Shown: in pieces, positions 1-64,000 of the stretch
Layout of the letters: every line of letters begins with the position of its first letter
How positions within the stretch are numbered: the stretch's first letter is position 1
Source: Sporolactobacillus sp. THM19-2
GTDB lineage: Bacteria > Bacillota > Bacilli > Bacillales > Sporolactobacillaceae
Length of the DNA: 64,000 nucleotides
Direction: 5' to 3'
Assembly: GCF_004153195.1 (NCBI RefSeq)
Contig: NZ_SEMC01000007.1
Coordinates: 1 to 64,000 of the forward strand
Position numbers and translations under genes: made by a program
The notes under the pieces: generated by a model
Seen by the model: only the letters and a program-made list of their open reading frames with translations
Told to the model about the DNA's origin: nothing
The model's database searches: none

Positions 1-124
1 GGCCTTAATCTTTTTATTGAAGTGGAACGTTGATTCCTTTACACTGGACATATGAGGAGCCCCCTGTATGTTTGGTTTCGCTTAACTTAATCATACAAGG
101 AATGAGCTCCTTTTTCATTTCCTT

Positions 125-152
125 TTTTCACTTTTCAGGTGAAAAGTGAAAA
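125..152. repeat. perfect 12-bp inverted repeat upstream of the first gene
   Basis: The arms TTTTCACTTTTC (125-136) and GAAAAGTGAAAA (141-152) are exact reverse complements around a 4-base loop (AGGT). There is no T-run after the hairpin on either strand, so it does not look like a terminator. It lies 73 bases before the start of the O-antigen-ligase-like gene and could be a protein-binding operator or an mRNA leader hairpin. Bases 1-124 show no gene that I can support. Confidence 0.5.
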
Positions 153-225
153 TCGCTGTAAACCTTGGTGGCTCAACGACAAGCAAAGTTCATACCGCGG
201 GCCATGAATATTCTAGGATCAATAT

Positions 226-1281
226 ATGGATTTTCTTTCAACCCTGATCCTGACCGGATACCTCGGTATCTATCTGTGTCTGCTTCAGCAGCCGGTCCGC
301 TTTCCCCTCAGGCGATTTGTCTGGATCACCATTTTCGGCGGCGTGTATCTGTTTGTTTCCGATCATCTGTTCAGATTCTTCTCATTTGACTCACCGGTCG
401 GTCGTGCGATGGCCCTGATGATCGGTCAGCAGCCGTTTGGTTATTCCGGTCAGGGGCGTCTGATGGGTTCGGCCTTCAATCCGAATTATGCCTGTTATCT
501 GCTGATTCTTGCGCTCGCCTTTCTGTCGGTGGAACTGCTGAATGCTGTGAGGACGGGTCACCGGCGCACGATGCTGCTTTCTCTTGCGCTCCTCCCGATT
601 CTTGACTTGGCGATTTATGAAACCGAATCCCGCGCCGGAATCGTCATCATGATTCTGATTCACCTGCTGTTTCTCTTCAAACTCAGCAGGCGCGTATTTG
701 TTCCTGTTCTGACTCTGAGCGTCCTTGCTGCACCCTTTGTCTATCAATGGATGCCGCGGACCGGCAGCACGGAACTTTCCTTCGACAAGAGAGTAGCGAT
801 CTGGAAAAACAGTCTGCATATCTTTTTTGACAACCCGCTGTTCGGGACCACCTCTTTTGGTTTCAGAGAAGATTACATCGCGCTGACCGGACGGATGATT
901 CCCCATGCACACGACCTGTTTCTCGCTGTACTTTCCACTTCCGGAATGTTCTGCTTTTTATTTTTTATTGCTGTTGTCGGCGTCAGCGTGTACAATTTAA
1001 TCAGGCTGCAACGTTCATCGTCCGGAAGGAGTTACACCGCAGAGCTTTTCCTTTTTGCTCTGCCGACACTGATTTTATATGGACTGATGGATTTTCCGCT
1101 GTCGTCACCGCAGATTATGATCATCGTCCTTGCGATGACCGGTTACTGGATCCGGTATACCGCGCGTGTCCGCCATCTGGTCGACATGCGTCATCCTCTG
1201 CGCCTAATTCTCCGGAGGCATCTGACGCGGAGAAGACGAAAAGAAGCGACATCGGTCGAATCATTTAAGAACCTGCTTTAA
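226..1281 (+). CDS. O-antigen ligase/polymerase-like membrane protein
   Basis: A 351-residue polytopic membrane protein made mostly of hydrophobic segments (roughly residues 5-25, 30-50, 80-105, 115-160, 165-185, 240-265 and 280-305), ending in a basic, arginine-rich cytoplasmic tail (about 315-345). Two local signatures fit the Wzy_C/O-antigen ligase family: an FNPNYACYLL stretch in the first half and HAHDLFLAVLSTSG in the second, at the place where the family has its conserved HNxFL-type segment. Family members join or polymerise lipid-linked glycans on the outer membrane face. An AGGA site lies 7 bases before the ATG. It stands alone before proC, with no glycan cluster visible, so the substrate is unknown. 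The length is short for a full ligase (usually 400 or more). Confidence 0.65.
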   Translation: MDFLSTLILTGYLGIYLCLLQQPVRFPLRRFVWITIFGGVYLFVSDHLFRFFSFDSPVGRAMALMIGQQPFGYSGQGRLMGSAFNPNYACYLLILALAFLSVELLNAVRTGHRRTMLLSLALLPILDLAIYETESRAGIVIMILIHLLFLFKLSRRVFVPVLTLSVLAAPFVYQWMPRTGSTELSFDKRVAIWKNSLHIFFDNPLFGTTSFGFREDYIALTGRMIPHAHDLFLAVLSTSGMFCFLFFIAVVGVSVYNLIRLQRSSSGRSYTAELFLFALPTLILYGLMDFPLSSPQIMIIVLAMTGYWIRYTARVRHLVDMRHPLRLILRRHLTRRRRKEATSVESFKNLL

Positions 1282-1322
1282 GCGGATGTCCGTACGCAGC
1301 CGAAATGAGGAGGTTTACGTAC

Positions 1323-2147
1323 ATGCTGAATAAAGTGACATTTATCGGCGCGGGAGAACTTGCAGAATCACTTTTGAAAGGTTTTCTCACAAAAAAAATA
1401 ATTAAAGCGGACCAGGTGTGGATGACTAACCGGTCGAATAAAGAGCGCCTGCACGATCTGGAACATACATACCCTGTTCATACCACACAGGACAAGAAAA
1501 AAGCACTTGACGGCGCTGATACCGTTATTTTTGCTTTTCGACCCGGAGATACAAAAGAAGCCCTGGCTGAAATCAGAGAGAGTCTTCATGAAAATCAGCT
1601 GATCGTCTCCCTGATGGTCGGCGTACCCACCGATTTCATCTGTAACGCCACTGGAAAAAAGCTGGCGGTTGTCCGCGTCATGCCGAATACATCTGCTTCG
1701 ATCGGCCTGTCGGCAACCGGTATGGCAGCCGGGCGCTATGTCGGAGCGGCACAGCTCAGCCTCGCAAGGGAGCTTTTCGAAACCGTCGGCAGTGTGACCG
1801 TCGTGGAAGAAGAGCGAATCGATGTGATTGCCGGCCTGTCAGGGAGCGGACCTGCTTACCTGTATTACCTTGCCGGAGCCATGCAGGAGGCGGGAGTTAA
1901 AGAAGGGCTTGCCCCGGAGGACTCCGCCCGGCTTGTTCTGCAGACCCTGAAGGGAGCGGTCAGCCTGCTTGAGCAGTCTGGAAAAAAGGCCGATGACCTG
2001 CTGCGTGCGGTTGCGACGCCTGGAGGAACGACTCAGGCCGGTATTGATACATTGGACCGTCATCACGTCAGCGAATCCGTCAGCGCTTGCATTCATCAGG
2101 CGATCCTCCGTGCTGGAGAAATGAGCGGACCGTTTCAGAAAAAATGA
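1323..2147 (+). CDS. proC: pyrroline-5-carboxylate reductase
   Basis: Catalyses the last step of proline synthesis, NAD(P)H-dependent reduction of pyrroline-5-carboxylate in the cytoplasm. The 274-residue length is normal. The N-terminal Rossmann nucleotide site reads FIGAGELAESL, followed by VRVMPNTSASIG, the conserved GLSGSGPAYLYY segment and the dimerisation/active-site signature ATPGGTTQAGI near the C-terminus. I chose the ATG at 1323 over the in-frame ATG at 1305 because AGGAGG (1308-1313) lies 9 bases before it and overlaps the upstream candidate. No proA/proB neighbours are present, so this is a stand-alone gene; a ComER-like paralogue role cannot be excluded, but the motifs are those of an active reductase. 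Confidence 0.93.
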   Translation: MLNKVTFIGAGELAESLLKGFLTKKIIKADQVWMTNRSNKERLHDLEHTYPVHTTQDKKKALDGADTVIFAFRPGDTKEALAEIRESLHENQLIVSLMVGVPTDFICNATGKKLAVVRVMPNTSASIGLSATGMAAGRYVGAAQLSLARELFETVGSVTVVEEERIDVIAGLSGSGPAYLYYLAGAMQEAGVKEGLAPEDSARLVLQTLKGAVSLLEQSGKKADDLLRAVATPGGTTQAGIDTLDRHHVSESVSACIHQAILRAGEMSGPFQKK

Positions 2148-2226
2148 ACAATGTCAGATTTCCGGCCTGTTTTTCTGTTTTATCATAGAAAAAGTAAAAA
2201 GTATGTAAGATTAGTTTACAAAACAA

Positions 2227-2254
2227 TTGAATGCTTATCGCGGAATGCTATGAT
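2227..2254 (+). promoter_or_regulatory. sigma-A type promoter of the candidate small RNA
   Basis: TTGAAT (2227-2232) and TATGAT (2249-2254) are separated by 16 bases, each box with one mismatch to consensus. Transcription would begin near 2261, well downstream of proC and 250 bases before the GH92 gene, and would run into the terminator at 2344-2393. Confidence 0.5.
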
Positions 2255-2260
2255 AAATGA

Positions 2261-2393
2261 GTAAGCTTTAACACACCTTCTGTTGCAGTTAACCTTAAGT
2301 TGAGATGTTCGATCTTGATTTAGGAAACCATCATTTACTCGTTTGCGATAGAGTGCTCACCGGCATTCTTATCGCATATTTTTTTGTCTTTTT
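2261..2393 (+). ncRNA. candidate small regulatory RNA, about 130 nt
   Basis: The 365-base gap between proC and the GH92 gene contains a promoter, a folded segment and a terminator but no open frame. Bases 2296-2306 and 2312-2322 form an 11-bp hairpin with a 5-base loop that uses three G-U pairs; such pairs fold as RNA but are not symmetric as DNA, which favours an RNA over an operator. A single-stranded pyrimidine-rich stretch (2271-2283) precedes it. It matches no riboswitch family I can name. It could be an independent sRNA or an attenuated leader of the GH92 gene; the strong terminator before the next promoter region favours an independent RNA. Confidence 0.45.
2344..2393 (+). terminator. 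strong rho-independent terminator
   Basis: TGCGATA-GAGTGC pairs with GCATTC-TATCGCA with one bulged T (stem 2344-2376), followed by a T-rich tract (2377-2393). It ends the candidate small RNA and separates proC from the GH92 gene. Confidence 0.8.
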
Positions 2394-2512
2394 ATAAAAC
2401 AAAAGCCTGTTTCCGGCAAGTCACAGGCGTCACAGGTGTCTAGTTTTTCTGAACCTTATTCCCGCAAAAATTTTACACTTTCTTTATAGTCGAACCAAAG
2501 AGGTGCCCGGAT

Positions 2513-5500
2513 ATGTCAGAAAAATATACAACCAAAATTTTTACCGGATTACTCTGTCTGGTTCTGATTCTGCCTTTTGTCCCGCAGCCATTGATGCCGA
2601 AAGCGCATGCACGGTCTGCGTCCGGAGATTTCTTTACATCATTCGAACAATGGGACCCGGTTCCCGACTGGAAAAGCAGTGCAGAGGCCGGTTCAGGCGG
2701 AAAGAAACTTTCATCCGGAATCACATCCTCATCCGGCGGTCATAAATTAAACACGATGCGTACAGTGGCCGCGCCCGGCCCGGTGAATCTTTATGCCTCA
2801 CCGAAGCAGGCCGGCTGGACGGGCAAACGGGCCCTCAGCTATTCCGGTACCGTTTCAGGGAACTCAGACAGTTATGCAGTCAACAGGCTGTTCCGTGTCA
2901 AAATACCTGTCCACAAAGACACACGCCTGTCTTATTACGTTGCCCCGGTTTCCAGGGAGAAAAACAAGATGTCCCCTGTATCCGGTTATGTCGCTGTCGA
3001 TCTTGCTTTTTCCGACGGAACCTATCTGCATCAGATCAGCCGGGCGGTGGATCAGGACGGGATCAGAATGACGGCTTCCGCCCAGGGAGCTTCGCGGACG
3101 CTGAAGACGGGTCAGTGGAATTACAAAGATGTGGATATCGGCAAGGTGGCCAAGGGGAAAACCATCACACGGATTCTGCTCGCCTACCATGCGCCGAAAG
3201 CCGACGTCTCTTTCAGCGGAGCAGTTGATGATATACGTATTGAAAATACCGGAGATCAATCATCTGATAAAGAACCCGTTGATTATGTGAACATCCTCAG
3301 GGGCACCCAGTCCAACCCTGCCGCGCCTGAAGGAGAGACGGTGCCGCTTGTCGGCGTTCCCAACGGCTTTTCCTACTGGTCTCCGGCCATTAACAGCAGT
3401 TCTGCCAGTCATTTCTATCCGTACCGGGAAAACAATAATCCTGATAATCTGCCTGAAATTCAATCCTTTTCCCTCGGGCACTCGCCGAACAGTCGAACGT
3501 CGGACAGACAGTCTTTTCAGGTCATGCCCTCCGGTTTTCATGGGACCCCTTCGGCAAGCCGCCTGAACCGGGGACTCGCCTTTCACCGGGAGGATGAGGA
3601 TGCGGCCCCTGATCACTATCGTGTCACCTTTACAAATGGTCTGAAAGCAGAGATGGCTGCGGACAGCCACTCAGCTATCTTCCACTTTACCTTTAACGGC
3701 AGAGACGGCAATCTGATTTTTGATCATCTGACCAACGATGGAAAACTGACACTTAACGCGAGAGATGGAACCCTCGAAGGCTTCTCTGACGACAGATCCT
3801 CAGACACCGATCAGGGGCGGCGACTTTATTTTTATGCCACCGTCGACCGGCCGGTCATCGACTGGTCAAAACTGTCCGGCGAAAACCGGGATCATATGAC
3901 CGCTTTCTATAAATTCGATACGTCCAAAAACAAGTCTGTGACCCTGAAAGTTGCCGTTTCTCTCATCAGTATCGATCAGGCAAAGAAAAATCTGGAACTT
4001 GAACTTGGTGGTAAAACCCGTTTCGCGGATGTCAGTAAACGGGCACGGTCTGCCTGGAACCGCAGGCTGAGTAAAGTCAGCCTGCCGGGGGCAGGAGACG
4101 CGCAGAAAACCACCTTTTACTCAAGCCTGTACCGCCTCTATCTGTATCCGAATGCCGGATATGAAAATACCGGTTCAAAGAAAAAACCGGATGATCGTTA
4201 CGCGGCGCCTGAAGAAGCGACTCATGCCGAAAACAGTGCCGTTAAAACCGGCGCCCCCATCCACAAGGGGCGTAATTATGTGAACAGTGATTTTGCCTTC
4301 AGTGCCCAGACGGCCTGGCCGGCTTATATCTTTCTCGAGCCAGAGCTGACCGGTCGGCTGATCAACGGGATGCTGCTCAATAAAGGGGCGAGCGGTGATA
4401 TACTGAATGGTCCTTCAGCGGCTTATGCGGCACTCGCCCTCGCTGATGCGGCGGTGAAAGATGTCCCCGGCCTCCAAACAGATCAGCTGTACAAGCGCCT
4501 CGCCAGATACGCTTCTGTATCCGGGCCGGCCGGGCAGCAGACAGATCGCGTGATTCTCCAGAGTGACGCCGCCAGGAAAAATGAAACACTTGATGACGCG
4601 CTGGCAGCGAAAATCAGTGATTTTGCCATGGGCAGTCTGGCTGAGAAACTTGCCGCTGATCAGCCGTCCAATCGTGCCCTTATGGATGACAGCCGCTATT
4701 TTCTAAAACGTTCCGCAGACTATGTCCATCTGCTGGATCCATCCGCGATGAAAAAAGATCCAGGCAGATCATCAGATGACGTCTCTCTGCCCTATATTCA
4801 TGATCCCGGTCAGCAGGCCTTTAATGTGCCGCAGGACGGTCAGGGCCTGGCAAATCTTTACGGCGGAAGAAAGGCACTGCAGGAGAAACTGGACGATTTC
4901 TTCACGGCATCGCCGGATGAAGAAGCCCTGAAGAAGCCTGAAGCAACGCTCGCGGCTGCAGGACAACTCGGCCGCTTTGTATTCGACACACCTGCTTCCG
5001 CCGGTACCCCGTATATGTATGCCTTCACCGGTACACCATGGAAGACGCAGGCGGCCGTCAGGAAAATAATGAACCGGTTTTACACCGGAGAAAGTATTGG
5101 AGGAGGATTTCTCGGTAAAGATACCGGAGCCATGCTTTCCGGGTTCTACTTATTCAGCGCGGCAGGATTCTTCCCGCTGCAGAAAGGGACGGACAACTAT
5201 GTACTTGGTGCCCCATATTTTAAACATATGATTCTGCATCTGCCCGGCGGTCGTGATCTGGTGATTAACGCACCGGAGCTCAGTAATAAAAACAAATATG
5301 TCCAGGCGGTGAGGTTCAACGGTGCAGCGATAGAGCAGACGTCCCTATCTCATGACCTGCTGAAAAGCGGCGGCATTCTGACATTTGACATGGGATCTGC
5401 ACCTTCAGACTGGGGCCGCTCTGCAGGCGATCTGCCGGATTCACTGACACCTCTGTCAACAGATGGTTCATCCATCTACTCTGCAGCACTGACCGACCTC

Positions 5501-6169
5501 ACAGGCCAAAAAGCAGAAATTACCGCTCCGGATGCTACCGATGTCCGTCATCTGACTGACAATCTCTCGGGGACGGCTGCCACATTCCCTGACCCTGTAG
5601 TATCGGTGGATGTCCAGTTCCGTTCATTAAGCAACCGGGTTAAAATGTACACTCTGACCTCATCTTCCAGCGGGAGAAGCAGCGATCCAAAGAGCTGGCG
5701 CCTGCTCGGCTCAAACGATGGCGTTCACTGGGATACACTGGATACGCGCTCTGACGAATCTTTCGCCTGGAGGTCGATGACCCGCGCCTTCACCATTAAA
5801 AATCCGAAGGCCTACGCATCCTATCGTCTGGAGATCAGCAGCAAAAGCGGCAAGGGTCCGCTTGCTGTCGGCGAGTATCAGTTGCTGGGATACACGGGCA
5901 TCGATTCCGGATTTGACGTGATGCGCCATAGCCTGATGAAACAATTTGAGAAGGACAGCCTTTCCGAATCGGAGACCGCATCCTTGTCCTATGCCCTGAA
6001 CCAGGCGCAGCAGGCCTTTAAAAGCGGAAATCTTTCGGCATCTGTCTATTATCTGCAGACATACGTTCAAATGATCCATTCAGATTCATTTAATACGGAT
6101 GCCCCGGATCAGGCTCGGAAACAACTGTCGGCCGATGCCCATGCGATCGTCAATCTCCTGTCTGACTGA
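2513..6169 (+). CDS. secreted GH92-type alpha-mannosidase-like glycosidase with FIMAH tail
   Basis: A 1218-residue exported protein. The signal peptide (about residues 1-34) ends AKAHA before the mature chain. The N-terminal half is beta-rich; from about residue 500 the protein follows the GH92 (alpha-mannosidase family) plan, with the late signature SGFYLFSAAGFFPL then NYVLGAPYF near residues 870-900. A discoidin-like segment (LLGSNDGVHWDTL, about 1060-1120) and a helical C-terminal region (about 1128-1216) resembling the FIMAH domain of Bacillus exoenzymes follow. The usual GNDD acidic motif before the signature reads GKDTGAM here, so one expected acidic residue seems replaced. No LPXTG anchor is visible. 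An AGAGGTG site precedes the ATG. Likely trims mannose-containing glycans outside the cell; activity is uncertain. Confidence 0.75.
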   Translation: MSEKYTTKIFTGLLCLVLILPFVPQPLMPKAHARSASGDFFTSFEQWDPVPDWKSSAEAGSGGKKLSSGITSSSGGHKLNTMRTVAAPGPVNLYASPKQAGWTGKRALSYSGTVSGNSDSYAVNRLFRVKIPVHKDTRLSYYVAPVSREKNKMSPVSGYVAVDLAFSDGTYLHQISRAVDQDGIRMTASAQGASRTLKTGQWNYKDVDIGKVAKGKTITRILLAYHAPKADVSFSGAVDDIRIENTGDQSSDKEPVDYVNILRGTQSNPAAPEGETVPLVGVPNGFSYWSPAINSSSASHFYPYRENNNPDNLPEIQSFSLGHSPNSRTSDRQSFQVMPSGFHGTPSASRLNRGLAFHREDEDAAPDHYRVTFTNGLKAEMAADSHSAIFHFTFNGRDGNLIFDHLTNDGKLTLNARDGTLEGFSDDRSSDTDQGRRLYFYATVDRPVIDWSKLSGENRDHMTAFYKFDTSKNKSVTLKVAVSLISIDQAKKNLELELGGKTRFADVSKRARSAWNRRLSKVSLPGAGDAQKTTFYSSLYRLYLYPNAGYENTGSKKKPDDRYAAPEEATHAENSAVKTGAPIHKGRNYVNSDFAFSAQTAWPAYIFLEPELTGRLINGMLLNKGASGDILNGPSAAYAALALADAAVKDVPGLQTDQLYKRLARYASVSGPAGQQTDRVILQSDAARKNETLDDALAAKISDFAMGSLAEKLAADQPSNRALMDDSRYFLKRSADYVHLLDPSAMKKDPGRSSDDVSLPYIHDPGQQAFNVPQDGQGLANLYGGRKALQEKLDDFFTASPDEEALKKPEATLAAAGQLGRFVFDTPASAGTPYMYAFTGTPWKTQAAVRKIMNRFYTGESIGGGFLGKDTGAMLSGFYLFSAAGFFPLQKGTDNYVLGAPYFKHMILHLPGGRDLVINAPELSNKNKYVQAVRFNGAAIEQTSLSHDLLKSGGILTFDMGSAPSDWGRSAGDLPDSLTPLSTDGSSIYSAALTDLTGQKAEITAPDATDVRHLTDNLSGTAATFPDPVVSVDVQFRSLSNRVKMYTLTSSSSGRSSDPKSWRLLGSNDGVHWDTLDTRSDESFAWRSMTRAFTIKNPKAYASYRLEISSKSGKGPLAVGEYQLLGYTGIDSGFDVMRHSLMKQFEKDSLSESETASLSYALNQAQQAFKSGNLSASVYYLQTYVQMIHSDSFNTDAPDQARKQLSADAHAIVNLLSD

Positions 6170-6218
6170 ATACTGACCGGCAGCACGTTCACTTAACGTA
6201 AAGGGGTCCTTACGGGTA

Positions 6219-6719
6219 ATGAAAAATATCCATTTTCGACTGGCAACAAAAAATGACCTTCCTGACCTTGTCGCGATATACAATTCAACCATACCCGGAC
6301 GGATGGTGACGGCAGATACGCAGGAAATCAGTGTTGAAGACCGAAAGCCATGGCTTGAAGCACATCTTGCGGATCCTCGGCATCCACTGTGGGTTGCCGA
6401 GCGGGAGGGGATGATCTGCGGATGGCTGAGTCTGGAGCCGTTTTATGGACGCCCGGCCTACCACGCGACGGCTGAAATCAGTATTTATATTCACGAAAGC
6501 TGCCGGCATCAGGGCATCGGATCATTACTCATCCGCAAAGCCATGAGCTGCTGCGGCAGTCTGGGCATCAGCACCCTTCTTGCCTTTATCTTCGCTCATA
6601 ACGAACCAAGCCTGCGTCTCTTTGAACATTTCAGTTTTGAAAGGTGGGGGTTTCTGCCGCGTGTTGCCGAACTGGACGGCAGACAGCGCGATCTGGTGAT
6701 CCTGGGCAGGCGGCTTTGA
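6219..6719 (+). CDS. GNAT-family N-acetyltransferase (PAT/phosphinothricin-type)
   Basis: A 166-residue cytoplasmic acetyltransferase. It begins FRLATKNDLPDLVAIYN, typical of the phosphinothricin/methionine-sulfoximine acetyltransferase branch. The acetyl-CoA pyrophosphate loop is RHQGIGSLL (about residues 91-99), preceded by the strand ATAEISIYI and followed by HNEPSLRLFEHFSFERWGF, the usual GNAT C-terminal region. AAGGGGT lies 11 bases before the ATG. Enzymes of this type acetylate small amines or amino-acid analogues; the substrate here is not known. It follows the GH92 gene by 49 bases and may be cotranscribed with it. Confidence 0.8.
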   Translation: MKNIHFRLATKNDLPDLVAIYNSTIPGRMVTADTQEISVEDRKPWLEAHLADPRHPLWVAEREGMICGWLSLEPFYGRPAYHATAEISIYIHESCRHQGIGSLLIRKAMSCCGSLGISTLLAFIFAHNEPSLRLFEHFSFERWGFLPRVAELDGRQRDLVILGRRL

Positions 6720-6861
6720 TCATCGACCCCCGGGAGAAGTACTCCCGCATCACAGCAGAGGCCCCGGCCTCTTCCCCGCAGTTCATGAGGCCGGGACCTC
6801 CGGCGGACTTCCCCCGTCAGGTTATCGCCCATGCCGGCCGGGCACACCCACATATTAAATA

Positions 6862-6893
6862 AACAGGACCGGGTATACCCACCCGGTCCTGTT
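6862..6893. terminator. bidirectional terminator between GNAT gene and murB
   Basis: AACAGGACCGGGT (6862-6874) pairs perfectly with ACCCGGTCCTGTT (6881-6893), a 13-bp stem. It sits between two convergent genes and its distal arm overlaps the murB stop codon. The T-tracts are short on both sides, so part of the effect may come from the long GC-rich stem. Confidence 0.6.
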
Positions 6894-7809
6894 ATTTATC
6901 TTCACCTATGATACGCACTTCTGTCTGAAGATCCACTCCGGACTTTTCCTTAACGGTCTTCTGTACGTAATGAATCAGTTTAATATAGTCGGTCGCGGTC
7001 CCGTGATCGACATTTACCATAAATCCGGCGTGTTTTTGTGATACTTCTACTCCGCCGATTCGTGTACCCTGTAGTCCGCTGTCCTGGATCAGTTTCCCGG
7101 CATAATGCCCCGGCGGTCTCTTAAAGACACTGCCGCAGGACGGATACTCAAGCGGCTGCTTCGATTCCCTGAGATGGGTCAGATGATCCATTTGCTCCCT
7201 GATCTTCTCCTCCTCACCTTTTTCCAGGGTGAAGGTACCCTCCAGTGCGATATAGTCGTGCTTTGAGATGGCACTCTGGCGGTAGCCCATCTCCAGTTGA
7301 TCCCGGTTCAGCTCGATCAGTCGGCCGCTGCGGTCAGCCACGACAGCATGGCTGAGCACGTCCGCCGTCTCACCACCGTAGGCACCTGCATTCATATAAA
7401 GCGCGCCACCTGTTGATCCCGGTATACCACAGGCAAACTCGAGACCTGTCAGATGACAGCGCAGGGCAAAGCGCGACACGTCGATGATCGCCGCACCGCA
7501 CTGGGCGATGATACTGGATCCCTGAAGGCGGATCGCATTCAGTTTCATCGTATGAATGACAATTCCACGGATCCCGCCATCACGAATAATCAGATTTGAT
7601 CCATTACCGAGCACCGTGACCGGAAGCTGATTGACTCCGGCGAAACGGACAATGGCTGAAACTTCTTTATATGTTTTCGGCAGGACAAGGACATCCGCTT
7701 TCCCGCCGGTTTTTGTGAACGTGTAATGGCTGAGTAATTCATCGCACCTGACCCGATCCGGATCATCGATGATATCTGTCAGCCTTTTATATCTGTCACT
7801 TTTTTTCAT
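6892..7809 (-). CDS. murB: UDP-N-acetylenolpyruvoylglucosamine reductase
   Basis: Second committed step of peptidoglycan precursor synthesis: NADPH-dependent reduction of UDP-GlcNAc-enolpyruvate to UDP-MurNAc, with bound FAD, in the cytoplasm. The 305-residue protein shows the FAD-binding segments [17 protein letters not shown] and [20 protein letters not shown], the catalytic serine region [11 protein letters not shown], and the C-terminal QKHAGFMVN strand. The length and the short [11 protein letters not shown] loop fit the type II MurB enzymes of Bacilli. AGAGGC precedes the ATG. It is a single gene, with its own putative promoter upstream. Confidence 0.95.
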
Positions 7810-7860
7810 GATATGCCTCTGCTATTAAATGAGATGAGTGAAAACCTTCCGCAATTATTA

Positions 7861-7889
7861 TTTATGCCATCGAATACGTGATATGTCAA
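7861..7889 (-). promoter_or_regulatory. putative sigma-A promoter of murB
   Basis: Read on the minus strand, TTGACA (7884-7889) is followed after 17 bases by CATAAA (7861-7866). The -35 box is perfect and the -10 box is weak. It lies about 50 bases before the murB start. The rest of the 209-base gap to the diguanylate cyclase gene shows nothing else I can support. Confidence 0.4.
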
Positions 7890-8018
7890 CCGGAGACGGA
7901 GCGGGCGGGTGTCAGGAAAACCTGGCGCCTTTTCCCGGCAACATTTTCTTCATGAACATGAAAACAGACCCGTACAGGATGTCTCTGCCCGGCCCCCCAT
8001 CATGTTGATCATCTGTTT

Positions 8019-8939
8019 TTATTTTGACTCGTGCTTATCCTGATACATCCGGCAGTCTGCCCTTTCAATCAGCTCATCAATGGATTCCCCGTCCTCCGGG
8101 TAAAAGCTGATTCCGATACTGAGCGACAGGTGGATTTCATAGCCGTCCTGCATGATCTTCCTGTGCTTGTTACGCTTAATCCCGTCTATGATTTCATGGT
8201 CATTCTCATCATCATGGATACCGGGCAGCAGCACAACAAACTCATCCCCGCCATAGCGACAGACAATATCATTCTTCCTCGTTGACTGCGTCAGTAGGCT
8301 TGCCACACGGGTCATCACCTTATCTCCTGTATTATGCCCGTACGTATCATTGATTGATTTGAATTCATTCACATCGATAAACATCAGACCAAGCATCCGG
8401 CCGGTTTCCTTCGCCTCATTCAGATATCTGCCGGCATACTTATCAAAAAGTGCCCGATTCGCCACACCGGTCAGGCGGTCATAATAGGCCAGCTTTTTTA
8501 TCACCGCCTCTTTCCGTCTTAGTTCATCATTCAGCCGGGAAAGCTGAGTCACATATTGATGAAGCTGGCTGATTCTGAGAAATTGATGGGTCACATCCGT
8601 AAATTCAAGAAAAATGGCCGGCCCCTCGTGATATGCCACCCGATCCATCTTCAGGTTAACCTTCCGTTCTCTATTGATCAGATGCTTATGCATGGCGGCT
8701 GAAAAAAATGCAGGCGTACCATTATGAATCAAATTCCTGATCGCTTCATGAAAAAAGTTGTTATTCATTTGGGGCAGAACGTCTTCCAGCGGTCTGCCGA
8801 GTGTTTCCGATGCCTGCATGCCCGTTATCTTTTCCATAAATGGATTCCAGCACAGGATTTCCCGGTCATTAGAAAGGATCACAACGCCTTCATTTATGCA
8901 GTGTAAGACTCCCGGCAATACCGAATCCAATGTGATCAT
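8019..8939 (-). CDS. PAS-GGDEF diguanylate cyclase
   Basis: A 306-residue soluble protein that should make cyclic di-GMP from two GTP. Residues about 8-115 form a PAS sensor domain (WNPFMEKITGMQASETLGRP), a short coiled linker follows (about 125-150), then a complete GGDEF domain with the intact active motif GGDEF at 230-234. The product-inhibition I-site RKND lies at 221-224, exactly five residues before GGDEF, so feedback control is likely. No transmembrane segment is present, so the PAS domain senses an internal signal or a partner. The ATG overlaps the stop of the CheC-like gene by 4 bases (ATGA), so the three genes upstream to downstream (receiver, CheC, cyclase) are translationally coupled. 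Confidence 0.9.
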   Translation of the reverse strand: MITLDSVLPGVLHCINEGVVILSNDREILCWNPFMEKITGMQASETLGRPLEDVLPQMNNNFFHEAIRNLIHNGTPAFFSAAMHKHLINRERKVNLKMDRVAYHEGPAIFLEFTDVTHQFLRISQLHQYVTQLSRLNDELRRKEAVIKKLAYYDRLTGVANRALFDKYAGRYLNEAKETGRMLGLMFIDVNEFKSINDTYGHNTGDKVMTRVASLLTQSTRKNDIVCRYGGDEFVVLLPGIHDDENDHEIIDGIKRNKHRKIMQDGYEIHLSLSIGISFYPEDGESIDELIERADCRMYQDKHESK

Positions 8940-9562
8940 CTTCCATCATAGATTCTTTCAATGGTCGTGAGAATCTCGTCCAGAGATCTCAGCGTCATAT
9001 TCATCACGATCGCTCCTTCAATTTCAGTCCCCTCAATATTGAAGGTAATGTACATCATCAGCACGAGCCGATAATCAGCATCACTTACGAACAGATCGGC
9101 ACGCGCAGTATCCAGAAGGTTGACATCAGGAAGCGTGTATTCTACAGGAATCCCGACTGTATTACTCAGCTGTCCGATAATCGCATTTAAGATAATATTG
9201 CCAATTTCTTTTATCGTATCAAAATCAATATCTGTAAATGAAAGGCTGTCCGTTTCGTCACGGTTCTCATGCAGACACAGATCAATAAACCGGTGCATTT
9301 TTGTTGCAGGAAATATCAGGCTGACCTGACCTTCAAGCTGACGGTCAAAAGAGATGGTTGATACCATCACCGCACCCTGTGCCACATTTTTCAAATACCT
9401 GTCCAGTTCCACTTTTCCTCTGCCTGTATTCAGAACTTTAACATCCGGAACATCGAGGACAATCTTCTTTTCAATAATATCAGACAGTGTCGCGGCCGCC
9501 TGGCCAACGCCAATGTTGAACAGTTCTCTGAGGATATCATTGCGGTAATTTTTTCCAGTCAT
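8936..9562 (-). CDS. cheC: CheC-type CheY-phosphate phosphatase
   Basis: A 208-residue member of the CheC/CheX/FliY phosphatase family, which dephosphorylates receiver proteins. Both copies of the D-x3-E-x2-N active-site motif are intact: D9-E13-N16 in the first half and D115-E119-N122 in the second, each followed by the expected helix (NIGVGQAA; NIILNAIIG). The gene overlaps the cyclase by 4 bases and abuts the receiver gene by one shared base. No chemotaxis kinase, methyl-accepting protein or flagellar gene is in view, so it probably acts on the receiver encoded just before it. The symbol denotes family, not proven orthology to chemotaxis CheC. Confidence 0.85.
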   Translation of the reverse strand: MTGKNYRNDILRELFNIGVGQAAATLSDIIEKKIVLDVPDVKVLNTGRGKVELDRYLKNVAQGAVMVSTISFDRQLEGQVSLIFPATKMHRFIDLCLHENRDETDSLSFTDIDFDTIKEIGNIILNAIIGQLSNTVGIPVEYTLPDVNLLDTARADLFVSDADYRLVLMMYITFNIEGTEIEGAIVMNMTLRSLDEILTTIERIYDGR

Positions 9563-9930
9563 CAGACATCATTCCTTATGATCCCTGAAATCTGTTTCGC
9601 CTTCTCATCGTTCAGCGGTTTATTGATATACGCCTGAACACCCATCAGTTCAACCACCTTGCGGACACTTTTCTGAATATCTGCCGACAGGACGATAATT
9701 CTGGCCGCTCTGTCAATCTCTTTGATCTTTTCAATCAGATCCTGCCCGCGGAGTTTCGGCATTAGCAAATCAACGATCGTATAATCGGGCCGCTCTTCCT
9801 GAAACTTTTCCAGTCCCTCTTCACCGTCTTCTGCGAAGGAAAACGCCACATCATCCAGATGATTATGTATCATCGTTGAAGTGATTCTCTGTGAAAACCG
9901 GGAATCATCAACAATCAAAATTTTAGCCAT
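9562..9930 (-). CDS. stand-alone CheY-like receiver protein
   Basis: A 122-residue single-domain response regulator. The acidic pair D8-D9, the phosphoacceptor D54 (TIVDLLMP), the switch serine (LSAD, residue 82) and K104 (INKP) are all present. No output domain is attached, so it acts by protein contact. I chose the ATG at 9930 because AAGGAAAAGGGG lies just upstream and would be coding in the longer version. It is the first gene of the receiver-CheC-cyclase operon. A likely logic is a cytoplasmic phospho-switch, reset by the CheC partner, that tunes the PAS-GGDEF enzyme; the cognate kinase is not in the window. Confidence 0.88.
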   Translation of the reverse strand: MAKILIVDDSRFSQRITSTMIHNHLDDVAFSFAEDGEEGLEKFQEERPDYTIVDLLMPKLRGQDLIEKIKEIDRAARIIVLSADIQKSVRKVVELMGVQAYINKPLNDEKAKQISGIIRNDV

Positions 9931-10156
9931 GGAAACTGTAATCCCCTTTTCCTTTCTGTGATCGTTCAAAATATAAGCTCTTCGTCTTGCTCTATACAGA
10001 CTCTACTTCATTATATGAGAATGTCCGGAAAATACAAGAATTGTTTTCTCTCTAATGTACCTCGAACAGCGCCTCTTTTGCAGCATGGCAAGATTAATCC
10101 GCCACCGGCTTTTCCTTCAAGATCTGCCATGACTTCAGCAAATTAGGTTCTCCCCG

Positions 10157-11032
10157 TTATGGATTCTGTTTTCCATCAAAAGTTGTGATCGCGCCATAAA
10201 GATCCGGGCGCCGGTCGCGGAACAGCCCCCAGTCGAAGCGCTGCAATTGCAGCTGGTCGAGATCAAATTCTGCGACAAGGACGGATTCGGTTTCCCGGTC
10301 CGCTTCAGCCAGTTTATTGCCGCGTGGACCGGCGATAAAGGAAGAGCCGTAAAACGAGATCGATGAGTTCTCATCTTTTTCCGTGCCGATCCGGTTTGAG
10401 GCAATGACAGGAACCAGGTTTGCCGCCGCATGGCCGAGCATACACGCCTGCCAGTGGTCTTTCGAATCAATCGAAGGATCATAGGGTTCCGATCCAATCG
10501 CCGTCGGATAAAAAAGCAGTTCGGCACCCATCAGCGCCATACATCGGGCGGATTCGGGAAACCACTGATCCCAGCAGATACCGGCACCAATTTTTCCATA
10601 GCGCGTCTGCCAGACTCTGAAGCCGGTATCCCCCGGATTGAAATAAAATTTTTCTTCATAGCCGGGTCCGTCCGGAATATGACTCTTCCGATAGGTTCCC
10701 AGCACCTGACCGTCGGCATCGATCATCGCCAGCGCGTTAAATAGCGCGTTATTCTTTTTTTCATAAAAGCTGAGCGGCAGAACGACTTCCAGCTCGCGGG
10801 CGATCCGGCAAAAATGTTGGACTGCCCGACTTTCTTCAAGTGTCTCGGCCAGCCGGTAATATTCACTTTTTTCCTTCTGGCAGAAATAAGGCGTCTCAAA
10901 AAGTTCCTGTAAAAGGATGATCTGTGCACCCTTCGCTGCCGCCTGGCGTACCAGCTTTTCCGCCTTCAGCAGATTCTCTTCTCTATTCCAGGAGCAGCTC
11001 ATCTGTGTAGCCGCTGCTTTCACCTTCCGCAC
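10157..11032 (-). CDS. aguB: N-carbamoylputrescine amidase
   Basis: Carbon-nitrogen hydrolase (nitrilase superfamily) that hydrolyses N-carbamoylputrescine to putrescine, CO2 and ammonia. The Glu-Lys-Cys triad is visible in LLQELFE (E43), YRKSHIPD (K116) and GAGICWDQWFPE (C153), numbering from the GTG at 11032. The GTG three codons earlier (11041) overlaps the aguA stop as GTGA, but the site GAGGTGA is better placed for the GTG at 11032, which also gives the usual MRKVKxAATQ start. It follows aguA directly; together they convert agmatine to putrescine. No decarboxylase or antiporter is nearby. Confidence 0.93.
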   Translation of the reverse strand: MRKVKAAATQMSCSWNREENLLKAEKLVRQAAAKGAQIILLQELFETPYFCQKEKSEYYRLAETLEESRAVQHFCRIARELEVVLPLSFYEKKNNALFNALAMIDADGQVLGTYRKSHIPDGPGYEEKFYFNPGDTGFRVWQTRYGKIGAGICWDQWFPESARCMALMGAELLFYPTAIGSEPYDPSIDSKDHWQACMLGHAAANLVPVIASNRIGTEKDENSSISFYGSSFIAGPRGNKLAEADRETESVLVAEFDLDQLQLQRFDWGLFRDRRPDLYGAITTFDGKQNP

Positions 11033-11037
11033 ATCAC

Positions 11038-12072
11038 TCACCTCAATGGGCCGGCCGGCATCTGCTGCGTCGCGCAGTGCACATTGCCGCCTTCTGTAAT
11101 GATCGCCATCCCGTCAATCGTCCGTATCCGCCGATCCGGGAAGACATGGCGCAGAACAGCTTCCGCCTTCCGGTCAGATGCAGCTGCGTCAGCGCCGAAA
11201 ACCGGCAGGATGACGCCGCCGTTCACCAGATAAAAGTTCAGATAGCTCAAAGTCAGCCGGTGGCCCTTATAGAATCGTTTCGGAGGCTGCGGGATCCGGA
11301 TCACTTCAAGCTTTCTTCCCCGGGCATCGGTCGCCTCACTTAGCCTGGTCAAGTTCTCCCGGGTGATCTCGAAGTTCTCATCACCCGGATCATCGCACGT
11401 CTGAATCAGCACCTTACCAGGGGCAGCAAAACAGGCGATGTTGTCGATATGACCGTCCGTCTCGTCTCCGCTCAGGCCGCGTTTCAGCCAGATGATTTTC
11501 TCTGCATGAAGCCTGTGCTTCAGTTCCTCTTCTATCCCTTCCCTGTCCAGCTGTGGATTCCGGTTCGGATGGAGCAGGCACTGCTCAGTCGTCAGGAGCG
11601 TCCCCTCCCCGTCTGTGTGGATCGATCCGCCTTCAAGCACGATCGAGGCATCGACTCGCCGGATATGGAGTCTGTCCAGCAGGACCCGGGCCAGCCGGTC
11701 GTCATGATCCCACGGATGATATTTTTCGCCCCAGGCATTAAAACGCCAGTTTACCCCTGCCCGATGTCCGAAGTCATCAATCAGAAAAGTCGGCCCGTTG
11801 TCCCGTACCCATGAGTCATCGTGAGCGATCACGAGCCTGTCGATCCATTCCTCATCAAATTCCGCTTTCAGCTGTTCTGCCTGATCCGGGTTGACGATCA
11901 CGGTGACGGGTTCAAATTCAGCAATGGCCCGGGCTAAAGTGGCATAACCACGGGCGATGCGCCGGTAATCTTCGGGATAGTGCATCGACCGGCGCACAGG
12001 CCAGGAAATAAACGTGCGTTCATGCGCCGCCCATTCGGCAGGCATCCTGAATCCCCTTTTTCTCTGATCCAT
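11038..12072 (-). CDS. aguA: agmatine deiminase
   Basis: Converts agmatine to N-carbamoylputrescine with release of ammonia; member of the guanidino-modifying (peptidyl-arginine deiminase-like) family. The catalytic cysteine is in GGNVHCATQQ near the C-terminus (about residue 333), with the supporting acidic/His segments DDSWVRDNGPTF and GDETDGHIDN. Length about 344 residues is normal for the family. I use the ATG at 12072; a GTG at 12084 is in frame but lacks a better ribosome site. The gene is translationally coupled to aguB downstream and diverges from the dedA-like gene. Confidence 0.94.
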   Translation of the reverse strand: MDQRKRGFRMPAEWAAHERTFISWPVRRSMHYPEDYRRIARGYATLARAIAEFEPVTVIVNPDQAEQLKAEFDEEWIDRLVIAHDDSWVRDNGPTFLIDDFGHRAGVNWRFNAWGEKYHPWDHDDRLARVLLDRLHIRRVDASIVLEGGSIHTDGEGTLLTTEQCLLHPNRNPQLDREGIEEELKHRLHAEKIIWLKRGLSGDETDGHIDNIACFAAPGKVLIQTCDDPGDENFEITRENLTRLSEATDARGRKLEVIRIPQPPKRFYKGHRLTLSYLNFYLVNGGVILPVFGADAAASDRKAEAVLRHVFPDRRIRTIDGMAIITEGGNVHCATQQMPAGPLR

Positions 12073-12177
12073 AAATAACCCCACATCATTTCATTTAATC
12101 TGTTTTTTTATTTATTATGTTATCATAAAATAAGCAGGACAGGCAGATTTTCTGCCAGGCGAAAGAGAGGGAAAGAG

Positions 12178-12783
12178 ATGCAGGAATGGATCACCCATTT
12201 TATGGAACAGTTCGGCTATATCGGTATATTCCTGATGATTCTTCTGGAAAATATTTTCCCGCCGATTCCTTCAGAGATTGTTCTGACTTTCGGCGGCTTC
12301 ATGACGACCCGGACGCAGATGAGTATCCCCGGGGTCATCCTTTACGCGACGGCAGGATCCCTGTCCGGTGCCTGCGTGCTTTACCTGGTCGGGCGCGTGC
12401 TGAACGTGGAACGGCTGGAGATGGTGATCAGCCGCTGGGGGCACCTCCTCAGGCTGAAAACCGGAGATGTCAGGCGGGCCGATGCCTGGTTTGACCGCTA
12501 CGGTTACCGGGCCGTTTTCTTCTGCCGGATGGTGCCGCTGGTCCGCAGTCTGATCTCCATCCCGGCCGGCATGTCCGGTATGCGCTTCAGTCGTTTTCTG
12601 ATTTATTCGGCGGCCGGAACACTGATCTGGAACGTTCTCCTCGTTTCAGCAGGTGCGCTGCTTGGCCGGTCGTGGGAAAAAGTCCTCGCCTTCATGGACG
12701 TGTATGCCATTGTGGCTTACGTGGTGATCGGTGCCGCCGTCCTTTTCTTTATCGTCCGCTTTATTATCAGAAGACGGCGGTAA
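12178..12783 (+). CDS. DedA-family (VTT domain) membrane protein
   Basis: A 201-residue integral membrane protein. The family signature ENIFPPIPSEIVLTFGGF opens the protein, then the conserved GAxxG-type segment GSLSGACVLYLVG, and the central FDRYGYRAVFFCRMVPLVRSLISIPAG block carries the arginines typical of DedA. Five to six hydrophobic segments are visible. DedA proteins move polyprenyl- or phospholipids across the membrane and support envelope homeostasis. A good GAGAGGGAAAGAG site precedes the ATG. It diverges from aguA across 105 bases, an AT-rich stretch that must hold both promoters. Confidence 0.9.
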   Translation: MQEWITHFMEQFGYIGIFLMILLENIFPPIPSEIVLTFGGFMTTRTQMSIPGVILYATAGSLSGACVLYLVGRVLNVERLEMVISRWGHLLRLKTGDVRRADAWFDRYGYRAVFFCRMVPLVRSLISIPAGMSGMRFSRFLIYSAAGTLIWNVLLVSAGALLGRSWEKVLAFMDVYAIVAYVVIGAAVLFFIVRFIIRRRR

Positions 12784-12792
12784 GCATGCAGC

Positions 12793-13272
12793 TCAGTCCG
12801 CATCCATTATCCGTTTATGCAGAGGCAGAAGCCATCCGAAAACCACGACATACCCCAGTACAGAGTAAAACAGATTCCAGTTCCTTTGCCGAAAATAGCC
12901 TTGTGCCATTGCTCCGCCCTCGATCAGGAGTGACAGCAGAATAAAGAGGATCAGCATCAGCCATTTATTCGATGGGGTCCTGTAATTCAGAAAGATGATT
13001 GCAAGAAAAGAGGGAATCAGGGTGACTCCAAACAGGTCACCCAGACCAATCACATGGTCCCGTCCAAGAATATAACCATGGAAGAATACCGCCACGATCA
13101 TATCAATCACCCACGTCATCGTACCGACGATACCAAACGTGAAATAGATATGCCGCCAGTTCATCTCACGTTTCCTCATGAACAGAACAATAAGAACGAG
13201 CAGAATGGCGACAGCGATCGGGTACCAGATCCCATCAGAACGCAGGTCAAGTCGATCTGTAATGGATTCCAT
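12793..13272 (-). CDS. small polytopic membrane protein (CBO0543-like family)
   Basis: A 159-residue protein with about five transmembrane segments (near residues 15-33, 43-63, 75-95, 102-120 and 130-148), the first followed by a basic loop (RKREMNWRH). The spacing and residues such as WVIDMIVAVFFHGYILG resemble the CBO0543 family of Bacilli and Clostridia, whose function is unknown. GGAGG lies 7 bases before the ATG. It converges on the dedA-like gene (10 bases between stops). No function can be assigned. Confidence 0.7.
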   Translation of the reverse strand: MESITDRLDLRSDGIWYPIAVAILLVLIVLFMRKREMNWRHIYFTFGIVGTMTWVIDMIVAVFFHGYILGRDHVIGLGDLFGVTLIPSFLAIIFLNYRTPSNKWLMLILFILLSLLIEGGAMAQGYFRQRNWNLFYSVLGYVVVFGWLLPLHKRIMDAD

Positions 13273-13334
13273 ATAAACCTCCTGAGATAAGTCTCAGATT
13301 TAATATGGTGATCTTTTCGGTTTATATGCAGTAA

Positions 13335-13856
13335 TCAGCAAAAATCACGGATCACCGACCACTCCCGCAGCTTCTCTTCAAACGATTTCGGCCGCCGGGT
13401 CGGTGTCGGACTGGTTGAGGGCAGCTGAACATAACGGATCCCGGTGAGAATCAGTAATTCCAGCCCAAAGTGTTTTTTAAAGACCTGGATGGACTTACTT
13501 CCATTAAATGCGACCAGCCGGATTTGCCGGTACTTTTTCAGAAGCTGCGGAATGGCATTAGGTTCCGCATCCCGGATCGCTGAATCAAGGCTCCCCTTCC
13601 GGGTACACTGGCGGATCGAATCCCAGAGCCCGATCCGGTTTCTCGTCAGAAAATCACACTTCTCCTGATAATTTTCAAATGTCTCTTTATGTTGAAACAA
13701 AGCGGCCATTACGCGCCAGAACTGATTACGGGGGCAGGCATAATACTGCTGCATCGCAAGAGACCTGGCCCCGGGCATCGACCCCAGAATGAGGACGCGT
13801 GCATCTGGCGCGATCACCGGATCCATGGAATAATGGCGATGTTCTGTATCCTTCAT
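13335..13856 (-). CDS. hypoxanthine/uracil-type DNA glycosylase (UDG superfamily)
   Basis: A 173-residue single-domain base-excision enzyme. LILGSMPGARSL near the N-terminus is the active-site motif of the DNA-deoxyinosine glycosylase branch (UDG family 6), followed by ACPRNQFWRVM, LWDSIRQC, the substrate strand VAFNGSKS and the DNA-intercalating loop LPSTSPTPTRRP. It should remove deaminated bases, chiefly hypoxanthine, from DNA. AGGAGGG lies 8 bases before the ATG at 13856, so the ATG eight codons upstream is not used. It stands divergent from the VanW gene. Confidence 0.88.
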   Translation of the reverse strand: MKDTEHRHYSMDPVIAPDARVLILGSMPGARSLAMQQYYACPRNQFWRVMAALFQHKETFENYQEKCDFLTRNRIGLWDSIRQCTRKGSLDSAIRDAEPNAIPQLLKKYRQIRLVAFNGSKSIQVFKKHFGLELLILTGIRYVQLPSTSPTPTRRPKSFEEKLREWSVIRDFC

Positions 13857-13934
13857 AAAAATGTCCCTCCTGTTTTTCATTGATCCTGAGTAAAGCGGTA
13901 AAAGTTGCTCATAATAAAGCCGGAGGTGCGACGG

Positions 13935-14873
13935 ATGCTGATCAAAATACTATTTTCCTTTTTCCTGCTTACTGGAGCGGCTGTTCCTTCAGATCATCTG
14001 GTGATCACCCTTCACGGCAAACCGGCCGCTACGGTCACACGCGCGGAAGTCACCCGTGTCTTTCCCGGCCCGCCGTTCATCGATCCTGAGCAAGTCGATC
14101 AGTTTATCAGTAAACTTAACCGGACGATCTATCAGGCTCCACAAAATGCCACTCTTGATCAACATGGCGGGATTGCTGCAGAAAAACCGGGAGTCCGGCT
14201 TGATCAAAGGGCCTTTAGAGACCGTTTTTACCGTTATTTATTCAGCCGCGGCCCGGCCACTGTTGAAGCTCCGCTTTCCCCCGTTTATCCCAAAGTCGAC
14301 AGCGAACTGCTTTCGGAGATACGCGTGCGTCCGATCGGCAGTTATGTGACGTTTTTCAATGCCGGAAATAAAAGCCGTTCGAACAATATTATGCTCGCCA
14401 CCGAGGCGATTAACAACACGGTGGTTTTCCCAAACGAAACGTTCTCATTCAACCAGACTGTCGGCAGGCGAACAAAGGAAAAAGGCTACCTGCCCGCGCG
14501 GGTGATCGTCAGAGGAGAATATTCGGAAGGAATCGGCGGCGGGATCTGCCAGGTGTCCTCTACGCTGTTCAACGCTGTCGACCGTGCCGGACTGCGTATC
14601 ACGCAGCGCTACTCACACAGCAGGCGTGTCGGTTATGTACCGCCCGGGCGTGATGCGACGGTCGACTGGTACGGCCCTGACTTCCGTTTCCGGAACACAT
14701 ACCATCAGCCCATTCTGATCCGGGCGCATAAATATGGCGGGAGCGTCTCCTTTTCCCTGTATTCCTCAGACACCATTCACATAAAGCCGAAAACAATCCC
14801 CAATCCCTCGGCCAAAATGCCGGAAGAAGGGCATGCCGGTCATAAACAGAAGTTAAAGAAGAAAGCAGAGTAA
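13935..14873 (+). CDS. exported VanW-family protein
   Basis: A 312-residue protein with an N-terminal signal/anchor (IKILFSFFLLTGAAVP). The VanW core occupies about residues 130-280: SNNIMLATEAINNTVV, FNQTVGRRTKEKGY, then the highly conserved GGGICQVSSTLFNAVDRAGL and the DATVDWYGPDFRFRN segment. The C-terminal tail is lysine rich. VanW proteins are cell-wall associated and thought to act in envelope assembly or spore/cell-wall chemistry; the exact role is unknown. GGAGGTG lies 6 bases before the ATG at 13935, so the ATG at 13905 is rejected. No vancomycin-resistance genes accompany it. Confidence 0.9.
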   Translation: MLIKILFSFFLLTGAAVPSDHLVITLHGKPAATVTRAEVTRVFPGPPFIDPEQVDQFISKLNRTIYQAPQNATLDQHGGIAAEKPGVRLDQRAFRDRFYRYLFSRGPATVEAPLSPVYPKVDSELLSEIRVRPIGSYVTFFNAGNKSRSNNIMLATEAINNTVVFPNETFSFNQTVGRRTKEKGYLPARVIVRGEYSEGIGGGICQVSSTLFNAVDRAGLRITQRYSHSRRVGYVPPGRDATVDWYGPDFRFRNTYHQPILIRAHKYGGSVSFSLYSSDTIHIKPKTIPNPSAKMPEEGHAGHKQKLKKKAE

Positions 14874-14882
14874 GGAGTGCAT

Positions 14883-14904
14883 AAAAAAAGGCCCTATAAG
14901 GGCC
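14883..14904 (-). terminator. rho-independent terminator of the PH-domain gene
   Basis: GGCCCT (14890-14895) pairs with AGGGCC (14899-14904) around a 3-base loop. On the minus strand the hairpin is followed by seven T residues (14883-14889), 38 bases past the stop of the gene at 14942-15382. Confidence 0.8.
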
Positions 14905-14941
14905 ATCCTGAATGTGGCGTTTAACCGCTGTTTTAACAAGT

Positions 14942-15382
14942 TTATTCCTGAATTTGTATATCCGGGCATCGTTTTTTTAACTCGGTGATAAACCCGGCCT
15001 TATTCTCTGGCGAAATCTTAACACTTCCGAGTGTTGCAGATTTGTAAAATATTTCAAGGCCCTGTTTAGATAATAAGATTCGATAACCAGTGAATATATC
15101 CCCTGTTGAAGAAACTTTAGTTATTGTTTGGTATGGAATTTTACTACGAAAGGGCCCTCCTTTAACTAATAAAAAATCCTCATAAAAAAAATACTTGATA
15201 AAAAAGGCTGTCCACACGATGATACCTGCTGAAACAATAAATATAGCGAACATAATGGTTATAACAGCTGCCGATGCGTTCTTATCAATGAATACAGGCA
15301 GCAATGTGACAGCGCTTATTATTAAAATCGTTATGGAAATAATGGCAACAAAGAAGTTGTCTGCCTTTGAGCGGAAAATCAT
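14942..15382 (-). CDS. two-TM protein with bacterial PH domain
   Basis: A 146-residue membrane protein: two hydrophobic segments (about residues 10-30 and 38-65), then a compact cytoplasmic beta domain. The pattern SKIPYQTITKVSST followed by KISPENKAGFITELKKR at the end matches the bacterial PH domain family formerly DUF1200. Such proteins are common in Bacilli and of unknown function, perhaps linked to bacteriocin resistance or membrane stress. It is a single gene with its own terminator. The gap to the next gene (15383-15549) holds nothing recognisable. Confidence 0.7.
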   Translation of the reverse strand: MIFRSKADNFFVAIISITILIISAVTLLPVFIDKNASAAVITIMFAIFIVSAGIIVWTAFFIKYFFYEDFLLVKGGPFRSKIPYQTITKVSSTGDIFTGYRILLSKQGLEIFYKSATLGSVKISPENKAGFITELKKRCPDIQIQE

Positions 15383-15549
15383 CGGAAATCACACCATTTT
15401 TAGCATATACATACGGTTATTTATTAAAGGTTTCATTCTTAAATCCATTTACGAAAACAGCCCTGGCATAACAAAACCTCCTGTTACCTTTTTATTAAGC
15501 ATAACGGAGGTGGCGAATTTTTTCATTATGACGTTGCCAGTCCGGCAAA

Positions 15550-16890
15550 CTATGAAGCACTGACTTCGCTGAGCGTCTCATGAAACTCAATCCGGATCTT
15601 CTCCAGACGGTTTCCTCTGACTGATTCAACGGTAAATAACATATGGTCGTATGTGACTGCCGGTTTGTGCCCCTTTTCCGGAATGTACCCCATCCGGCTC
15701 AGAACAAATCCTGCGAGCGTATCCACATTCGGTGCCTCAATATGCGTGCTGAAGAGTTCATTAAATGCATCTATTTCAAGGGTGCCATCGGCTAACCAAG
15801 TACGCTCATCAATCTGTCTGATCACTCCTTTAGCCTCATCGTGCTCATCTTCAATTTCTCCGACGATCTCCTCAATCAGATCCTCCAGTGTCACAAGGCC
15901 GGCAAAGCCGCCATATTCATCCAGCAGAACGGCAATATGCTGATGCGCCCGCTGCAGATCACGCAGTAAATCATCAATATTTCGCGTCTCGGGGACAAAA
16001 TACGGTTCACGAAGGAGCGCGCGCAGATCCACATGATCAAAGCCTGCCTCGCCCGCCGCTTGAAAGTAGTCTTTCATGTTCAGAATCCCGATAATGTGGT
16101 CATGATCAGATTCATAAACCGGGATGCGGGTATAATTCTCACGTAACAGGAGAGGCGCCAGTCTGTCGGGCGGCGTGTCGGCACTGAGCGTGAAGGCATC
16201 CGTTCTCGGCGTCATAATCTCACGGGCAATCTTGCTGCTCAGTTCAAAGACGCCGCGAATCATATCCAGCTCAGCCGGTCTGATGGACCCGTCTTCCCGC
16301 CCGGACTCAGCCAGTATTTTCATCTCATCCCGGGCGTTCGTCTGCCCGCTGACTTTTACGGTTTCTGTACGTGTAATTTTTGCCAGCAGATTCGTCGAAA
16401 AAGAAAGGAAAAGCACAAAAGGCAGAGCCAGTTTACTGATGAGCAGAATGGGCGTGACAGAGATCCTGGCAATCTTTTCCGCATTCTGAAGCGCAATTCT
16501 TTTTGGGAAAAGTTCTCCGAATACCAGCGTCACATAGGACAGAAGAAGCGTAATCATAATAATCGCCAGTTCTTCGGCATAAGGGAAATTTCCCAGCAGG
16601 GAAGCGGTATGGTCCGCAAGTCCGGTTGCGGCGGACGCGCTGGAAAAAAGGCTGGCCAGCGTGATGCCCACCTGAATCGTCGCCAGAAACTTACCCGGAT
16701 CCTGAAGCAATTTGTTCAGGAGTCTGGCTTTCCTGTCCCCGTTTGCCGCCTGATGTGCCATCCGCTTCTTATCCAGTGAGACAAGCGCAATCTCGGCAGC
16801 TGCGAAAAAGGCATTCACTAAAGTCAGAACCCCAATCATTCCGAGCTGAAAGAAAATCAAACTCCCGGGGTCATCTGCAGGAGCTTCCAC
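15550..16890 (-). CDS. CNNM/CorC-type membrane protein with CBS domains
   Basis: A hemolysin-family (HlyC/CorC) protein of about 446 residues, proposed to export magnesium or similar ions. An N-terminal CNNM (DUF21) membrane domain (about 10-190) with NAFFAAAEIALVSL and the conserved GELFPKRIALQNAE, a CBS pair (about 205-325; MTPRTDAFTL, LLDEYGGFAGLVTLEDLIEEIVGEI) and a C-terminal CorC_HlyC domain. I chose the GTG at 16890 because AGGGAGAG lies 9 bases upstream; the ATG at 16938 would make that site coding. A second paralogue lies at 19077-20381, with the acyl-CoA ligase gene between them. Confidence 0.9.
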   Translation of the reverse strand: MEAPADDPGSLIFFQLGMIGVLTLVNAFFAAAEIALVSLDKKRMAHQAANGDRKARLLNKLLQDPGKFLATIQVGITLASLFSSASAATGLADHTASLLGNFPYAEELAIIMITLLLSYVTLVFGELFPKRIALQNAEKIARISVTPILLISKLALPFVLFLSFSTNLLAKITRTETVKVSGQTNARDEMKILAESGREDGSIRPAELDMIRGVFELSSKIAREIMTPRTDAFTLSADTPPDRLAPLLLRENYTRIPVYESDHDHIIGILNMKDYFQAAGEAGFDHVDLRALLREPYFVPETRNIDDLLRDLQRAHQHIAVLLDEYGGFAGLVTLEDLIEEIVGEIEDEHDEAKGVIRQIDERTWLADGTLEIDAFNELFSTHIEAPNVDTLAGFVLSRMGYIPEKGHKPAVTYDHMLFTVESVRGNRLEKIRIEFHETLSEVSAS

Positions 16891-17229
16891 TGATTTAATC
16901 TCTCCCTTTAATAAAGAAAATTTAGATAAAGCTGACAAATCATATCGTAATCCGATTATACACTATCCTATGTTCTTTATCCACGATTATTTGTCTAAAA
17001 AAAGCGGTGAGAAATGAAACTTTCCGTGATGTACAGCGTACCTAGACTGAGTACTGAAAACGAATCATATGGGCAATCTGACTTTCCCGTAAAACGGCAG
17101 GCAGATTTCATGTACGCAAAATAAAATCAACGCCGATGGATTGACATTCAGGGACCATTTTTGTTCAGATCATTTTCATTCAGATGTAGCTCGAAATACA
17201 TAAATGGCCAGGGAGTAAAGGAGCAGAAA

Positions 17230-18882
17230 ATGAAAACAAAACAGTTGAATAAAGCCACACGGTACACTGATTTTCGTGAAATGATCTATCAAAGTGCAAG
17301 AAGGTTTGGCAGAAAGTCTGCTTTTCAGATCAGAAAGTCAGACGGAAGTTACCAGTTTGTGAGTTATGCTCAGTTTAAAGAAGACTTTCGGGCTCTGGGC
17401 ACACATTTTCTCGATCTTGGTCTTTCCGGCAAGCGGATCGCAGTCATCGGAAAAAACAGCTATAGCTGGGTCCTGCATTATCTTTGCGCGGCAACAGTCG
17501 GCGTAGCTGTTCCGATCGATCGTGAATTATCTGCTGAAGACATGTACACGTTCATTGCAAGTGCCGACTGCGCTGCAGTGTGTGCGGACAGTGAGATCCT
17601 TGACCATCTGAAACCGCTGACCGGTCATAAACGGCTGCTTTTATCCCTGCAGGATGCCCTGCCTGCCATGGCAAAACAGGATGCACGCATAGACACTCTT
17701 CCCGTTGCAGCAGACGAAATGAGTGTGCTGATCTTTACTTCAGGAACGGCTGGAAAACCAAAAGGGGTTTGCCTTTCTCAAAAAAACATCTGTACCAACA
17801 TCTATTCGACCTCGCAGATTGTAAAAGTGACATCCCGCGACAAGACGCTTTCTATCCTGCCCCTTTGTCATACGTACGAATGCACATTGAACTGCCTGCT
17901 TATTCTGTCTCGCGGTGCCTGCATTGCTTACGCGGACAGTCTGCATGCCATACGGCGTAACATTCTTGAATACAGGCCAACCCTTCTCGTTGTCGTCCCC
18001 GAACTTCTTCAGATTCTGGATAAACGAATTCAGACGGTTGTAGCCGGTAAATGTCCGAAAAAGTATCAGAATACATTCAGGACAGATTCACTCGCGACAG
18101 CATTCCGGACGCTGCCGTTCGCTGTAAGGATGATCATCCGTCGAAAAGTGAAGCAGGCACTTGGTGGTAAACTTCGTACCTTCATTGTCGGCGGAGCCGA
18201 TCTTTCCCCGGCTGTAATTGAGGATTTTCAGGCGCTCGGTATTCGCTCATTGCAGGGATACGGTCTCACTGAATGTGCTCCTCTTCTGGCAGGAAACAAC
18301 GATTTTTACTTCAATGCCCGCTCAGCCGGTGTGGCTGTTCCCGGTGTGGAACTGAAAATAGACAGCCCTAATGCAGAAGGTGTGGGTGAAATTCTTGCCA
18401 AAGGCGATAACATCATGCTTGGTTATTATAATGATCCGGTTGCGACCGCCCATACCTTCCAAAACGGCTATTTCCGGACAGGTGATCTCGGTTCAATTGA
18501 TAAAGATGGGGCGTTATACATCAGAGGGCGCATGAAGAATGTCATCGTAACGGCCAACGGCAAGAACATTTATCCGGAAGAATTAGAAGCACGGCTGCTT
18601 GAAAAGGAACCAATCAGTGAAGCGCTTGTTCTATCCGGAAATGATCGCAGGGGAAGCGCCTGTGTGAAGGCGAAGATATTCCCAAATTTAGACTATGTGA
18701 CCCGAATCAAAGGGCATCTGCCTGCAAAGGAAGAAATACAGACGCTTGTCAAATCGATTATTGATGAAGTGAACAACAAAATGCCGGATTATAAACACAT
18801 TCGTATGTATGAAATTATTGAAAAAGAGTTTGAAAAAACAACGACAAGAAAAATCAGACGATGTGGTCTGAATCTCGTCTGA
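17230..18882 (+). CDS. AMP-forming acyl-CoA synthetase
   Basis: A 550-residue member of the ANL adenylate-forming superfamily, likely a long-chain fatty acid-CoA ligase. The ATP-binding P-loop is LIFTSGTAGKPKGVCLS (about residues 165-181), then GYGLTECAPLLAGN, the YFRTGDLG hinge region, and the C-terminal GRMKNVIVTANGKNIYPEE carrying the catalytic lysine area. It activates a fatty acid with ATP and loads CoA; the fatty acid is not predictable. AAAGGAG lies 6 bases before the ATG at 17230, so the earlier ATG at 17161 is unlikely. It is monocistronic, with 339 bases of leader region to the divergent CNNM gene. That gap contains TTGACA at 17141-17146 but no good -10 box. Confidence 0.9.
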   Translation: MKTKQLNKATRYTDFREMIYQSARRFGRKSAFQIRKSDGSYQFVSYAQFKEDFRALGTHFLDLGLSGKRIAVIGKNSYSWVLHYLCAATVGVAVPIDRELSAEDMYTFIASADCAAVCADSEILDHLKPLTGHKRLLLSLQDALPAMAKQDARIDTLPVAADEMSVLIFTSGTAGKPKGVCLSQKNICTNIYSTSQIVKVTSRDKTLSILPLCHTYECTLNCLLILSRGACIAYADSLHAIRRNILEYRPTLLVVVPELLQILDKRIQTVVAGKCPKKYQNTFRTDSLATAFRTLPFAVRMIIRRKVKQALGGKLRTFIVGGADLSPAVIEDFQALGIRSLQGYGLTECAPLLAGNNDFYFNARSAGVAVPGVELKIDSPNAEGVGEILAKGDNIMLGYYNDPVATAHTFQNGYFRTGDLGSIDKDGALYIRGRMKNVIVTANGKNIYPEELEARLLEKEPISEALVLSGNDRRGSACVKAKIFPNLDYVTRIKGHLPAKEEIQTLVKSIIDEVNNKMPDYKHIRMYEIIEKEFEKTTTRKIRRCGLNLV

Positions 18883-18898
18883 GTAATACGTACAGGCT

Positions 18899-18961
18899 GC
18901 TTCTTCATGAAGAAAAACCGGCCGGCCGGCAAGTGGCAGACCGGCAGAAGCTTATTTTTTC
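18899..18961 (+). terminator. likely terminator of the acyl-CoA synthetase gene
   Basis: GCTTCT (18899-18904) pairs with AGAAGC (18946-18951) enclosing GC-rich inner repeats (GCCGGCCGGC and ACCGGC), followed by TTATTTTTT. The outer stem is short, but the T-tract and position just after the stop support termination. Confidence 0.5.
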
Positions 18962-19076
18962 TGATCCGTTTAAACACAAATTTTACAGAAGGGAATTTTT
19001 CAGCGCTGTGCCCGCCGCAGGCGCCCGAAAAGTTCTCTTTTTCTATGGGTCAGGGCCGATCGGATCAATCTACTGA

Positions 19077-20381
19077 TTATGACAACTTTTTCGGTTTTTC
19101 CGGCTTCAGCTTACTGGCATGGATTTTTTTAATCTGATGGGCATCCATCTCAACGACTTCAAACGTGACATCCTTGTACCGAAGAACGGTCCCTTTCCTG
19201 ACATCAGGTTTTTCATCAAAAATCCAGCCGCCAATCGTATCCAGTTCTTCTTCCTCAATATCCAGATGGAACTGACGATTCACTTCGGAAATCAGCGCTT
19301 TACCGCTGATCATAGCCTGATTTTCATCAATCACCTGAATCGCCGGCTCTTCACCTTCATCAAATTCATCATGGATTTCTCCAACGATCTCTTCGACAAT
19401 ATCCTCAACAGTGACAAGTCCCGAGGTCCCTCCGTACTCATCGATCAGTATCGCCATGTGAATGCTTTCCTTCTGCATTTTTTCCAGAAGCATGCGGACC
19501 GGGGTCGTCTCAAGCACCGTCAGAATTGGGCGGATGTATTCATCAAGGGTATGTATCTCTTTCTTCAGATAATCAGTAAAAATGTCTTTAATATTGATCA
19601 TGCCAACAACATGATCCTTATCACCGGTTACGACCGGAAAACGGGTATATTTTTCATCGCGCAATGTCTTCAGGCTTTCTTCAGGCGGATCTTCTTTATA
19701 AATGCAGATGATTTCAGTCCGCGGGACCATAATTTCCCGCGCCATCCGTTCGTCAAAATCAAAAATTCGGTCCATATAGCGCAGTTCACCCTGGCTGATC
19801 TCCCCGCTTCGGAAGCTGTTGGAAATCGTCATTCTGAGTTCTCCCTCAGTCAATGCCTGATCATGATCCGCATTCGGCTGCATTCCGAAAAGACGGATCA
19901 CTCCGTTTGATAAGGTATTCAGCAGCCAGACGAATGGAAACAGCAGGCGATGTGTCCAGATCAGAGGATACGTAATAGCCAGTGTTATTTGTTCCGCTTT
20001 CTGAATGGCGATGCCCTTTGGTGCCAGTTCACCAAGAACAACACTGAGCATCGTTACAATAAAAAAACCGATCAGTGTAGAAAGGGTTACAGATAAAGCA
20101 CCACTCACCCCAAGCCAGTGAAACAGAGGATGGAACAAACGAGCTACCGCAGGCTCCCCGATCCACCCGAGTACCAGAGCAGTCACGGAAATCCCGAGTT
20201 GCGTCGTCGACAGATAACCATTCAGATCTTTCACTATCGTCTTTGCTGCTCTGGCGCGTTTACTTCCCTCCTTGATCAGCTCGTCAAGACGCGTCGTGCG
20301 AATCTTAACGATCGCAAATTCGGCTGCAACAAAAAAAGCGGTTAAAAAAATCAATAAAATCACAATCAAGAGTCCGGTCAT
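19077..20381 (-). CDS. second CNNM/CorC-type membrane protein with CBS domains
   Basis: A 434-residue paralogue of the protein at 15550-16890. It starts TGLLIVILLIFLTAFFVAAE and shows the CNNM membrane domain with LGELAPKGIAIQKAE, a CBS pair (MVPRTEIICIY; LIDEYGGTSGLVTVEDIVEE) and a CorC_HlyC C-terminal domain ending in a lysine-rich tail. Proposed magnesium efflux or tolerance. The ATG at 20381 gives the family length; the open frame extends 90 codons further but the extension is not conserved in character and contains a hairpin-bearing leader. The immediate GGGGA site is close to the ATG (3 bases), so initiation is uncertain. Confidence 0.85.
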   Translation of the reverse strand: MTGLLIVILLIFLTAFFVAAEFAIVKIRTTRLDELIKEGSKRARAAKTIVKDLNGYLSTTQLGISVTALVLGWIGEPAVARLFHPLFHWLGVSGALSVTLSTLIGFFIVTMLSVVLGELAPKGIAIQKAEQITLAITYPLIWTHRLLFPFVWLLNTLSNGVIRLFGMQPNADHDQALTEGELRMTISNSFRSGEISQGELRYMDRIFDFDERMAREIMVPRTEIICIYKEDPPEESLKTLRDEKYTRFPVVTGDKDHVVGMINIKDIFTDYLKKEIHTLDEYIRPILTVLETTPVRMLLEKMQKESIHMAILIDEYGGTSGLVTVEDIVEEIVGEIHDEFDEGEEPAIQVIDENQAMISGKALISEVNRQFHLDIEEEELDTIGGWIFDEKPDVRKGTVLRYKDVTFEVVEMDAHQIKKIHASKLKPEKPKKLS

Positions 20382-20396
20382 ATTCCCCAAGTCTTC

Positions 20397-20430
20397 CCGC
20401 ACACCGCTTCCGATGTGCGGTGTCACCTCC
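20397..20430 (-). promoter_or_regulatory. leader hairpin with isolated Shine-Dalgarno in front of the CNNM gene
   Basis: On the minus strand GGAGGTGA (20423-20430) is followed by a hairpin, CCGCACA (20414-20420) pairing with TGTGCGG (20397-20403), and only then by the ATG at 20381. No start codon lies at normal distance from the strong ribosome site. Either the site belongs to a short leader peptide or the hairpin brings it closer to a start. It does not match the manganese yybP-ykoY riboswitch that controls some membrane-protein genes. Confidence 0.35.
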
Positions 20431-20579
20431 GTATCCAGTGCTATCTTAATCATACAGAAATTTATTAGAAAAAGTAAGCGCTGATTTTCATAAGCTGTTC
20501 TGTCATTATCTTGCTTATCCGGAGGGAAAATTATAAGCATATCAGGAGTCTGGTACCGGCTGGCCGCAGCAGGCCGAAG

Positions 20580-20617
20580 AAAAATTAAAGGAAACCCATA
20601 TATTCTGATGGGTTTCC
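20580..20617 (-). terminator. rho-independent terminator of the VOC gene
   Basis: GGAAACCCAT (20590-20599) pairs with ATGGGTTTCC (20608-20617), a perfect 10-bp stem. On the minus strand it is followed by TTTAATTTTT. It lies 12 bases past the VOC stop codon. Confidence 0.8.
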
Positions 20618-20628
20618 TCGCTATGTTA

Positions 20629-21072
20629 TTAAAGTAACTTTTCCCATTCACTCAAATACATTTTTTCTGATCGGTTCATTTCTTTTGGGAGTCTCGTAAT
20701 GAACTCCAAATGATTCCCATCTGGGTCATCAAAATAAATCATTGCGTGGGCCTGGTCGGGGATCACGACAGGTTCTCTTGTTCCCATACCAAATGCGTCC
20801 CTTACTTTAATTCCTCGTTCTCTTAGCCAGGCCGGAGCTTTTTTAATATCTTCTATATCAACATAAAATGCGATATGTTTTATTGAAACATGATAAGGAA
20901 GTTCTGATTCTTTCCCCTCCCATAAACCAATCCAGCTTTTTCCTTCTTCAATCCAAAAAAATGCGACTTTATTATATCTCTTGTATAGTTTTAGACCTAA
21001 TTTTTGGTAGAAATCAATGGATTGCTCCAGGTTACTTACAGGCAAGTGTGCTTCATATAGACCTTTTATCAT
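20629..21072 (-). CDS. VOC-family (glyoxalase/dioxygenase fold) protein
   Basis: A 147-residue metal-dependent protein of the vicinal oxygen chelate superfamily. Two beta-alpha-beta-beta-beta modules are visible: EAHLPVSNLEQSIDFYQKLG with the first metal histidine (H9), and VSIKHIAFYVDIED with ARMIYFDDPDGNHLEFITR-like end, where DPDGNHLEF supplies the usual metal glutamate. Members act as glyoxalases, dioxygenases or thiol transferases (for example fosfomycin resistance); the substrate cannot be read from the sequence. AGGAGT lies 6 bases before the ATG. It follows bioY by 16 bases and may be cotranscribed with it. Confidence 0.8.
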   Translation of the reverse strand: MIKGLYEAHLPVSNLEQSIDFYQKLGLKLYKRYNKVAFFWIEEGKSWIGLWEGKESELPYHVSIKHIAFYVDIEDIKKAPAWLRERGIKVRDAFGMGTREPVVIPDQAHAMIYFDDPDGNHLEFITRLPKEMNRSEKMYLSEWEKLL

Positions 21073-21088
21073 CTGAACACTCCTTATA

Positions 21089-21646
21089 TTACATCGCTCC
21101 GGTGCGATGCAGAATGGTCAGTCTCTGTCTTAACTGGCTGGCAACAACTGCAGCAATCGCTGCCTTAACCAGATCGAGAAGAAAGAGCGGGATGTTTCCA
21201 CCGATAGCCGTGAACATCGGCGTATTCGTGAAGAAGGCGAACCAGGGAACACCGATCAGATAAATAATCGCAATGCCTGCAAAAATAGCCAGGTAATACC
21301 AGATCAGTTTCAACCTGCCTGCCAGCTGAATATGGTCCGTGAACAGCCCGATGATCAGGGCGGCGATGGGCCAGGCCAGGACATAACCACCGGTCGGCCC
21401 GAGCAAAACGCCCATACCCCCGTGAAACCCGGAAAGTACAGGCAGTCCGGCAGCTACCAGCCCGAGAAAAACAAGCATGGCTGCGAACCCCTTTCTTGCG
21501 CCGAGAATACTTCCGACAAGCATCACACCCAGCATCTGGAAGGTGAAGGGAACGGGGATAAAAGGAATAACAAGTGACGGAATGGCTCCGAAGGCAATCA
21601 TCACCGCAACAAAAAGCGAAATCAGTGTGATGGATTTAGTTTTCAA
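21089..21646 (-). CDS. bioY: biotin transporter substrate-binding (S) component
   Basis: A 185-residue, six-helix ECF-type transporter S component. Family marks are VPFTFQMLGVMLVGSILGARKGF near residues 32-54 and GPTGGYVLAWPIAALIIG at about 83-100. It captures biotin and works with a shared EcfAAT energising module encoded elsewhere. The start codon is TTG (21644-21646), 7 bases after GGAGG. The upstream region contains two BirA-type operators overlapping the promoter, so repression by biotin-loaded BirA is expected. Confidence 0.93.
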   Translation of the reverse strand: MKTKSITLISLFVAVMIAFGAIPSLVIPFIPVPFTFQMLGVMLVGSILGARKGFAAMLVFLGLVAAGLPVLSGFHGGMGVLLGPTGGYVLAWPIAALIIGLFTDHIQLAGRLKLIWYYLAIFAGIAIIYLIGVPWFAFFTNTPMFTAIGGNIPLFLLDLVKAAIAAVVASQLRQRLTILHRTGAM

Positions 21647-21662
21647 GAGAAATCCTCCTTTT

Positions 21663-21692
21663 TTGTTAACTAAAAATAATAATAGGTTTACA
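21663..21692. promoter_or_regulatory. BirA-type operator, proximal
   Basis: TTGTTAAC (21663-21670), 14 bases, GGTTTACA (21685-21692): two half-sites at the spacing known for the biotin repressor BirA in Firmicutes. The site covers the bioY -10 box, so binding would block initiation. Confidence 0.75.
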
Positions 21693-21707
21693 TTATATAA
21701 GTGTCAA
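21679..21707 (-). promoter_or_regulatory. sigma-A promoter of bioY
   Basis: On the minus strand TTGACA (21702-21707) is followed after 17 bases by TATTAT (21679-21684). Both boxes lie inside BirA-type operators, which fits biotin control. Confidence 0.75.
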
Positions 21708-21731
21708 CACTTTTATTTATTAAGTTAACAA
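21701..21731. promoter_or_regulatory. BirA-type operator, distal
   Basis: GTGTCAAC (21701-21708), 15 bases, GTTAACAA (21724-21731). A second half-site pair with similar architecture, upstream of the first and overlapping the -35 box of the bioY promoter. Tandem sites suggest cooperative or graded repression. Confidence 0.6.
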
Positions 21732-21919
21732 TAAGAGAAATTAAAGGCCAGGACAAAGGAATCCTTCCTGTCCATACATCAGCTGATTTCTCTTTCTTCT
21801 GATAAAAAGGAAGGGGGATGCGGTGCGGAGGTTCTCGTGGCAAGATGATCTTTACAATCAAAGTGGTCCTCGGAAGGACGCAGTGATTGTATAATTTGAT
21901 GGATCTGCCTGGGTCCCGC

Positions 21920-22275
21920 ATTTTTTCAGCCGGTCTGGAGATTTTTTCAGCCAACCTGCGATTTTTTCAGCCGGTCTGAGGTTTTTTCAGCCAACCTGTA
22001 ATTTTATCAGCCGATTTGAGATTTTTTCAGCCGGTCTGTGATTTTTTCAGCCGGTCTGTGATTTTTTCAGCCAACCTGCGATTTTTTCAGCCGACCTGTG
22101 ATTTTTTCAGCCGACCTGTGGTTTTATCAGCCAACCTGTGATTTTATCAGCCGATCTGGAGATTTTTTCAGCCGGTCTGTGATTTTTTCAGCCGACCTGT
22201 GATTTTATCAGCCGATCTGGAGATTTTTTCAGCCGATCTGTGATTTTTTCAGCCGACCTGCGATTTTTTCAGCCG
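21920..22275. repeat. array of 18 tandem units of about 20 bp, phased T-tracts
   Basis: The stretch is built from a unit consisting of a T-rich core (TTTTTTCAGCC, sometimes TTTTATCAGCC) and a variable tail such as GGTCTGTGA, AACCTGCGA, GACCTGTGA or GATCTGGAGA. I count 18 CAGCC cores; most units are 20 bp, a few (those ending GGAGA) are 21. The unit length is not a multiple of three and no reading frame stays open with a start, so it is not a coding repeat. There are no unique spacers, so it is not a CRISPR. The rest of the 760-base gap between bioY and the HAD gene (21732-21919 and 22276-22405) shows no gene; an imperfect hairpin lies near 21753-21775. Confidence 0.9.
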
Positions 22276-22405
22276 AAGCACCGGCTTCAATTCATGACGC
22301 AGTACGACTGCTCTCTGCCTGGTATCACCTGGCCTTAGTAAAAGGGCTGGTTGTCCAGAGAAGAACTTTTTGTATGCATCAGAAAAAGGGCTGCTAAAAT
22401 CAGAG

Positions 22406-23047
22406 TCACACTTTTGCCCTGGCAGTCTCAGCTATTCTCAATATGTCCTCCGGTTTTCTGGCAACATAATCCGGATGCGCGCTGCGCACTTCATCATAAT
22501 GATCAAAGCCCCATGACACCCAGATCACTTTGATACCGCTTTTCCTGCTCGCCCTGATGTCCCGCTTTTCATCCCCAATGTACATTGCCTGATCGGTGTT
22601 TAAGTGGTTCTTTTTTAAGTAGCGGCGAATCAGCCGGCCCTTACCGGATAATTCACCGGAACAGCTGATTGATGAAAAACCTTCAAGATGATGGTCTGCC
22701 AGAAAACGAGTAATATTTTTTCCCTGATTGGAAGACACGATAGCCAGGCTGAATCCTGAGTCTTTTAACTGATGAAGCATCTCCGGAATGCCGCGAAAGG
22801 GTTCCAGCTTTTGCACAGACTGCGTATAGCCCTTCAAAAACGCAGAAATGAGCATTGGCACCTTATGAATTGGAATACCCAGATTCGTGCAGCACTGCCT
22901 GATTGAGAGCGACTTGTAATAATCGAAATCAGCCGGATCCAGCATTTTGAAATGGTACCTGCCTGCAATCCGATTATACAGATCGATCAACATCGCTTTA
23001 GAATCAGCCAGTGTCCCGTCGAAGTCGAAGATCAGACTTTTAATCAT
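22406..23047 (-). CDS. HAD-superfamily phosphatase
   Basis: A 213-residue HAD hydrolase of the phosphoglycolate-phosphatase-like subfamily. Motif I is FDFDGTLADS with nucleophile D8 and acid D10; motif II is IVSSNQG; the lysine motif and motif IV lie in GKGRLIRRYL and MYIGDEKRDIRASRKSG. A helical cap domain occupies about residues 15-85. It removes phosphate from a small metabolite that cannot be predicted. AGAGGGC precedes the ATG by about 9 bases. It is the last backbone gene before the defence island. Confidence 0.85.
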   Translation of the reverse strand: MIKSLIFDFDGTLADSKAMLIDLYNRIAGRYHFKMLDPADFDYYKSLSIRQCCTNLGIPIHKVPMLISAFLKGYTQSVQKLEPFRGIPEMLHQLKDSGFSLAIVSSNQGKNITRFLADHHLEGFSSISCSGELSGKGRLIRRYLKKNHLNTDQAMYIGDEKRDIRASRKSGIKVIWVSWGFDHYDEVRSAHPDYVARKPEDILRIAETARAKV

Positions 23048-23191
23048 TAACGATTTGCCCTCTTTTAATATGCTCTGTCTGTTTTTACCAGAAATGGAGA
23101 CCCGTGAACTCTGGACTTCCGTCTCATAGTAGATTAATTATATCATGAGAAAAGCGTATAATTTGAGTTGTATGAGCTTTTAGAGAGGTGA

Positions 23192-23395
23192 TTAGATGGA
23201 AAAAACTTGGTGTTGTAAAGCAGAGCTTTCCTGTCTGAATCGTACTTTTATCTCTCTTCCGACGGGGTAAGCTGGACTTTCTCCTTCCACAATTTTTTCC
23301 CTGAAAATTCCGTGTGATTTGGAACCGACATACATGGTGAATAAGGATTCTTTATTTTCATTTTCAATTATAGTCGCGTCACGCTATTCATCCCG
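23192..23395 (-). pseudogene. degenerate or very small coding segment beside vsr
   Basis: The 386-base gap 23048-23433 contains two overlapping open stretches. On the minus strand a frame open from about 23395 to its stop at 23192 reads like protein (for example SLFTMYVGSKSHGIF then VGREIKVRFRQ) but has only an internal ATG at 23335 and no ribosome site, so it looks like the 3' end of a broken gene. On the plus strand a 24-codon frame (23196-23270) has AGAGAGGTG 7 bases upstream and a perfect TATAAT at 23157-23162 with a weak -35 (TTAATT, 17-base spacer). I cannot say which, if either, is real; neither is recognised. Confidence 0.25.
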
Positions 23396-23433
23396 TCTTT
23401 AGTTAATACACATACCCTTTCAAGATCGGATGG

Positions 23434-23886
23434 TTATATCTCAAGATAATTCTGCTTCCCTGAAGTGATAAATTTTATTATTTGCTTCAGCTTCATTTCT
23501 CTGACAGAATCGTGACTGGTCATTTTCTTCACTGTGCATTCCCAGATAATCAGGCACCTGATTCCCTGTTCCATTAATTTTTCAGTTACTTCCCGGTCCC
23601 GTGACTGATTCTTCTCAAATTTTCTTTTCCAGAATGAAACATTCGATTTAGGCACATACGCATATTTACAGCCCTTGTGCCTGTGCCAGAAGCAGCCATT
23701 GACAAAAACTGCTGTTCTGTATTTTGTAAAATACAGATCTGGTTTGCCAATAATCTCAGAAAAATTAACCCTGTACCTCATGTGATGTCGAAACAATAAG
23801 GAACGAATATACATTTCCGGTTTTGTTTTTCTGCTTTTGATTCTGGCCATGTTTCGGCTTCGCTCTTCAGGAGATTTAATGTCCAT
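23434..23886 (-). CDS. vsr: very short patch repair endonuclease
   Basis: A 150-residue Vsr protein, which nicks next to the T of T:G mismatches that arise by deamination of 5-methylcytosine. The family residues are present: MARIKSRKTKPE with E24, GKPDLYF with the catalytic D50, FVNGCFWHRHKGC with the zinc-binding cysteine/histidine cluster, and the final LIIWEC strand. Length matches E. coli Vsr. It is third in a methyltransferase-endonuclease-Vsr cassette and starts 4 bases after the endonuclease stop. Its job is to protect the methylated sites from mutation. Confidence 0.95.
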   Translation of the reverse strand: MDIKSPEERSRNMARIKSRKTKPEMYIRSLLFRHHMRYRVNFSEIIGKPDLYFTKYRTAVFVNGCFWHRHKGCKYAYVPKSNVSFWKRKFEKNQSRDREVTEKLMEQGIRCLIIWECTVKKMTSHDSVREMKLKQIIKFITSGKQNYLEI

Positions 23887-23890
23887 TCAG

Positions 23891-25066
23891 TCAGACGCTT
23901 TCCTTCTCTTTTACATAGTCAATAAATTTTTTCAAGGTCCAGATAGAATCCTGTTTTTCTTTCGGAAAAGTTTTTATGTAAAGCTTTGGAACAACAAGAA
24001 TGACTCCTGCTTTTTCCATTTCATCCAACTGTCTGACAGAAATTCCCTGCTGCAGGGTAAATAGATGTTTCACATTGATTCGATCTGCTTCATTAAGAAT
24101 CTGTCTCCAGCGATCTTTACATGTTGTTTTCGCACCAAGAAATATTAAATGATCTGCCGGAAAAGAATGATCATGATACGAACCGGCATCCGGAAAAAGA
24201 AAGTCGGGCTTTTTGTGTCCTTCTGTCACAGGTTGAGGGACATATCTGAGTGAATTTCCATCAAATATGGCAGATAAATGGTGCTCAAGTGATTTCCCGG
24301 CTCTGCTTTTTCTCCTGTTCAAGACAACATTTGCAATTTTTATAAACTCTTCAACTGAATCAAAGCCTTTTGAAATTCTTGATCCATACCGATATGTTTC
24401 AAGCATACGAAAAAGGCGATATTCCATATCTACCCATCCGATTATTTCCTTATCCGGATTCGTGCGGATATTTTCTTTATGGTTAAATATCTCATTGTAG
24501 ATGGACCTGGCTGCCTCCGACATCTCCGCGGATGAAGGAAAATCGACATTCAGGCCCTCAATATAGGCCATTATTGACAGTTCTTCCGGACTTATTGTAT
24601 GTCCGAGTTTTAAATCTTCTTTCTGAATGATGCCTCCTGTATCAGCAGGAGACATACCAAATTCATTCAGGAAACTGTTGATTTCATCTTCGGTTTGTAA
24701 CATGTATGCGAGATAATTTTCAGGATCCAGTTTTACGAGTACAAAAAGGTCACCTGTGTGTTCCGGATCAAGATCAGGAATACCACGTGTGATTCGATAT
24801 TCATTTCTTGTTCCCTTACCGTAATAAATAAACCTGCTGCTTGTTTCAAATGAATTTTGCCAGCGGATATGAACATATTTGTCTTTATTTTCCCCTTTTA
24901 CTCCCTCTTCATCGAAAAGAATTGGAAAGGCGTGTTTCTGTACATAGATTCCAGACTGATGAGCACCGGTATCCCCGGTATCATTTGCCGACAGGAATTT
25001 ACAGAAAGCCATTTTACCGCTGTATGCAGCCCTTATTGCCTCTGCTGAAAAATCCGAATCAACCAA
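23891..25066 (-). CDS. EcoRII-like type IIE restriction endonuclease
   Basis: A 391-residue endonuclease with the two-domain EcoRII plan. The N-terminal effector DNA-binding domain (about 10-180) contains FCKFLSANDTGDTGAHQSGI; the C-terminal catalytic domain (about 215-385) contains SLEHHLSAIF, KKPDFLF (P287-D288) and GAKTTCKDRWRQILNEADR (about 311-329), the diagnostic EcoRII catalytic block of the PD-(D/E)XK type. EcoRII cuts before CCWGG and needs a second site copy as effector. The partner methyltransferase and Vsr fit that specificity, but CCWGG itself is inference. Overlaps the methyltransferase by 8 bases. Confidence 0.92.
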   Translation of the reverse strand: MVDSDFSAEAIRAAYSGKMAFCKFLSANDTGDTGAHQSGIYVQKHAFPILFDEEGVKGENKDKYVHIRWQNSFETSSRFIYYGKGTRNEYRITRGIPDLDPEHTGDLFVLVKLDPENYLAYMLQTEDEINSFLNEFGMSPADTGGIIQKEDLKLGHTISPEELSIMAYIEGLNVDFPSSAEMSEAARSIYNEIFNHKENIRTNPDKEIIGWVDMEYRLFRMLETYRYGSRISKGFDSVEEFIKIANVVLNRRKSRAGKSLEHHLSAIFDGNSLRYVPQPVTEGHKKPDFLFPDAGSYHDHSFPADHLIFLGAKTTCKDRWRQILNEADRINVKHLFTLQQGISVRQLDEMEKAGVILVVPKLYIKTFPKEKQDSIWTLKKFIDYVKEKESV

Positions 25067-26204
25067 TGGTAATCTCCCTTTCCAGTTCCTTCTTTTTCAG
25101 TTCTTCCAGTTTCCCGACAATTTTTCCGGCAACAGCAGAGACCAGAGGGACAGCTACAGAATTACCAAACTGCTTATATGCCTGAGTGTCGGATACCGTG
25201 ATTTGGAAACTGTTACTGAAACCCTGCAGTCGGGCACATTCTCTCGGTGTTAATCTTCTGGGATTTTTCCCGGGCTGGGGAATCAGTATTTCAGAACCGT
25301 CTTTATAATATCTGGCACTCAGCGTCCTTGTGATGCCCTCTGTGTCTGCAAGTCCATATCCGAAACCATTTCCCTTTTCTCTGTGTTTCTCAGCATATTT
25401 TTGAAGATAAGTCCATAGTTTATCAGATAAAGTATACTTTTCATCAACATGATTTTCCAGAATGTCTCTCAGTAGAGGTCTGTGATCGGGATATTTAATA
25501 TTAAAATCAAATTTCAGGTCATCCCCAAACCTTTTGCGATCAAAACCGGCAATAAAGACTCTCTCTCTGTGCTGAGGAACAAAATGCTGTGCATCCAGAA
25601 CTGCTGTAAAAACCTGATAATCCAGTTCATCAAGTGATTCCATTATCACTTTCCATGTCCTCCCATGGTCATGACTTCTCAGATTTTTCACGTTCTCCAG
25701 AAGAAATGCACGAGGCCTTTTCTCGTTCAGAATTCTGACAACATCAAAGAACAGCGTCCCCTGCGTTTTATCAAGAAAACCGGTAGCCCGCCCCAGACTG
25801 TTTTTCTTCGAGACGCCGGCTATTGAAAACGGCTGGCAGGGAAAACCAGCAACCAGAATATCATGATTGGGTATATCCTTCTCATAAACTTTTCTGATAT
25901 CACCGTGAGGCATAACTCCAAAATTATCAAAATAGGTTTTTTTGCAATACTTATCCCATTCACAGGAAAAAACGCATTTCCCACCGTTTGCTTCAAAGGC
26001 CAGTCGCATGCCTCCTATTCCTGCAAACAGATCAATAAAAGTAAATCTGCCCCGTGTATGATCATTTTCTCTGTGTTTATCATCAAATAACTGAACTAGT
26101 GCATCCATTACAGAATCCTGTTTTGATTTACCTGATACAGCAGAATATTCTTTAAGTGCATCATAAATAGAATCATCCAGACGTATATGCAATTGTTTTG
26201 GCAT
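25059..26204 (-). CDS. Dcm-type DNA (cytosine-5) methyltransferase with RHH head
   Basis: A 381-residue m5C methyltransferase. Catalytic block GFPCQPFS with C123; SAM site FIDLFAGIGGMRLAFE; motif VI LLENVKN; motif VIII QHRERVF; final motifs RLTPRECARLQGF and QFGNSVAVP. The first 44 residues (QLHIRLDDSIYDALKEYSA) form a ribbon-helix-helix-like segment, so the enzyme may also repress its own promoter, as known for several type II methyltransferases with added DNA-binding heads. I use the ATG at 26204 (AGGTGA 5 bases upstream); the ATG at 26237 lies at the predicted transcript start. It should protect the sites cut by the EcoRII-like enzyme. Confidence 0.94.
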   Translation of the reverse strand: MPKQLHIRLDDSIYDALKEYSAVSGKSKQDSVMDALVQLFDDKHRENDHTRGRFTFIDLFAGIGGMRLAFEANGGKCVFSCEWDKYCKKTYFDNFGVMPHGDIRKVYEKDIPNHDILVAGFPCQPFSIAGVSKKNSLGRATGFLDKTQGTLFFDVVRILNEKRPRAFLLENVKNLRSHDHGRTWKVIMESLDELDYQVFTAVLDAQHFVPQHRERVFIAGFDRKRFGDDLKFDFNIKYPDHRPLLRDILENHVDEKYTLSDKLWTYLQKYAEKHREKGNGFGYGLADTEGITRTLSARYYKDGSEILIPQPGKNPRRLTPRECARLQGFSNSFQITVSDTQAYKQFGNSVAVPLVSAVAGKIVGKLEELKKKELEREITIG

Positions 26205-26246
26205 ATGGCTCACCTGCTGGGAATTATTTAATACCATTTTTATCCC

Positions 26247-26275
26247 ATTATAGCTTCATTGCTCCTGTAAATCAA
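26247..26275 (-). promoter_or_regulatory. sigma-A promoter of the methyltransferase-endonuclease-Vsr cassette
   Basis: On the minus strand TTGATT (26270-26275), 17 bases, TATAAT (26247-26252). Predicted start near 26240, leaving a 36-base leader before the ATG at 26204. This makes the cassette independent of the upstream Z1 operon. Confidence 0.7.
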
Positions 26276-26313
26276 TATTTTTAACGAACAAACGTTTGAT
26301 CATTATTTTAAAA

Positions 26314-26360
26314 GCAGGTAGCATAATCGGAATGTGTCTGCATCCTGTCATGCTCCCTGC
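26314..26360 (-). terminator. hairpin ending the Z1/MutL-like operon
   Basis: GCAGG-AGCAT pairs with ATGCT-CCTGC (one bulged base on each side) around a long loop; on the minus strand it is followed by TTTTAAAAT, on the plus strand by TTATTTACTTTTT. It lies about 200 bases past the nuclease stop and just before the cassette promoter. The remaining gap (26361-26556) shows nothing recognisable. Confidence 0.45.
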
Positions 26361-26556
26361 TTATTTACTTTTTGTAAAAATGATCTTTAATTTCATATCC
26401 AGAAAGATTTTACGACATATCAGCAGGATTTTATGCAATAAACAAGAGAATTGATCGAGTCTCCAAACAGGATTCCGTTTATGACAAAGCCTGACAATTG
26501 CATTATCATGTCGAAAATTTTACAGAAAACAGCCGATTAGCTAATATGATACCGGA

Positions 26557-27501
26557 TTAGTTGAATTCAAAGCTGATATTTCTGCTTTTGAGTCCGGTAA
26601 GATCAATCTTATAAGTCAGTTGCAGAATACGATTTATCGTTTCAGTTTTACACAGAGATTCAACATCAATATACGGGAAATTACTGTCTACCGGATATTC
26701 TGTTATATTAAGCAATCTGAACTGTCTTTTCCTGTCTGTTGAAAACTCTTTAAATCCAAGTTTAGAAATTTTCCTGCTTATTATATTCTTATTAAATCCA
26801 ATTTGACCGAGTTGATGTAGTAAATAATCAATATTCACTATATTTTTTCCAGAAGTTTCGGTACCAATATCCTCAAGTTTTACCAGAATTAAAGAAAGAG
26901 GATTTTTATGATTCAGTTGAAATTGACTGGATATTGTGACTATATTATTGTATTTGATTAATGACGTTTTTACTTCATAACTTTTCTCTTTCAAGGTGAT
27001 ATCTACAGATTCACCCTCGGGACCAGTCCAGTTATTTTCATTTATTTTGTAACCAGTCTTCTTCAGATAGTATAATATGATCAGTTCTCCGAGCACTCCA
27101 TGGACCGGTTTCTCTACATTTTTATTTCCAATTAATTTTTTCCAGTCATTCCACCACTTTAAGGGATTCGCAGTCAGCTCAATTCTTCTCCTGTTATCCG
27201 TTCCTGTTTCAAGGAATACAGCACAAACACCGGCAAATTCAATTCTCAGATCTTCATCAGGACAGGACAAAAGCAGCAGATGCTGCATTTCTCCATTTAT
27301 TGAAAACCAGTCAGTATAGTAGGATATATTTGCGAATGTTTCATTGATCTTTATATTCTTATCAATCAGTATACCAACAGCATTGGAATGGTTGATTTTA
27401 ATTACCCATGAAGATAATGCACCCTCAAATCCTGCGAGTCTGGAAGCATTGCCATTAGACAGATATGCAAATTTAACTTTAATCTGATCCAACAGGTTCA
27501 T
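26557..27501 (-). CDS. PD-(D/E)XK nuclease-like protein (DUF4420 type)
   Basis: A 314-residue protein. A restriction-fold core is readable: GVLGELIIL (E139), then SVDITL with D167 and YEVKTS with E176 and K178, followed by an amphipathic strand, which is the E...D...ExK order of PD-(D/E)XK enzymes. The layout and the operon partners match the DUF4420 family that accompanies MutL-like and Z1 proteins in defence loci. It is the last gene of the six-gene operon, 10 bases after the C5 methyltransferase, and is its most likely DNA-cutting subunit. Fold assignment rests on motif order only. Confidence 0.75.
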   Translation of the reverse strand: MNLLDQIKVKFAYLSNGNASRLAGFEGALSSWVIKINHSNAVGILIDKNIKINETFANISYYTDWFSINGEMQHLLLLSCPDEDLRIEFAGVCAVFLETGTDNRRRIELTANPLKWWNDWKKLIGNKNVEKPVHGVLGELIILYYLKKTGYKINENNWTGPEGESVDITLKEKSYEVKTSLIKYNNIVTISSQFQLNHKNPLSLILVKLEDIGTETSGKNIVNIDYLLHQLGQIGFNKNIISRKISKLGFKEFSTDRKRQFRLLNITEYPVDSNFPYIDVESLCKTETINRILQLTYKIDLTGLKSRNISFEFN

Positions 27502-27511
27502 TTTAACTCCC

Positions 27512-28897
27512 TCATTTCTGTCCCTGTAATAAATTTTTAATTATTGCCTTTGCTACACCTCTGGAGAGGAAAGGAGGGACAGCATTACCTATCTGTTTAA
27601 ACGCACTGCTCATAGAAACATTAAATGTAAAATCGTCTGGAAATGACTGTAGTCTGGCGGCTTCCCGGACTGAGATCCCCCGTGGCTCCCATGGATGTAT
27701 ATGACTATAAGTATCCGTTCCAAGATGTGCAACAAGCGTATGTGAAGGCTTATTACTACTAAGTTTTTTCCATTTGCCATGAAACTTTGTCAAATCATAA
27801 GGCGGTACAAATTCTTTTTTCAGTTTTTCATATGTCTCTCTGTCATTTATATTAATATTACGATACTGACATTCTCTGTTAAATAATTCATTGGCGATCC
27901 GATACGCATCTCTGTAATCCTGACCGGCTTTCATCTTTTCAAATATACGGAAATCCCTGACTGTTTTTCTGAAACAGTTGCCATCCACCTCGTTACTGTA
28001 CTGGTTACCTGGAAGGCTGCGCATTTGCCTTTGATAGTCATTAACCGGGGGGGTCTGATATGGCATTTTAGTTGTCATATTATGTAGAACATATTTTGAA
28101 CCTGCTTCCGGAAATAAAGCAGGCAAATCAGAAATTGCATCTTTTACCGTAACCCAACCGGGTGAACCTTCCGAAGCAACTGATGGCAGTCTGAAATGCT
28201 TATATTCAGTCATCTTCCTGTATTTACAGTAGATTTTTCCCGGATCATTACCCTCAGGGCTTACATGGGTTGGCTCCGGCATAAAGCTGATGGTACCTGC
28301 GTTTTTCTTTACAGCCATCACAAATACACGTTCCCTTGTCTGTGGTACTCCGAAATCAGCAGCATTCAGTATTGTCCATACAGGATTATAACCATTTTTT
28401 TCTAATATTTCACAGACAGTTTCCGGTATGTTTATTCCAAAGAAGTTCACAGATTCCGGTACATTTTCCATAACAACAGCTTGGGAATCCAAATTCAAAG
28501 CAATTCTGAGAAACTGTTTATATAAGAAAGCCCTCTTATCATTTAAACCGAACCTGTCTTCTCCCAGTGACCTGATCTTAGATTTACCAATTCTGGAATA
28601 AGCCTGGCATGGAGGGCCACCAATTGTAATAAGTGGAGAACTGGTATTAAGCTGAAATTCGCTGGCATCAACAGTATTTATATCCCGGCACATATGTTCT
28701 TTATTTAATCCATTTTTCCAGTATAAATTGTAAGATGCAGTATACGCTGCCTGCTCATTAATTTCCAGTCCGGCACTGATCTTCAGACCTTCGAGATGAA
28801 ATCCATAAGACAGGCCGCCACATCCGGAAAATAAATCAACGACCTGCAACGAATTTAGCGCTGCCACTGTCTTTATTGCTTCTTTTTGCTTCATCAA
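27512..28897 (-). CDS. DNA (cytosine-5) methyltransferase of the Z1/MutL-like operon
   Basis: A 461-residue m5C methyltransferase: SAM site VVDLFSGCGGLSYGF (from D21), catalytic TIGGPPCQAYSR with C97, motif VI MENVPESV, motif VIII QTRERVFVMA, and SVREAARLQSFPDDF plus QIGNAVPPFLS at the end. The target-recognition region between motifs VIII and IX is long (about 190-400), so its site differs from that of the Dcm-type enzyme nearby. Its start overlaps the end of the upstream gene by 62 bases, and motif I begins too early for a later start to remove the overlap. Within the operon it probably marks host DNA as self. Confidence 0.93.
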   Translation of the reverse strand: MMKQKEAIKTVAALNSLQVVDLFSGCGGLSYGFHLEGLKISAGLEINEQAAYTASYNLYWKNGLNKEHMCRDINTVDASEFQLNTSSPLITIGGPPCQAYSRIGKSKIRSLGEDRFGLNDKRAFLYKQFLRIALNLDSQAVVMENVPESVNFFGINIPETVCEILEKNGYNPVWTILNAADFGVPQTRERVFVMAVKKNAGTISFMPEPTHVSPEGNDPGKIYCKYRKMTEYKHFRLPSVASEGSPGWVTVKDAISDLPALFPEAGSKYVLHNMTTKMPYQTPPVNDYQRQMRSLPGNQYSNEVDGNCFRKTVRDFRIFEKMKAGQDYRDAYRIANELFNRECQYRNININDRETYEKLKKEFVPPYDLTKFHGKWKKLSSNKPSHTLVAHLGTDTYSHIHPWEPRGISVREAARLQSFPDDFTFNVSMSSAFKQIGNAVPPFLSRGVAKAIIKNLLQGQK

Positions 28898-29564
28898 AAT
28901 AATGCATTAGCTCCTCAACATATTTTTTTATACCGCCATTTACTAAGGCGGGTTCAACGAGTTTCAGTCTTGCTGTATTCAATTTCATTACCCTTCTGAA
29001 CAGGCTGTTGCTTCTGTTCTCCAGCTGACTGAACTGTTTCATAATTTCTCTGGTTACATCCAGTCTGTAGCCACTGGAACCAGATCTTTCCACCAGCTGA
29101 ACAATTTCATCCGTTGTGAACCCGTTTAACAGCTGGTATGTATCCTGATTCGATCCATTCCACGAAAGATGTACATACCACCAGATTATTTTCAGCCATA
29201 TTCGACGACTTTGACTAAAATATCTGGTTTCAGATAGATTCCAGCGATGGTAAACTATATCAGGTACCACATTCATTGAAAGGTATATCCAGACCTCATC
29301 ATTGGATGCCTGTCTTTCTTTAAAATCATATTCATTGTTCAATAAGTTGTAAACCCCCAGCCCGAAACGGAGATCGTACAAGTATTCTTTCTTTTTAGAG
29401 TTACTTTCATTTTCATCAATATATTTATTTGCTTCAATGTCAGCCTGTAATAACCCCGATCTCAGTCGCATCATATCTCCGGTACATTCAGGCTGCGGGG
29501 CTTCTCCCTGTTTCCAGGTATTGAATTTCTTTCTGGCATCATTCTTCGACATAGTTCTCCACAC
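28836..29564 (-). CDS. operon protein of unknown function (possibly DUF6339-like)
   Basis: A 242-residue soluble protein, predicted mostly helical, with no catalytic motif that I can name. Notable segments are YLYDLRFGLGVYNLL, the tryptophan-rich RRIWLKIIWWYVHLSW and a C-terminal basic helix. General look, size and position recall the DUF6339 family seen in defence operons, but this is from memory and weak. The start is GTG at 29564 (AGGTGA 6 bases upstream). It begins 11 bases after the preceding stop and its end is nested into the methyltransferase start, so it is part of the operon and its dose is coupled to the methyltransferase. Confidence 0.6.
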   Translation of the reverse strand: MWRTMSKNDARKKFNTWKQGEAPQPECTGDMMRLRSGLLQADIEANKYIDENESNSKKKEYLYDLRFGLGVYNLLNNEYDFKERQASNDEVWIYLSMNVVPDIVYHRWNLSETRYFSQSRRIWLKIIWWYVHLSWNGSNQDTYQLLNGFTTDEIVQLVERSGSSGYRLDVTREIMKQFSQLENRSNSLFRRVMKLNTARLKLVEPALVNGGIKKYVEELMHYFDEAKRSNKDSGSAKFVAGR

Positions 29565-29575
29565 TAATTATCACC

Positions 29576-30502
29576 TCATTTAAATCTCGTATCGAAGTCT
29601 TCACGGATAGATCTTGCCAGTCTTTCAGGAGAACTGATATCCCATCCGAAAGTATTAATAAAATAATAGATAGCCTGACCAATGCTTCCTGGCTCAGATT
29701 GTCCATTTACTATCTGATCCCAGTCACCAGACAACTGTGCTTTCTCTACGATTAACTGAAGACCACTGGCCAGAATTTCCAACAGAAGCGGTGAAGAACC
29801 CAGGCCCTTTTCAATTTTTAATTTTCTGGCAAGCCGATGTCCGCGATTAAGTACAATTGAAGCATTGTTCTGTTCAAACTGATCATACAGCGGATCTGTA
29901 AAATCACAGTTGACCCACCACAAAGGTTTTGAAGGTTCGTTAACTTCAACAATTGGAAAACTGGATGAGTCACCGTCAAAAATCACATCAAAATCTTCGA
30001 GTATGCCCAATACAGTTCCCGGGATAGAGTAACGATTTCTCTCATTATCAATAAGATACAGAAAAATCTCGAACGTTACTTTTCCTCTCAATTTTCCACT
30101 TGGAATTTGTATATTAATTTCTGTCGTGTAAGGACGATCTTCACTGCATGTAATTTCACCTGACTTGAATACTTCCCTCAGAGATGAATCTCTTGAATAC
30201 CAGCCAAACGCTATACCTATTATTCCATCCTCTGCAACCAGGGCATTCTTTCCAAAAAGAAATTGTGGATTTGCTATTTCTATTCTCTTCTGAATCAGTA
30301 GATCATGTATATCCGGATCCCAGTTTACTTTCGGATCAGTAAGCTGGTATGTTTTTTCCTGTCCTTCCATTTTTTCAGCTGACAGTTCCACAATTTCATG
30401 TTGACCATCTCTGTAAGATACATTTAGTGGCTGTGAACTGTAACCAATTTTATTAAAAAGTTTATCATCCAATATGTTATGATATAGAATTACATTATTC
30501 AA
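29576..30502 (-). CDS. operon protein of unknown function
   Basis: A 308-residue protein that I do not recognise. The first two-thirds look beta-rich (for example GKLRGKVTFEIFLYLID and PLWWVNCDF), the last third helical (LLEILASGLQLIVEKAQ, IGQAIYYFINTFGWD), with no membrane segment and no nuclease or ATPase motif. The start is TTG (30500-30502) directly after the stop of the GHKL ATPase, with GGTGGGG 6 bases upstream, so the two are translationally coupled. Such tight pairing suggests that it binds the ATPase or serves as its DNA or substrate adaptor. Confidence 0.6.
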   Translation of the reverse strand: MNNVILYHNILDDKLFNKIGYSSQPLNVSYRDGQHEIVELSAEKMEGQEKTYQLTDPKVNWDPDIHDLLIQKRIEIANPQFLFGKNALVAEDGIIGIAFGWYSRDSSLREVFKSGEITCSEDRPYTTEINIQIPSGKLRGKVTFEIFLYLIDNERNRYSIPGTVLGILEDFDVIFDGDSSSFPIVEVNEPSKPLWWVNCDFTDPLYDQFEQNNASIVLNRGHRLARKLKIEKGLGSSPLLLEILASGLQLIVEKAQLSGDWDQIVNGQSEPGSIGQAIYYFINTFGWDISSPERLARSIREDFDTRFK

Positions 30503-32494
30503 TCAGGACCCCACCTTTTCTATTTTTTCATTAATGACGGCCTGAATTGAAGGATCATGATTGACCATAAAGATTGTACCATCCAATTTTCCAATAAAAC
30601 CGATTAAAGTAATTTCAGCGACATTAACCACCTGAAATCTTCCTGTTTTTCTGTATGTAATATTACTGTCAACAGGCGATTTGACCATGACTTTCTTAAT
30701 TTCAACAGGAAAACGTGTCCCAATTTCTTCCTCGCCCTCCCATTTATCTCCATTGATACGTTTATTATTTTCTGAATCAACAAGAGTTTCAATATGCAGA
30801 GATTTTACACGGGCAGGAATATCACATTCAAACTTTATAGCCATAACCCCTTCCCCAGACAGATGTGTATCAAGTATATTCAGACTGCCTGACTTAACAG
30901 AGTGAGGTATACTGTTTTTCTTTTTCTCCCTGTCTGACCCGATTCCGGGTAAAAATCCAAATCCTCTCGGGGGAAGAAGTGCTTTTGCAATTGATCTGCT
31001 GAGCGCACTGCTCTTCGGGAGGTCATCAGATCCGGAATCTTTGTTATATTCATTTCTGACAGATTCTGAAACCTTTTTCTGAATTCGCTCTATAATTGTC
31101 TGCTTTTGACCATTAACTGTAATATCTGACCATGATGAATGATCAGCCTTTTCTCCCTGGCGAATGTATTCATCGAGACTGGCAGGTGGATCTGTTTTAC
31201 TTATCACATTAACCGAATTGGGAACGAATAACCCAATAATATAATCATCTGTTGAGGTCTGTTCGATATTACTTGTCCATTTGCTGTCTGTTTCATAGTT
31301 TATTATCATTGCCGGTTTTCTCAGGTAAGCAATTATTGGCTTATTTTTACCATCATTATTCGTTTCCAGATCAAGGTACTCATAAGGTGATTTTTTATTG
31401 TCCGGTATTGTCATTTTAAGAGTTTCTTTGCTAACCTTTATGAATGCAACTTTTCCGGCAGCAGGGTTCTCAAGTGTGCGATAGATTTTTATATCTCTGA
31501 CATTAACCGGAATTTTATTTACCGCTATTTTATTATCAGCAATTGCTGCAATATACAGATTCCTCATGATTGAAAATAAAGGCTCCATACTATCCCTGGT
31601 TACAGGCCGACCACCAACTGAAGGCAACAGGTAATTCCCATATCTGTACCAGGGATTGTCAATTCTTGGAGCATACCACTTCTGCAAAGCAATATTTAAA
31701 TACAATTCCAGATCGTTGTGCCACCATAAACTGTCACTATAATCGTCCCTGCATACGATCAAATCGTTCTTATTGATGTACGGAATGATTATTGTGGTTC
31801 CTGTTTCATCATCAATATATGGATTGACATTCAAATCCTGAAGAATTTCCCGGATCTGTTGTTCATTTGTTACAGGTTGTGTAGAAGATTCGGAATGTTG
31901 TTCGCCCCACCATGCAATTCCCCTCTTTCTGCCAGTTCCATTGTCAGGCAGCAGAGCATCTTCTTTGGACTCATCTTCTACCAGACAGGCAGCCAGCCTT
32001 GATTGATAGTTTCCACTTTCATCTTTAATTCGCGAATAGTAGATAACGAGTCCGCTTCCTGCACGAAAATAAACGGTTTTTCCAAGCCCCCACGACCCGC
32101 CGGCTTCTCTTTTCTCCTGTGGCATACTGATTTCATATACCAGTTTCAGAAGATTGCCATAGTGATCATTTTTTATATAATCCTGATGCAGCGGACCAGT
32201 TAGACCCGTAGTGTTCGTGTCTCGTATTACAATACTTTCCTGCGCAGAATCTTGAAATTTATTATTAAGAGATTCTGTGATTCCCTCAAAATGTCTGGAT
32301 ACCCTGTATTTATTAAATTGTTTTACTGAAATATCATATTTTATAGGCCTTTCACCTTGAGCCGCATCCAGACTGTTCTGTACTGACTCTCTTACCAGAA
32401 GATCCAGCAAGGGAGTGTGACTGTTCTGAATAAGTCTGAGCAGTGAACTCCCTCTTTCGGACATTCTTTCCATCTTAGCTAATTCAATTTTCAT
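30503..32494 (-). CDS. MutL/MORC-like GHKL ATPase
   Basis: A 663-residue protein with an N-terminal GHKL ATP-binding domain. The N-box is RESVQNSLDA with catalytic E36 and N40, the G1 box is IRDTNTTGL (D92) and the G2 lid glycines are GGSWGLGKT (132-140). An S5-like transducer region should follow (about 250-420), and the C-terminal 200 residues are charged and beta-rich. GHKL ATPases of this branch close on DNA like clamps when ATP binds. Bacterial homologues are known next to Z1 helicases and methyltransferases and are viewed as the ancestors of eukaryotic MORC proteins. It lies 17 bases after the Z1 gene. Confidence 0.88.
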   Translation of the reverse strand: MKIELAKMERMSERGSSLLRLIQNSHTPLLDLLVRESVQNSLDAAQGERPIKYDISVKQFNKYRVSRHFEGITESLNNKFQDSAQESIVIRDTNTTGLTGPLHQDYIKNDHYGNLLKLVYEISMPQEKREAGGSWGLGKTVYFRAGSGLVIYYSRIKDESGNYQSRLAACLVEDESKEDALLPDNGTGRKRGIAWWGEQHSESSTQPVTNEQQIREILQDLNVNPYIDDETGTTIIIPYINKNDLIVCRDDYSDSLWWHNDLELYLNIALQKWYAPRIDNPWYRYGNYLLPSVGGRPVTRDSMEPLFSIMRNLYIAAIADNKIAVNKIPVNVRDIKIYRTLENPAAGKVAFIKVSKETLKMTIPDNKKSPYEYLDLETNNDGKNKPIIAYLRKPAMIINYETDSKWTSNIEQTSTDDYIIGLFVPNSVNVISKTDPPASLDEYIRQGEKADHSSWSDITVNGQKQTIIERIQKKVSESVRNEYNKDSGSDDLPKSSALSRSIAKALLPPRGFGFLPGIGSDREKKKNSIPHSVKSGSLNILDTHLSGEGVMAIKFECDIPARVKSLHIETLVDSENNKRINGDKWEGEEEIGTRFPVEIKKVMVKSPVDSNITYRKTGRFQVVNVAEITLIGFIGKLDGTIFMVNHDPSIQAVINEKIEKVGS

Positions 32495-32511
32495 GCTCCA
32501 CCGCTCCCTGG

Positions 32512-35271
32512 TTATTCATCATCTTCATTATCTATTTTTTCTATTCTGACTCTCAATGCTTTCGCGTGTGGTTTACTGGATGAGTCACCGGGAATGTTAA
32601 TATACACACCTATGATGTCTTCATCAAAATTCAGATCTTTTCTGCCAGAACTGCTGTCCCGGGCTTTTGAATCCTTATCAATTCTGTAAATAATCAGTTG
32701 TGGCACTTTGTTCAGGCCGTACCTGTCTCTTGTCTCCCTGATATCCTTACTGGAACTTTTTTCTTTATTCCTTTTCATATAAAAACTCTCATCTTCAATA
32801 TCAGCGAATACATCGTTAGGTCCTCTCAACACACCAATGTTTGCAGCTTTACCGTTACCTGTAATGAGTTTTGCAGATCTCGTAACCTTACCAATCATAA
32901 AATCGCCCAGCCGCCAGCGATTTATTTTTTTATTGTCTGACTGACTAATTTTGATCACTTCCCCAGATCCTGCGACAATTACGTTCCAGTCTTTATAGTT
33001 CATTTCTTTTTTTACTTTTTCGTACCATTCACAGAATGCTTCAATCTGATTAAATACCCTTGTCTTTTTACTGAATTCCATTTTTGTAAGAAATTCATTC
33101 TTAATATCAGTAAATTTCACTCCCTTAAAAAAGAGAGCACTCTTAACTTTTGATTTTATTGGATGCACACAGCAATGTGCAAGGAACTGGTCAGTGACGT
33201 CCAGATTATGTCTGAGTATCTCCTTATTGTTTTCAAAATGAATAGTCTGAATTGACGCTCCGGAAAAATCAAGATCTACCTCTTCTGCTTCCTGCATTTT
33301 ATTTCTGGAAGTTACTCTAAGCCAGGAAACCTTAGGTGTGTTTTTCACTCTCGGGCCGTAATCTGACGGTTTTTTGTTGCCAAGTGAATATTCATCAAGC
33401 TCATCTCTGAGTTCTTCCTCCAGCGTTGAGAGAAATATGAATTTCTCCTGCGTAGCCTGGGTCATCCAGATCCTCGGAAGTAATTCATAACCCTTTCTAT
33501 AACCAAACCAGCGACCCATCTGCATAAGTGTATCAGCACTGTTGGCTGCCCTCAGAAAATAAGTGCTTACCAGCCCCTCAATGGTTAGTCCTCTTGAAAG
33601 CGTACTTCCACCTACAATTATAAAAGCAGGGGCTTCATCAAGCTTTTTGAGTTGTGATTCTTCCGGATAAGCCAGTCTGATATGCATATTCTCATCATTT
33701 ATTCCATTATTTGCACTGTTATCAATACATAAATGTACTCCGTTATGATACTTGAGTTCGCCCTCTTCACTCATTTTTATATGAGAAATTGTTTGTTTCA
33801 ATTCACATATGGTTGTTTTCAGCCTGTTGAACTCAGGATAATCATTAATTTTTTCATTCGGAACCGGATACTTTCTGAATGATGACCTGAAATCACTTAT
33901 ACTGAATCGGGCCCTTTCTGCTTCATATAGTGTTTTACACTTTCTCAGAAGATCAGATTCAGTGACTTGATTGATCCACCTTGTCAATGCATCTGCCACT
34001 TCAGAATGATGCAACTGAATCTGACTTGTATGAATTAACATACTCACAGGTTTTTTATACTGCCATAGCCTCATAACAGCCACAGCGCAGAAGAACCAGC
34101 AGATACTGTCCTGCAGGCTTTCCGGGATATTTTTATCTATTCCATTCTGTATATTTTTTATCTTTTTCCTGTCTTCATCAGAAATTTCCCGTATAATGTC
34201 AATCCCCTGGGCATCTTCTGATCCTTCTAAACCAAAGATCTGTTTTGGACCGAAGTATTCATTGGAAACTGGAAGTACACAAATAAAATCTTTAGGGTAA
34301 AGTGATTCAGGAGCAGACTCATTAAGAAAGTTTGAATAAGGTGTAGCAGTATAGCTTACATAGTTCATAGCTGCAGGCTCAGAATGAATATCTTTTCCAA
34401 TATCAACCAGGTTAATAATCAGCTGATTGATTCTTGCCCTGTCATCTTTTTTTGTGTTGATACTTGCCTGGTCAGCCTCGTCGTCTATTACCAAAATGCG
34501 AAGGTTGTGCAGTTGTTTTGTGTCATATCTTAACCATGAAATCAGATTTTCAAGCCTTGTTTTATTTTTAAGGCATACATACAGAAATCTTTCTGGAGCA
34601 CCCTCACTGAAATTCAGGTCTGACAGTCTGTTCCCTGTTGGAGAATTTCTAGATAAATCAGACAGGGAACGCCATACAGTATTTCCTGGATGATTAAGAT
34701 CCTTAAACAACCTCTTCTGTGTCTGCTCCCGCAGATTTTCAATCATCCCGGACAAAACAATAAATGTATTCCAGCCCCAGTCTGCAGCCATAGCCATAAG
34801 TCCCGCCATGCTGGAGGTCTTTCCGGACTGAACCTGACCAATAACCAGTCCCTTGATAGGACCCGTTCCCGTACTGGAAGTATTACGGTTCAGTTTTTTT
34901 AAAATTCTGCTGGTACTTATTTCAAGATTCCTCACAGCCTCTGTTTTCCATCCTTTTTGTCTGAGGTTTTCCTTATATAACTGCCAGGATGATCTGGGAT
35001 CCGTTGGTATTGTTGTTTCATTATCCTCATTTGTGGATACAAGCGTTGCGACCTGGTCAATCTTTTCAATGGACTCAGCATGATCATATTCGGCTTTTGT
35101 GTCATGAAGAATTTCCCGCCAAATATCCTTATTTACGTTCTTATCAAAAAGGCCCATATCTTTCAGGTTATCATAGTTGTTTTCTATGGTTTCCCAGCTT
35201 CTACCGTTTTTCTTCTGCATCTTAATTACATCTCTGACATCATCATATTTTGGCAATCGTGTATCTGTCAT
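32512..35271 (-). CDS. Z1-domain superfamily II helicase-like ATPase
   Basis: A 919-residue protein. Walker A is IGQVQSGKTSSMAGLMA (about residue 147), Walker B is LVIDDEADQAS (about 263-273), and the late block IVGGSTLSRGLTIEGLVSTY followed by MQMGRWFGYR is the Z1 domain, the signature of this helicase group. The C-terminal third is less conserved and highly charged. Z1 proteins are DNA-dependent motors found with MutL-like ATPases. First gene of the operon; GGGGGAT lies 7 bases before the ATG. It would translocate on, or remodel, invading DNA for the downstream nuclease. Confidence 0.92.
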   Translation of the reverse strand: MTDTRLPKYDDVRDVIKMQKKNGRSWETIENNYDNLKDMGLFDKNVNKDIWREILHDTKAEYDHAESIEKIDQVATLVSTNEDNETTIPTDPRSSWQLYKENLRQKGWKTEAVRNLEISTSRILKKLNRNTSSTGTGPIKGLVIGQVQSGKTSSMAGLMAMAADWGWNTFIVLSGMIENLREQTQKRLFKDLNHPGNTVWRSLSDLSRNSPTGNRLSDLNFSEGAPERFLYVCLKNKTRLENLISWLRYDTKQLHNLRILVIDDEADQASINTKKDDRARINQLIINLVDIGKDIHSEPAAMNYVSYTATPYSNFLNESAPESLYPKDFICVLPVSNEYFGPKQIFGLEGSEDAQGIDIIREISDEDRKKIKNIQNGIDKNIPESLQDSICWFFCAVAVMRLWQYKKPVSMLIHTSQIQLHHSEVADALTRWINQVTESDLLRKCKTLYEAERARFSISDFRSSFRKYPVPNEKINDYPEFNRLKTTICELKQTISHIKMSEEGELKYHNGVHLCIDNSANNGINDENMHIRLAYPEESQLKKLDEAPAFIIVGGSTLSRGLTIEGLVSTYFLRAANSADTLMQMGRWFGYRKGYELLPRIWMTQATQEKFIFLSTLEEELRDELDEYSLGNKKPSDYGPRVKNTPKVSWLRVTSRNKMQEAEEVDLDFSGASIQTIHFENNKEILRHNLDVTDQFLAHCCVHPIKSKVKSALFFKGVKFTDIKNEFLTKMEFSKKTRVFNQIEAFCEWYEKVKKEMNYKDWNVIVAGSGEVIKISQSDNKKINRWRLGDFMIGKVTRSAKLITGNGKAANIGVLRGPNDVFADIEDESFYMKRNKEKSSSKDIRETRDRYGLNKVPQLIIYRIDKDSKARDSSSGRKDLNFDEDIIGVYINIPGDSSSKPHAKALRVRIEKIDNEDDE

Positions 35272-35341
35272 CTAAACTATCCCCCAAATATTTTAAATCC
35301 CGAACTCAACAGGAATTAATACTAAAGTACTAGTTACCCCT

Positions 35342-35347
35342 ATTATA
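35342..35347 (-). promoter_or_regulatory. -10 box of a possible promoter for the Z1 operon
   Basis: On the minus strand a perfect TATAAT (35342-35347) lies about 70 bases before the Z1 start. The matching -35 region is poor (TGCTCA), so the promoter may need an activator. Between it and the gene sits a TA-rich near-repeat (ACTAAAGTACTAGT at 35321-35334) that could be an operator. Bases 35400-35553 show no gene. Confidence 0.35.
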
Positions 35348-35553
35348 TAATTTAAATTAAATCTGAGCATTTCACAAGAAACTAAAATTTCCTTTCTCTA
35401 TTCTATTGTTTATTTTTTCACTACATGTCAGTGGACCCGAGTAATCCCTTTCTTTTCTCCGCCATTAAAAAAAATGATCAAAAGTCAGCCGTGGATGTAA
35501 TTTAAAGCTCTGGAAACAGGATGCCAATGTACATTTTTCACTGTTTCTTTTCC

Positions 35554-35592
35554 TTTGCATTTAAAAAGCACCCTGATCAGAGGGCGCTAAAA
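35554..35592 (-). terminator. terminator of the MazF-like relic; copy 1 of a duplicated element
   Basis: On the minus strand GCGCCCT and AGGGTGC form a stem around CTGATC and are followed by five T residues. The whole 39-base element recurs at 40492-40530 with a single base difference. Confidence 0.75.
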
Positions 35593-35633
35593 TTCCTTTT
35601 TGTTTCTAGTTTTGTTCGTCACCTATCATGTAA

Positions 35634-35939
35634 TCATTGTTCCATACACAACCCATTGTAAATAGATTCATCAATTTCATCCATAATTTCAGAAGATCGC
35701 CTGCAAGCACACCAAGTTCCTCCTTGATCAAAATAAGATTTTAGTAGAGTATAAGGCTGGGCGCAAATAATATACGATTCATCGTTTAATCGTGTAATCC
35801 CTTTTTCAATAGTTACATTAGTATCGTAATCCTTACTTGCTTTATCGCTTGTTATTAATAATACAGTAGTGGCATATGGATGTAAGTCAATTGATTGAAC
35901 GCAAAAAAGTTTAGTGGACTGAGAATTTGTTGCGTCATT
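35634..35939 (-). pseudogene. truncated MazF/PemK-like toxin gene
   Basis: An open frame of 101 codons with no start codon, ending TGA at 35634-35636. It translates to segments such as IDLHPYATTVLLITSD, TNVTIEKGITRLNDESYI and ICAQPYTLLKSYF, which follow the second half of the PemK/MazF fold (strand, basic turn, then the conserved LNDxSYI-like region). The N-terminal catalytic part is missing: the frame runs back into transposase-derived sequence at about 35925 and meets a stop. MazF toxins are mRNA-cutting ribonucleases; this one should be dead. No antitoxin gene remains. Confidence 0.6.
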
Positions 35940-36125
35940 TTAGTTTGAAATCCAGAAAGCCAACAGAGCTGTCGATGGGGTCCGCCGGAATGAGCGAAAA
36001 ACCTGCGCTGAGCTTAAAAATTCACGCTATATTTGGCTTAAAACGAACAGAACCTATCCAAAAAACCAAAGAACGAGAGGAAGATCTATGAAACAAGATT
36101 AAACATGTTGTTTCGATTGCTGAAA
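35930..36125 (+). mobile_element. ISL3-family transposase remnant
   Basis: On the plus strand the frame from 35944 to a TAA at 36100-36102 reads FEIQKANRAVDGVRRNE, then LKNSRYIWLKT and KNQRTRG, which corresponds to the middle of ISL3-type transposases (the NRAVDEVR and SRYxWLKNP regions). It has an in-frame TAG at 35941, a frame change near 36095 (the +1 frame continues ETRLNMLFRLLKACEVEF), no start and no inverted repeats that I can find. It is a decayed fragment that appears to have truncated the MazF-like gene and sits at the edge of the mevalonate cluster. Confidence 0.65.
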
Positions 36126-36152
36126 GCGTGTGAGGTAGAATTTAAGATTTTT

Positions 36153-36188
36153 AAATCCTCCTTCCACTATGAAATGGAAGGAGGATTT
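36153..36188. terminator. 14-bp stem terminator beyond the thiolase gene
   Basis: AAATCCTCCTTCCA (36153-36166) pairs perfectly with TGGAAGGAGGATTT (36175-36188). It lies 78 bases past the thiolase stop; the T-tract is short on both strands. Confidence 0.6.
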
Positions 36189-36265
36189 TATCAATACGGA
36201 AACTGCCATTTACCCCTCGCCTCAAAGAAAAACGAAACGATTTTTGTGCCTCTCGTTTAAACTGA

Positions 36266-37456
36266 TCAGGAATGACTTTGTAAATCATTTCCGCATTCAA
36301 CAAGCAGAGAAATTCCAATCCCTCCGCCAACGCATAGCGAAGCAACACCGTAGCGATGTCCCCTTCTTTTCATTTCGTGCAGCAATGTCACGAGTATTCT
36401 CGCTCCCGAAGCGCCGATTGGATGGCCTAAAGCAATTGCTCCGCCATTTACATTGATTTTATCAACATCCAGGCCAAGTTCACGGATAACGGCCAGGCTT
36501 TGTGACGCAAAAGCCTCGTTCAGTTCAAACAGATCTATTTTATCTAATGGAATGTCTGTTTTTTTTACTAATTTTTTTAATGCATAATAGGGGGCAAATC
36601 CCATTAATGAAGGATCGGTGCCAATTTCAGTATACCCCTTGATGACCGCAAAATATGGAATATTTCTTGCCTCCGCATCCGACTTTTTCATTAAAACAAG
36701 TGCACTCGCACAATCATTAATGCCTGACTCATTTCCAGCCGTAACCGTGCCATCTTTGACAAAAGCCGGCCTCAATTTTAACAGATCATCCAGTGACAAA
36801 CCATCACGGATATGTTCATCCTCTTTAAACACAGTTTCCTCGCCCCTGCTATTTTTAATATGAACAGGGATGATTTCATCTTGAAATTTGCCGCTCTTCC
36901 TGGCTTTCGAAGCTTTTTCCTGCGATTTGAGAGCAAAACGGTCCTGTTCAAGACGCGAAATACCAAAGTGATTTGCAACATTTTCTGCTGTTATACCCAT
37001 ATGAATATTTCCAAAGGCATCTGTTAACCCGTCCTGGAGCATGCTGTCAATCAAGCTGATGTTTCCAAACTTTTTCCCCCAACGCTGAGAAGGCAAAAGA
37101 TAGGGTGCCTGCGACATATTCTCGGTACCGCCTGCTACAACGCTATCTGCTTCCCCCAATTGAATCTGCTGGTATCCCAATATGACAGACTTTAATCCGG
37201 AACCGCACACTTCGTTTATTGTCATAGCCGGAGCTTCAAAAGGGATACCCGCTTTGACCGCAATTTGCCGGGCCGGGTTTTGGCCGAGACCTGACTGCAA
37301 AACGTTGCCAAATATCACTTGGTTGATTTCCCGGGGAGTGAGATGTGCCCTCTGGATCGCTTCTTTCACTGTGATAGCGCCCAAATCTACGGCGGACACC
37401 TCTCTTAAACTGCCACCAAAATCGCCAATTGGCGTCCGAACTGCACTCGTGATCAC
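36266..37456 (-). CDS. acetyl-CoA C-acetyltransferase (thiolase), start interrupted
   Basis: Condenses two acetyl-CoA to acetoacetyl-CoA, the first step of the mevalonate pathway. The active cysteine is in [10 protein letters not shown] (C84), the histidine block is [17 protein letters not shown], and the second cysteine is in [14 protein letters not shown]-type NEAFA is also present. The natural start appears to be the ATG at 37466-37468 (AGGAG upstream), but the second codon is TAA (37463-37465), where homologues have a lysine codon. The frame then continues GAA GTA GTG ATC ACG; the GTG at 37454-37456 is the first usable start, and it has no ribosome site of its own. Expression may rely on reinitiation or be lost. 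Confidence 0.85.
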
Positions 37457-37681
37457 TACTTCTTACATAATGAATATCCGCTCCTTATATAAATTGCCAA
37501 GGCATGGTTTTATGATTTAATTCTATCTATTCGTTCCCTGTTTTACTTCACTAATTATCGTATTAATCTTACACTGATCAATTAATTTAAATCAATGAAT
37601 GTCATTTGAATTAATAGTATGATAAAGTTGATATCTTTTTTCCTGAGGGGAAAGAGAATAGAAGAAAAGGAGTGCCGTAAC

Positions 37682-38857
37682 TTGAAAATTGGAATAGATA
37701 AAATGGGTTTTTATACACCACATATGTATGTGGATATGAATAAATTGGCAGTTGCCAGAAATGATGAACCTGAGAAATACACGATTGGGATCGGCCAGGA
37801 AAAAATGGCCGTTCCGCCTATTACCCAGGATGCTGTCACTTTGGCTGCAAATGCCGCAATGGAAATTTTAGATGAAGCGGATAAGGAAAAAATAGATTTA
37901 GTTATTTTTGCGACGGAATCAGGTGTCGACCACTCCAAAGCTGCCGCTATTTATGCCCATCATTTGCTGCGCCTGAATCCCAGGGCACGTGCTATTGAGG
38001 TAAAAGAAGCCTGCTACGGGGCAACTGCCGGAATTCAGTTGGCAAAAGGGCACATCAGCCTGCATCCGGACCGGAAAGTTTTAGTACTCGGCTCGGATAT
38101 TTCAAGATACGGACTCCATACACCGGGAGAAGTGACCCAGGGAGCCGGTGCTGTTGCGATTTTGATGAGTGCTAATCCTCGGGTGATGGTCCTTGGAAAG
38201 GAAAGCGCCTATCATACGGAAGACATCATGGATTTTTGGCGGCCGCTGTACTCTAAAACAGCTCTTGTGCAAGGAAAGTATTCTGTTGAAAAATATAACA
38301 GTTTTTTCAAAACGGTGTGGGAAGATTATAAGAAAAAAACAGGGCTTACATTAAAGGATTTTGCGGCCATTTGCTTCCATCTTCCTTATACAAAACAAGG
38401 TTTGAAAGCTTTAAGGTTGGTGATTGATGAGGGGACTGCGGCAGATAAAGAACGGCTCCTGGCCCATTTTGAAGTCAGCAAGCAGTATAATAAAATTGTC
38501 GGAAACATTTATACAGGCGCGCTGTACTTAAGCCTGCTTTCTTTACTTGAATTAAATACCGATATTGAGGACGGAGCGCGGATCGGATTATACAGCTACG
38601 GTTCAGGGGCTGTCGGGGAGTTCTTTTCCGGGATTCTTCAGCCAAACTATCGCGAATATTTACACGTCCGCCATCATAGGAAGATGTTGTCAGAACGCAA
38701 TGAGGTTAGTGTACAAGAATACGAAGACTTGTTTAATCAAGAACTGCCTGCTGATGGTTCTGACATTGATTTGCCCGTTGGAAATGATCCCGCCCCGGTT
38801 CTCCTTTCCGGAATAAAAGATCATATGCGTATGTATATCAATAAAGATCAATCATAA
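37682..38857 (+). CDS. mvaS: hydroxymethylglutaryl-CoA synthase
   Basis: Condenses acetoacetyl-CoA and acetyl-CoA to HMG-CoA, the second mevalonate step, in the cytoplasm. KIGIDKMGFYTPHMYVDM is the classic N-terminus; the nucleophile is C111 in EVKEACYGATAG, the general-base E79 is in FATESGVD, and the histidine is in CFHLPYTKQG. Length 391 residues is normal. The start is TTG (37682-37684) with AAGGAG about 9 bases upstream, rather than the ATG at 37619. It diverges from the thiolase gene and converges on mvaA, so the three mevalonate genes are not one operon. Confidence 0.95.
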   Translation: MKIGIDKMGFYTPHMYVDMNKLAVARNDEPEKYTIGIGQEKMAVPPITQDAVTLAANAAMEILDEADKEKIDLVIFATESGVDHSKAAAIYAHHLLRLNPRARAIEVKEACYGATAGIQLAKGHISLHPDRKVLVLGSDISRYGLHTPGEVTQGAGAVAILMSANPRVMVLGKESAYHTEDIMDFWRPLYSKTALVQGKYSVEKYNSFFKTVWEDYKKKTGLTLKDFAAICFHLPYTKQGLKALRLVIDEGTAADKERLLAHFEVSKQYNKIVGNIYTGALYLSLLSLLELNTDIEDGARIGLYSYGSGAVGEFFSGILQPNYREYLHVRHHRKMLSERNEVSVQEYEDLFNQELPADGSDIDLPVGNDPAPVLLSGIKDHMRMYINKDQS

Positions 38858-38860
38858 CGA

Positions 38861-38891
38861 AAATCCCCAAGTGCTGATGCCTTGGGGATTT
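38861..38891. terminator. bidirectional terminator between mvaS and mvaA
   Basis: AAATCCCCAAG (38861-38871) pairs with CTTGGGGATTT (38881-38891), placed between the stop codons of the two convergent genes. Confidence 0.8.
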
Positions 38892-38900
38892 CTTGTCCAG

Positions 38901-40199
38901 TTAAAGCAACCCGGACCTAATCTCTTCCAGGATCGCTTTTGCCGCAGCCAGGTCCATATTTTTTCTTTGCTTCAGTTTGTCTGCGACGGCACGGATTTCT
39001 TCGCCTTTTGCACCTGCGCTCATAGCAAGAGACCTTGCGTGAAGCCGCATATGCCCCTTCTGGATTCCTTCCGTTACAAGTGCCTTTAGGGCGGAGAAAT
39101 TTTGTGCAAGGCCGACTGAAACAATGATTGACTCTAATTCTTTCGCATTTTGATAGCCAAGTATTCTCTTTGCCAATTGCGCACCGGGGTGGACTGCAAT
39201 TGAACCGCCGACCGTCCCAACCGGTAAGGGGATTGTTAAATTGCCGATTAAATCACCGTTATCTGCCATGGTCCAGTTTGAGAGGGATCTGTATTGTCCC
39301 GAGCGGGCAGCATAGGCGTGAACCCCGGCTTCAATCGCCCGCCAATCGTTTCCGGAAGCCATTACAACCGGGTCAATTCCATTCATGATTCCTTTATTAT
39401 GGGTAACAGCCCTGTAAGGATCGGCAATTGCAAATTTGCAGGCTTCAATAATCCGATCCCTTACTTCCGCACCTGAATAAATGCCTCTTTCCAGCAGGGA
39501 TACAGGAATCCGGCAGACGGCAGTCGCAAGGCATTTCGTTGTATAGTTGGAAATAATGCCCATCAATGCTCTTCCTTTTGTTAAATCCTCGACAACCGGT
39601 TTTACTGCTTCTACCATTGTGTCAATGATATTGGCACCCATCGCTTCCAATGTTTCAATATGGAGATGAATGACTAAAAATGGCGGCGTATTGGCCGTTT
39701 CATCTGCTTTAATCATCCTGACGATAAGATCCTTTGCTCCGCCTCCTCTTTTCACAATGGAGGGGTGTGATTCATTTGCTTGCTTCAGAATCTCTTCTTT
39801 ATGGACATACAAAATTTTTTCCGCTTCAGCCATGTCCGGGACGTCTAACAAGGCAATCTGGCCGATCATTGTCCGATTTTGAATATCTGTCTGAAATCCG
39901 CCTGCCAGGGAAATTATTTTGGCTGCGGAACTTGCTGCTGCAATTACGGATGGCTCTTCAACAGCCATTGGAACGACGTAATCTTGACCGTCTATTAAAA
40001 ACGGGCGGGCAACGCCAAGCGGCAGTTCATATGCAGCAATTTGATTTTCTATCATGTGATCCGCTGTTTCCTGAGGCAATAGTGATCCTTTTTTTAATCG
40101 TTCCGCATCTTTTTCCGGCAAAATCCGGGCGGAAACGAGTGCATTGATTCTTTCAACACGGTCTTTTAGATAAAGTTTTTTTAAAAAAGACTTTTCCAT
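38901..40199 (-). CDS. mvaA: class II hydroxymethylglutaryl-CoA reductase
   Basis: Reduces HMG-CoA to mevalonate using NAD(P)H. The 432-residue protein has the class II bacterial layout: ENQIAAYELPLGVARP (catalytic glutamate), EAMGANIIDTM (cofactor/substrate site), VMASGNDWRAIEAG with the catalytic aspartate region, and IPLPVGTVGGSI. The C-terminal histidine is in KGHMRLHARSLAMSAGA. AAAGGAG precedes the ATG by 7 bases. Together with mvaS and the thiolase it covers the upper mevalonate pathway; the kinases are not in the window. Confidence 0.95.
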   Translation of the reverse strand: MEKSFLKKLYLKDRVERINALVSARILPEKDAERLKKGSLLPQETADHMIENQIAAYELPLGVARPFLIDGQDYVVPMAVEEPSVIAAASSAAKIISLAGGFQTDIQNRTMIGQIALLDVPDMAEAEKILYVHKEEILKQANESHPSIVKRGGGAKDLIVRMIKADETANTPPFLVIHLHIETLEAMGANIIDTMVEAVKPVVEDLTKGRALMGIISNYTTKCLATAVCRIPVSLLERGIYSGAEVRDRIIEACKFAIADPYRAVTHNKGIMNGIDPVVMASGNDWRAIEAGVHAYAARSGQYRSLSNWTMADNGDLIGNLTIPLPVGTVGGSIAVHPGAQLAKRILGYQNAKELESIIVSVGLAQNFSALKALVTEGIQKGHMRLHARSLAMSAGAKGEEIRAVADKLKQRKNMDLAAAKAILEEIRSGLL

Positions 40200-40491
40200 T
40201 GTCTGCTCCTTTAACTTTTTTTGATTTTACTATCTTTATTGTAAATGAAACGGCTTCATTAGAAAAAAGGGATTTTACGAGAGGACTAATTAAAACATAT
40301 CCCCAACCAGGTTAGGAAAATATCAAATTTCTTGGTGAATGCATCTTTGATATGGCGAAAATAAAAACTTAAATTAACTGCATCCTCTCAAACAATAGAA
40401 TGAAAGGCGAAAACCCCTCAGCGTAGGAAAAATTGGCTTTATTTATGTCGCATTTTGCATCGAGTATGTTTTCCGCATTTTGTTGATTTCT
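40200..40491. other. gap without recognised gene
   Basis: Contains the mvaA upstream region, with an AATGAA-ACGGC-TTCATT palindrome (40245-40261) that may be an operator, and AT-rich sequence with no open frame I can support. It may hold decayed DNA next to the toxin locus. Confidence 0.3.
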
Positions 40492-40530
40492 TTTGCATTT
40501 AAAAAGCACCCTGATTAGAGGGCGCTAAAA
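40492..40530 (-). terminator. terminator of the Fic/Doc gene; copy 2 of a duplicated element
   Basis: Same 39 bases as 35554-35592 except one base in the loop. On the minus strand the stem GCGCCCT/AGGGTGC begins right at the Fic stop codon and is followed by five T residues. Confidence 0.8.
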
Positions 40531-40923
40531 GATCTGCTTAACGTTGACTTTTAAGAAGTTTGCTATATCGTTGATTGAAGTGATTTTTTTATTTGCTGTC
40601 AGCATTGTATACTCATACAATTCCATTGGATCTAACATTAACTCAAATCCATTAACATCCAACAAAGTAAGTGCACATAAGACACCTGTTCTTTTGTTGC
40701 CGTCACTAAAATATTGATTGTCAGTAAATGCTTTCAGATAATATGCAGCTTTATCAAATATAGTTGGGTATCTATCGACTCCATACACCGGATAATAAGG
40801 AACTTCCGCAACATATTCAATCAATCCCGGAGAAGTTTCTCCTTCAATACCGCCATACATTTTTAAAGCATACCGATGAAAATTTCTTATGTCATTAGCA
40901 GTTATATGAATACATTCACTCAT
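40525..40923 (-). CDS. Fic/Doc-family (death-on-curing) toxin-like protein
   Basis: A 132-residue protein with the Doc fold signature late in the first half: NQYFSDGNKRTGVLCAL (from N69). Fic/Doc enzymes transfer AMP, phosphate or similar groups to proteins such as EF-Tu, using the histidine of HxFx(D/N)xNKR. Here that position is glutamine (Q70), while F72, D74, N76, K77 and R78 are kept. It may therefore be catalytically impaired or belong to a divergent branch. The ATG follows the stop of a 39-codon gene by 2 bases. The stop lies in the terminator stem. Confidence 0.85.
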   Translation of the reverse strand: MSECIHITANDIRNFHRYALKMYGGIEGETSPGLIEYVAEVPYYPVYGVDRYPTIFDKAAYYLKAFTDNQYFSDGNKRTGVLCALTLLDVNGFELMLDPMELYEYTMLTANKKITSINDIANFLKVNVKQIF

Positions 40924-40925
40924 TA

Positions 40926-41045
40926 TCAGTTTTTACTGAGCTTCTCCAGTGTTTTAGAATACTTTTTCGTCATTTTCTTGAAGGAAGTCATTACTTTTTC
41001 TTTTCTAGTCTCTTCATTTTCTTTTTTACGAATATCAGCAGACAT
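40926..41045 (-). CDS. 39-residue charged protein, possible antitoxin partner
   Basis: A short gene with a strong AGGAGG site 8 bases before its ATG (41043-41045). The product begins SADIRKKENEETRKEK and ends KKYSKTLEKLSKN; it is about 40 percent lysine, arginine and glutamate and predicted helical. It sits directly before the Fic/Doc gene in the place of an antitoxin, but is much shorter than Phd (about 70 residues) and shows no Phd or inhibitory-helix motif S/TxxxE(G/N) that I can confirm. Partner role is inferred from position. Confidence 0.6.
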   Translation of the reverse strand: MSADIRKKENEETRKEKVMTSFKKMTKKYSKTLEKLSKN

Positions 41046-41136
41046 TTTATCTTCCTCCTTCCGATGACCTGGTTTATCAAACATGCCAGCACCACCCGAA
41101 TATAGAGTGGTAACAGTATATGTTGATCCTATAAAT

Positions 41137-41166
41137 ATTATACTTTAACAATCCTTGGTGAAGCAA
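41137..41166 (-). promoter_or_regulatory. promoter of the Fic/Doc operon
   Basis: On the minus strand TTGCTT (41161-41166), 18 bases, TATAAT (41137-41142). Predicted transcripts start about 85 bases before the 39-codon gene, and the leader contains a short ACCAC/GTGGT hairpin. Confidence 0.5.
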
Positions 41167-41372
41167 CAGTTTTACGAATTTTCATTTTTTATATGTGAAA
41201 GTTCAAAAAAGTAAAAATAGCTGAAAGAAATGCGAAAACGGATGAAATATATTAGAAACCAGGCAAACCTGCGGATATCGGCTAAATCGGCTGATAAATG
41301 ATGAAAATCGGCTCAAGATCGGAAAAAGGACCAGAAGCGCAATAACGAAAGGGGCACCCCGGCAAAATAAGA
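41167..41372. other. gap with short repeat resembling the 21.9-kb array
   Basis: No gene. Around 41270-41325 the text reads as loose copies of an ATCGGCTGAAA-like word (ATCGGCTAA, ATCGGCTGATAA, ATCGGCTCAAG), similar to the minus-strand core of the array at 21920-22275. A weak GGGG/CCCC hairpin lies just past the ClC stop. Confidence 0.35.
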
Positions 41373-42938
41373 CTATTGTTCAGCCCCGCCGGCGGTGAGT
41401 TTTTTCAGCATTTTCCTTGTCTTGGCTTCGTTGTTTACGTCTGTGAGGCAGACGAGATAATCACCGGGTAAAATTCTCGTATCCCCTTTCGGAATCAATT
41501 CGCTTCCCTCCCGCTTTATCGCAATGAGCAGACAATTTTTCGGAATCGCTAACGCTTTTAAAAGCTTATTCTCGGCCGGCGCTCCGTATTGAACGACCAA
41601 TTCGATGGTAATCTTTTTATTGCTGCAATCACTTTTGAGCGTGTTCTTTTTATCGGCAAGCTGGCTTTCCATCAAAGAATCATAAATTGGCTTGCTTTTT
41701 AACAAATCCGCCACGATATACGCGATTATGGAAACAACCGTGAGCGACAACATTTGCGTAAAAGAGCCGGACATTTCTACGAGTAAAATAACACCGGTGA
41801 CTGGTGCCCGGACAATGGCCGTAAAAAAGCCGGCCATAGCAAGAACAACAAAATTGAAAAACAAATTTGCATCAAACCCCAAATAATGAACAGCGATATT
41901 CCCGAAAATGGCCCCGATAGTGGCGCCCATGATCAGGAGCGGGAAAAAGATGCCTCCCGGCGCTCCGGACCCGAAGCTAATCATCGAGAAAATAAATTTA
42001 ACGATAAGAATGACGAATAAAAAGGAAATGGCGGCATTTGGCTGCAGCTCGCCGGTTATAATATTTCCGCCTCCAAGCGCTAATGGGAAAAAACAGCCTA
42101 TGATTCCGGCGAGAAGGAACGGAACCATCGGCCTTGTTTTTAAACGTAACCATTTGGCATTTTTATAAAGCTGCTGCGTTTTTAACAGGATAAAATTATA
42201 AAAAGCACCGCAAACCCCAAGAACGACACCAAGAATCAGCAGCAGCCAGTAGCCGCTTAGCGGAACATTGTTTGTCACTTGAAAATGAAAGACAGGCTCC
42301 ATTCCAAAGAGTAAATTTGTCATCCAATCACTGACAACGGCCGCAGACATCACAGAAAGTAAAATTGTGGGAGAAAAATATTTAAAAATTTCTTCCATTG
42401 TAAACATCGTACCTGCCAATGGAGCGTTAAAAGCTGCTGCCAGCCCGGCACTTGCCCCGCTGGCAATAAGTATTTTTTTCTCCGTCCGCGATCCCGCATA
42501 TTTATCGCCGATGCCTTGTGCCACACAGGCGCCCAATTGGATGGAAGGACCTTCACGTCCCAGTGACAGTCCCGCTGACATGGAAACAACTCCGCCAAAA
42601 AATTTGCTAATGAGCGTACGGAACCAGTTGTAGTGAAAATACCCCATCATTACGCCTTTTACTTGCGGAATGCCGCTACCGCTGATCATCGGAAATTTAG
42701 AGATAAGCATCCCGGTAACGTATCCGGCTGCCCCGAGCAGAAGCAGGGCAATCGGCAGGAAGGCAACATGGCTGCTTACAAAATCAGATACCTGTAATGA
42801 AAAGGATTCCGCCTTGATGAGAGAAAAACGGTATGCTGCAACGATCATCCCGGCTAACAAGCCGACCACGATGCTTTTTAATAAAATTGGCAGTTTCTTC
42901 GATTCGCGATTGATAAGGGCACGATAATTGTTATCCAT
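41373..42938 (-). CDS. ClC-family chloride/proton transporter with RCK_C tail
   Basis: A 521-residue membrane protein. The three ClC selectivity motifs are present: GSGIPQ, GREGPSIQLG with the gating glutamate, and GSGAPGGIFFP; the rest is a set of about 14 to 18 hydrophobic helices. Residues about 440-515 form an RCK_C/TrkA_C-type regulatory domain. ClC proteins exchange chloride for protons or act as chloride channels, used for acid resistance and membrane balance. It stands between the toxin locus and the second defence block and is not obviously part of either. Confidence 0.92.
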   Translation of the reverse strand: MDNNYRALINRESKKLPILLKSIVVGLLAGMIVAAYRFSLIKAESFSLQVSDFVSSHVAFLPIALLLLGAAGYVTGMLISKFPMISGSGIPQVKGVMMGYFHYNWFRTLISKFFGGVVSMSAGLSLGREGPSIQLGACVAQGIGDKYAGSRTEKKILIASGASAGLAAAFNAPLAGTMFTMEEIFKYFSPTILLSVMSAAVVSDWMTNLLFGMEPVFHFQVTNNVPLSGYWLLLILGVVLGVCGAFYNFILLKTQQLYKNAKWLRLKTRPMVPFLLAGIIGCFFPLALGGGNIITGELQPNAAISFLFVILIVKFIFSMISFGSGAPGGIFFPLLIMGATIGAIFGNIAVHYLGFDANLFFNFVVLAMAGFFTAIVRAPVTGVILLVEMSGSFTQMLSLTVVSIIAYIVADLLKSKPIYDSLMESQLADKKNTLKSDCSNKKITIELVVQYGAPAENKLLKALAIPKNCLLIAIKREGSELIPKGDTRILPGDYLVCLTDVNNEAKTRKMLKKLTAGGAEQ

Positions 42939-42990
42939 TTTTACAAATTCCCCTGAAAAAATTTTGTTATCTATTTATATTCGCACGTAT

Positions 42991-44670
42991 TTACTTTACT
43001 GAATTGTATTTATTTTTATCAAAGCCAAAAGCCAGATAATCATCACAGTTTAAATCTCGGACAAATGGAGATATTTTTAATGGATTCTTGCTTTGGTAAA
43101 GAAGCCATACCTTCTTCTTTGCACGAGTAATTGCAACATATAAAATTCTTTTTTCCTGATCTAAGACAGAATCTAAATCTTTTAAATAAGACGGATCATC
43201 ATCTCTGCCCTTACCATAGTATTGATTTAATTGTTTTATACGATTTTGATCCGGATAATGATCATGATCAAAATCGAGTACAAAGACAAAATCAAATTCA
43301 AGTCCCTTAATACTGAATGGATCTGAAAAAACTATTGGCTTCTTGTAATGAGAGAATGAAAATCTTTTGCCATATTGAGAGACTGAAATCAATGAATAAG
43401 TCTTCCCAAGAAAATTTTTAATTGAATTTCGACCTAAAAGCTCATTACTAGACAATCGGTGAACAATTACGATAGACGACTGTGGCTCCCTTTCGAGTAT
43501 CTCAGCAATTGTTTTGATTAAAAATTGAAGCAACTTTGTATTGTCTTTACAACATCTGATTTCCGGAAGCTCACCATTTTGATCACTGTCAACAAATTGA
43601 TTCACATTTGATGTTGTTCCATCAGAAAACTTCAACTCGCTGGCCAACCTTACTATCTGCTTTGTCGAACGAAAATTTCGTTTCAGTGTTCTATTCCTAT
43701 GTCCCTGAATATCAATTCCAAGATCTTTGTAAGATAATGGAGATCTCATATAGATCCTTTGCCGGCTATCCCCTGAAAGGGTTAAACTTTTTGTGGTAAG
43801 CAAAGACAGAGTTTTTAATTGCATAGGTGAGAAATCCTGAATCTCATCTGCAAACACATAATCAAATTTTTCTGTATCATCAACTTCATTAATGTGTTGC
43901 AATAGTAAAAGTGCGTAATCTTCCGGATCAAGCATGTGTGATTTCTCATGAATTTGTTTATTATATTCTTGAAATAATTTAAAGACAGCCACTCGCTGAT
44001 CTCTTGCCAATCTTGGGGCATTGCCTCTCCCAGTGCGTTTTACTTCAAGATAATCCTTCAAGTTTACAATACCGTTAGCTTTCATCCATAGAAACTCATC
44101 GAGTAAAAACTGAACGTCCTGTGTTGAATAAAGTTTCTTCGTATATAATGGAAAATTATCACAGACAGCAATAACTTTAGCTTTCAAATTGTGCTGTGCT
44201 TTTTCGAGTCCGTCAAATGTCGGCTGGAACTTTCTTAATTCATTGAAACCCATATCTTTAAGTAAATTCCATGCGAGTTGATGATAAGTCTCAATAACCG
44301 GCGTAGTGGATCCTTTGCTAATTAAATCATTGTACTTAGCAGAACTTTTTAATCGCTTAACTGCATCTTCAATTAATGTCTGATTGTACGTCACAAATAG
44401 AATTCTTGATTTATGATTCTCAGCCATATCACGGATTAATTTATATAGCAAAGTAATACTTTTCCCACTACCTGCTTCACCATTGATTAACATTTGCGTT
44501 TCAATCTGGTTAATCACAGATAATTGCTCATTCGTTGGTTCGATATGTGGAAAAAGATGACTATAATCGAAATAATCTTGCCAGGCCATAGCTGCTCTTT
44601 TGAAAAAGTTTAATGATCTAGTAAATACAACGTCAGACTTTTTATCAGGCTCTTTAGATGTTAAGTTCAT
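42991..44670 (-). CDS. UvrD-like superfamily 1 helicase, last gene of the McrBC/helicase cluster
   Basis: A protein of about 559 residues with a full SF1A motor. The Q-motif region PTNEQLSVINQIETQ precedes Walker A LINGEAGSGKSITLL, Walker B is FADEIQDFSP, motif IV contains RQRIYMRSPLSYKD, and motif VI is RILYVAITRAKKKVW. No nuclease domain is attached. I chose the ATG at 44670 (AAAGGCAGGT upstream) over a GTG at 44694; it overlaps the AddB-like gene by 17 bases. As part of that cluster it probably unwinds DNA ends made by McrBC or supplies a second motor to the AddAB-like pair. Confidence 0.85.
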   Translation of the reverse strand: MNLTSKEPDKKSDVVFTRSLNFFKRAAMAWQDYFDYSHLFPHIEPTNEQLSVINQIETQMLINGEAGSGKSITLLYKLIRDMAENHKSRILFVTYNQTLIEDAVKRLKSSAKYNDLISKGSTTPVIETYHQLAWNLLKDMGFNELRKFQPTFDGLEKAQHNLKAKVIAVCDNFPLYTKKLYSTQDVQFLLDEFLWMKANGIVNLKDYLEVKRTGRGNAPRLARDQRVAVFKLFQEYNKQIHEKSHMLDPEDYALLLLQHINEVDDTEKFDYVFADEIQDFSPMQLKTLSLLTTKSLTLSGDSRQRIYMRSPLSYKDLGIDIQGHRNRTLKRNFRSTKQIVRLASELKFSDGTTSNVNQFVDSDQNGELPEIRCCKDNTKLLQFLIKTIAEILEREPQSSIVIVHRLSSNELLGRNSIKNFLGKTYSLISVSQYGKRFSFSHYKKPIVFSDPFSIKGLEFDFVFVLDFDHDHYPDQNRIKQLNQYYGKGRDDDPSYLKDLDSVLDQEKRILYVAITRAKKKVWLLYQSKNPLKISPFVRDLNCDDYLAFGFDKNKYNSVK

Positions 44671-47224
44671 CAACGGGGTACCTGCCTTTATCACAGATTA
44701 ATAAAAATGGGCACATTTTACAATGGGGGCCCGGAGTAGCATCAACGGATTCTCCATGAATATAATTTTCTTTCAGATCATGTAATGCATCATCATCCTT
44801 CAATGTATTCTTCTTATAACGATACTTTATTTTCCATCGTTTTGTTGGTAAATATTGGCTCCTCAACCTTTGAATATACGCTAAAGATCGAGGATATTGT
44901 ATTGAATCAAAGGTCTTATACTCTCTAAGTGGCTGATAGAATTGTGTATCCACCAAATTTTTCTTTAACTCATCTGTCCATTGTGGGAATAGCGGATATA
45001 GGTATTCCTCTGCCCCCTCCTTTCCTCCACTAATCTGACTGATCAGCTTACTTATAATTGAGAATAGCAAACGTTGATGAAAGTCACTTGTGTATACAGG
45101 ATGATAATTCAACACGGAAGTATAAAAAAACTTTTTCGGGCAAAAATCATAGTCAATCCAGCTAACATCTGGAATCTTTCCGGATAATTCTTCAGTGCTT
45201 GGAAGCGACAACAACGTCTCCGGATTATTATTAGCAACCCATTGTAAATACCCAATTTTTTGTTCAGTAAGATCAAATTCAATTGTACCGAAGTAAATAT
45301 AATTGATAAGCTTTAGAAAAGACGCAGGATATTCTGTTGAATCAGAATTATCTGCCCAGCTAATTGTCAGGCTTCCCCTTCTGAAGGCAAGCAGATAGTA
45401 TAAATAATATCGAGACATCTCCGGGACAAGTTCACGTGACTGTTGATCAACATTCAGGCAGTGAAGAAGAAGCATTTTTTCACTTACGCTTAGACGTGTC
45501 TCATTGAGAATACATTGCTTAATCCAGTTATAATTTCTTAGATATTCGGGTAAAACATATTTCCTTTCAGGGAATAATCTACTTGTCATATCCGATAAAT
45601 GAATGGATTTTTGTGAGAGTGCTACCCCAGAAACCTGATTAAAACGACTAATCACTACCGATTTCGAATGATCCTGGTAACCCAGTATCAATTTAAATAA
45701 TTCTGCAAGTTCTTTCTTTGTATAGTACCAGTTATCATCTACTGGATACTGTTTAAAAGCCCTAATAAATTCATTTATAATTGGATCTGAAGATGTTCCA
45801 TGTTTCTGCTGAATTTCCATAAAAGTAATAAGCCGCTTTATATAATGACTACAGTGCACAACATCAGAATCCCCTAAACTAAATTGTCTGAGACAGGTTT
45901 GAAGTTTTTCTGATAGTTTGATTAGCTGGTCCAGAGTTATTTCATATCTCTGCTTCTCAAAATATGGAAATGCGTGAAACGGATTCGTTAAGTATTCTTT
46001 GATATAATCGTGATCTGCTCCAGCTCCAGATAACTTATCAAATTCACTTTCACAATCCCGGAACCGTAAAAGCACATGAAGCCTATGTACAATTTCCTCC
46101 AGTGTTTCAACCCCAGTCATGTAATCCCTTAAATCGGTAAGAAGTCCAGTGGCAGATGTTCCTGAAACCTTTCCATCATTGATCCATCCAGATGAGATCA
46201 TCTTGACAAATGTCGAATAATTTAGGAATAATTTATTCTCACTCTTCTTAACCTCGAGAATATGAGAGAAAAATTGTCCTTGAATATATTCTGATAGCGG
46301 AATTCTTTCCTCATATTGATTCATTAGAGGTAAGAACGGCCTTATATGATTAGTATCAAGCGAAATCAATGATTGATGATGTCCTAATGAATAATCTAAA
46401 GCGGCCTTTTCACTACGAAAATGCATCAGGTGGAGTCCTTCATCCGCTTGATCTTGAGACATTCCTTCTGTATCCTTCTTGTTTTCAACAAAATTGATTA
46501 ATTTTTCCCCGGATTGAGTTCCACTTGTTCCAGGGATATCTTTTCCTCGCAAAACATTTCGAGTATCAAACACCTGATCATAAATACGGCTCCATCCCTC
46601 GTAGAATTTCTTAAACGTGTTATTATAAGGAACGAAGAATGTGACGGGGAAAGAGAGAGAATCCAGTTTATAAAAAAAGTGAAGCCGTGCTGCATCAATG
46701 AAATCCATCTGATAGACAGCAATTCGATGAAACGTCCGCCCTAATTTTTGAAAAATCGATGTTGCTGTTAATTGTTTCATATTAGATTGATAATCTAATA
46801 CGATTTGGTTTTCTTTTAGATGCTTCATTATATCCGAAAATATCTTCATCTCTTGCATATCTTGATCTTCAGTATGAATATCCATCAGATTTAGATTTAC
46901 TAAATAGCGGACACTACTGATTAATTCATTATCCAGTTCATCAATCATCTTATTTTTTACCGGACTATCTGGCAACGAGATCAGTAATCGATGAATTATT
47001 GATTCAAGTTCAATTTGGGTTCGCCGACTATTCCACACGGGAAACAGTCTTTTTTGTAGTTGTTCATAGGATAGGATCAGTGCCCTATTATGTGATTGCT
47101 TGTCCAAATAATCTGCGAGTGAATTTGCAGCAGCAATGTGTAATGTATCTTCATCCATTTGGATTACTGTATCAAAGAATTTCGTTGCATTCTCATATGT
47201 CCTGATGTGAAACAAATTCTTCAC
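44654..47224 (-). CDS. AddB/RexB-like iron-sulfur protein without visible nuclease core
   Basis: An 856-residue protein. The end matches AddB-type chains: a first cysteine in DYDFCPKKFFY (C695), then C835-x2-C838-x5-C844 in HCKMCPFLLIC, the same spacing as the 4Fe-4S cluster that clamps the AddB nuclease. Between C695 and C835 there are only about 140 residues, less than half the AddB distance, and no D...D/E-x-K triad is visible. The N-terminal 600 residues look like the inactivated helicase part of AddB (no Walker A). It overlaps the AddA-like gene by 32 bases. Likely a DNA-end or strand-binding scaffold. Confidence 0.7.
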   Translation of the reverse strand: MKNLFHIRTYENATKFFDTVIQMDEDTLHIAAANSLADYLDKQSHNRALILSYEQLQKRLFPVWNSRRTQIELESIIHRLLISLPDSPVKNKMIDELDNELISSVRYLVNLNLMDIHTEDQDMQEMKIFSDIMKHLKENQIVLDYQSNMKQLTATSIFQKLGRTFHRIAVYQMDFIDAARLHFFYKLDSLSFPVTFFVPYNNTFKKFYEGWSRIYDQVFDTRNVLRGKDIPGTSGTQSGEKLINFVENKKDTEGMSQDQADEGLHLMHFRSEKAALDYSLGHHQSLISLDTNHIRPFLPLMNQYEERIPLSEYIQGQFFSHILEVKKSENKLFLNYSTFVKMISSGWINDGKVSGTSATGLLTDLRDYMTGVETLEEIVHRLHVLLRFRDCESEFDKLSGAGADHDYIKEYLTNPFHAFPYFEKQRYEITLDQLIKLSEKLQTCLRQFSLGDSDVVHCSHYIKRLITFMEIQQKHGTSSDPIINEFIRAFKQYPVDDNWYYTKKELAELFKLILGYQDHSKSVVISRFNQVSGVALSQKSIHLSDMTSRLFPERKYVLPEYLRNYNWIKQCILNETRLSVSEKMLLLHCLNVDQQSRELVPEMSRYYLYYLLAFRRGSLTISWADNSDSTEYPASFLKLINYIYFGTIEFDLTEQKIGYLQWVANNNPETLLSLPSTEELSGKIPDVSWIDYDFCPKKFFYTSVLNYHPVYTSDFHQRLLFSIISKLISQISGGKEGAEEYLYPLFPQWTDELKKNLVDTQFYQPLREYKTFDSIQYPRSLAYIQRLRSQYLPTKRWKIKYRYKKNTLKDDDALHDLKENYIHGESVDATPGPHCKMCPFLLICDKGRYPVDELNI

Positions 47225-49778
47225 CTCTAAGATCGATCAATTGACTCCAACTTTTTGGACGAACTTCCAGAAGTTGTTGATCCGGTGCATTAGCAAAAAC
47301 TTTATCCTTTGCACGAGTAAGTGCTACATAGAGCAAACGTGTTTCCTCTCCAATAATTTCTGATTTCTCAGAAGGCAAAAGATGATTAAAAATATCATTT
47401 TTAATATTTATCGGCTCATCTGATCCATTGAACAGTGTAGCTGAAAAGCCAAGTTGCCAGTAGTTTTCAGATTTTTTCAGGATAAATTGACTGCGACGGT
47501 AATCGAGAAATGAATGATTCATAATCGGTAAAATTACATTTTCGTATTCCTCACCTTTTGACTGATGAACCGTCATTACTTTTATCCGCTGTGTTTGCTT
47601 TTTTAACGTTGCTGGCTTCTCATGATTGTTTGTTAATATATTAATACTCAGGAAATGTTCGAGATCCACCAGTGTGGCCGCCTGATCACTCAAATTTTCA
47701 TTAATCAACACAATCAATTTTTCTAAATCTAATGTATATTCTCGAAATCTGGCGAATGCTTCACGCTGCTGTTCCTCTTTATTTCGTTCCGGAAACTGCT
47801 GTCGCATTTTTAAATAGATTCTTTGTCGGTAATTTTCAGTTGGATTAACAGAACGTATATATTTAATCAGCGTGGGCATCACTGGAAATATTCGAACTTG
47901 ATGAACAAGTTGACGAAATTTCTGAGCTTCAGGTTGCTGCCCTATTAAGCCCTTCAAATATTGCTTTTTACTTGAAAAATTATGAAATATATCATTCAAT
48001 TTTAATCTTGCACTACCATACGAGCTCATATGCAGAGCATAGCGAGTCGGCCAGATCATTGGATTTATCAGTGCCTTAATTAAAATATAAAACTCCCGGA
48101 CTGCCAAAGTTCTAAAAAAATTCCCCTTTCGAATTCCTTCACAATAAAAACCAAGCGACTGAATCTTATGGATCATCTCATCAACGTCGTGATTTGTCCG
48201 GACAAGAACAGCAGTATCATTTTTTCTTTCAATTCTTGCGAGAATCTTTTCGAGATTCACATCATTCAATGGAACCCTGGTCAAGCCTTTACTAAGCTCA
48301 TTTCTTACAGGACGAAGTTTATCTGATGGCTGATACCTAAAACTGCTGATTTGCTTCCCCCATGAGGTGAACATAGAGTCAAATGCATTCAGTAAAGTTT
48401 TAGTTGAGCGATAATTCAATGTCAGCGTATATTCCCTTAATTTTTCACCTTGGGCCTCCAATTTTTCCTTTAGTTGATAAAATGCTGTGTAATCTGCTCC
48501 CCGGAAACGATAGATGCTCTGTTTAATATCTCCAACAACAAATAATCGAACATGGAGTTTCTCAACTAACCGACTCACAAAGTCCACCTGAGCCTCATCT
48601 GTATCCTGGAATTCATCGATCATTAACAGTTTGATTTCAGGAAAATAATTACCCATCTGTTCACTAATCTTTATGTTTGCTAATTCAGCAATCAGATCAT
48701 TTACCTCAAGGTAGCCGTTCTCTTTTTTATATTTGTCCAGATCAGATTCTACATTCACAAGCAAATATTTTAAAAGGCCACATAAATTATCTGCATCATT
48801 ACCAAGCTCCATATTAGTAAGATCCCGCAGAGTTAATGACTTGTTTTTGATGGTCTGTTGAACTTTCTCAAACAATTTAACGATTTCATATTGAGGTACA
48901 TGCTTGAACGGTTTAAATTCCTTCATGTGCTCTTTTGCATAATTATCAATATATTTTTCACATAATAATTTTCGCTTGTATCTGCAACTAACCACTTCAG
49001 GCTTTTTTTGAAAATGCAGGAAATGAGCAACAGGCTTAATAAAATTTGCTGCAAAAGAATGGATCGTTGAAATTTGCATCGATTCAGCATCCTCAGCCCA
49101 CTTCAAAAATTTTTTGTTGCGGGTCAGAAAAAAATAATGATTAATCTTATTTAGGAGACGTTCACGAATTGTCCGTGCCGCTTCATTGGTAAATGTAATC
49201 AAACTTGCGTCAGAGAATTTCTTAAGCTTCTTTGTGTTCTTCAGAAATAACAATCGTTCAATCATCGTTGTTGTTTTTCCGGTGCCTGCTCCAGCATGCA
49301 GCAGAATATGTACACGTTGCGGTGCATGAATGACTTCATATTGTTGATGATTGAAATCCGGACATTGCTCCTTAAGATATTCGTATAATTGATTGTCACT
49401 AATGATGCCATCATAAAAACAAATTGACTTACCGGAGAAAATTGAGTTCAAACGGATTTCGTGCCATTCAAGTAAGCCATAATTCCTTGCCTGAATCCAA
49501 TCTGGATTTGTTTCGTAATTTTCTAGACTATCCATCGTAAATAAATAGACACGAATACCGTTATGAAGATGATACTTGATCATTTGATTCAGTTGTTCAG
49601 GCAGTTCATCATAAAAAAGTAACAAGGAGTATTGTGGAATCAGTTGCAAATTGTGTTCCTCCATAACGAAAAATTCAAGCATCAAATAAAAAGCATATTG
49701 GCTCTTTAAACAGATTTTTTCTTCATGAAATATTTGATTTCCCCGCTTTATCTCCAAAATAGGATAAAGCAATTTCAT
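47193..49778 (-). CDS. AddA/UvrD-like superfamily 1 helicase
   Basis: An 861-residue protein. About 145 N-terminal residues of unknown fold precede the motor: DFNHQQYEVIHAPQR (Q motif), HAGAGTGKTTTMIERLL (Walker A, about 162-168), LLMIDEFQDTDEAQVDFVS (Walker B, near 389), GDIKQSIYRFRGAD, and the late LLYVALTRAKDKV (motif VI). It resembles the motor half of AddA but lacks the C-terminal nuclease domain. The open frame overlaps mcrC by 56 bases; a later start is possible (for example a TTG after GGAGG near 49655) but would cut the N-terminal domain. With the following AddB-like gene it should form a heterodimeric helicase. Confidence 0.85.
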   Translation of the reverse strand: MKLLYPILEIKRGNQIFHEEKICLKSQYAFYLMLEFFVMEEHNLQLIPQYSLLLFYDELPEQLNQMIKYHLHNGIRVYLFTMDSLENYETNPDWIQARNYGLLEWHEIRLNSIFSGKSICFYDGIISDNQLYEYLKEQCPDFNHQQYEVIHAPQRVHILLHAGAGTGKTTTMIERLLFLKNTKKLKKFSDASLITFTNEAARTIRERLLNKINHYFFLTRNKKFLKWAEDAESMQISTIHSFAANFIKPVAHFLHFQKKPEVVSCRYKRKLLCEKYIDNYAKEHMKEFKPFKHVPQYEIVKLFEKVQQTIKNKSLTLRDLTNMELGNDADNLCGLLKYLLVNVESDLDKYKKENGYLEVNDLIAELANIKISEQMGNYFPEIKLLMIDEFQDTDEAQVDFVSRLVEKLHVRLFVVGDIKQSIYRFRGADYTAFYQLKEKLEAQGEKLREYTLTLNYRSTKTLLNAFDSMFTSWGKQISSFRYQPSDKLRPVRNELSKGLTRVPLNDVNLEKILARIERKNDTAVLVRTNHDVDEMIHKIQSLGFYCEGIRKGNFFRTLAVREFYILIKALINPMIWPTRYALHMSSYGSARLKLNDIFHNFSSKKQYLKGLIGQQPEAQKFRQLVHQVRIFPVMPTLIKYIRSVNPTENYRQRIYLKMRQQFPERNKEEQQREAFARFREYTLDLEKLIVLINENLSDQAATLVDLEHFLSINILTNNHEKPATLKKQTQRIKVMTVHQSKGEEYENVILPIMNHSFLDYRRSQFILKKSENYWQLGFSATLFNGSDEPINIKNDIFNHLLPSEKSEIIGEETRLLYVALTRAKDKVFANAPDQQLLEVRPKSWSQLIDLRGEEFVSHQDI

Positions 49779-50793
49779 CTAACTGTGCCGCAATTTCAGG
49801 AAAGGGATGATTCAAATCCAGCGTCTTTACGCTGATCTTGTTGCCACCCATCTGATAATCACAGTCTGGTGTGACAGCCTCTTCAGTTTTTGCATACAGA
49901 AGCATACCTGCCACGTTGCCGGTTCTTCCAATATCCTGATTTTTAACATAAGTAAAGATTTGATACAGGTTGTTCGAATGAAGCGTCCGATGATTATACT
50001 GAACTTGCATCGTATGTGAATAGTACTTGGTATCTATAATAAGTATTTTATTGCCATGTCTTAATGTAATATCTGTCTGCATGATCGGTAGAAAATCAGT
50101 AACATCATTGTCTACATTCCAGGAGACTTGGGAAGCGGCTGCTCGTAAGTCGGGGTGGTGGTATCGGTAGTATTCCAGGACAAATTTCTCATATAGCCGC
50201 GACATATGTTGTTCATCTAAGAAAGTAGCCATTTTATATTTGCCCTTTTCATCCGAAAGCAGCAAGCCTTCAAGGACAAAATAGCATATGTTCAGTAACA
50301 TTTTATAATTTTGATTGTTTCTCTGATACCGAAGCCTGCTCCATTGAATGCAGGATGTTTCAATGCAATTAACTTCTCCGAAAAAGAGCATTACTTTTTT
50401 TAGTGCCACCTTGTGTTCTGCACTCACCGATTTTTGCCGCAGCAGATTGATTGCTGTGGTTTTAAGTATCTGATTAAATATATTGTTTTCTGAAAGCTCA
50501 TCGTATTCACAGCTTAGTTTTTGTAATCTTTTTTGTTTATTATAGATTGTTTCGCGTATATTTAACTTCCCTCGCATTTTCGAGAGATCGGCACATTTAG
50601 AGACATACTCTCGGTGCAGACCTTGTTTTAACTGCTGTGCAATTCCCTTAGCGAGTATTGCAGCGAAAAGATCTTGTATATTTTCAAATTCTTCCGCAGC
50701 AACTTCATCGTAATTTGATTGTTTTAGTACCTGAAAGGCATAGGTAAGCATGTAATAAATATTCTTAATGACAATGCCCTTGTCTTTAATCAT
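49723..50793 (-). CDS. mcrC: McrC nuclease subunit
   Basis: A 356-residue partner of McrB. It begins IKDKGIVIKNIYYMLTYAFQ, typical of McrC, and carries the PD-(D/E)XK core in MQTDITLRHGNKILIIDTKYY-like sequence at about residues 245-265 (D, then D-x-K). McrC docks on the McrB ring, stimulates its GTPase and cuts DNA between two modified sites. The ATG (50791-50793) overlaps the mcrB stop as ATGA, with AAGGTG 7 bases upstream. The upstream GTG-like extension to 50823 is not needed. Confidence 0.92.
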   Translation of the reverse strand: MIKDKGIVIKNIYYMLTYAFQVLKQSNYDEVAAEEFENIQDLFAAILAKGIAQQLKQGLHREYVSKCADLSKMRGKLNIRETIYNKQKRLQKLSCEYDELSENNIFNQILKTTAINLLRQKSVSAEHKVALKKVMLFFGEVNCIETSCIQWSRLRYQRNNQNYKMLLNICYFVLEGLLLSDEKGKYKMATFLDEQHMSRLYEKFVLEYYRYHHPDLRAAASQVSWNVDNDVTDFLPIMQTDITLRHGNKILIIDTKYYSHTMQVQYNHRTLHSNNLYQIFTYVKNQDIGRTGNVAGMLLYAKTEEAVTPDCDYQMGGNKISVKTLDLNHPFPEIAAQLDEIALSYFGDKAGKSNIS

Positions 50794-52580
50794 TGAACAA
50801 CACCTTGGAGAATACTCTTCCACTGCTCCAATTTCGCAGGCTCGTCAAACCAGTACTCGCTAAGCATCGGAATAATATCATAGTCTACGACTTCCTTCAT
50901 CCACTCATCTGTGCAATCCTGCTCTCCACAGAAATAACTATGACCAATACAAAAGCCTTTACCCAGCGAACTATCTGCGGCGATCTTCTGATTTAATCTC
51001 TTGATTTGCTCAATCAAAGCATCGAATTTATCATTCTTGAAACCGGCCTGATAGGCTTTAAAGCCTTTTGAATCGAAACCTGGCTCCATTTCAAAGAAAC
51101 TAAATCGTCTGCGCAATGCATAATCAATCATTGCCAGACTACGATCTGCAGTATTCATCATACCGACAATGTACAAATTTTTTGGAACGGCGAATGACAT
51201 GCCATTATAAGCAAGAGTGGCCTCCATACCACGATAATCCTTTTCTATCAACAAGAGCAGTTCGCCAAAAATTTTGCTCAAATTCCCACGGTTTATCTCG
51301 TCAATAATAAAGAAGAATGGTTTTTCAGGCATGTTGGCCGCCTTTTGACAGAAACGATAAAAAATGCCGTATTGCAATTTGAATTCTGCACCTTGAGGTT
51401 TATAACCCATAATAAAATCTTCATAAGAGTAATTCTGATGAAATTGGACAAATTCAATGTGACTGTCATCCTTTTTCCCCATCATCGCATAGGCAAGGCG
51501 CCTTGCCGCATACGTTTTACCAACGCCTGGCGCTCCTTGCAGAATAATATTCTTCTTGTGTTTCAGAAGAGAGACTAAGGAATCAAATTGCTGACCCGAC
51601 ATATATACTTCTTTCAAAAAATCTTTTTTTGTGTAGCTTTCAAAATTTTCATCTGAGTTAACAACAGGGTTCCTTTCACGGATTAAATCCATAATGACAT
51701 CGTATTCACTCTTCGTTAATTTAAAAAGGCTGCCCTGCTTACTTTTAAAATACTCCATCCCTCTAAGTTCGAAACAATTCTTCAAGGTTGCGTAATCGAC
51801 AGGTGTATTCAGGCTTTCAACTTTTTTAAAATATAACTTCTTACCATCATTCTCCCGTGTGATTTGCGCAAGTGCGACAATCTGTTTGACAGGATTCGAT
51901 ACATATCCAATCACAGGATCACCTGCTCTTGCGTCTAAGAAATTCTGAAATATATGGCGCTTATTCCCATTCCCATTGTAAAGCGTATAACTCTGGCCCT
52001 TTCCAATTTCTATGTTGGAAAAGCTCCAAATTTTCGGATTGGCATTTAACCACCAATAACCATGTTCATTCATGTACAAAGGTATATTGGATAGGTCGCA
52101 CTGATCCAGTGCCTTACTTAGTTCATCACGAAGTTTCCAGATGTAAATGCCCTCTGTACCTTTATCTGCGTACTTACCCAGATAGAGAATTGGCCACAAT
52201 CTGGAATTATTTGTGTCTTTAGTCATTTCAGGGCATCCGGTTTCGTCAGCGACACGCCTGGCAAGTGAGGATGATCCGCTGTTATAGAAATTTGGTGTCC
52301 CTCCGTATTTTATAGAAAGTTGTTTGCAAGTGGCCTCTCCACCGCAATCTTTTATACGTTTCATAATGGCAAGGCTATCCGGTGTAAATACTTTTTGATT
52401 TTTGAGCAGGGTTAACCATTGCTCAGTTGAAATATTTGGATTGTAATCCTTTGGAAACCATTCCGATGTTTTTTTATTGTTTAACATGGCAACTTGCTCC
52501 CATTTATCCTCTGTCATGTTTTGAATTGATCTGTAGTGGTTTTGTTCCCCTGATTCTTCCACCAGAAAAACAGTGAGCAC
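50790..52580 (-). CDS. mcrB: McrB GTPase with EVE-type modified-base reader domain
   Basis: A 596-residue AAA+ protein. The C-terminal motor has Walker A LQGAPGVGKTYAARRLAYAM (about 346-365), Walker B FFIIDEINRGNLSKIFGE and the McrB-specific GTP motif MNTADRS. Residues about 165-300 form an EVE/PUA-like domain (EHGYWWLNANPKIW; ARAGDPVIGYVSNPVKQIV), a fold that flips out and binds 5-methyl or 5-hydroxymethyl cytosine in other McrB-type proteins. The first 150 residues are a charged helical domain not recognised. The GTG at 52580 lacks a clear ribosome site; an ATG at 52514 is an alternative. Confidence 0.93.
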   Translation of the reverse strand: MLTVFLVEESGEQNHYRSIQNMTEDKWEQVAMLNNKKTSEWFPKDYNPNISTEQWLTLLKNQKVFTPDSLAIMKRIKDCGGEATCKQLSIKYGGTPNFYNSGSSSLARRVADETGCPEMTKDTNNSRLWPILYLGKYADKGTEGIYIWKLRDELSKALDQCDLSNIPLYMNEHGYWWLNANPKIWSFSNIEIGKGQSYTLYNGNGNKRHIFQNFLDARAGDPVIGYVSNPVKQIVALAQITRENDGKKLYFKKVESLNTPVDYATLKNCFELRGMEYFKSKQGSLFKLTKSEYDVIMDLIRERNPVVNSDENFESYTKKDFLKEVYMSGQQFDSLVSLLKHKKNIILQGAPGVGKTYAARRLAYAMMGKKDDSHIEFVQFHQNYSYEDFIMGYKPQGAEFKLQYGIFYRFCQKAANMPEKPFFFIIDEINRGNLSKIFGELLLLIEKDYRGMEATLAYNGMSFAVPKNLYIVGMMNTADRSLAMIDYALRRRFSFFEMEPGFDSKGFKAYQAGFKNDKFDALIEQIKRLNQKIAADSSLGKGFCIGHSYFCGEQDCTDEWMKEVVDYDIIPMLSEYWFDEPAKLEQWKSILQGVVQ

Positions 52581-52600
52581 ACACGCTCTTCATATATTAA

Positions 52601-55867
<3,267 letters not shown>

Positions 55868-55891
55868 AGATATTTCCCTCCTGTCTCAGTT

Positions 55892-56095
55892 TTACTTAAA
55901 CAGCTTTTTCAGTAGAGAAAAAATATTAAACGTCGTCCGATGATACACCTTATTATACACGTACTTTTTCGGATTCCGCGCCCAGCCGTAGCCTCTCGGC
56001 ATCTTCAGTCCCGCCCGCTGGACAATCTGGCGCTTCATGCTGGTCCGGGCAGCAATCCGTTTCCGTAAACTCGGTTTCCGTATCCCGAATTTCAT
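55892..56095 (-). CDS. small conserved basic protein between hsdS and hsdR
   Basis: A 67-residue, strongly basic protein: begins KFGIRKPSLRKRIAARTSMKR, continues PRGYGWARNPKKYVYNKVYHRTTF and ends KKLFK. I recognise the general pattern (FGIRxPSLxKRIAART...GYGWxxNPKKxxYNxxYxRTT) as that of a small conserved protein of Firmicutes without a known function. GAGGCG lies 9 bases before the ATG. Insertion between the S and R genes suggests either coregulation with the restriction system or a role in modulating it; it also resembles a nucleic-acid-binding protein by charge. Confidence 0.65.
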   Translation of the reverse strand: MKFGIRKPSLRKRIAARTSMKRQIVQRAGLKMPRGYGWARNPKKYVYNKVYHRTTFNIFSLLKKLFK

Positions 56096-56202
56096 TGTGT
56101 AACGCCTCTTTTTTGACAGTTGAGTGGATCACAATCTGTCTCTTAATCAAATGATCATCAAATCAGAAAATATTGGTAGGAAATATCACGATAAACAGTA
56201 AT

Positions 56203-57471
56203 TTATTTGACTGTCTGTTTCGTTGGCACCCGAATCTCACCAGACATCAGTTTGGGGAGGAGAGTGTCCCTTAATTTAATTAGATGCGAAACTTCCTTAT
56301 TTTTTTCAACTAGCAATTTTAAATAACCTTTCATAATACCGTTATACAAAATTAGTATATCTTCTGAGGGAACAATCACCTTTAGCGATCCTAATATCTT
56401 TTGATTAAGATTTTTAAAAACAGTACCATTTGAAGAATTATTCAATATTTTTATGGAATTCCTTAGATAATAAAAAACATATATTTTCATGTTCTCCTCT
56501 GTTCTGACTCTGATTGTAAATCCTGAATATACAACATTACTATTTACTTCAATATTGAGCATTGTTTCTCCAGGTTTTGCACTTCTAACAATTACGGTAT
56601 CAAATTTTTCTAATTTATATTCCTCAATTTGTTTTTGTGGTAAATCCACAACATCTAATTTGGATTGATTAACAATGAGAGATCCATCAAAATTTCTAAC
56701 ATTAATCACTTTGGTTGGTATACCCTTTTGATTCCTGATGTAATTTACACCGTTCCTCATATTAGAAAGTGTTTTAAGATCATAAACTTTCCACCCTTTA
56801 GGAATCATCCCTAGTTCACTCTCAACCATCTCACCGCCGCTTGATTTGTATGGGTTACCGTTTTTATCTGGAAATTCAAAATCTACAAACCAGTGTTTGA
56901 AGATTGCCTGAGCCATGGCTTCTAAATTGTGATTTATTCTAGTATTTATATCGATTTGTTTATCTATAGAAGATAATATCTTAACAGTTAAATCTTGTTG
57001 TTCTCTTATAGGAATTCTTAATTTCATGTCACCATAAGTCTTTGAGTTAATATTCTTTCTTGTACTTCCAGTTGAAAATGATGATACCCAGTCTCTGTAA
57101 TCATCAGAAAGAGTGTAATACTTCATATACATTGGATTAATTTTATTTGGATCTAAGCTAAATTTAATCAAATATCCTGCGTAAACTAGTTTGCCATCAT
57201 TGGGATTATAATAATAACTTCTACCTGTGCTATTGCCAGTTCTCGCAAAAACTATATCATTTTCTTTTAATACATATTTCTGCGCTTTAGGATCATCTAC
57301 CGATTTTAAATCCGCTTTGTTTAATGTTCCATCATCATTTATATCAGTGATTCTTAAATATGTTAACAAATTCTTTGAATATTTAACAGCTGATGCAGGA
57401 ATACCATAATGACCTTTTCCATCAATAGTTAAATCGGCTAATTTTACAAGTCGAAAACTATCACAACTCAT
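56203..57471 (-). CDS. hsdS: type I restriction specificity subunit S
   Basis: A protein of about 422 residues that reads the DNA sequence for the HsdM/HsdR complex. It has two target-recognition domains (about 1-140 and 215-370) separated by the central spacer [20 protein letters not shown] followed by [16 protein letters not shown], and a distal conserved block [17 protein letters not shown]. Each domain reads one half of a bipartite site, which I cannot predict. The ATG at 57471 has GAGGGGGA 6 bases upstream and overlaps hsdM by 11 bases. The two recognition domains are far AT-richer than hsdM and hsdR, which suggests domain exchange by recombination. Confidence 0.95.
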
Positions 57472-58984
57472 ACCCAATCCCCCTCAGGTTCTTCCGGATT
57501 TCGTCTTCCAGTTGATGGGATTCTGAGAACAGTTCACTGAGTTCACTGGTCAGTTTGTCCATCTTTTCCTCGAAGGGTATGCCGTCATCTTTTTCTTCTT
57601 CAATCCCAACATAGCGGCCGGGCGTCAGAATATAATCATTTTCTTTGACGTCATCGAGGGTCGCCGATTTGCAGAAACCTTTGACGTCTTCATATTTTCC
57701 GTCCCGGTTGCGCCACTGATGATAGGTGCCGGCAATTTTATCAATGTCCTCCTGACTGAGTTCCCGGTGACGACGGTCAATCATGTTGCCAAGATGGCGG
57801 GCATCAAGGAAAAGAAATTCGTGTGAGCGATCCCGCTGGCCGGCGTTGCCTTTTTTATTCCGATTGAGAATCCAGAGGGAAACCGGGATGCTGACGGAAT
57901 AGAACAGCTTATCCGGCATGGCAACGATCGCGTCGACCAGATCGGCTTCCAGCAGATTCTTTCGGATTTCGCCTTCATTGGATGTGTTCGTGCTGAGTGA
58001 GCCATTGGCCAGGACCACGCCAGCCGCGCCACGTGGCGACAGATGATAAATAATGTGCTCCAGCCAGGCATAGTTGGCATTCCCATGCGGCGGAATCCCG
58101 TAAGCCCAGCGAACGTCTTCAGTCAGCTGATCGCCGCCCCAGTCACTGATATTGAATGGCGGATTGGCCAGAACAAAATCGGCCTTGAGATTTTTATGAA
58201 GATCGTTGTGGAACGTGTCCGCCTGATAGGGACCGATATCTCCGGACAAGCCGCGGATCGCCAGGTTCATTTTGCAGATCTTCCAGGTGGTTGCGTTTAG
58301 TTCCTGTCCGTAGATGGCCAGATCGGCAAGACGCCCTTTGTGCCTTGCAACAAACTTACTGCTCTGGACAAACATTCCGCCGGACCCGCAGCATGGATCG
58401 TACACCCGTCCTCTGTAAGGTTCGATCATCGAGACCAGCGTCTGAACGACACCGGTCGGCGTATAGAATTCACCACCGCCTTTGCCTTCCGCTTCAGCGA
58501 ACTTGCCCAGAAAATATTCATAAACGCGGCCGAGCAGATCCTGTTCACCGGTGGTATAAAGCTTGATGGTCGAAACCAGATCAACCAGTTCGCCGAGTCG
58601 TCGCTTATCAATTTCCTGGCGCGCATATCGCTTTTCCAGCACATTTTTCAGACTGTCGTTATCCTTCTCAATCAGGATCATCGCGTCGTCAATGATCTGT
58701 CCGATTTTCTCACTTCTCGCATGGTCACGGATATGCTCCCAGCGGGCTTCCTTTGGCACCCAGAAAATGTTATACGCCAGGTATTCATCGCGCTCTTCTT
58801 CAAACCCTGCCCCTTCGGCAACCAGTTCCTGATATTTCATTTCGAATTTATCCGATATGTACTTTAAAAAGATCAGGCCGAGTACAACATGCTTGTATTC
58901 GCTGGCATCCATGCTGCCGCGCAGCTTGTCCGCCGCTTTCCACAATTTTTCTTCAAATCCGATATTTGCTGTCGATTCCGCCAT
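57461..58984 (-). CDS. hsdM: type I restriction-modification methyltransferase subunit M
   Basis: A 507-residue N6-adenine methyltransferase. SAM motif I is [15 protein letters not shown] (about 192-206), the catalytic motif IV is [11 protein letters not shown] (about 272-282), and the N-terminal helical HsdM_N domain opens with [21 protein letters not shown]. It modifies the host copies of the site read by HsdS and forms the core for HsdR. The start is 12 bases after the regulator gene, so the whole type I operon is likely transcribed from the regulator promoter. Confidence 0.96.
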
Positions 58985-58996
58985 TTTTCTCTCTCC

Positions 58997-59662
58997 TCAG
59001 AAATTGTAATCATCAAGCACTTCAAACAATGCGGCTTCGAATTCTTCCTGTTCCGGTCCGGTTGTAATATCACCGGGCAGAACGTTCAGGTAATGGGCCA
59101 GACCCTGAATGGTTTTTTGTAAAATGATTTCTGATCCGGCCTTCTCCAGCAAGGCCATCATAATCCGGTAGGTATCCATGTAGGGATGTTTATCCACCTG
59201 TTCCAGGGAGGCTTTGAATCGCTCAATCAGTTGCTCCTTCTCAATACTTCGTTCAATCCTGTTGATTTCTTCCCTGTCATAGACTGGGACAGACTCCAGC
59301 TTCTGTGCACTGCGACTGAGTACCTGCTCATGGCGTTCAATGATCGGCTTCAGTTCTGCCTTCAGCTTTTCCTTCTGAATCTCAAGTTTATCAATTTCAG
59401 TCAGCTCTTTTGAGAAGTAGTCCCGATTGATATGAAAAAGCTGCTCCAGAGTTGGCAAATACTTCTTCGGGATATTCTGTTTGCCTTTCAGCCACAGATT
59501 AATATTTTGTTTCTTAATCCCCAGCCGGTCGGCCAGTTCAAGCTGCTGCATGTTGTAGAGCCCAAGAACATACTCCAAACCGATCAATTCATCACCACCC
59601 GTTCGGGCATTACCAATTGTCTCGGTCAATAATATTTTAAATCTGCTTATTGACTGAGTCAA
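58997..59662 (-). CDS. helix-turn-helix regulator at the head of the type I operon
   Basis: A protein of up to 221 residues. An HTH domain is visible at about residues 35-75 (MQQLELADRLGIKKQNINLWLKG), followed by a long coiled-coil (about 85-165) and a C-terminal helical part rich in acidic residues. It probably controls the restriction operon. The translation start is uncertain: the TTG at 59662 lies inside a palindrome that is also the -35 box, so translation more likely begins at TTG 59629 (near the transcript start) or at a later TTG after GGTGGTG. The coiled coil indicates a dimer. Confidence 0.75.
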   Translation of the reverse strand: MTQSISRFKILLTETIGNARTGGDELIGLEYVLGLYNMQQLELADRLGIKKQNINLWLKGKQNIPKKYLPTLEQLFHINRDYFSKELTEIDKLEIQKEKLKAELKPIIERHEQVLSRSAQKLESVPVYDREEINRIERSIEKEQLIERFKASLEQVDKHPYMDTYRIMMALLEKAGSEIILQKTIQGLAHYLNVLPGDITTGPEQEEFEAALFEVLDDYNF

Positions 59663-59663
59663 T
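59634..59663 (-). promoter_or_regulatory. promoter and palindromic operator of the regulator/type I operon
   Basis: On the minus strand TTGACT (59657-59662), 17 bases, TAAAAT (59634-59639). The -35 box lies within a 15-base perfect palindrome, ATTGACT-G-AGTCAAT (59649-59663, plus-strand reading). This is the expected arrangement for autorepression by the HTH protein encoded immediately downstream. Confidence 0.65.
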
Positions 59664-59916
59664 ATTTTCTGCTATTTTTGTGTTGTGAGCCACACGATGT
59701 ATTTCACAACTGCCTCCCGGATCCCAAAACCAGCCAGTTGCCCTGTGATATACAAGCATGGTTACTAACTCTATTATGGTCAAAACAGGAAGAAGTCTCA
59801 ATATCGCCGGCATGACTTTTTTCTGATTCATGGTCTCAATAGGCGTTAAACCCTGCTGAACGGGTTGCCGTTTCCTGATCAGAGGACACCGGGATGCGAA
59901 AAATGGAGGGATGTTC

Positions 59917-60144
59917 ATGCAGCTGACCCTGGTTCCCGTTCCATATGTGCAGACAAAAAAAGGGCTTACCGCCCAGTCAAAGGTGAACATACTGAAAACG
60001 ATTGAGCACATGGACGAGGAGATTGAACGTTTGAAAGAATCAAAACTGGCGCTTGATGAAGCAAAACGGATTGTGTTAACAGAGCAACTGAAAGGCATGA
60101 AAATGGCACTTGAGTTAACCGGTTATACGTTAATGTATCGATAA
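59917..60144 (+). CDS. small protein with coiled helix
   Basis: A 75-residue protein that I do not recognise. The first 20 residues read MQLTLVPVPYVQTKKGLTA, the rest is a single long charged helix (KTIEHMDEEIERLKESKLALDE) typical of small coiled-coil proteins. No membrane or catalytic motif. GGAGGG lies 6 bases before the ATG at 59917, so the ATG at 59911 is less likely. It precedes the lipoprotein gene by 23 bases and could share its transcript. The preceding gap (59664-59916) contains no gene I can support. Confidence 0.6.
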   Translation: MQLTLVPVPYVQTKKGLTAQSKVNILKTIEHMDEEIERLKESKLALDEAKRIVLTEQLKGMKMALELTGYTLMYR

Positions 60145-60167
60145 ATCATGACATTGGAGGCGTTTTT

Positions 60168-60737
60168 ATGAAGAAGTTATGGTTTCTGCCACTGGCATTT
60201 ATTCTTGTTTTTTCACTGAGTGCATGCACTGAGGATGTATCGGTTGGAAGCAGCTCATCAGATTCCAGTGCGGCTTCCAGCAGTAAAGCCCCGAAAGAAA
60301 AAATCCATAAGCAAGCGAAGCTCAATTTTTCCAACACTTCTGCGCAGCAAACGACAAAAGTAGATTCAGCCGAGATCAGGGATGTGACCGATCTCAATCT
60401 GGTTGACAATGAATTTGATCAAGTGAAATATGCGCTGCTTGTCCACATGAGCGTATCGAACAAGGCACCGGATGCGGCATCCACTTACCCCTCTCAGGGA
60501 CATGTCGTACTTGCTGATGGCACGCAGATTGAAGGACTCGTTGGCGCCGACGTGAATATTGATGATGCCTTCAAAGATGGAGAAATTGCTAATGGAGCAA
60601 CTGTATCCGGTTACGTGGTTTTTCCGTTAAAAGAAGACCAGGCTGAGAAATTTACGAAAGGTTCATTCAAATTCAGTGTTTTAGCCGGGGACGAAATGTT
60701 TACAGAGAAAAACTACACCGTTGACATGGCATTCTGA
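60168..60737 (+). CDS. lipoprotein with DUF4352-like domain
   Basis: A 189-residue exported lipoprotein: basic start KKLWF, hydrophobic core, then lipobox LSAC with the acylated cysteine at residue 20. A serine-rich linker (SVGSSSSDSSAASSS) separates the anchor from a beta-sandwich-like domain (about 55-189) with ALLVHMSVSNKAPDAAS and a final SFKFSVLAGDEMF, as in DUF4352/telomeric-repeat-like extracellular domains of Bacilli. Function unknown; likely surface-attached. GGAGG lies 8 bases before the ATG. It is followed by a small membrane protein gene 17 bases downstream, probably one operon. Confidence 0.75.
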   Translation: MKKLWFLPLAFILVFSLSACTEDVSVGSSSSDSSAASSSKAPKEKIHKQAKLNFSNTSAQQTTKVDSAEIRDVTDLNLVDNEFDQVKYALLVHMSVSNKAPDAASTYPSQGHVVLADGTQIEGLVGADVNIDDAFKDGEIANGATVSGYVVFPLKEDQAEKFTKGSFKFSVLAGDEMFTEKNYTVDMAF

Positions 60738-60754
60738 TTCTGGGGGGAACTGCA

Positions 60755-61129
60755 TTGAAAAAGAAGTTAAAGTTGAATATCTTTACAGGAATTGCTGATA
60801 TCATTATGGCCTTCCTGATCATGATTTCCTGGTTTGCCGTCTTCTTCGCGGCAATAGGAGACGCAGCGACAGGAACGCAGGCAACCGGAGGAGTCGGCAC
60901 CTTCTTCTACGTTTGTGCCGGAATCACGCTGATCTTGCATATTATTGCCTTAGTGAAATCAAAAAAAGCCGGCATCTCTATTGTCGGCCACGTGCTCGGA
61001 ATTGTCGGCATGGGCTGTTTTCTGATCACCATGTTTCTCGCTCTCCCGGCATTTGTCCTGGCGATCCTGGCGGCTATTTTTACCCTGTTACAAAAAAATG
61101 TGGATACATCTGAGAGTCTAAGCAAATAA
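60755..61129 (+). CDS. small membrane protein, three to four TM segments
   Basis: A 124-residue hydrophobic protein with segments at about residues 10-35, 48-68, 75-95 and 95-115, and a short hydrophilic tail. It resembles small DUF4064/DUF4190-type membrane proteins that accompany Bacilli lipoproteins; no catalytic motif. The start is TTG (60755-60757), 6 bases after GGGGGGA. It lies in the operon with the lipoprotein and ends before a strong terminator. Confidence 0.65.
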   Translation: MKKKLKLNIFTGIADIIMAFLIMISWFAVFFAAIGDAATGTQATGGVGTFFYVCAGITLILHIIALVKSKKAGISIVGHVLGIVGMGCFLITMFLALPAFVLAILAAIFTLLQKNVDTSESLSK

Positions 61130-61131
61130 AG

Positions 61132-61157
61132 AAAAAGCCCTGTGTACAGGGCTTTTT
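61132..61157 (+). terminator. rho-independent terminator of the lipoprotein operon
   Basis: AAAAAGCCCTG (61132-61142) pairs with CAGGGCTTTTT (61147-61157) around TGTA; the stem runs into its own T-tract. Very strong. Confidence 0.9.
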
Positions 61158-61279
61158 GTTCGTATTACTGCTCATATTATTCTGGAAAACTTCATCTATT
61201 TCAAAAAAGATTCAATTCCAATAATCTAAAGTCTTTTACCAGGATTGTGATCCCAAACCTGAGTGGGAAGCATGACTTG

Positions 61280-62092
61280 CTAAAGACTCAGTTCAAATTT
61301 CACGTTTTTACTTGCCGGCAGAGACCATTGTTCGACCATCACTTCACGGTCCACGATACGAACCAGCCCGTAGGTGCTGTCATCCATGAATTTATGAATC
61401 CGGTGGTTCGAGCAGTCAATACCATAGGACGCTGCCGCAATGACAAAATTCATGATGCCAGCCGTCTTAAAGGTTGCGTTGAAATGAATATGCCCGCTCA
61501 GAATTGCCAAAATATCTTTTCCCTCAATAACCGGAACCAGTTCATCCGTATTCTGAAGGATACTGTATTTCATGAAATCCAGGGGTTCACAGTAAAGTGG
61601 ATGATGGAGGATGAGTATCGTTCCCCCGGGAGGCGTCACCACCAGCTGCTCTTTCAGCCAACTGAGCTGTTCCCCGGAGATGCGCCCCTCTTCTTCACTT
61701 ATTCCGTATTTGCTGTCAAGGAAAATCAGCTTTAGATCATTGACTGTCTCCGAGTAATAATAAGCCTCTTTTTTCCCCGGTACATTTTTATACCCAGCCC
61801 AGAACGCCTCCCGATCATCATGATTCCCCAGACATACATAAAACGGAACCCCGAACGCTTTTTCCTGTTCTTTAAGAAGCACATGCAGCTGACGGTAGTC
61901 TTCAACCGTCCCTTCATGAATCAAGTCACCACTGATGATGAAAAAATCCGGGTGTAGGGCACGCTTTCTGATATCGTTTAACAGTGCGTTAAATTTATGC
62001 AGCGTATTGATGCCCATCCCATTGATATTTTTCTTTGTTGCCGGATTGAGATGAATATCCGATAAATGAATGAATTTAATTTTTTGCCCCAT
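61280..62092 (-). CDS. calcineurin-like metallophosphoesterase
   Basis: A 270-residue phosphodiesterase/phosphatase. Five metal-binding blocks are intact: LSDIHL, ISGDLIHEG, CLGNHDDREA, LILHHPLY and LSGHIHFN. The layout is that of CpdA/Icc-type cyclic nucleotide phosphodiesterases, which use two metals, but the substrate is not certain. GGAGC lies 8 bases before the ATG at 62092, so the ATG at 62116 is not used. It lies between the lipoprotein operon and the ABC importer genes on the same strand as the latter and may follow them in one transcript (69-base gap). Confidence 0.88.
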   Translation of the reverse strand: MGQKIKFIHLSDIHLNPATKKNINGMGINTLHKFNALLNDIRKRALHPDFFIISGDLIHEGTVEDYRQLHVLLKEQEKAFGVPFYVCLGNHDDREAFWAGYKNVPGKKEAYYYSETVNDLKLIFLDSKYGISEEEGRISGEQLSWLKEQLVVTPPGGTILILHHPLYCEPLDFMKYSILQNTDELVPVIEGKDILAILSGHIHFNATFKTAGIMNFVIAAASYGIDCSNHRIHKFMDDSTYGLVRIVDREVMVEQWSLPASKNVKFELSL

Positions 62093-62161
62093 GATGTTTG
62101 CTCCTGTCCATTTCATCTTTTCCTGTAAATACAGTCACCGTTACTCAGAGAGCAGTGACCT

Positions 62162-63253
62162 TCAATCTGACGGATAACCGATGGCATTCGATGTCGCCTC
62201 ATCAAATAAGTACATGTTTTTTTGGTTGAAGTTAAAGAAAAACTTCTCTCCACTGCTCCAGTCTCTCCTGTCACTGATGGCCGTCATTTCGATCCCTTCA
62301 AACTGAAAGATAAGTCCCGTATCGTTCCCATATTCTTCCATATGATCAACCACACCGGTCAGGCTACCGGGTTTTTCCATCTTTGATGTCTGTATATGTT
62401 CCGGTCGAATGCCGAGCAGAAAGCGGGTACACCCGGATGATTCAATCAGTGTCCTCCAGTATGATTCGACAGGAAGTTCTGCTTCCTTAAAACGAAGCGT
62501 GGCATTCTGGTACTGAACACTTAAGATATTTGAAGCCGGTGTCCCGATAAATGTCGCGGCAAAAACATTGGCGGGGTGATGGTAAATATTGTACGGTGTG
62601 TCCAGCATCTGAAGAATACCATGATTCATGAGCGCAATCCGGTCAGCAAGTGTCATGGCTTCCACCTGGTCATGTGTAACATAAATGAATGTCTGGTGAT
62701 ACAGTCGATGAATATGCAGAAGCTGCTTGCGGGCGCTGATTCTCATCTGAGCATCCAGATTAGACAGCGGTTCATCCAATAAAAAAATCGGGCTCTGTTT
62801 AGCAATTGCCCGGGCAAGCGCAACCCGCTGTCGCTGTCCTCCGGATAAATCTCTCGGGAAGCGCTGTTCCAGACTGTTTAATTGCAGGATGGAAATCACT
62901 GTTTTCACCCGTCTGTTGATTTCTTCGCGATGCACTTTATTGATTCTGAGTGCGTAGGAAATATTTTTCTCGACCGTCATATGCGGGTACAGGGCATAAT
63001 CCTGGAAAACCATGGATATGTTGCGGTCCCCGGCTGCAAGATCATTCACCCGTCGATCGCCAAAATACAAATCACCGGAAGTGACAGGCTCCAGGCCGGC
63101 AATCATTCTCAGAGTTGTGGACTTACCGCAGCCCGACGGACCAAGCATGATCAGACGTTCCCTCTTATTAACTGATAAATTCAGATCATCAATGACAGGC
63201 GTGTCCCCATAAGCTTTATGGATATGCTCAAGCCTGATATACGGATTAGCCAC
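62162..63253 (-). CDS. ABC transporter ATPase, MsmK/UgpC type
   Basis: A 363-residue ATPase of carbohydrate (CUT1) ABC importers. Walker A GPSGCGKST, Q-loop VFQDYALYPHMTV, signature LSGGQRQRVALARA, Walker B IFLLDEPLSNLDAQMR and the switch histidine THDQVEAM are complete; a TOBE domain (about 240-355) follows, with FLLGIRPEHIQ as in regulatory sugar ATPases. It energises uptake of a sugar or glycerophosphoester; the specific substrate is not determinable. The permease gene is 23 bases upstream. Confidence 0.93.
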   Translation of the reverse strand: MANPYIRLEHIHKAYGDTPVIDDLNLSVNKRERLIMLGPSGCGKSTTLRMIAGLEPVTSGDLYFGDRRVNDLAAGDRNISMVFQDYALYPHMTVEKNISYALRINKVHREEINRRVKTVISILQLNSLEQRFPRDLSGGQRQRVALARAIAKQSPIFLLDEPLSNLDAQMRISARKQLLHIHRLYHQTFIYVTHDQVEAMTLADRIALMNHGILQMLDTPYNIYHHPANVFAATFIGTPASNILSVQYQNATLRFKEAELPVESYWRTLIESSGCTRFLLGIRPEHIQTSKMEKPGSLTGVVDHMEEYGNDTGLIFQFEGIEMTAISDRRDWSSGEKFFFNFNQKNMYLFDEATSNAIGYPSD

Positions 63254-63276
63254 ACGTCGTGCCCCCTCGCTTTACT

Positions 63277-64000
63277 CTATTTAATGCCAGACTGACTGAA
63301 TGTATTTAAAATATAGCGTTGAAAAAAGATATATAAAATGAGCGGAATCAGGATTGTGACCATTGATATGGCCATGGCGATTGGAAAATTGGTCCCGCCT
63401 TCCGAACTGATAAACATTTGGAGAATCAAAGGCAGTGTGAAATTCATACGATCCTTTAAGATCAGAGTTGGCCAGACATACTCATTCCACGAATTAATAA
63501 AGAACATAATGCCCATACACACAACAGCGGGACGGGTAAGCGGAAAAACAATATCTCTCAGAATACCAAGGTCAGAAACATGGTCCACTCTGGACACTTC
63601 AATGAGCGATCTGGGCACTCCTCGCATCGCCTGTGTGATCAGAAAAATGCCAGTCGCATCACAAAGCTGTGGCAGCATCACTCCGTAAATAGAGTCCAGC
63701 AGACCAATTTTGGAGATGATCAAATAATTTGGGATCATCGTCACCGTAAAGGGAACAAAAATGGTCGTCACGAAAATAAAATAGAGGACGATCTTTCCCC
63801 TGAATTGGAAGAAGGAAAAGGCATAGGCCGCCAGATAGCTGGTAACCAGCTTGAAGAGTGTAACAACTGTCGCAATGATAAATGTATTTAAGATGATCTG
63901 AACCATTGGCAGTGTGGTAAAAACTGTTACATAATTATTAAATGTCGGCTGTGCAGGAATCAGGCCAAGCAGATTATTGTAGGATTCCTGCAGACTCTTA
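63277..64000 (-). CDS. ABC sugar-type permease, UgpE/MalG family (5' end outside window)
   Basis: The visible part of a membrane permease of the CUT1 group. The frame is open past the ATG at 63906 to the window edge and continues in homologous style (TFNNYVTVFTTLPM precedes it), so the true start lies beyond 64000. Membrane helices, the EAA loop (LIEVSRVDHVSDLGILRDIVFPL; with VDHVSDL in place of the usual EAA-GAS pattern) and the last segments FINSWNEYVWPTLIL and PIAMAISMVTILIPLILYIFF are present. It forms the transmembrane channel with a second permease that should be encoded just upstream. Confidence 0.9.
   Translation of the reverse strand, partial: KSLQESYNNLLGLIPAQPTFNNYVTVFTTLPMVQIILNTFIIATVVTLFKLVTSYLAAYAFSFFQFRGKIVLYFIFVTTIFVPFTVTMIPNYLIISKIGLLDSIYGVMLPQLCDATGIFLITQAMRGVPRSLIEVSRVDHVSDLGILRDIVFPLTRPAVVCMGIMFFINSWNEYVWPTLILKDRMNFTLPLILQMFISSEGGTNFPIAMAISMVTILIPLILYIFFQRYILNTFSQSGIK

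Follow-up and report, generated by a model that had tools for sequence, protein, structure and literature searches.

The helicase-type genes that follow mcrBC in Sporolactobacillus sp. THM19-2 belong to a conserved cassette of defence islands, which comprises an AddA-like gene, an AddB-like gene and, at many loci, a further SF1 helicase gene, and which is separable from McrBC. We tentatively interpret the whole run as a composite, which leads from a type I restriction-modification system to a type IV system consisting of an EVE-containing McrB and McrC, and then to a separate, mobile AddA-like/AddB-like/SF1 motor cassette that may act on the ends produced by restriction. This interpretation builds on gene content and linkage, on the correlated divergence of the cassette proteins, on their separability from McrBC, on the lack of recognisable nuclease motifs and on the location among restriction genes.

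The window is the whole stretch of 64,000 nucleotides that was analysed. Between positions 42991 and 52580 it contains five long minus-strand ORFs arranged head to tail, namely mcrB, mcrC, the AddA-like gene, the AddB-like gene and the second SF1 gene. Due to their length of 366–861 amino acids and the existence of homologues elsewhere, these ORFs are not the result of chance. Their coordinates and those of the preceding genes are listed in the table.

Table. Genes of the restriction and helicase run, in the order of transcription.
Feature	Position	Strand	Basis
HTH (Cro/C1-type) protein, probable regulator heading the run	58997..59662	-	HTH_3 5.2e-7, YdaS 1.5e-7
HsdM, type I methyltransferase	57461..58984	-	PF02384 4.6e-108, HsdM_N 1.2e-28
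HsdS, type I specificity subunit	56203..57477	-	Methylase_S, two stretches, 5.3e-21
HsdR, type I restriction subunit	52601..55867	-	HSDR_N 2.2e-51, T1RH-like_C 7.7e-110, TIGR00348 608 bits
McrB with EVE (modified-base reader) domain	50790..52580	-	AAA_5 2.9e-22, EVE 1e-7; PRK11331 1.7e-91, below its cut-off
McrC nuclease subunit	49723..50793 (ATG start; longest ORF to 50823)	-	PF10117 1.5e-35; PRK09736
AddA-like SF1 helicase without nuclease domain	47193..49649 (proposed TTG start; longest ORF to 49778)	-	UvrD-helicase 3.8e-43
AddB-like protein, no Walker A, four conserved cysteines	44654..47224	-	six-sequence alignment, motif check
Second SF1 (UvrD/PcrA-like) helicase	42991..44670 (ATG start; longest ORF to 44694)	-	UvrD-helicase 5.4e-21

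McrC matches the NCBIfam model PRK09736 with 385 bits (cut-off 338). McrB, an AAA+ GTPase with a modified-base domain, and McrC, which carries PF10117, thus constitute a type IV McrBC system; hsdM, hsdS and hsdR together constitute a type I restriction-modification system according to Pfam. The end of hsdR is only 20 bases away from the mcrB ORF, and hsdS, hsdM and the HTH gene lie ahead on the same strand. A first-pass annotation had regarded the five genes as one expression unit with overlaps of 4, 56, 32 and 17 bases. It was right in describing five contiguous and codirectional ORFs; the unit is incomplete, because the genes from the HTH gene to hsdR lead directly up to mcrB, and the overlaps depend in part on the choice of start codons. 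Between the longest ORFs, the overlaps amount to 34, 56, 32 and 41 bases (from mcrB to the SF1 gene). The overlap of 32 bases is common to both sets, whereas those of 4 bases (mcrB/mcrC) and 17 bases require internal ATG starts. The overlap of 56 bases between mcrC and addA is probably not real, because four of five aligned AddA-like relatives begin at the position of codon 39 of the window ORF and the fifth begins three residues earlier. Judged from the sequence, a TTG at 49649, preceded at a distance of 8 bases by GGAGG, would leave a gap of 73 bases instead. The distance between the AddA-like gene and the nearest upstream ORF is 180–370 bases in five relatives and 888 bases in locus G154; given these gaps, the cassette may or may not be co-transcribed with the genes before it. 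A promoter and terminator scan did not exceed chance, with 39 promoter-like (43.6 expected) and 10 terminator-like (13.6 expected) matches.

The AddA-like protein contains UvrD N- and C-terminal domains and the SF1 helicase core of AddA, with GAGTGKT and DEFQD as Walker A and B and YVALTRA as motif VI. Among PDB entries, its family profile matches AddA (3u44_A) best, and this profile aligns with the AddA of the same genome with an E-value of 1.8e-32 (hhalign). As stated by the first-pass annotation, the C-terminal nuclease domain is absent: motif VI is followed by 39 residues without an ExK motif, compared to 370 residues including LLDYKT in the housekeeping AddA, which served as a control. 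This distance is 26–50 residues in all 24 AddA-like proteins that could be measured out of 25 tried; L092 was left out of the AddA extension measure.

The assignment of the AddB-like protein is less direct. It has no match in Pfam, NCBIfam or PADLOC. When the AddB model TIGR02773 was applied to the whole genome, it matched the housekeeping AddB alone, the AddB-like protein falling short of an E-value of 0.001; in a profile comparison with the genome's own AddB, hhalign returned a probability of 8%. The reading as AddB/RecC-like relies on the gene position, on the cysteines and on a fold match, itself a tie, of approximately residues 1–220. The cysteines form a conserved C...CxxCx5C pattern, in which C695, C835, C838 and C844 are invariant in six aligned homologues, and a CxxC-C pattern is also present in further homologues. 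In AddB, such cysteines hold an Fe-S cluster. The AddB-like Fe-S protein of the first-pass annotation thus has a four-cysteine pattern of the Fe-S type with a putative cluster, whereas identity with AddB is not evident from the sequence. Approximately residues 1–221 resemble SF1, AddB and RecC chains in a tie, and VIA-align mostly covered residues 1–356. Foldseek yielded one match at E ≤ 1e-3, a UvrD chain with a TM score of about 0.2. The mean pLDDT of the AlphaFold model is 43, and 39 in the C-terminal part; owing to this poor predicted structure, a diverged but active nuclease is conceivable. The motif hhDxK does not occur in the last 330 residues of any of the eight proteins of the window clade; the pattern was used in a loose form, which finds the positive control IIDYK in the housekeeping AddB. 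Compared to the controls of the same genome, the AddB-like chain is thus indeed devoid of a visible nuclease core, a diverged site being possible.

Could the pair be the housekeeping AddAB of the strain in a displaced position? The helicase core of the AddA-like protein is homologous to that of AddA, but another contig encodes a full-length AddA (1401 bits; the cut-off is 708) right next to a full-length AddB (1301 bits; the cut-off is 904). The probability of this explanation is therefore negligible and it was rejected, in agreement with the first-pass annotation, which had distinguished the pair from housekeeping AddAB. Features shared with AddAB, RecBCD and AdnAB are the helicase core, the adjacency of the two genes and the C-terminal cysteine pattern. 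In contrast to AddAB, the AddA-like protein has no C-terminal nuclease domain, the AddB-like protein has neither a Walker A nor a visible nuclease motif, and both are shorter than their counterparts in the genome (at most 861 versus 1247 amino acids for AddA, and 856 versus 1169 for AddB). A further difference is the extra SF1 helicase gene.

Of 26 loci read, 25 have the AddA-like and AddB-like genes side by side. The remaining locus (G102; E 3.1e-4, no AddA-like neighbour) was dropped as a spurious weak match; since it was dropped both for its score and for the lack of AddA, the adjacency count is partly circular. Locus G713 (E 7.9e-4) lies outside the loci counted. The SF1 gene comes next after the pair in 16 of the 25 loci and is missing in nine; in the PDB, the family profile of its product matches PcrA best (1.7e-28). 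Across 15 loci, the three proteins diverge in a correlated manner: the Spearman coefficients of their pairwise distances are 0.74, 0.66 and 0.70, which were reached in 0, 1 and 0 of 5000 permutations, respectively. A phage-borne origin was rejected, as, at the sensitivity used, phage records contained no match and two scans of viral contigs yielded no confirmed relative. A single-protein scan of genome contigs gave 15 stretches, but no relative.

McrBC is located immediately before the cassette at one of the 25 loci, which is the window itself. Among 397 genomes of the order, the AddB-like protein and McrC occur together in three, compared to 3.4 expected (Fisher p = 1.0); if the own genome is left out, the values are 2 and 3.2 (p = 0.75). 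McrC was detected with the Pfam profile in this sample and elsewhere by phmmer with the McrB and McrC of the window alone. The first-pass annotation had proposed that the five genes form one dedicated system: McrBC would cut modified DNA, which the helicases would then degrade starting at the cut. It had named recurrence of the gene order in unrelated genomes as support. In its favour, the five ORFs of the window follow one another without interruption and in one direction, and the Anoxybacillus mongoliensis contig with the cassette (G143) carries another mcrBC pair about 9 kb further upstream in the same orientation. However, no other locus has the five-gene order, homologues of the last genes lack an adjacent McrBC in 24 of 25 loci, which the annotation itself had named as an argument against its proposal, co-occurrence is at the level of chance, and mcrC and addA are probably separated by a gap. 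Moreover, McrBC lies here right behind hsdR, which is a pairing of a known kind. A conserved five-gene system was thus rejected; the proposal is largely refuted by gene order and highly improbable, although it could survive as a recent local association.

In seven of the eight loci that make up the window clade, a restriction or defence cluster with the same direction precedes the cassette, immediately in five and within about 1.4 kb in two. The immediate upstream genes, all on the same strand, code for McrC (window), a helicase-nuclease (two loci), HsdR and GmrSD. The helicase-nucleases comprise 1637–1643 amino acids, and an MTES_1575 domain was found in the one that was scanned. In Neobacillus paridis, type I remnants precede the cassette at a distance of 1.1 kb, and in G154 a PglZ/SNF2 cluster does so at 1.4 kb; no restriction gene was recognised upstream in G726. 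On the Geobacillus zalihae plasmid, which is not one of these eight loci, the cassette is preceded by genes for YolD and DNA polymerase IV. A PC4-family gene directly follows the SF1 gene in six of the eight clade loci, the window and G726 being the exceptions. A broader set of neighbours consisted of two ORFs of at least 150 amino acids per side from 21 loci; the window, L049, L050 and L092 were outside this set, and exclusion of the PC4 gene of L037 reduced it from 78 to 77 proteins. Among the matches listed, which are the best 25 of 71 Pfam families, are seven C5 methylases, four MutH-family proteins, three GmrSD, two Mrr, two MTES_1575, two NgoFVII-type proteins and two N6 methylases. In the control of 79 proteins from 15 genomes bearing the AddB-like gene, the best 25 of 186 families included 20 with at least two members, none of which is a restriction or modification family.

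According to the composite interpretation, the cassette would be an AddAB/RecBCD-like motor, which in the window clade has no recognisable nuclease site. Double-strand ends in foreign DNA would be generated by the restriction enzyme encoded next to it, which is McrBC or HsdR in the window and, at other loci, GmrSD, a helicase-nuclease or a PglZ/SNF2 system. The cassette would load on these ends and unwind or strip the DNA, such that rejoining, recombination or circularisation would be stopped. We infer complex formation, loading on restriction ends, the direction of action and any anti-phage effect; the position of the cassette suggests its pairing with each upstream nuclease. Several observations argue against the composite interpretation: the gaps before the AddA-like gene, locus G726 with no restriction gene recognised ahead of the cassette, the nine loci that lack the SF1 gene, the AddB-like protein, which the sequence does not identify as AddB, and the Geobacillus zalihae plasmid, whose AddA-like protein is in addition devoid of an N-terminal nuclease motif. 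A possible but somewhat doubtful alternative is a self-standing defence that needs no neighbouring nuclease, for example because translocation blocks replication or because its own site is too diverged, and that is found near restriction genes only due to island clustering. It would account for the widely varying neighbours and for G726 and the Geobacillus zalihae plasmid, where no restriction gene was recognised immediately before the cassette. A precedent for defence without visible DNA cleavage is PbeABCD, which stops viral replication while the viral DNA stays intact, according to PMC6459918. The codirectional location downstream of restriction or defence clusters in seven of eight clade loci and the absence of a nuclease motif in this clade argue against it. 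It is improbable that the cassette protects the host as a private RecBCD/AddAB, which repairs or clears breaks introduced into the host's own DNA by the restriction systems. Enzymes of the AddAB type act in repair, and the core of the AddA-like protein is related to AddA, but the genome possesses an intact housekeeping AddAB and the cassette has no visible nuclease sites.

Related systems differ from the composite that we favour. According to Bell et al. 2024 (PMC11090510), the McrBC of the E. coli K-12 branch travels with type I systems. The EVE-McrB and McrC of the window, right behind hsdR on one strand, are similar in gene order; in the window, however, helicase-type genes follow, and the terms "UvrD", "RecB" and "AddAB" do not occur in that text. 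CoCoNuT types II and III, as described there, combine McrBC with the UPF1-like SF1 helicase CnuH. Likewise, an SF1 helicase is encoded beside the McrB/McrC pair in the window, but the helicases of the window match UvrD and AddA models rather than UPF1-like ones, and McrBC adjoins the cassette at one locus only. With regard to Gabija, NERD+UvrD (PADLOC C3a187) and RTasHel, GajB and RTasHel are the best PADLOC models for both helicases, but these matches cover the generic UvrD core, and no GajA (ATPase/TOPRIM) is found beside the cassette among the PADLOC matches listed for eight window proteins, four of these lists giving the best 25 families. As the first-pass annotation had supposed, no named system with this gene set was found in PADLOC or in the literature searched. 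This search, which covered a minority of subscription papers and preprints, yielded no publication that describes the cassette or the association of an AddAB-like pair with McrBC. The three-gene DNA-unwinding cassette is thus apparently undescribed.

What becomes of phage DNA once restriction has made its first cut is generally attributed to the housekeeping RecBCD or AddAB, which many phages inhibit. If the composite interpretation is true, a dedicated, mobile end-processing motor behind restriction genes would explain how degradation of cut DNA continues despite a blocked housekeeping enzyme, and composite systems would arise in defence islands when one and the same motor is combined with different nucleases. 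The definition of the three genes is sufficient for searches and deletion.

In the wider cassette family, it appears as if the nuclease were exchangeable. Seven AddA-like proteins outside the window clade contain an EVKG or EVKA motif in a long N-terminal extension, and Pfam NERD was detected in one of four extensions scanned. In the Dnd locus L049, a NERD-like gene adjoins the AddA-like/AddB-like pair. A more general proposal, which we consider unlikely, is that a nuclease-free AddAB-like motor is a restriction plug-in behind unrelated systems (type I, McrBC, GmrSD, PglZ/SNF2, helicase-nucleases), which turns a cut into processive destruction, the nuclease having been moved, swapped or dropped across the family (N-terminal domain of NERD or another PD-(D/E)XK-like type, separate NERD-like gene, or none).

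As a separate observation, the loose nuclease pattern has a putative single match between the C-terminal cysteines of six AddB-like proteins outside the window clade (L010, L036, L038, L041, L047 and L050). Putative single matches in AddB-like C-terminal parts or AddA extensions were also noted in L009, L011, L042, L045 and L046.

The AddA-like, AddB-like and SF1 genes of the window constitute a conserved unit, and McrBC is not part of it. Profile searches of the window proteins identified EVE and AAA_5 domains in McrB and PF10117 in McrC, whereas the AddB-like protein matched nothing in Pfam, NCBIfam or PADLOC. The first-pass annotation had described a unit of five genes; their order was correct, but the reading stopped one system too early. 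The end of hsdR is 20 bases from the mcrB ORF, and hsdS, hsdM and an HTH gene are located upstream on the same strand. The frames thus run HTH-hsdM-hsdS-hsdR-mcrB-mcrC-addA'-addB'-sf1. The linkage of hsd and mcrBC is not new; it has been described previously (PMC11090510).

Features of the window and of loci carrying AddB-like relatives (G and L handles)
Locus	Feature	Coordinates	Strand
Window	McrB, McrC, AddA-like SF1 helicase, AddB-like protein, UvrD-type SF1 helicase (order of transcription)	42991-52580	minus
Window	Directly upstream of trio: McrC		as trio
G143 and G218	Directly upstream: 1637-1643-aa protein, AAA + MTES_1575 (PADLOC PDC-S37 in the one scanned)		as trio
G036	Directly upstream: HsdR		as trio
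G330	Directly upstream: GmrSD		as trio
N. paridis	YgjP-like ORF, then type I remnants (HsdM_N, HsdR C-terminal piece) 1.1 kb upstream		
G154	Small ORF, then PglZ/SNF2/helicase cluster 1.4 kb upstream		
L044	SF1 of the window's subfamily after AddA/AddB-like genes that share one subfamily; the trio may have been reshuffled internally	6113-13536	
L041	1223-aa AddA-like protein; two candidate nuclease motifs (LIDDKC, VIEVKG) in N-terminal extension	5274-8945	
L049	Diverged AddA/AddB-like pair adjoining DndC/DndD-PbeC-type genes; separate NERD-like gene beside pair	5305-13554	
L050	Diverged AddA/AddB-like pair adjoining DndC/DndD-PbeC-type genes	5830-13043	
Window	Chloride-channel-like gene (by eye)	41373-42938	
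Window	132-aa protein, Doc/Fic-like by eye	40525-40923	minus
Window	Second defence cluster	23434-35271	minus

The overlaps quoted for these genes depend on the start codons chosen. Those of 4 bases (mcrB/mcrC) and 17 bases (addB'/sf1) hold with ATG at 50793 and 44670, respectively. The 56 bases claimed for mcrC/addA' require ATG at 49778, which disagrees with the starts of relatives: in a six-protein alignment, the starts of four of five AddA-like relatives line up with codon 39 of the window's addA', and that of the fifth lies three residues before it. With GGAGG 8 bases upstream, the TTG at 49649 (codon 44) has the better ribosome site and agrees with these N-termini about equally well; the mcrC-addA' spacing would then be 73 bases. 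The addA'/addB' overlap also occurs in relatives, for example with 29 bases in locus L007.

That the helicase pair is not the housekeeping AddAB was confirmed. Full-length AddA (1401 bits, cut-off 708) and, beside it, AddB (1301 bits, cut-off 904) are encoded on another contig, which rules out this assignment for the pair; in the genome-wide search the AddB model did not detect the AddB-like gene of the window.

Screens for AddB-like proteins gave matches in 6 of the 147 near relatives, in 21 of 397 genomes from the order and in 4 of 398 from the phylum; all counts include the window's genome, and the latter two also weak matches. Among 72,556 plasmid records, two matched the AddB-like protein of a relative and one that of the window. 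A contig search of genomes yielded five loci, of which only Neobacillus paridis was new. In 25 of the 26 loci analysed (window included, match G713 left out) the AddA-like gene adjoins the AddB-like gene. The remaining locus, G102 (E 3.1e-4), was dropped, and the following counts refer to 25 loci. The SF1 gene comes next in 16 of them; the other nine showed no SF1 homologue adjacent to the pair. Across 15 loci the pairwise distances of the three proteins are correlated.

McrBC had been proposed to form one five-gene defence system with these helicases. McrC (PF10117) occurs in 64 of the 397 genomes of the order and, taking both 397-genome samples as identical because their genome labels and order agree, joins an AddB-like protein in three, versus 3.4 expected (Fisher p = 1.0); without the window's genome the numbers are 2 and 3.2 (p = 0.75). 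Of the other two genomes with both, G046 has the genes on separate contigs. In G143 another mcrBC pair lies about 9 kb upstream, separated by a DNA methylase-like gene, a transposase and the 1637-aa helicase-nuclease. By the refutation test that the first-pass annotation had set, in which most genomes carry the last three genes far from mcrBC, the five-gene system is thus not supported.

The closest clade comprises eight loci: the window, Anoxybacillus mongoliensis (G143), A. voinovskiensis (G218), Geobacillus icigianus (G036), Rossellomorea arthrocnemi (G330), N. paridis, G154 and G726. Nothing was recognised upstream of the trio in G726, and the HsdR piece of N. paridis scored 24.6 bits, under the cut-off of 26.8. 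A PC4-family gene follows SF1 in six of the eight loci and is absent in the window and G726. Among 77 neighbouring proteins from 21 loci, C5 methylase is the most frequent Pfam family (7); of the restriction-linked families, MutH (4), GmrSD (3), ResIII (3), Mrr, MTES_1575, NgoFVII and N6 methylase (2 each) come next, and transposases and DNA polymerase IV were likewise seen more than once (best 25 of 71 families). A control set of 79 proteins was drawn from 15 genomes that carry AddB-like genes; 20 families had at least two members in it, and none of them is a restriction or modification family (best 25 of 186 families).

Both helicases retain their ATPase motifs. McrC and HsdR match their nuclease families across nearly the whole profile; the trio itself apparently lacks a nuclease. 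We classed it with helicases of the AddAB/RecBCD-like kind, here in a defence context; no description of the trio was found in PADLOC 2023 or in the papers searched. The texts consulted were PMC11090510, PMC12948488, PMC13192584, PMC7641849, PMC12407980, PMC10952713, PMC12458937 and PMC6459918. The simplest reading, which we infer throughout, is a RecBCD-shaped motor with the AddA-like protein as RecB, the AddB-like protein as RecC and SF1 as second motor. It would enter at ends cut by the neighbouring restriction enzyme and unwind the DNA, perhaps with participation of the PC4-family single-strand binder in relatives. The chief alternative is a helicase defence that acts on its own and simply shares islands with restriction genes; G726, where no restriction gene was recognised upstream, and the Geobacillus zalihae plasmid speak for it.

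Distant members are found near C5 methylases, near Dnd genes (L049, L050) or near ZorA/ZorB-type genes. ZorB was detected in the vicinity of AddA/AddB-like pairs in loci L009 (3.3e-90) and L047 (9e-68), and ZorA in L011 (1.5e-110). Given this proximity, the pair may serve a Zorya-like system as an accessory in these three loci.

The chloride-channel-like gene follows the trio, and just beyond it lies the gene of the 132-aa protein, a weak match to PADLOC PDC-S23. The second defence cluster contains Vsr, a type II restriction enzyme, two C5 methylases, an MzaC-like protein (5.7e-61) and weakly MzaD-like, PDC-M33C-like and PDC-M33A-like proteins; judged by these matches, it looks like an Mza/PDC-M33-type system.
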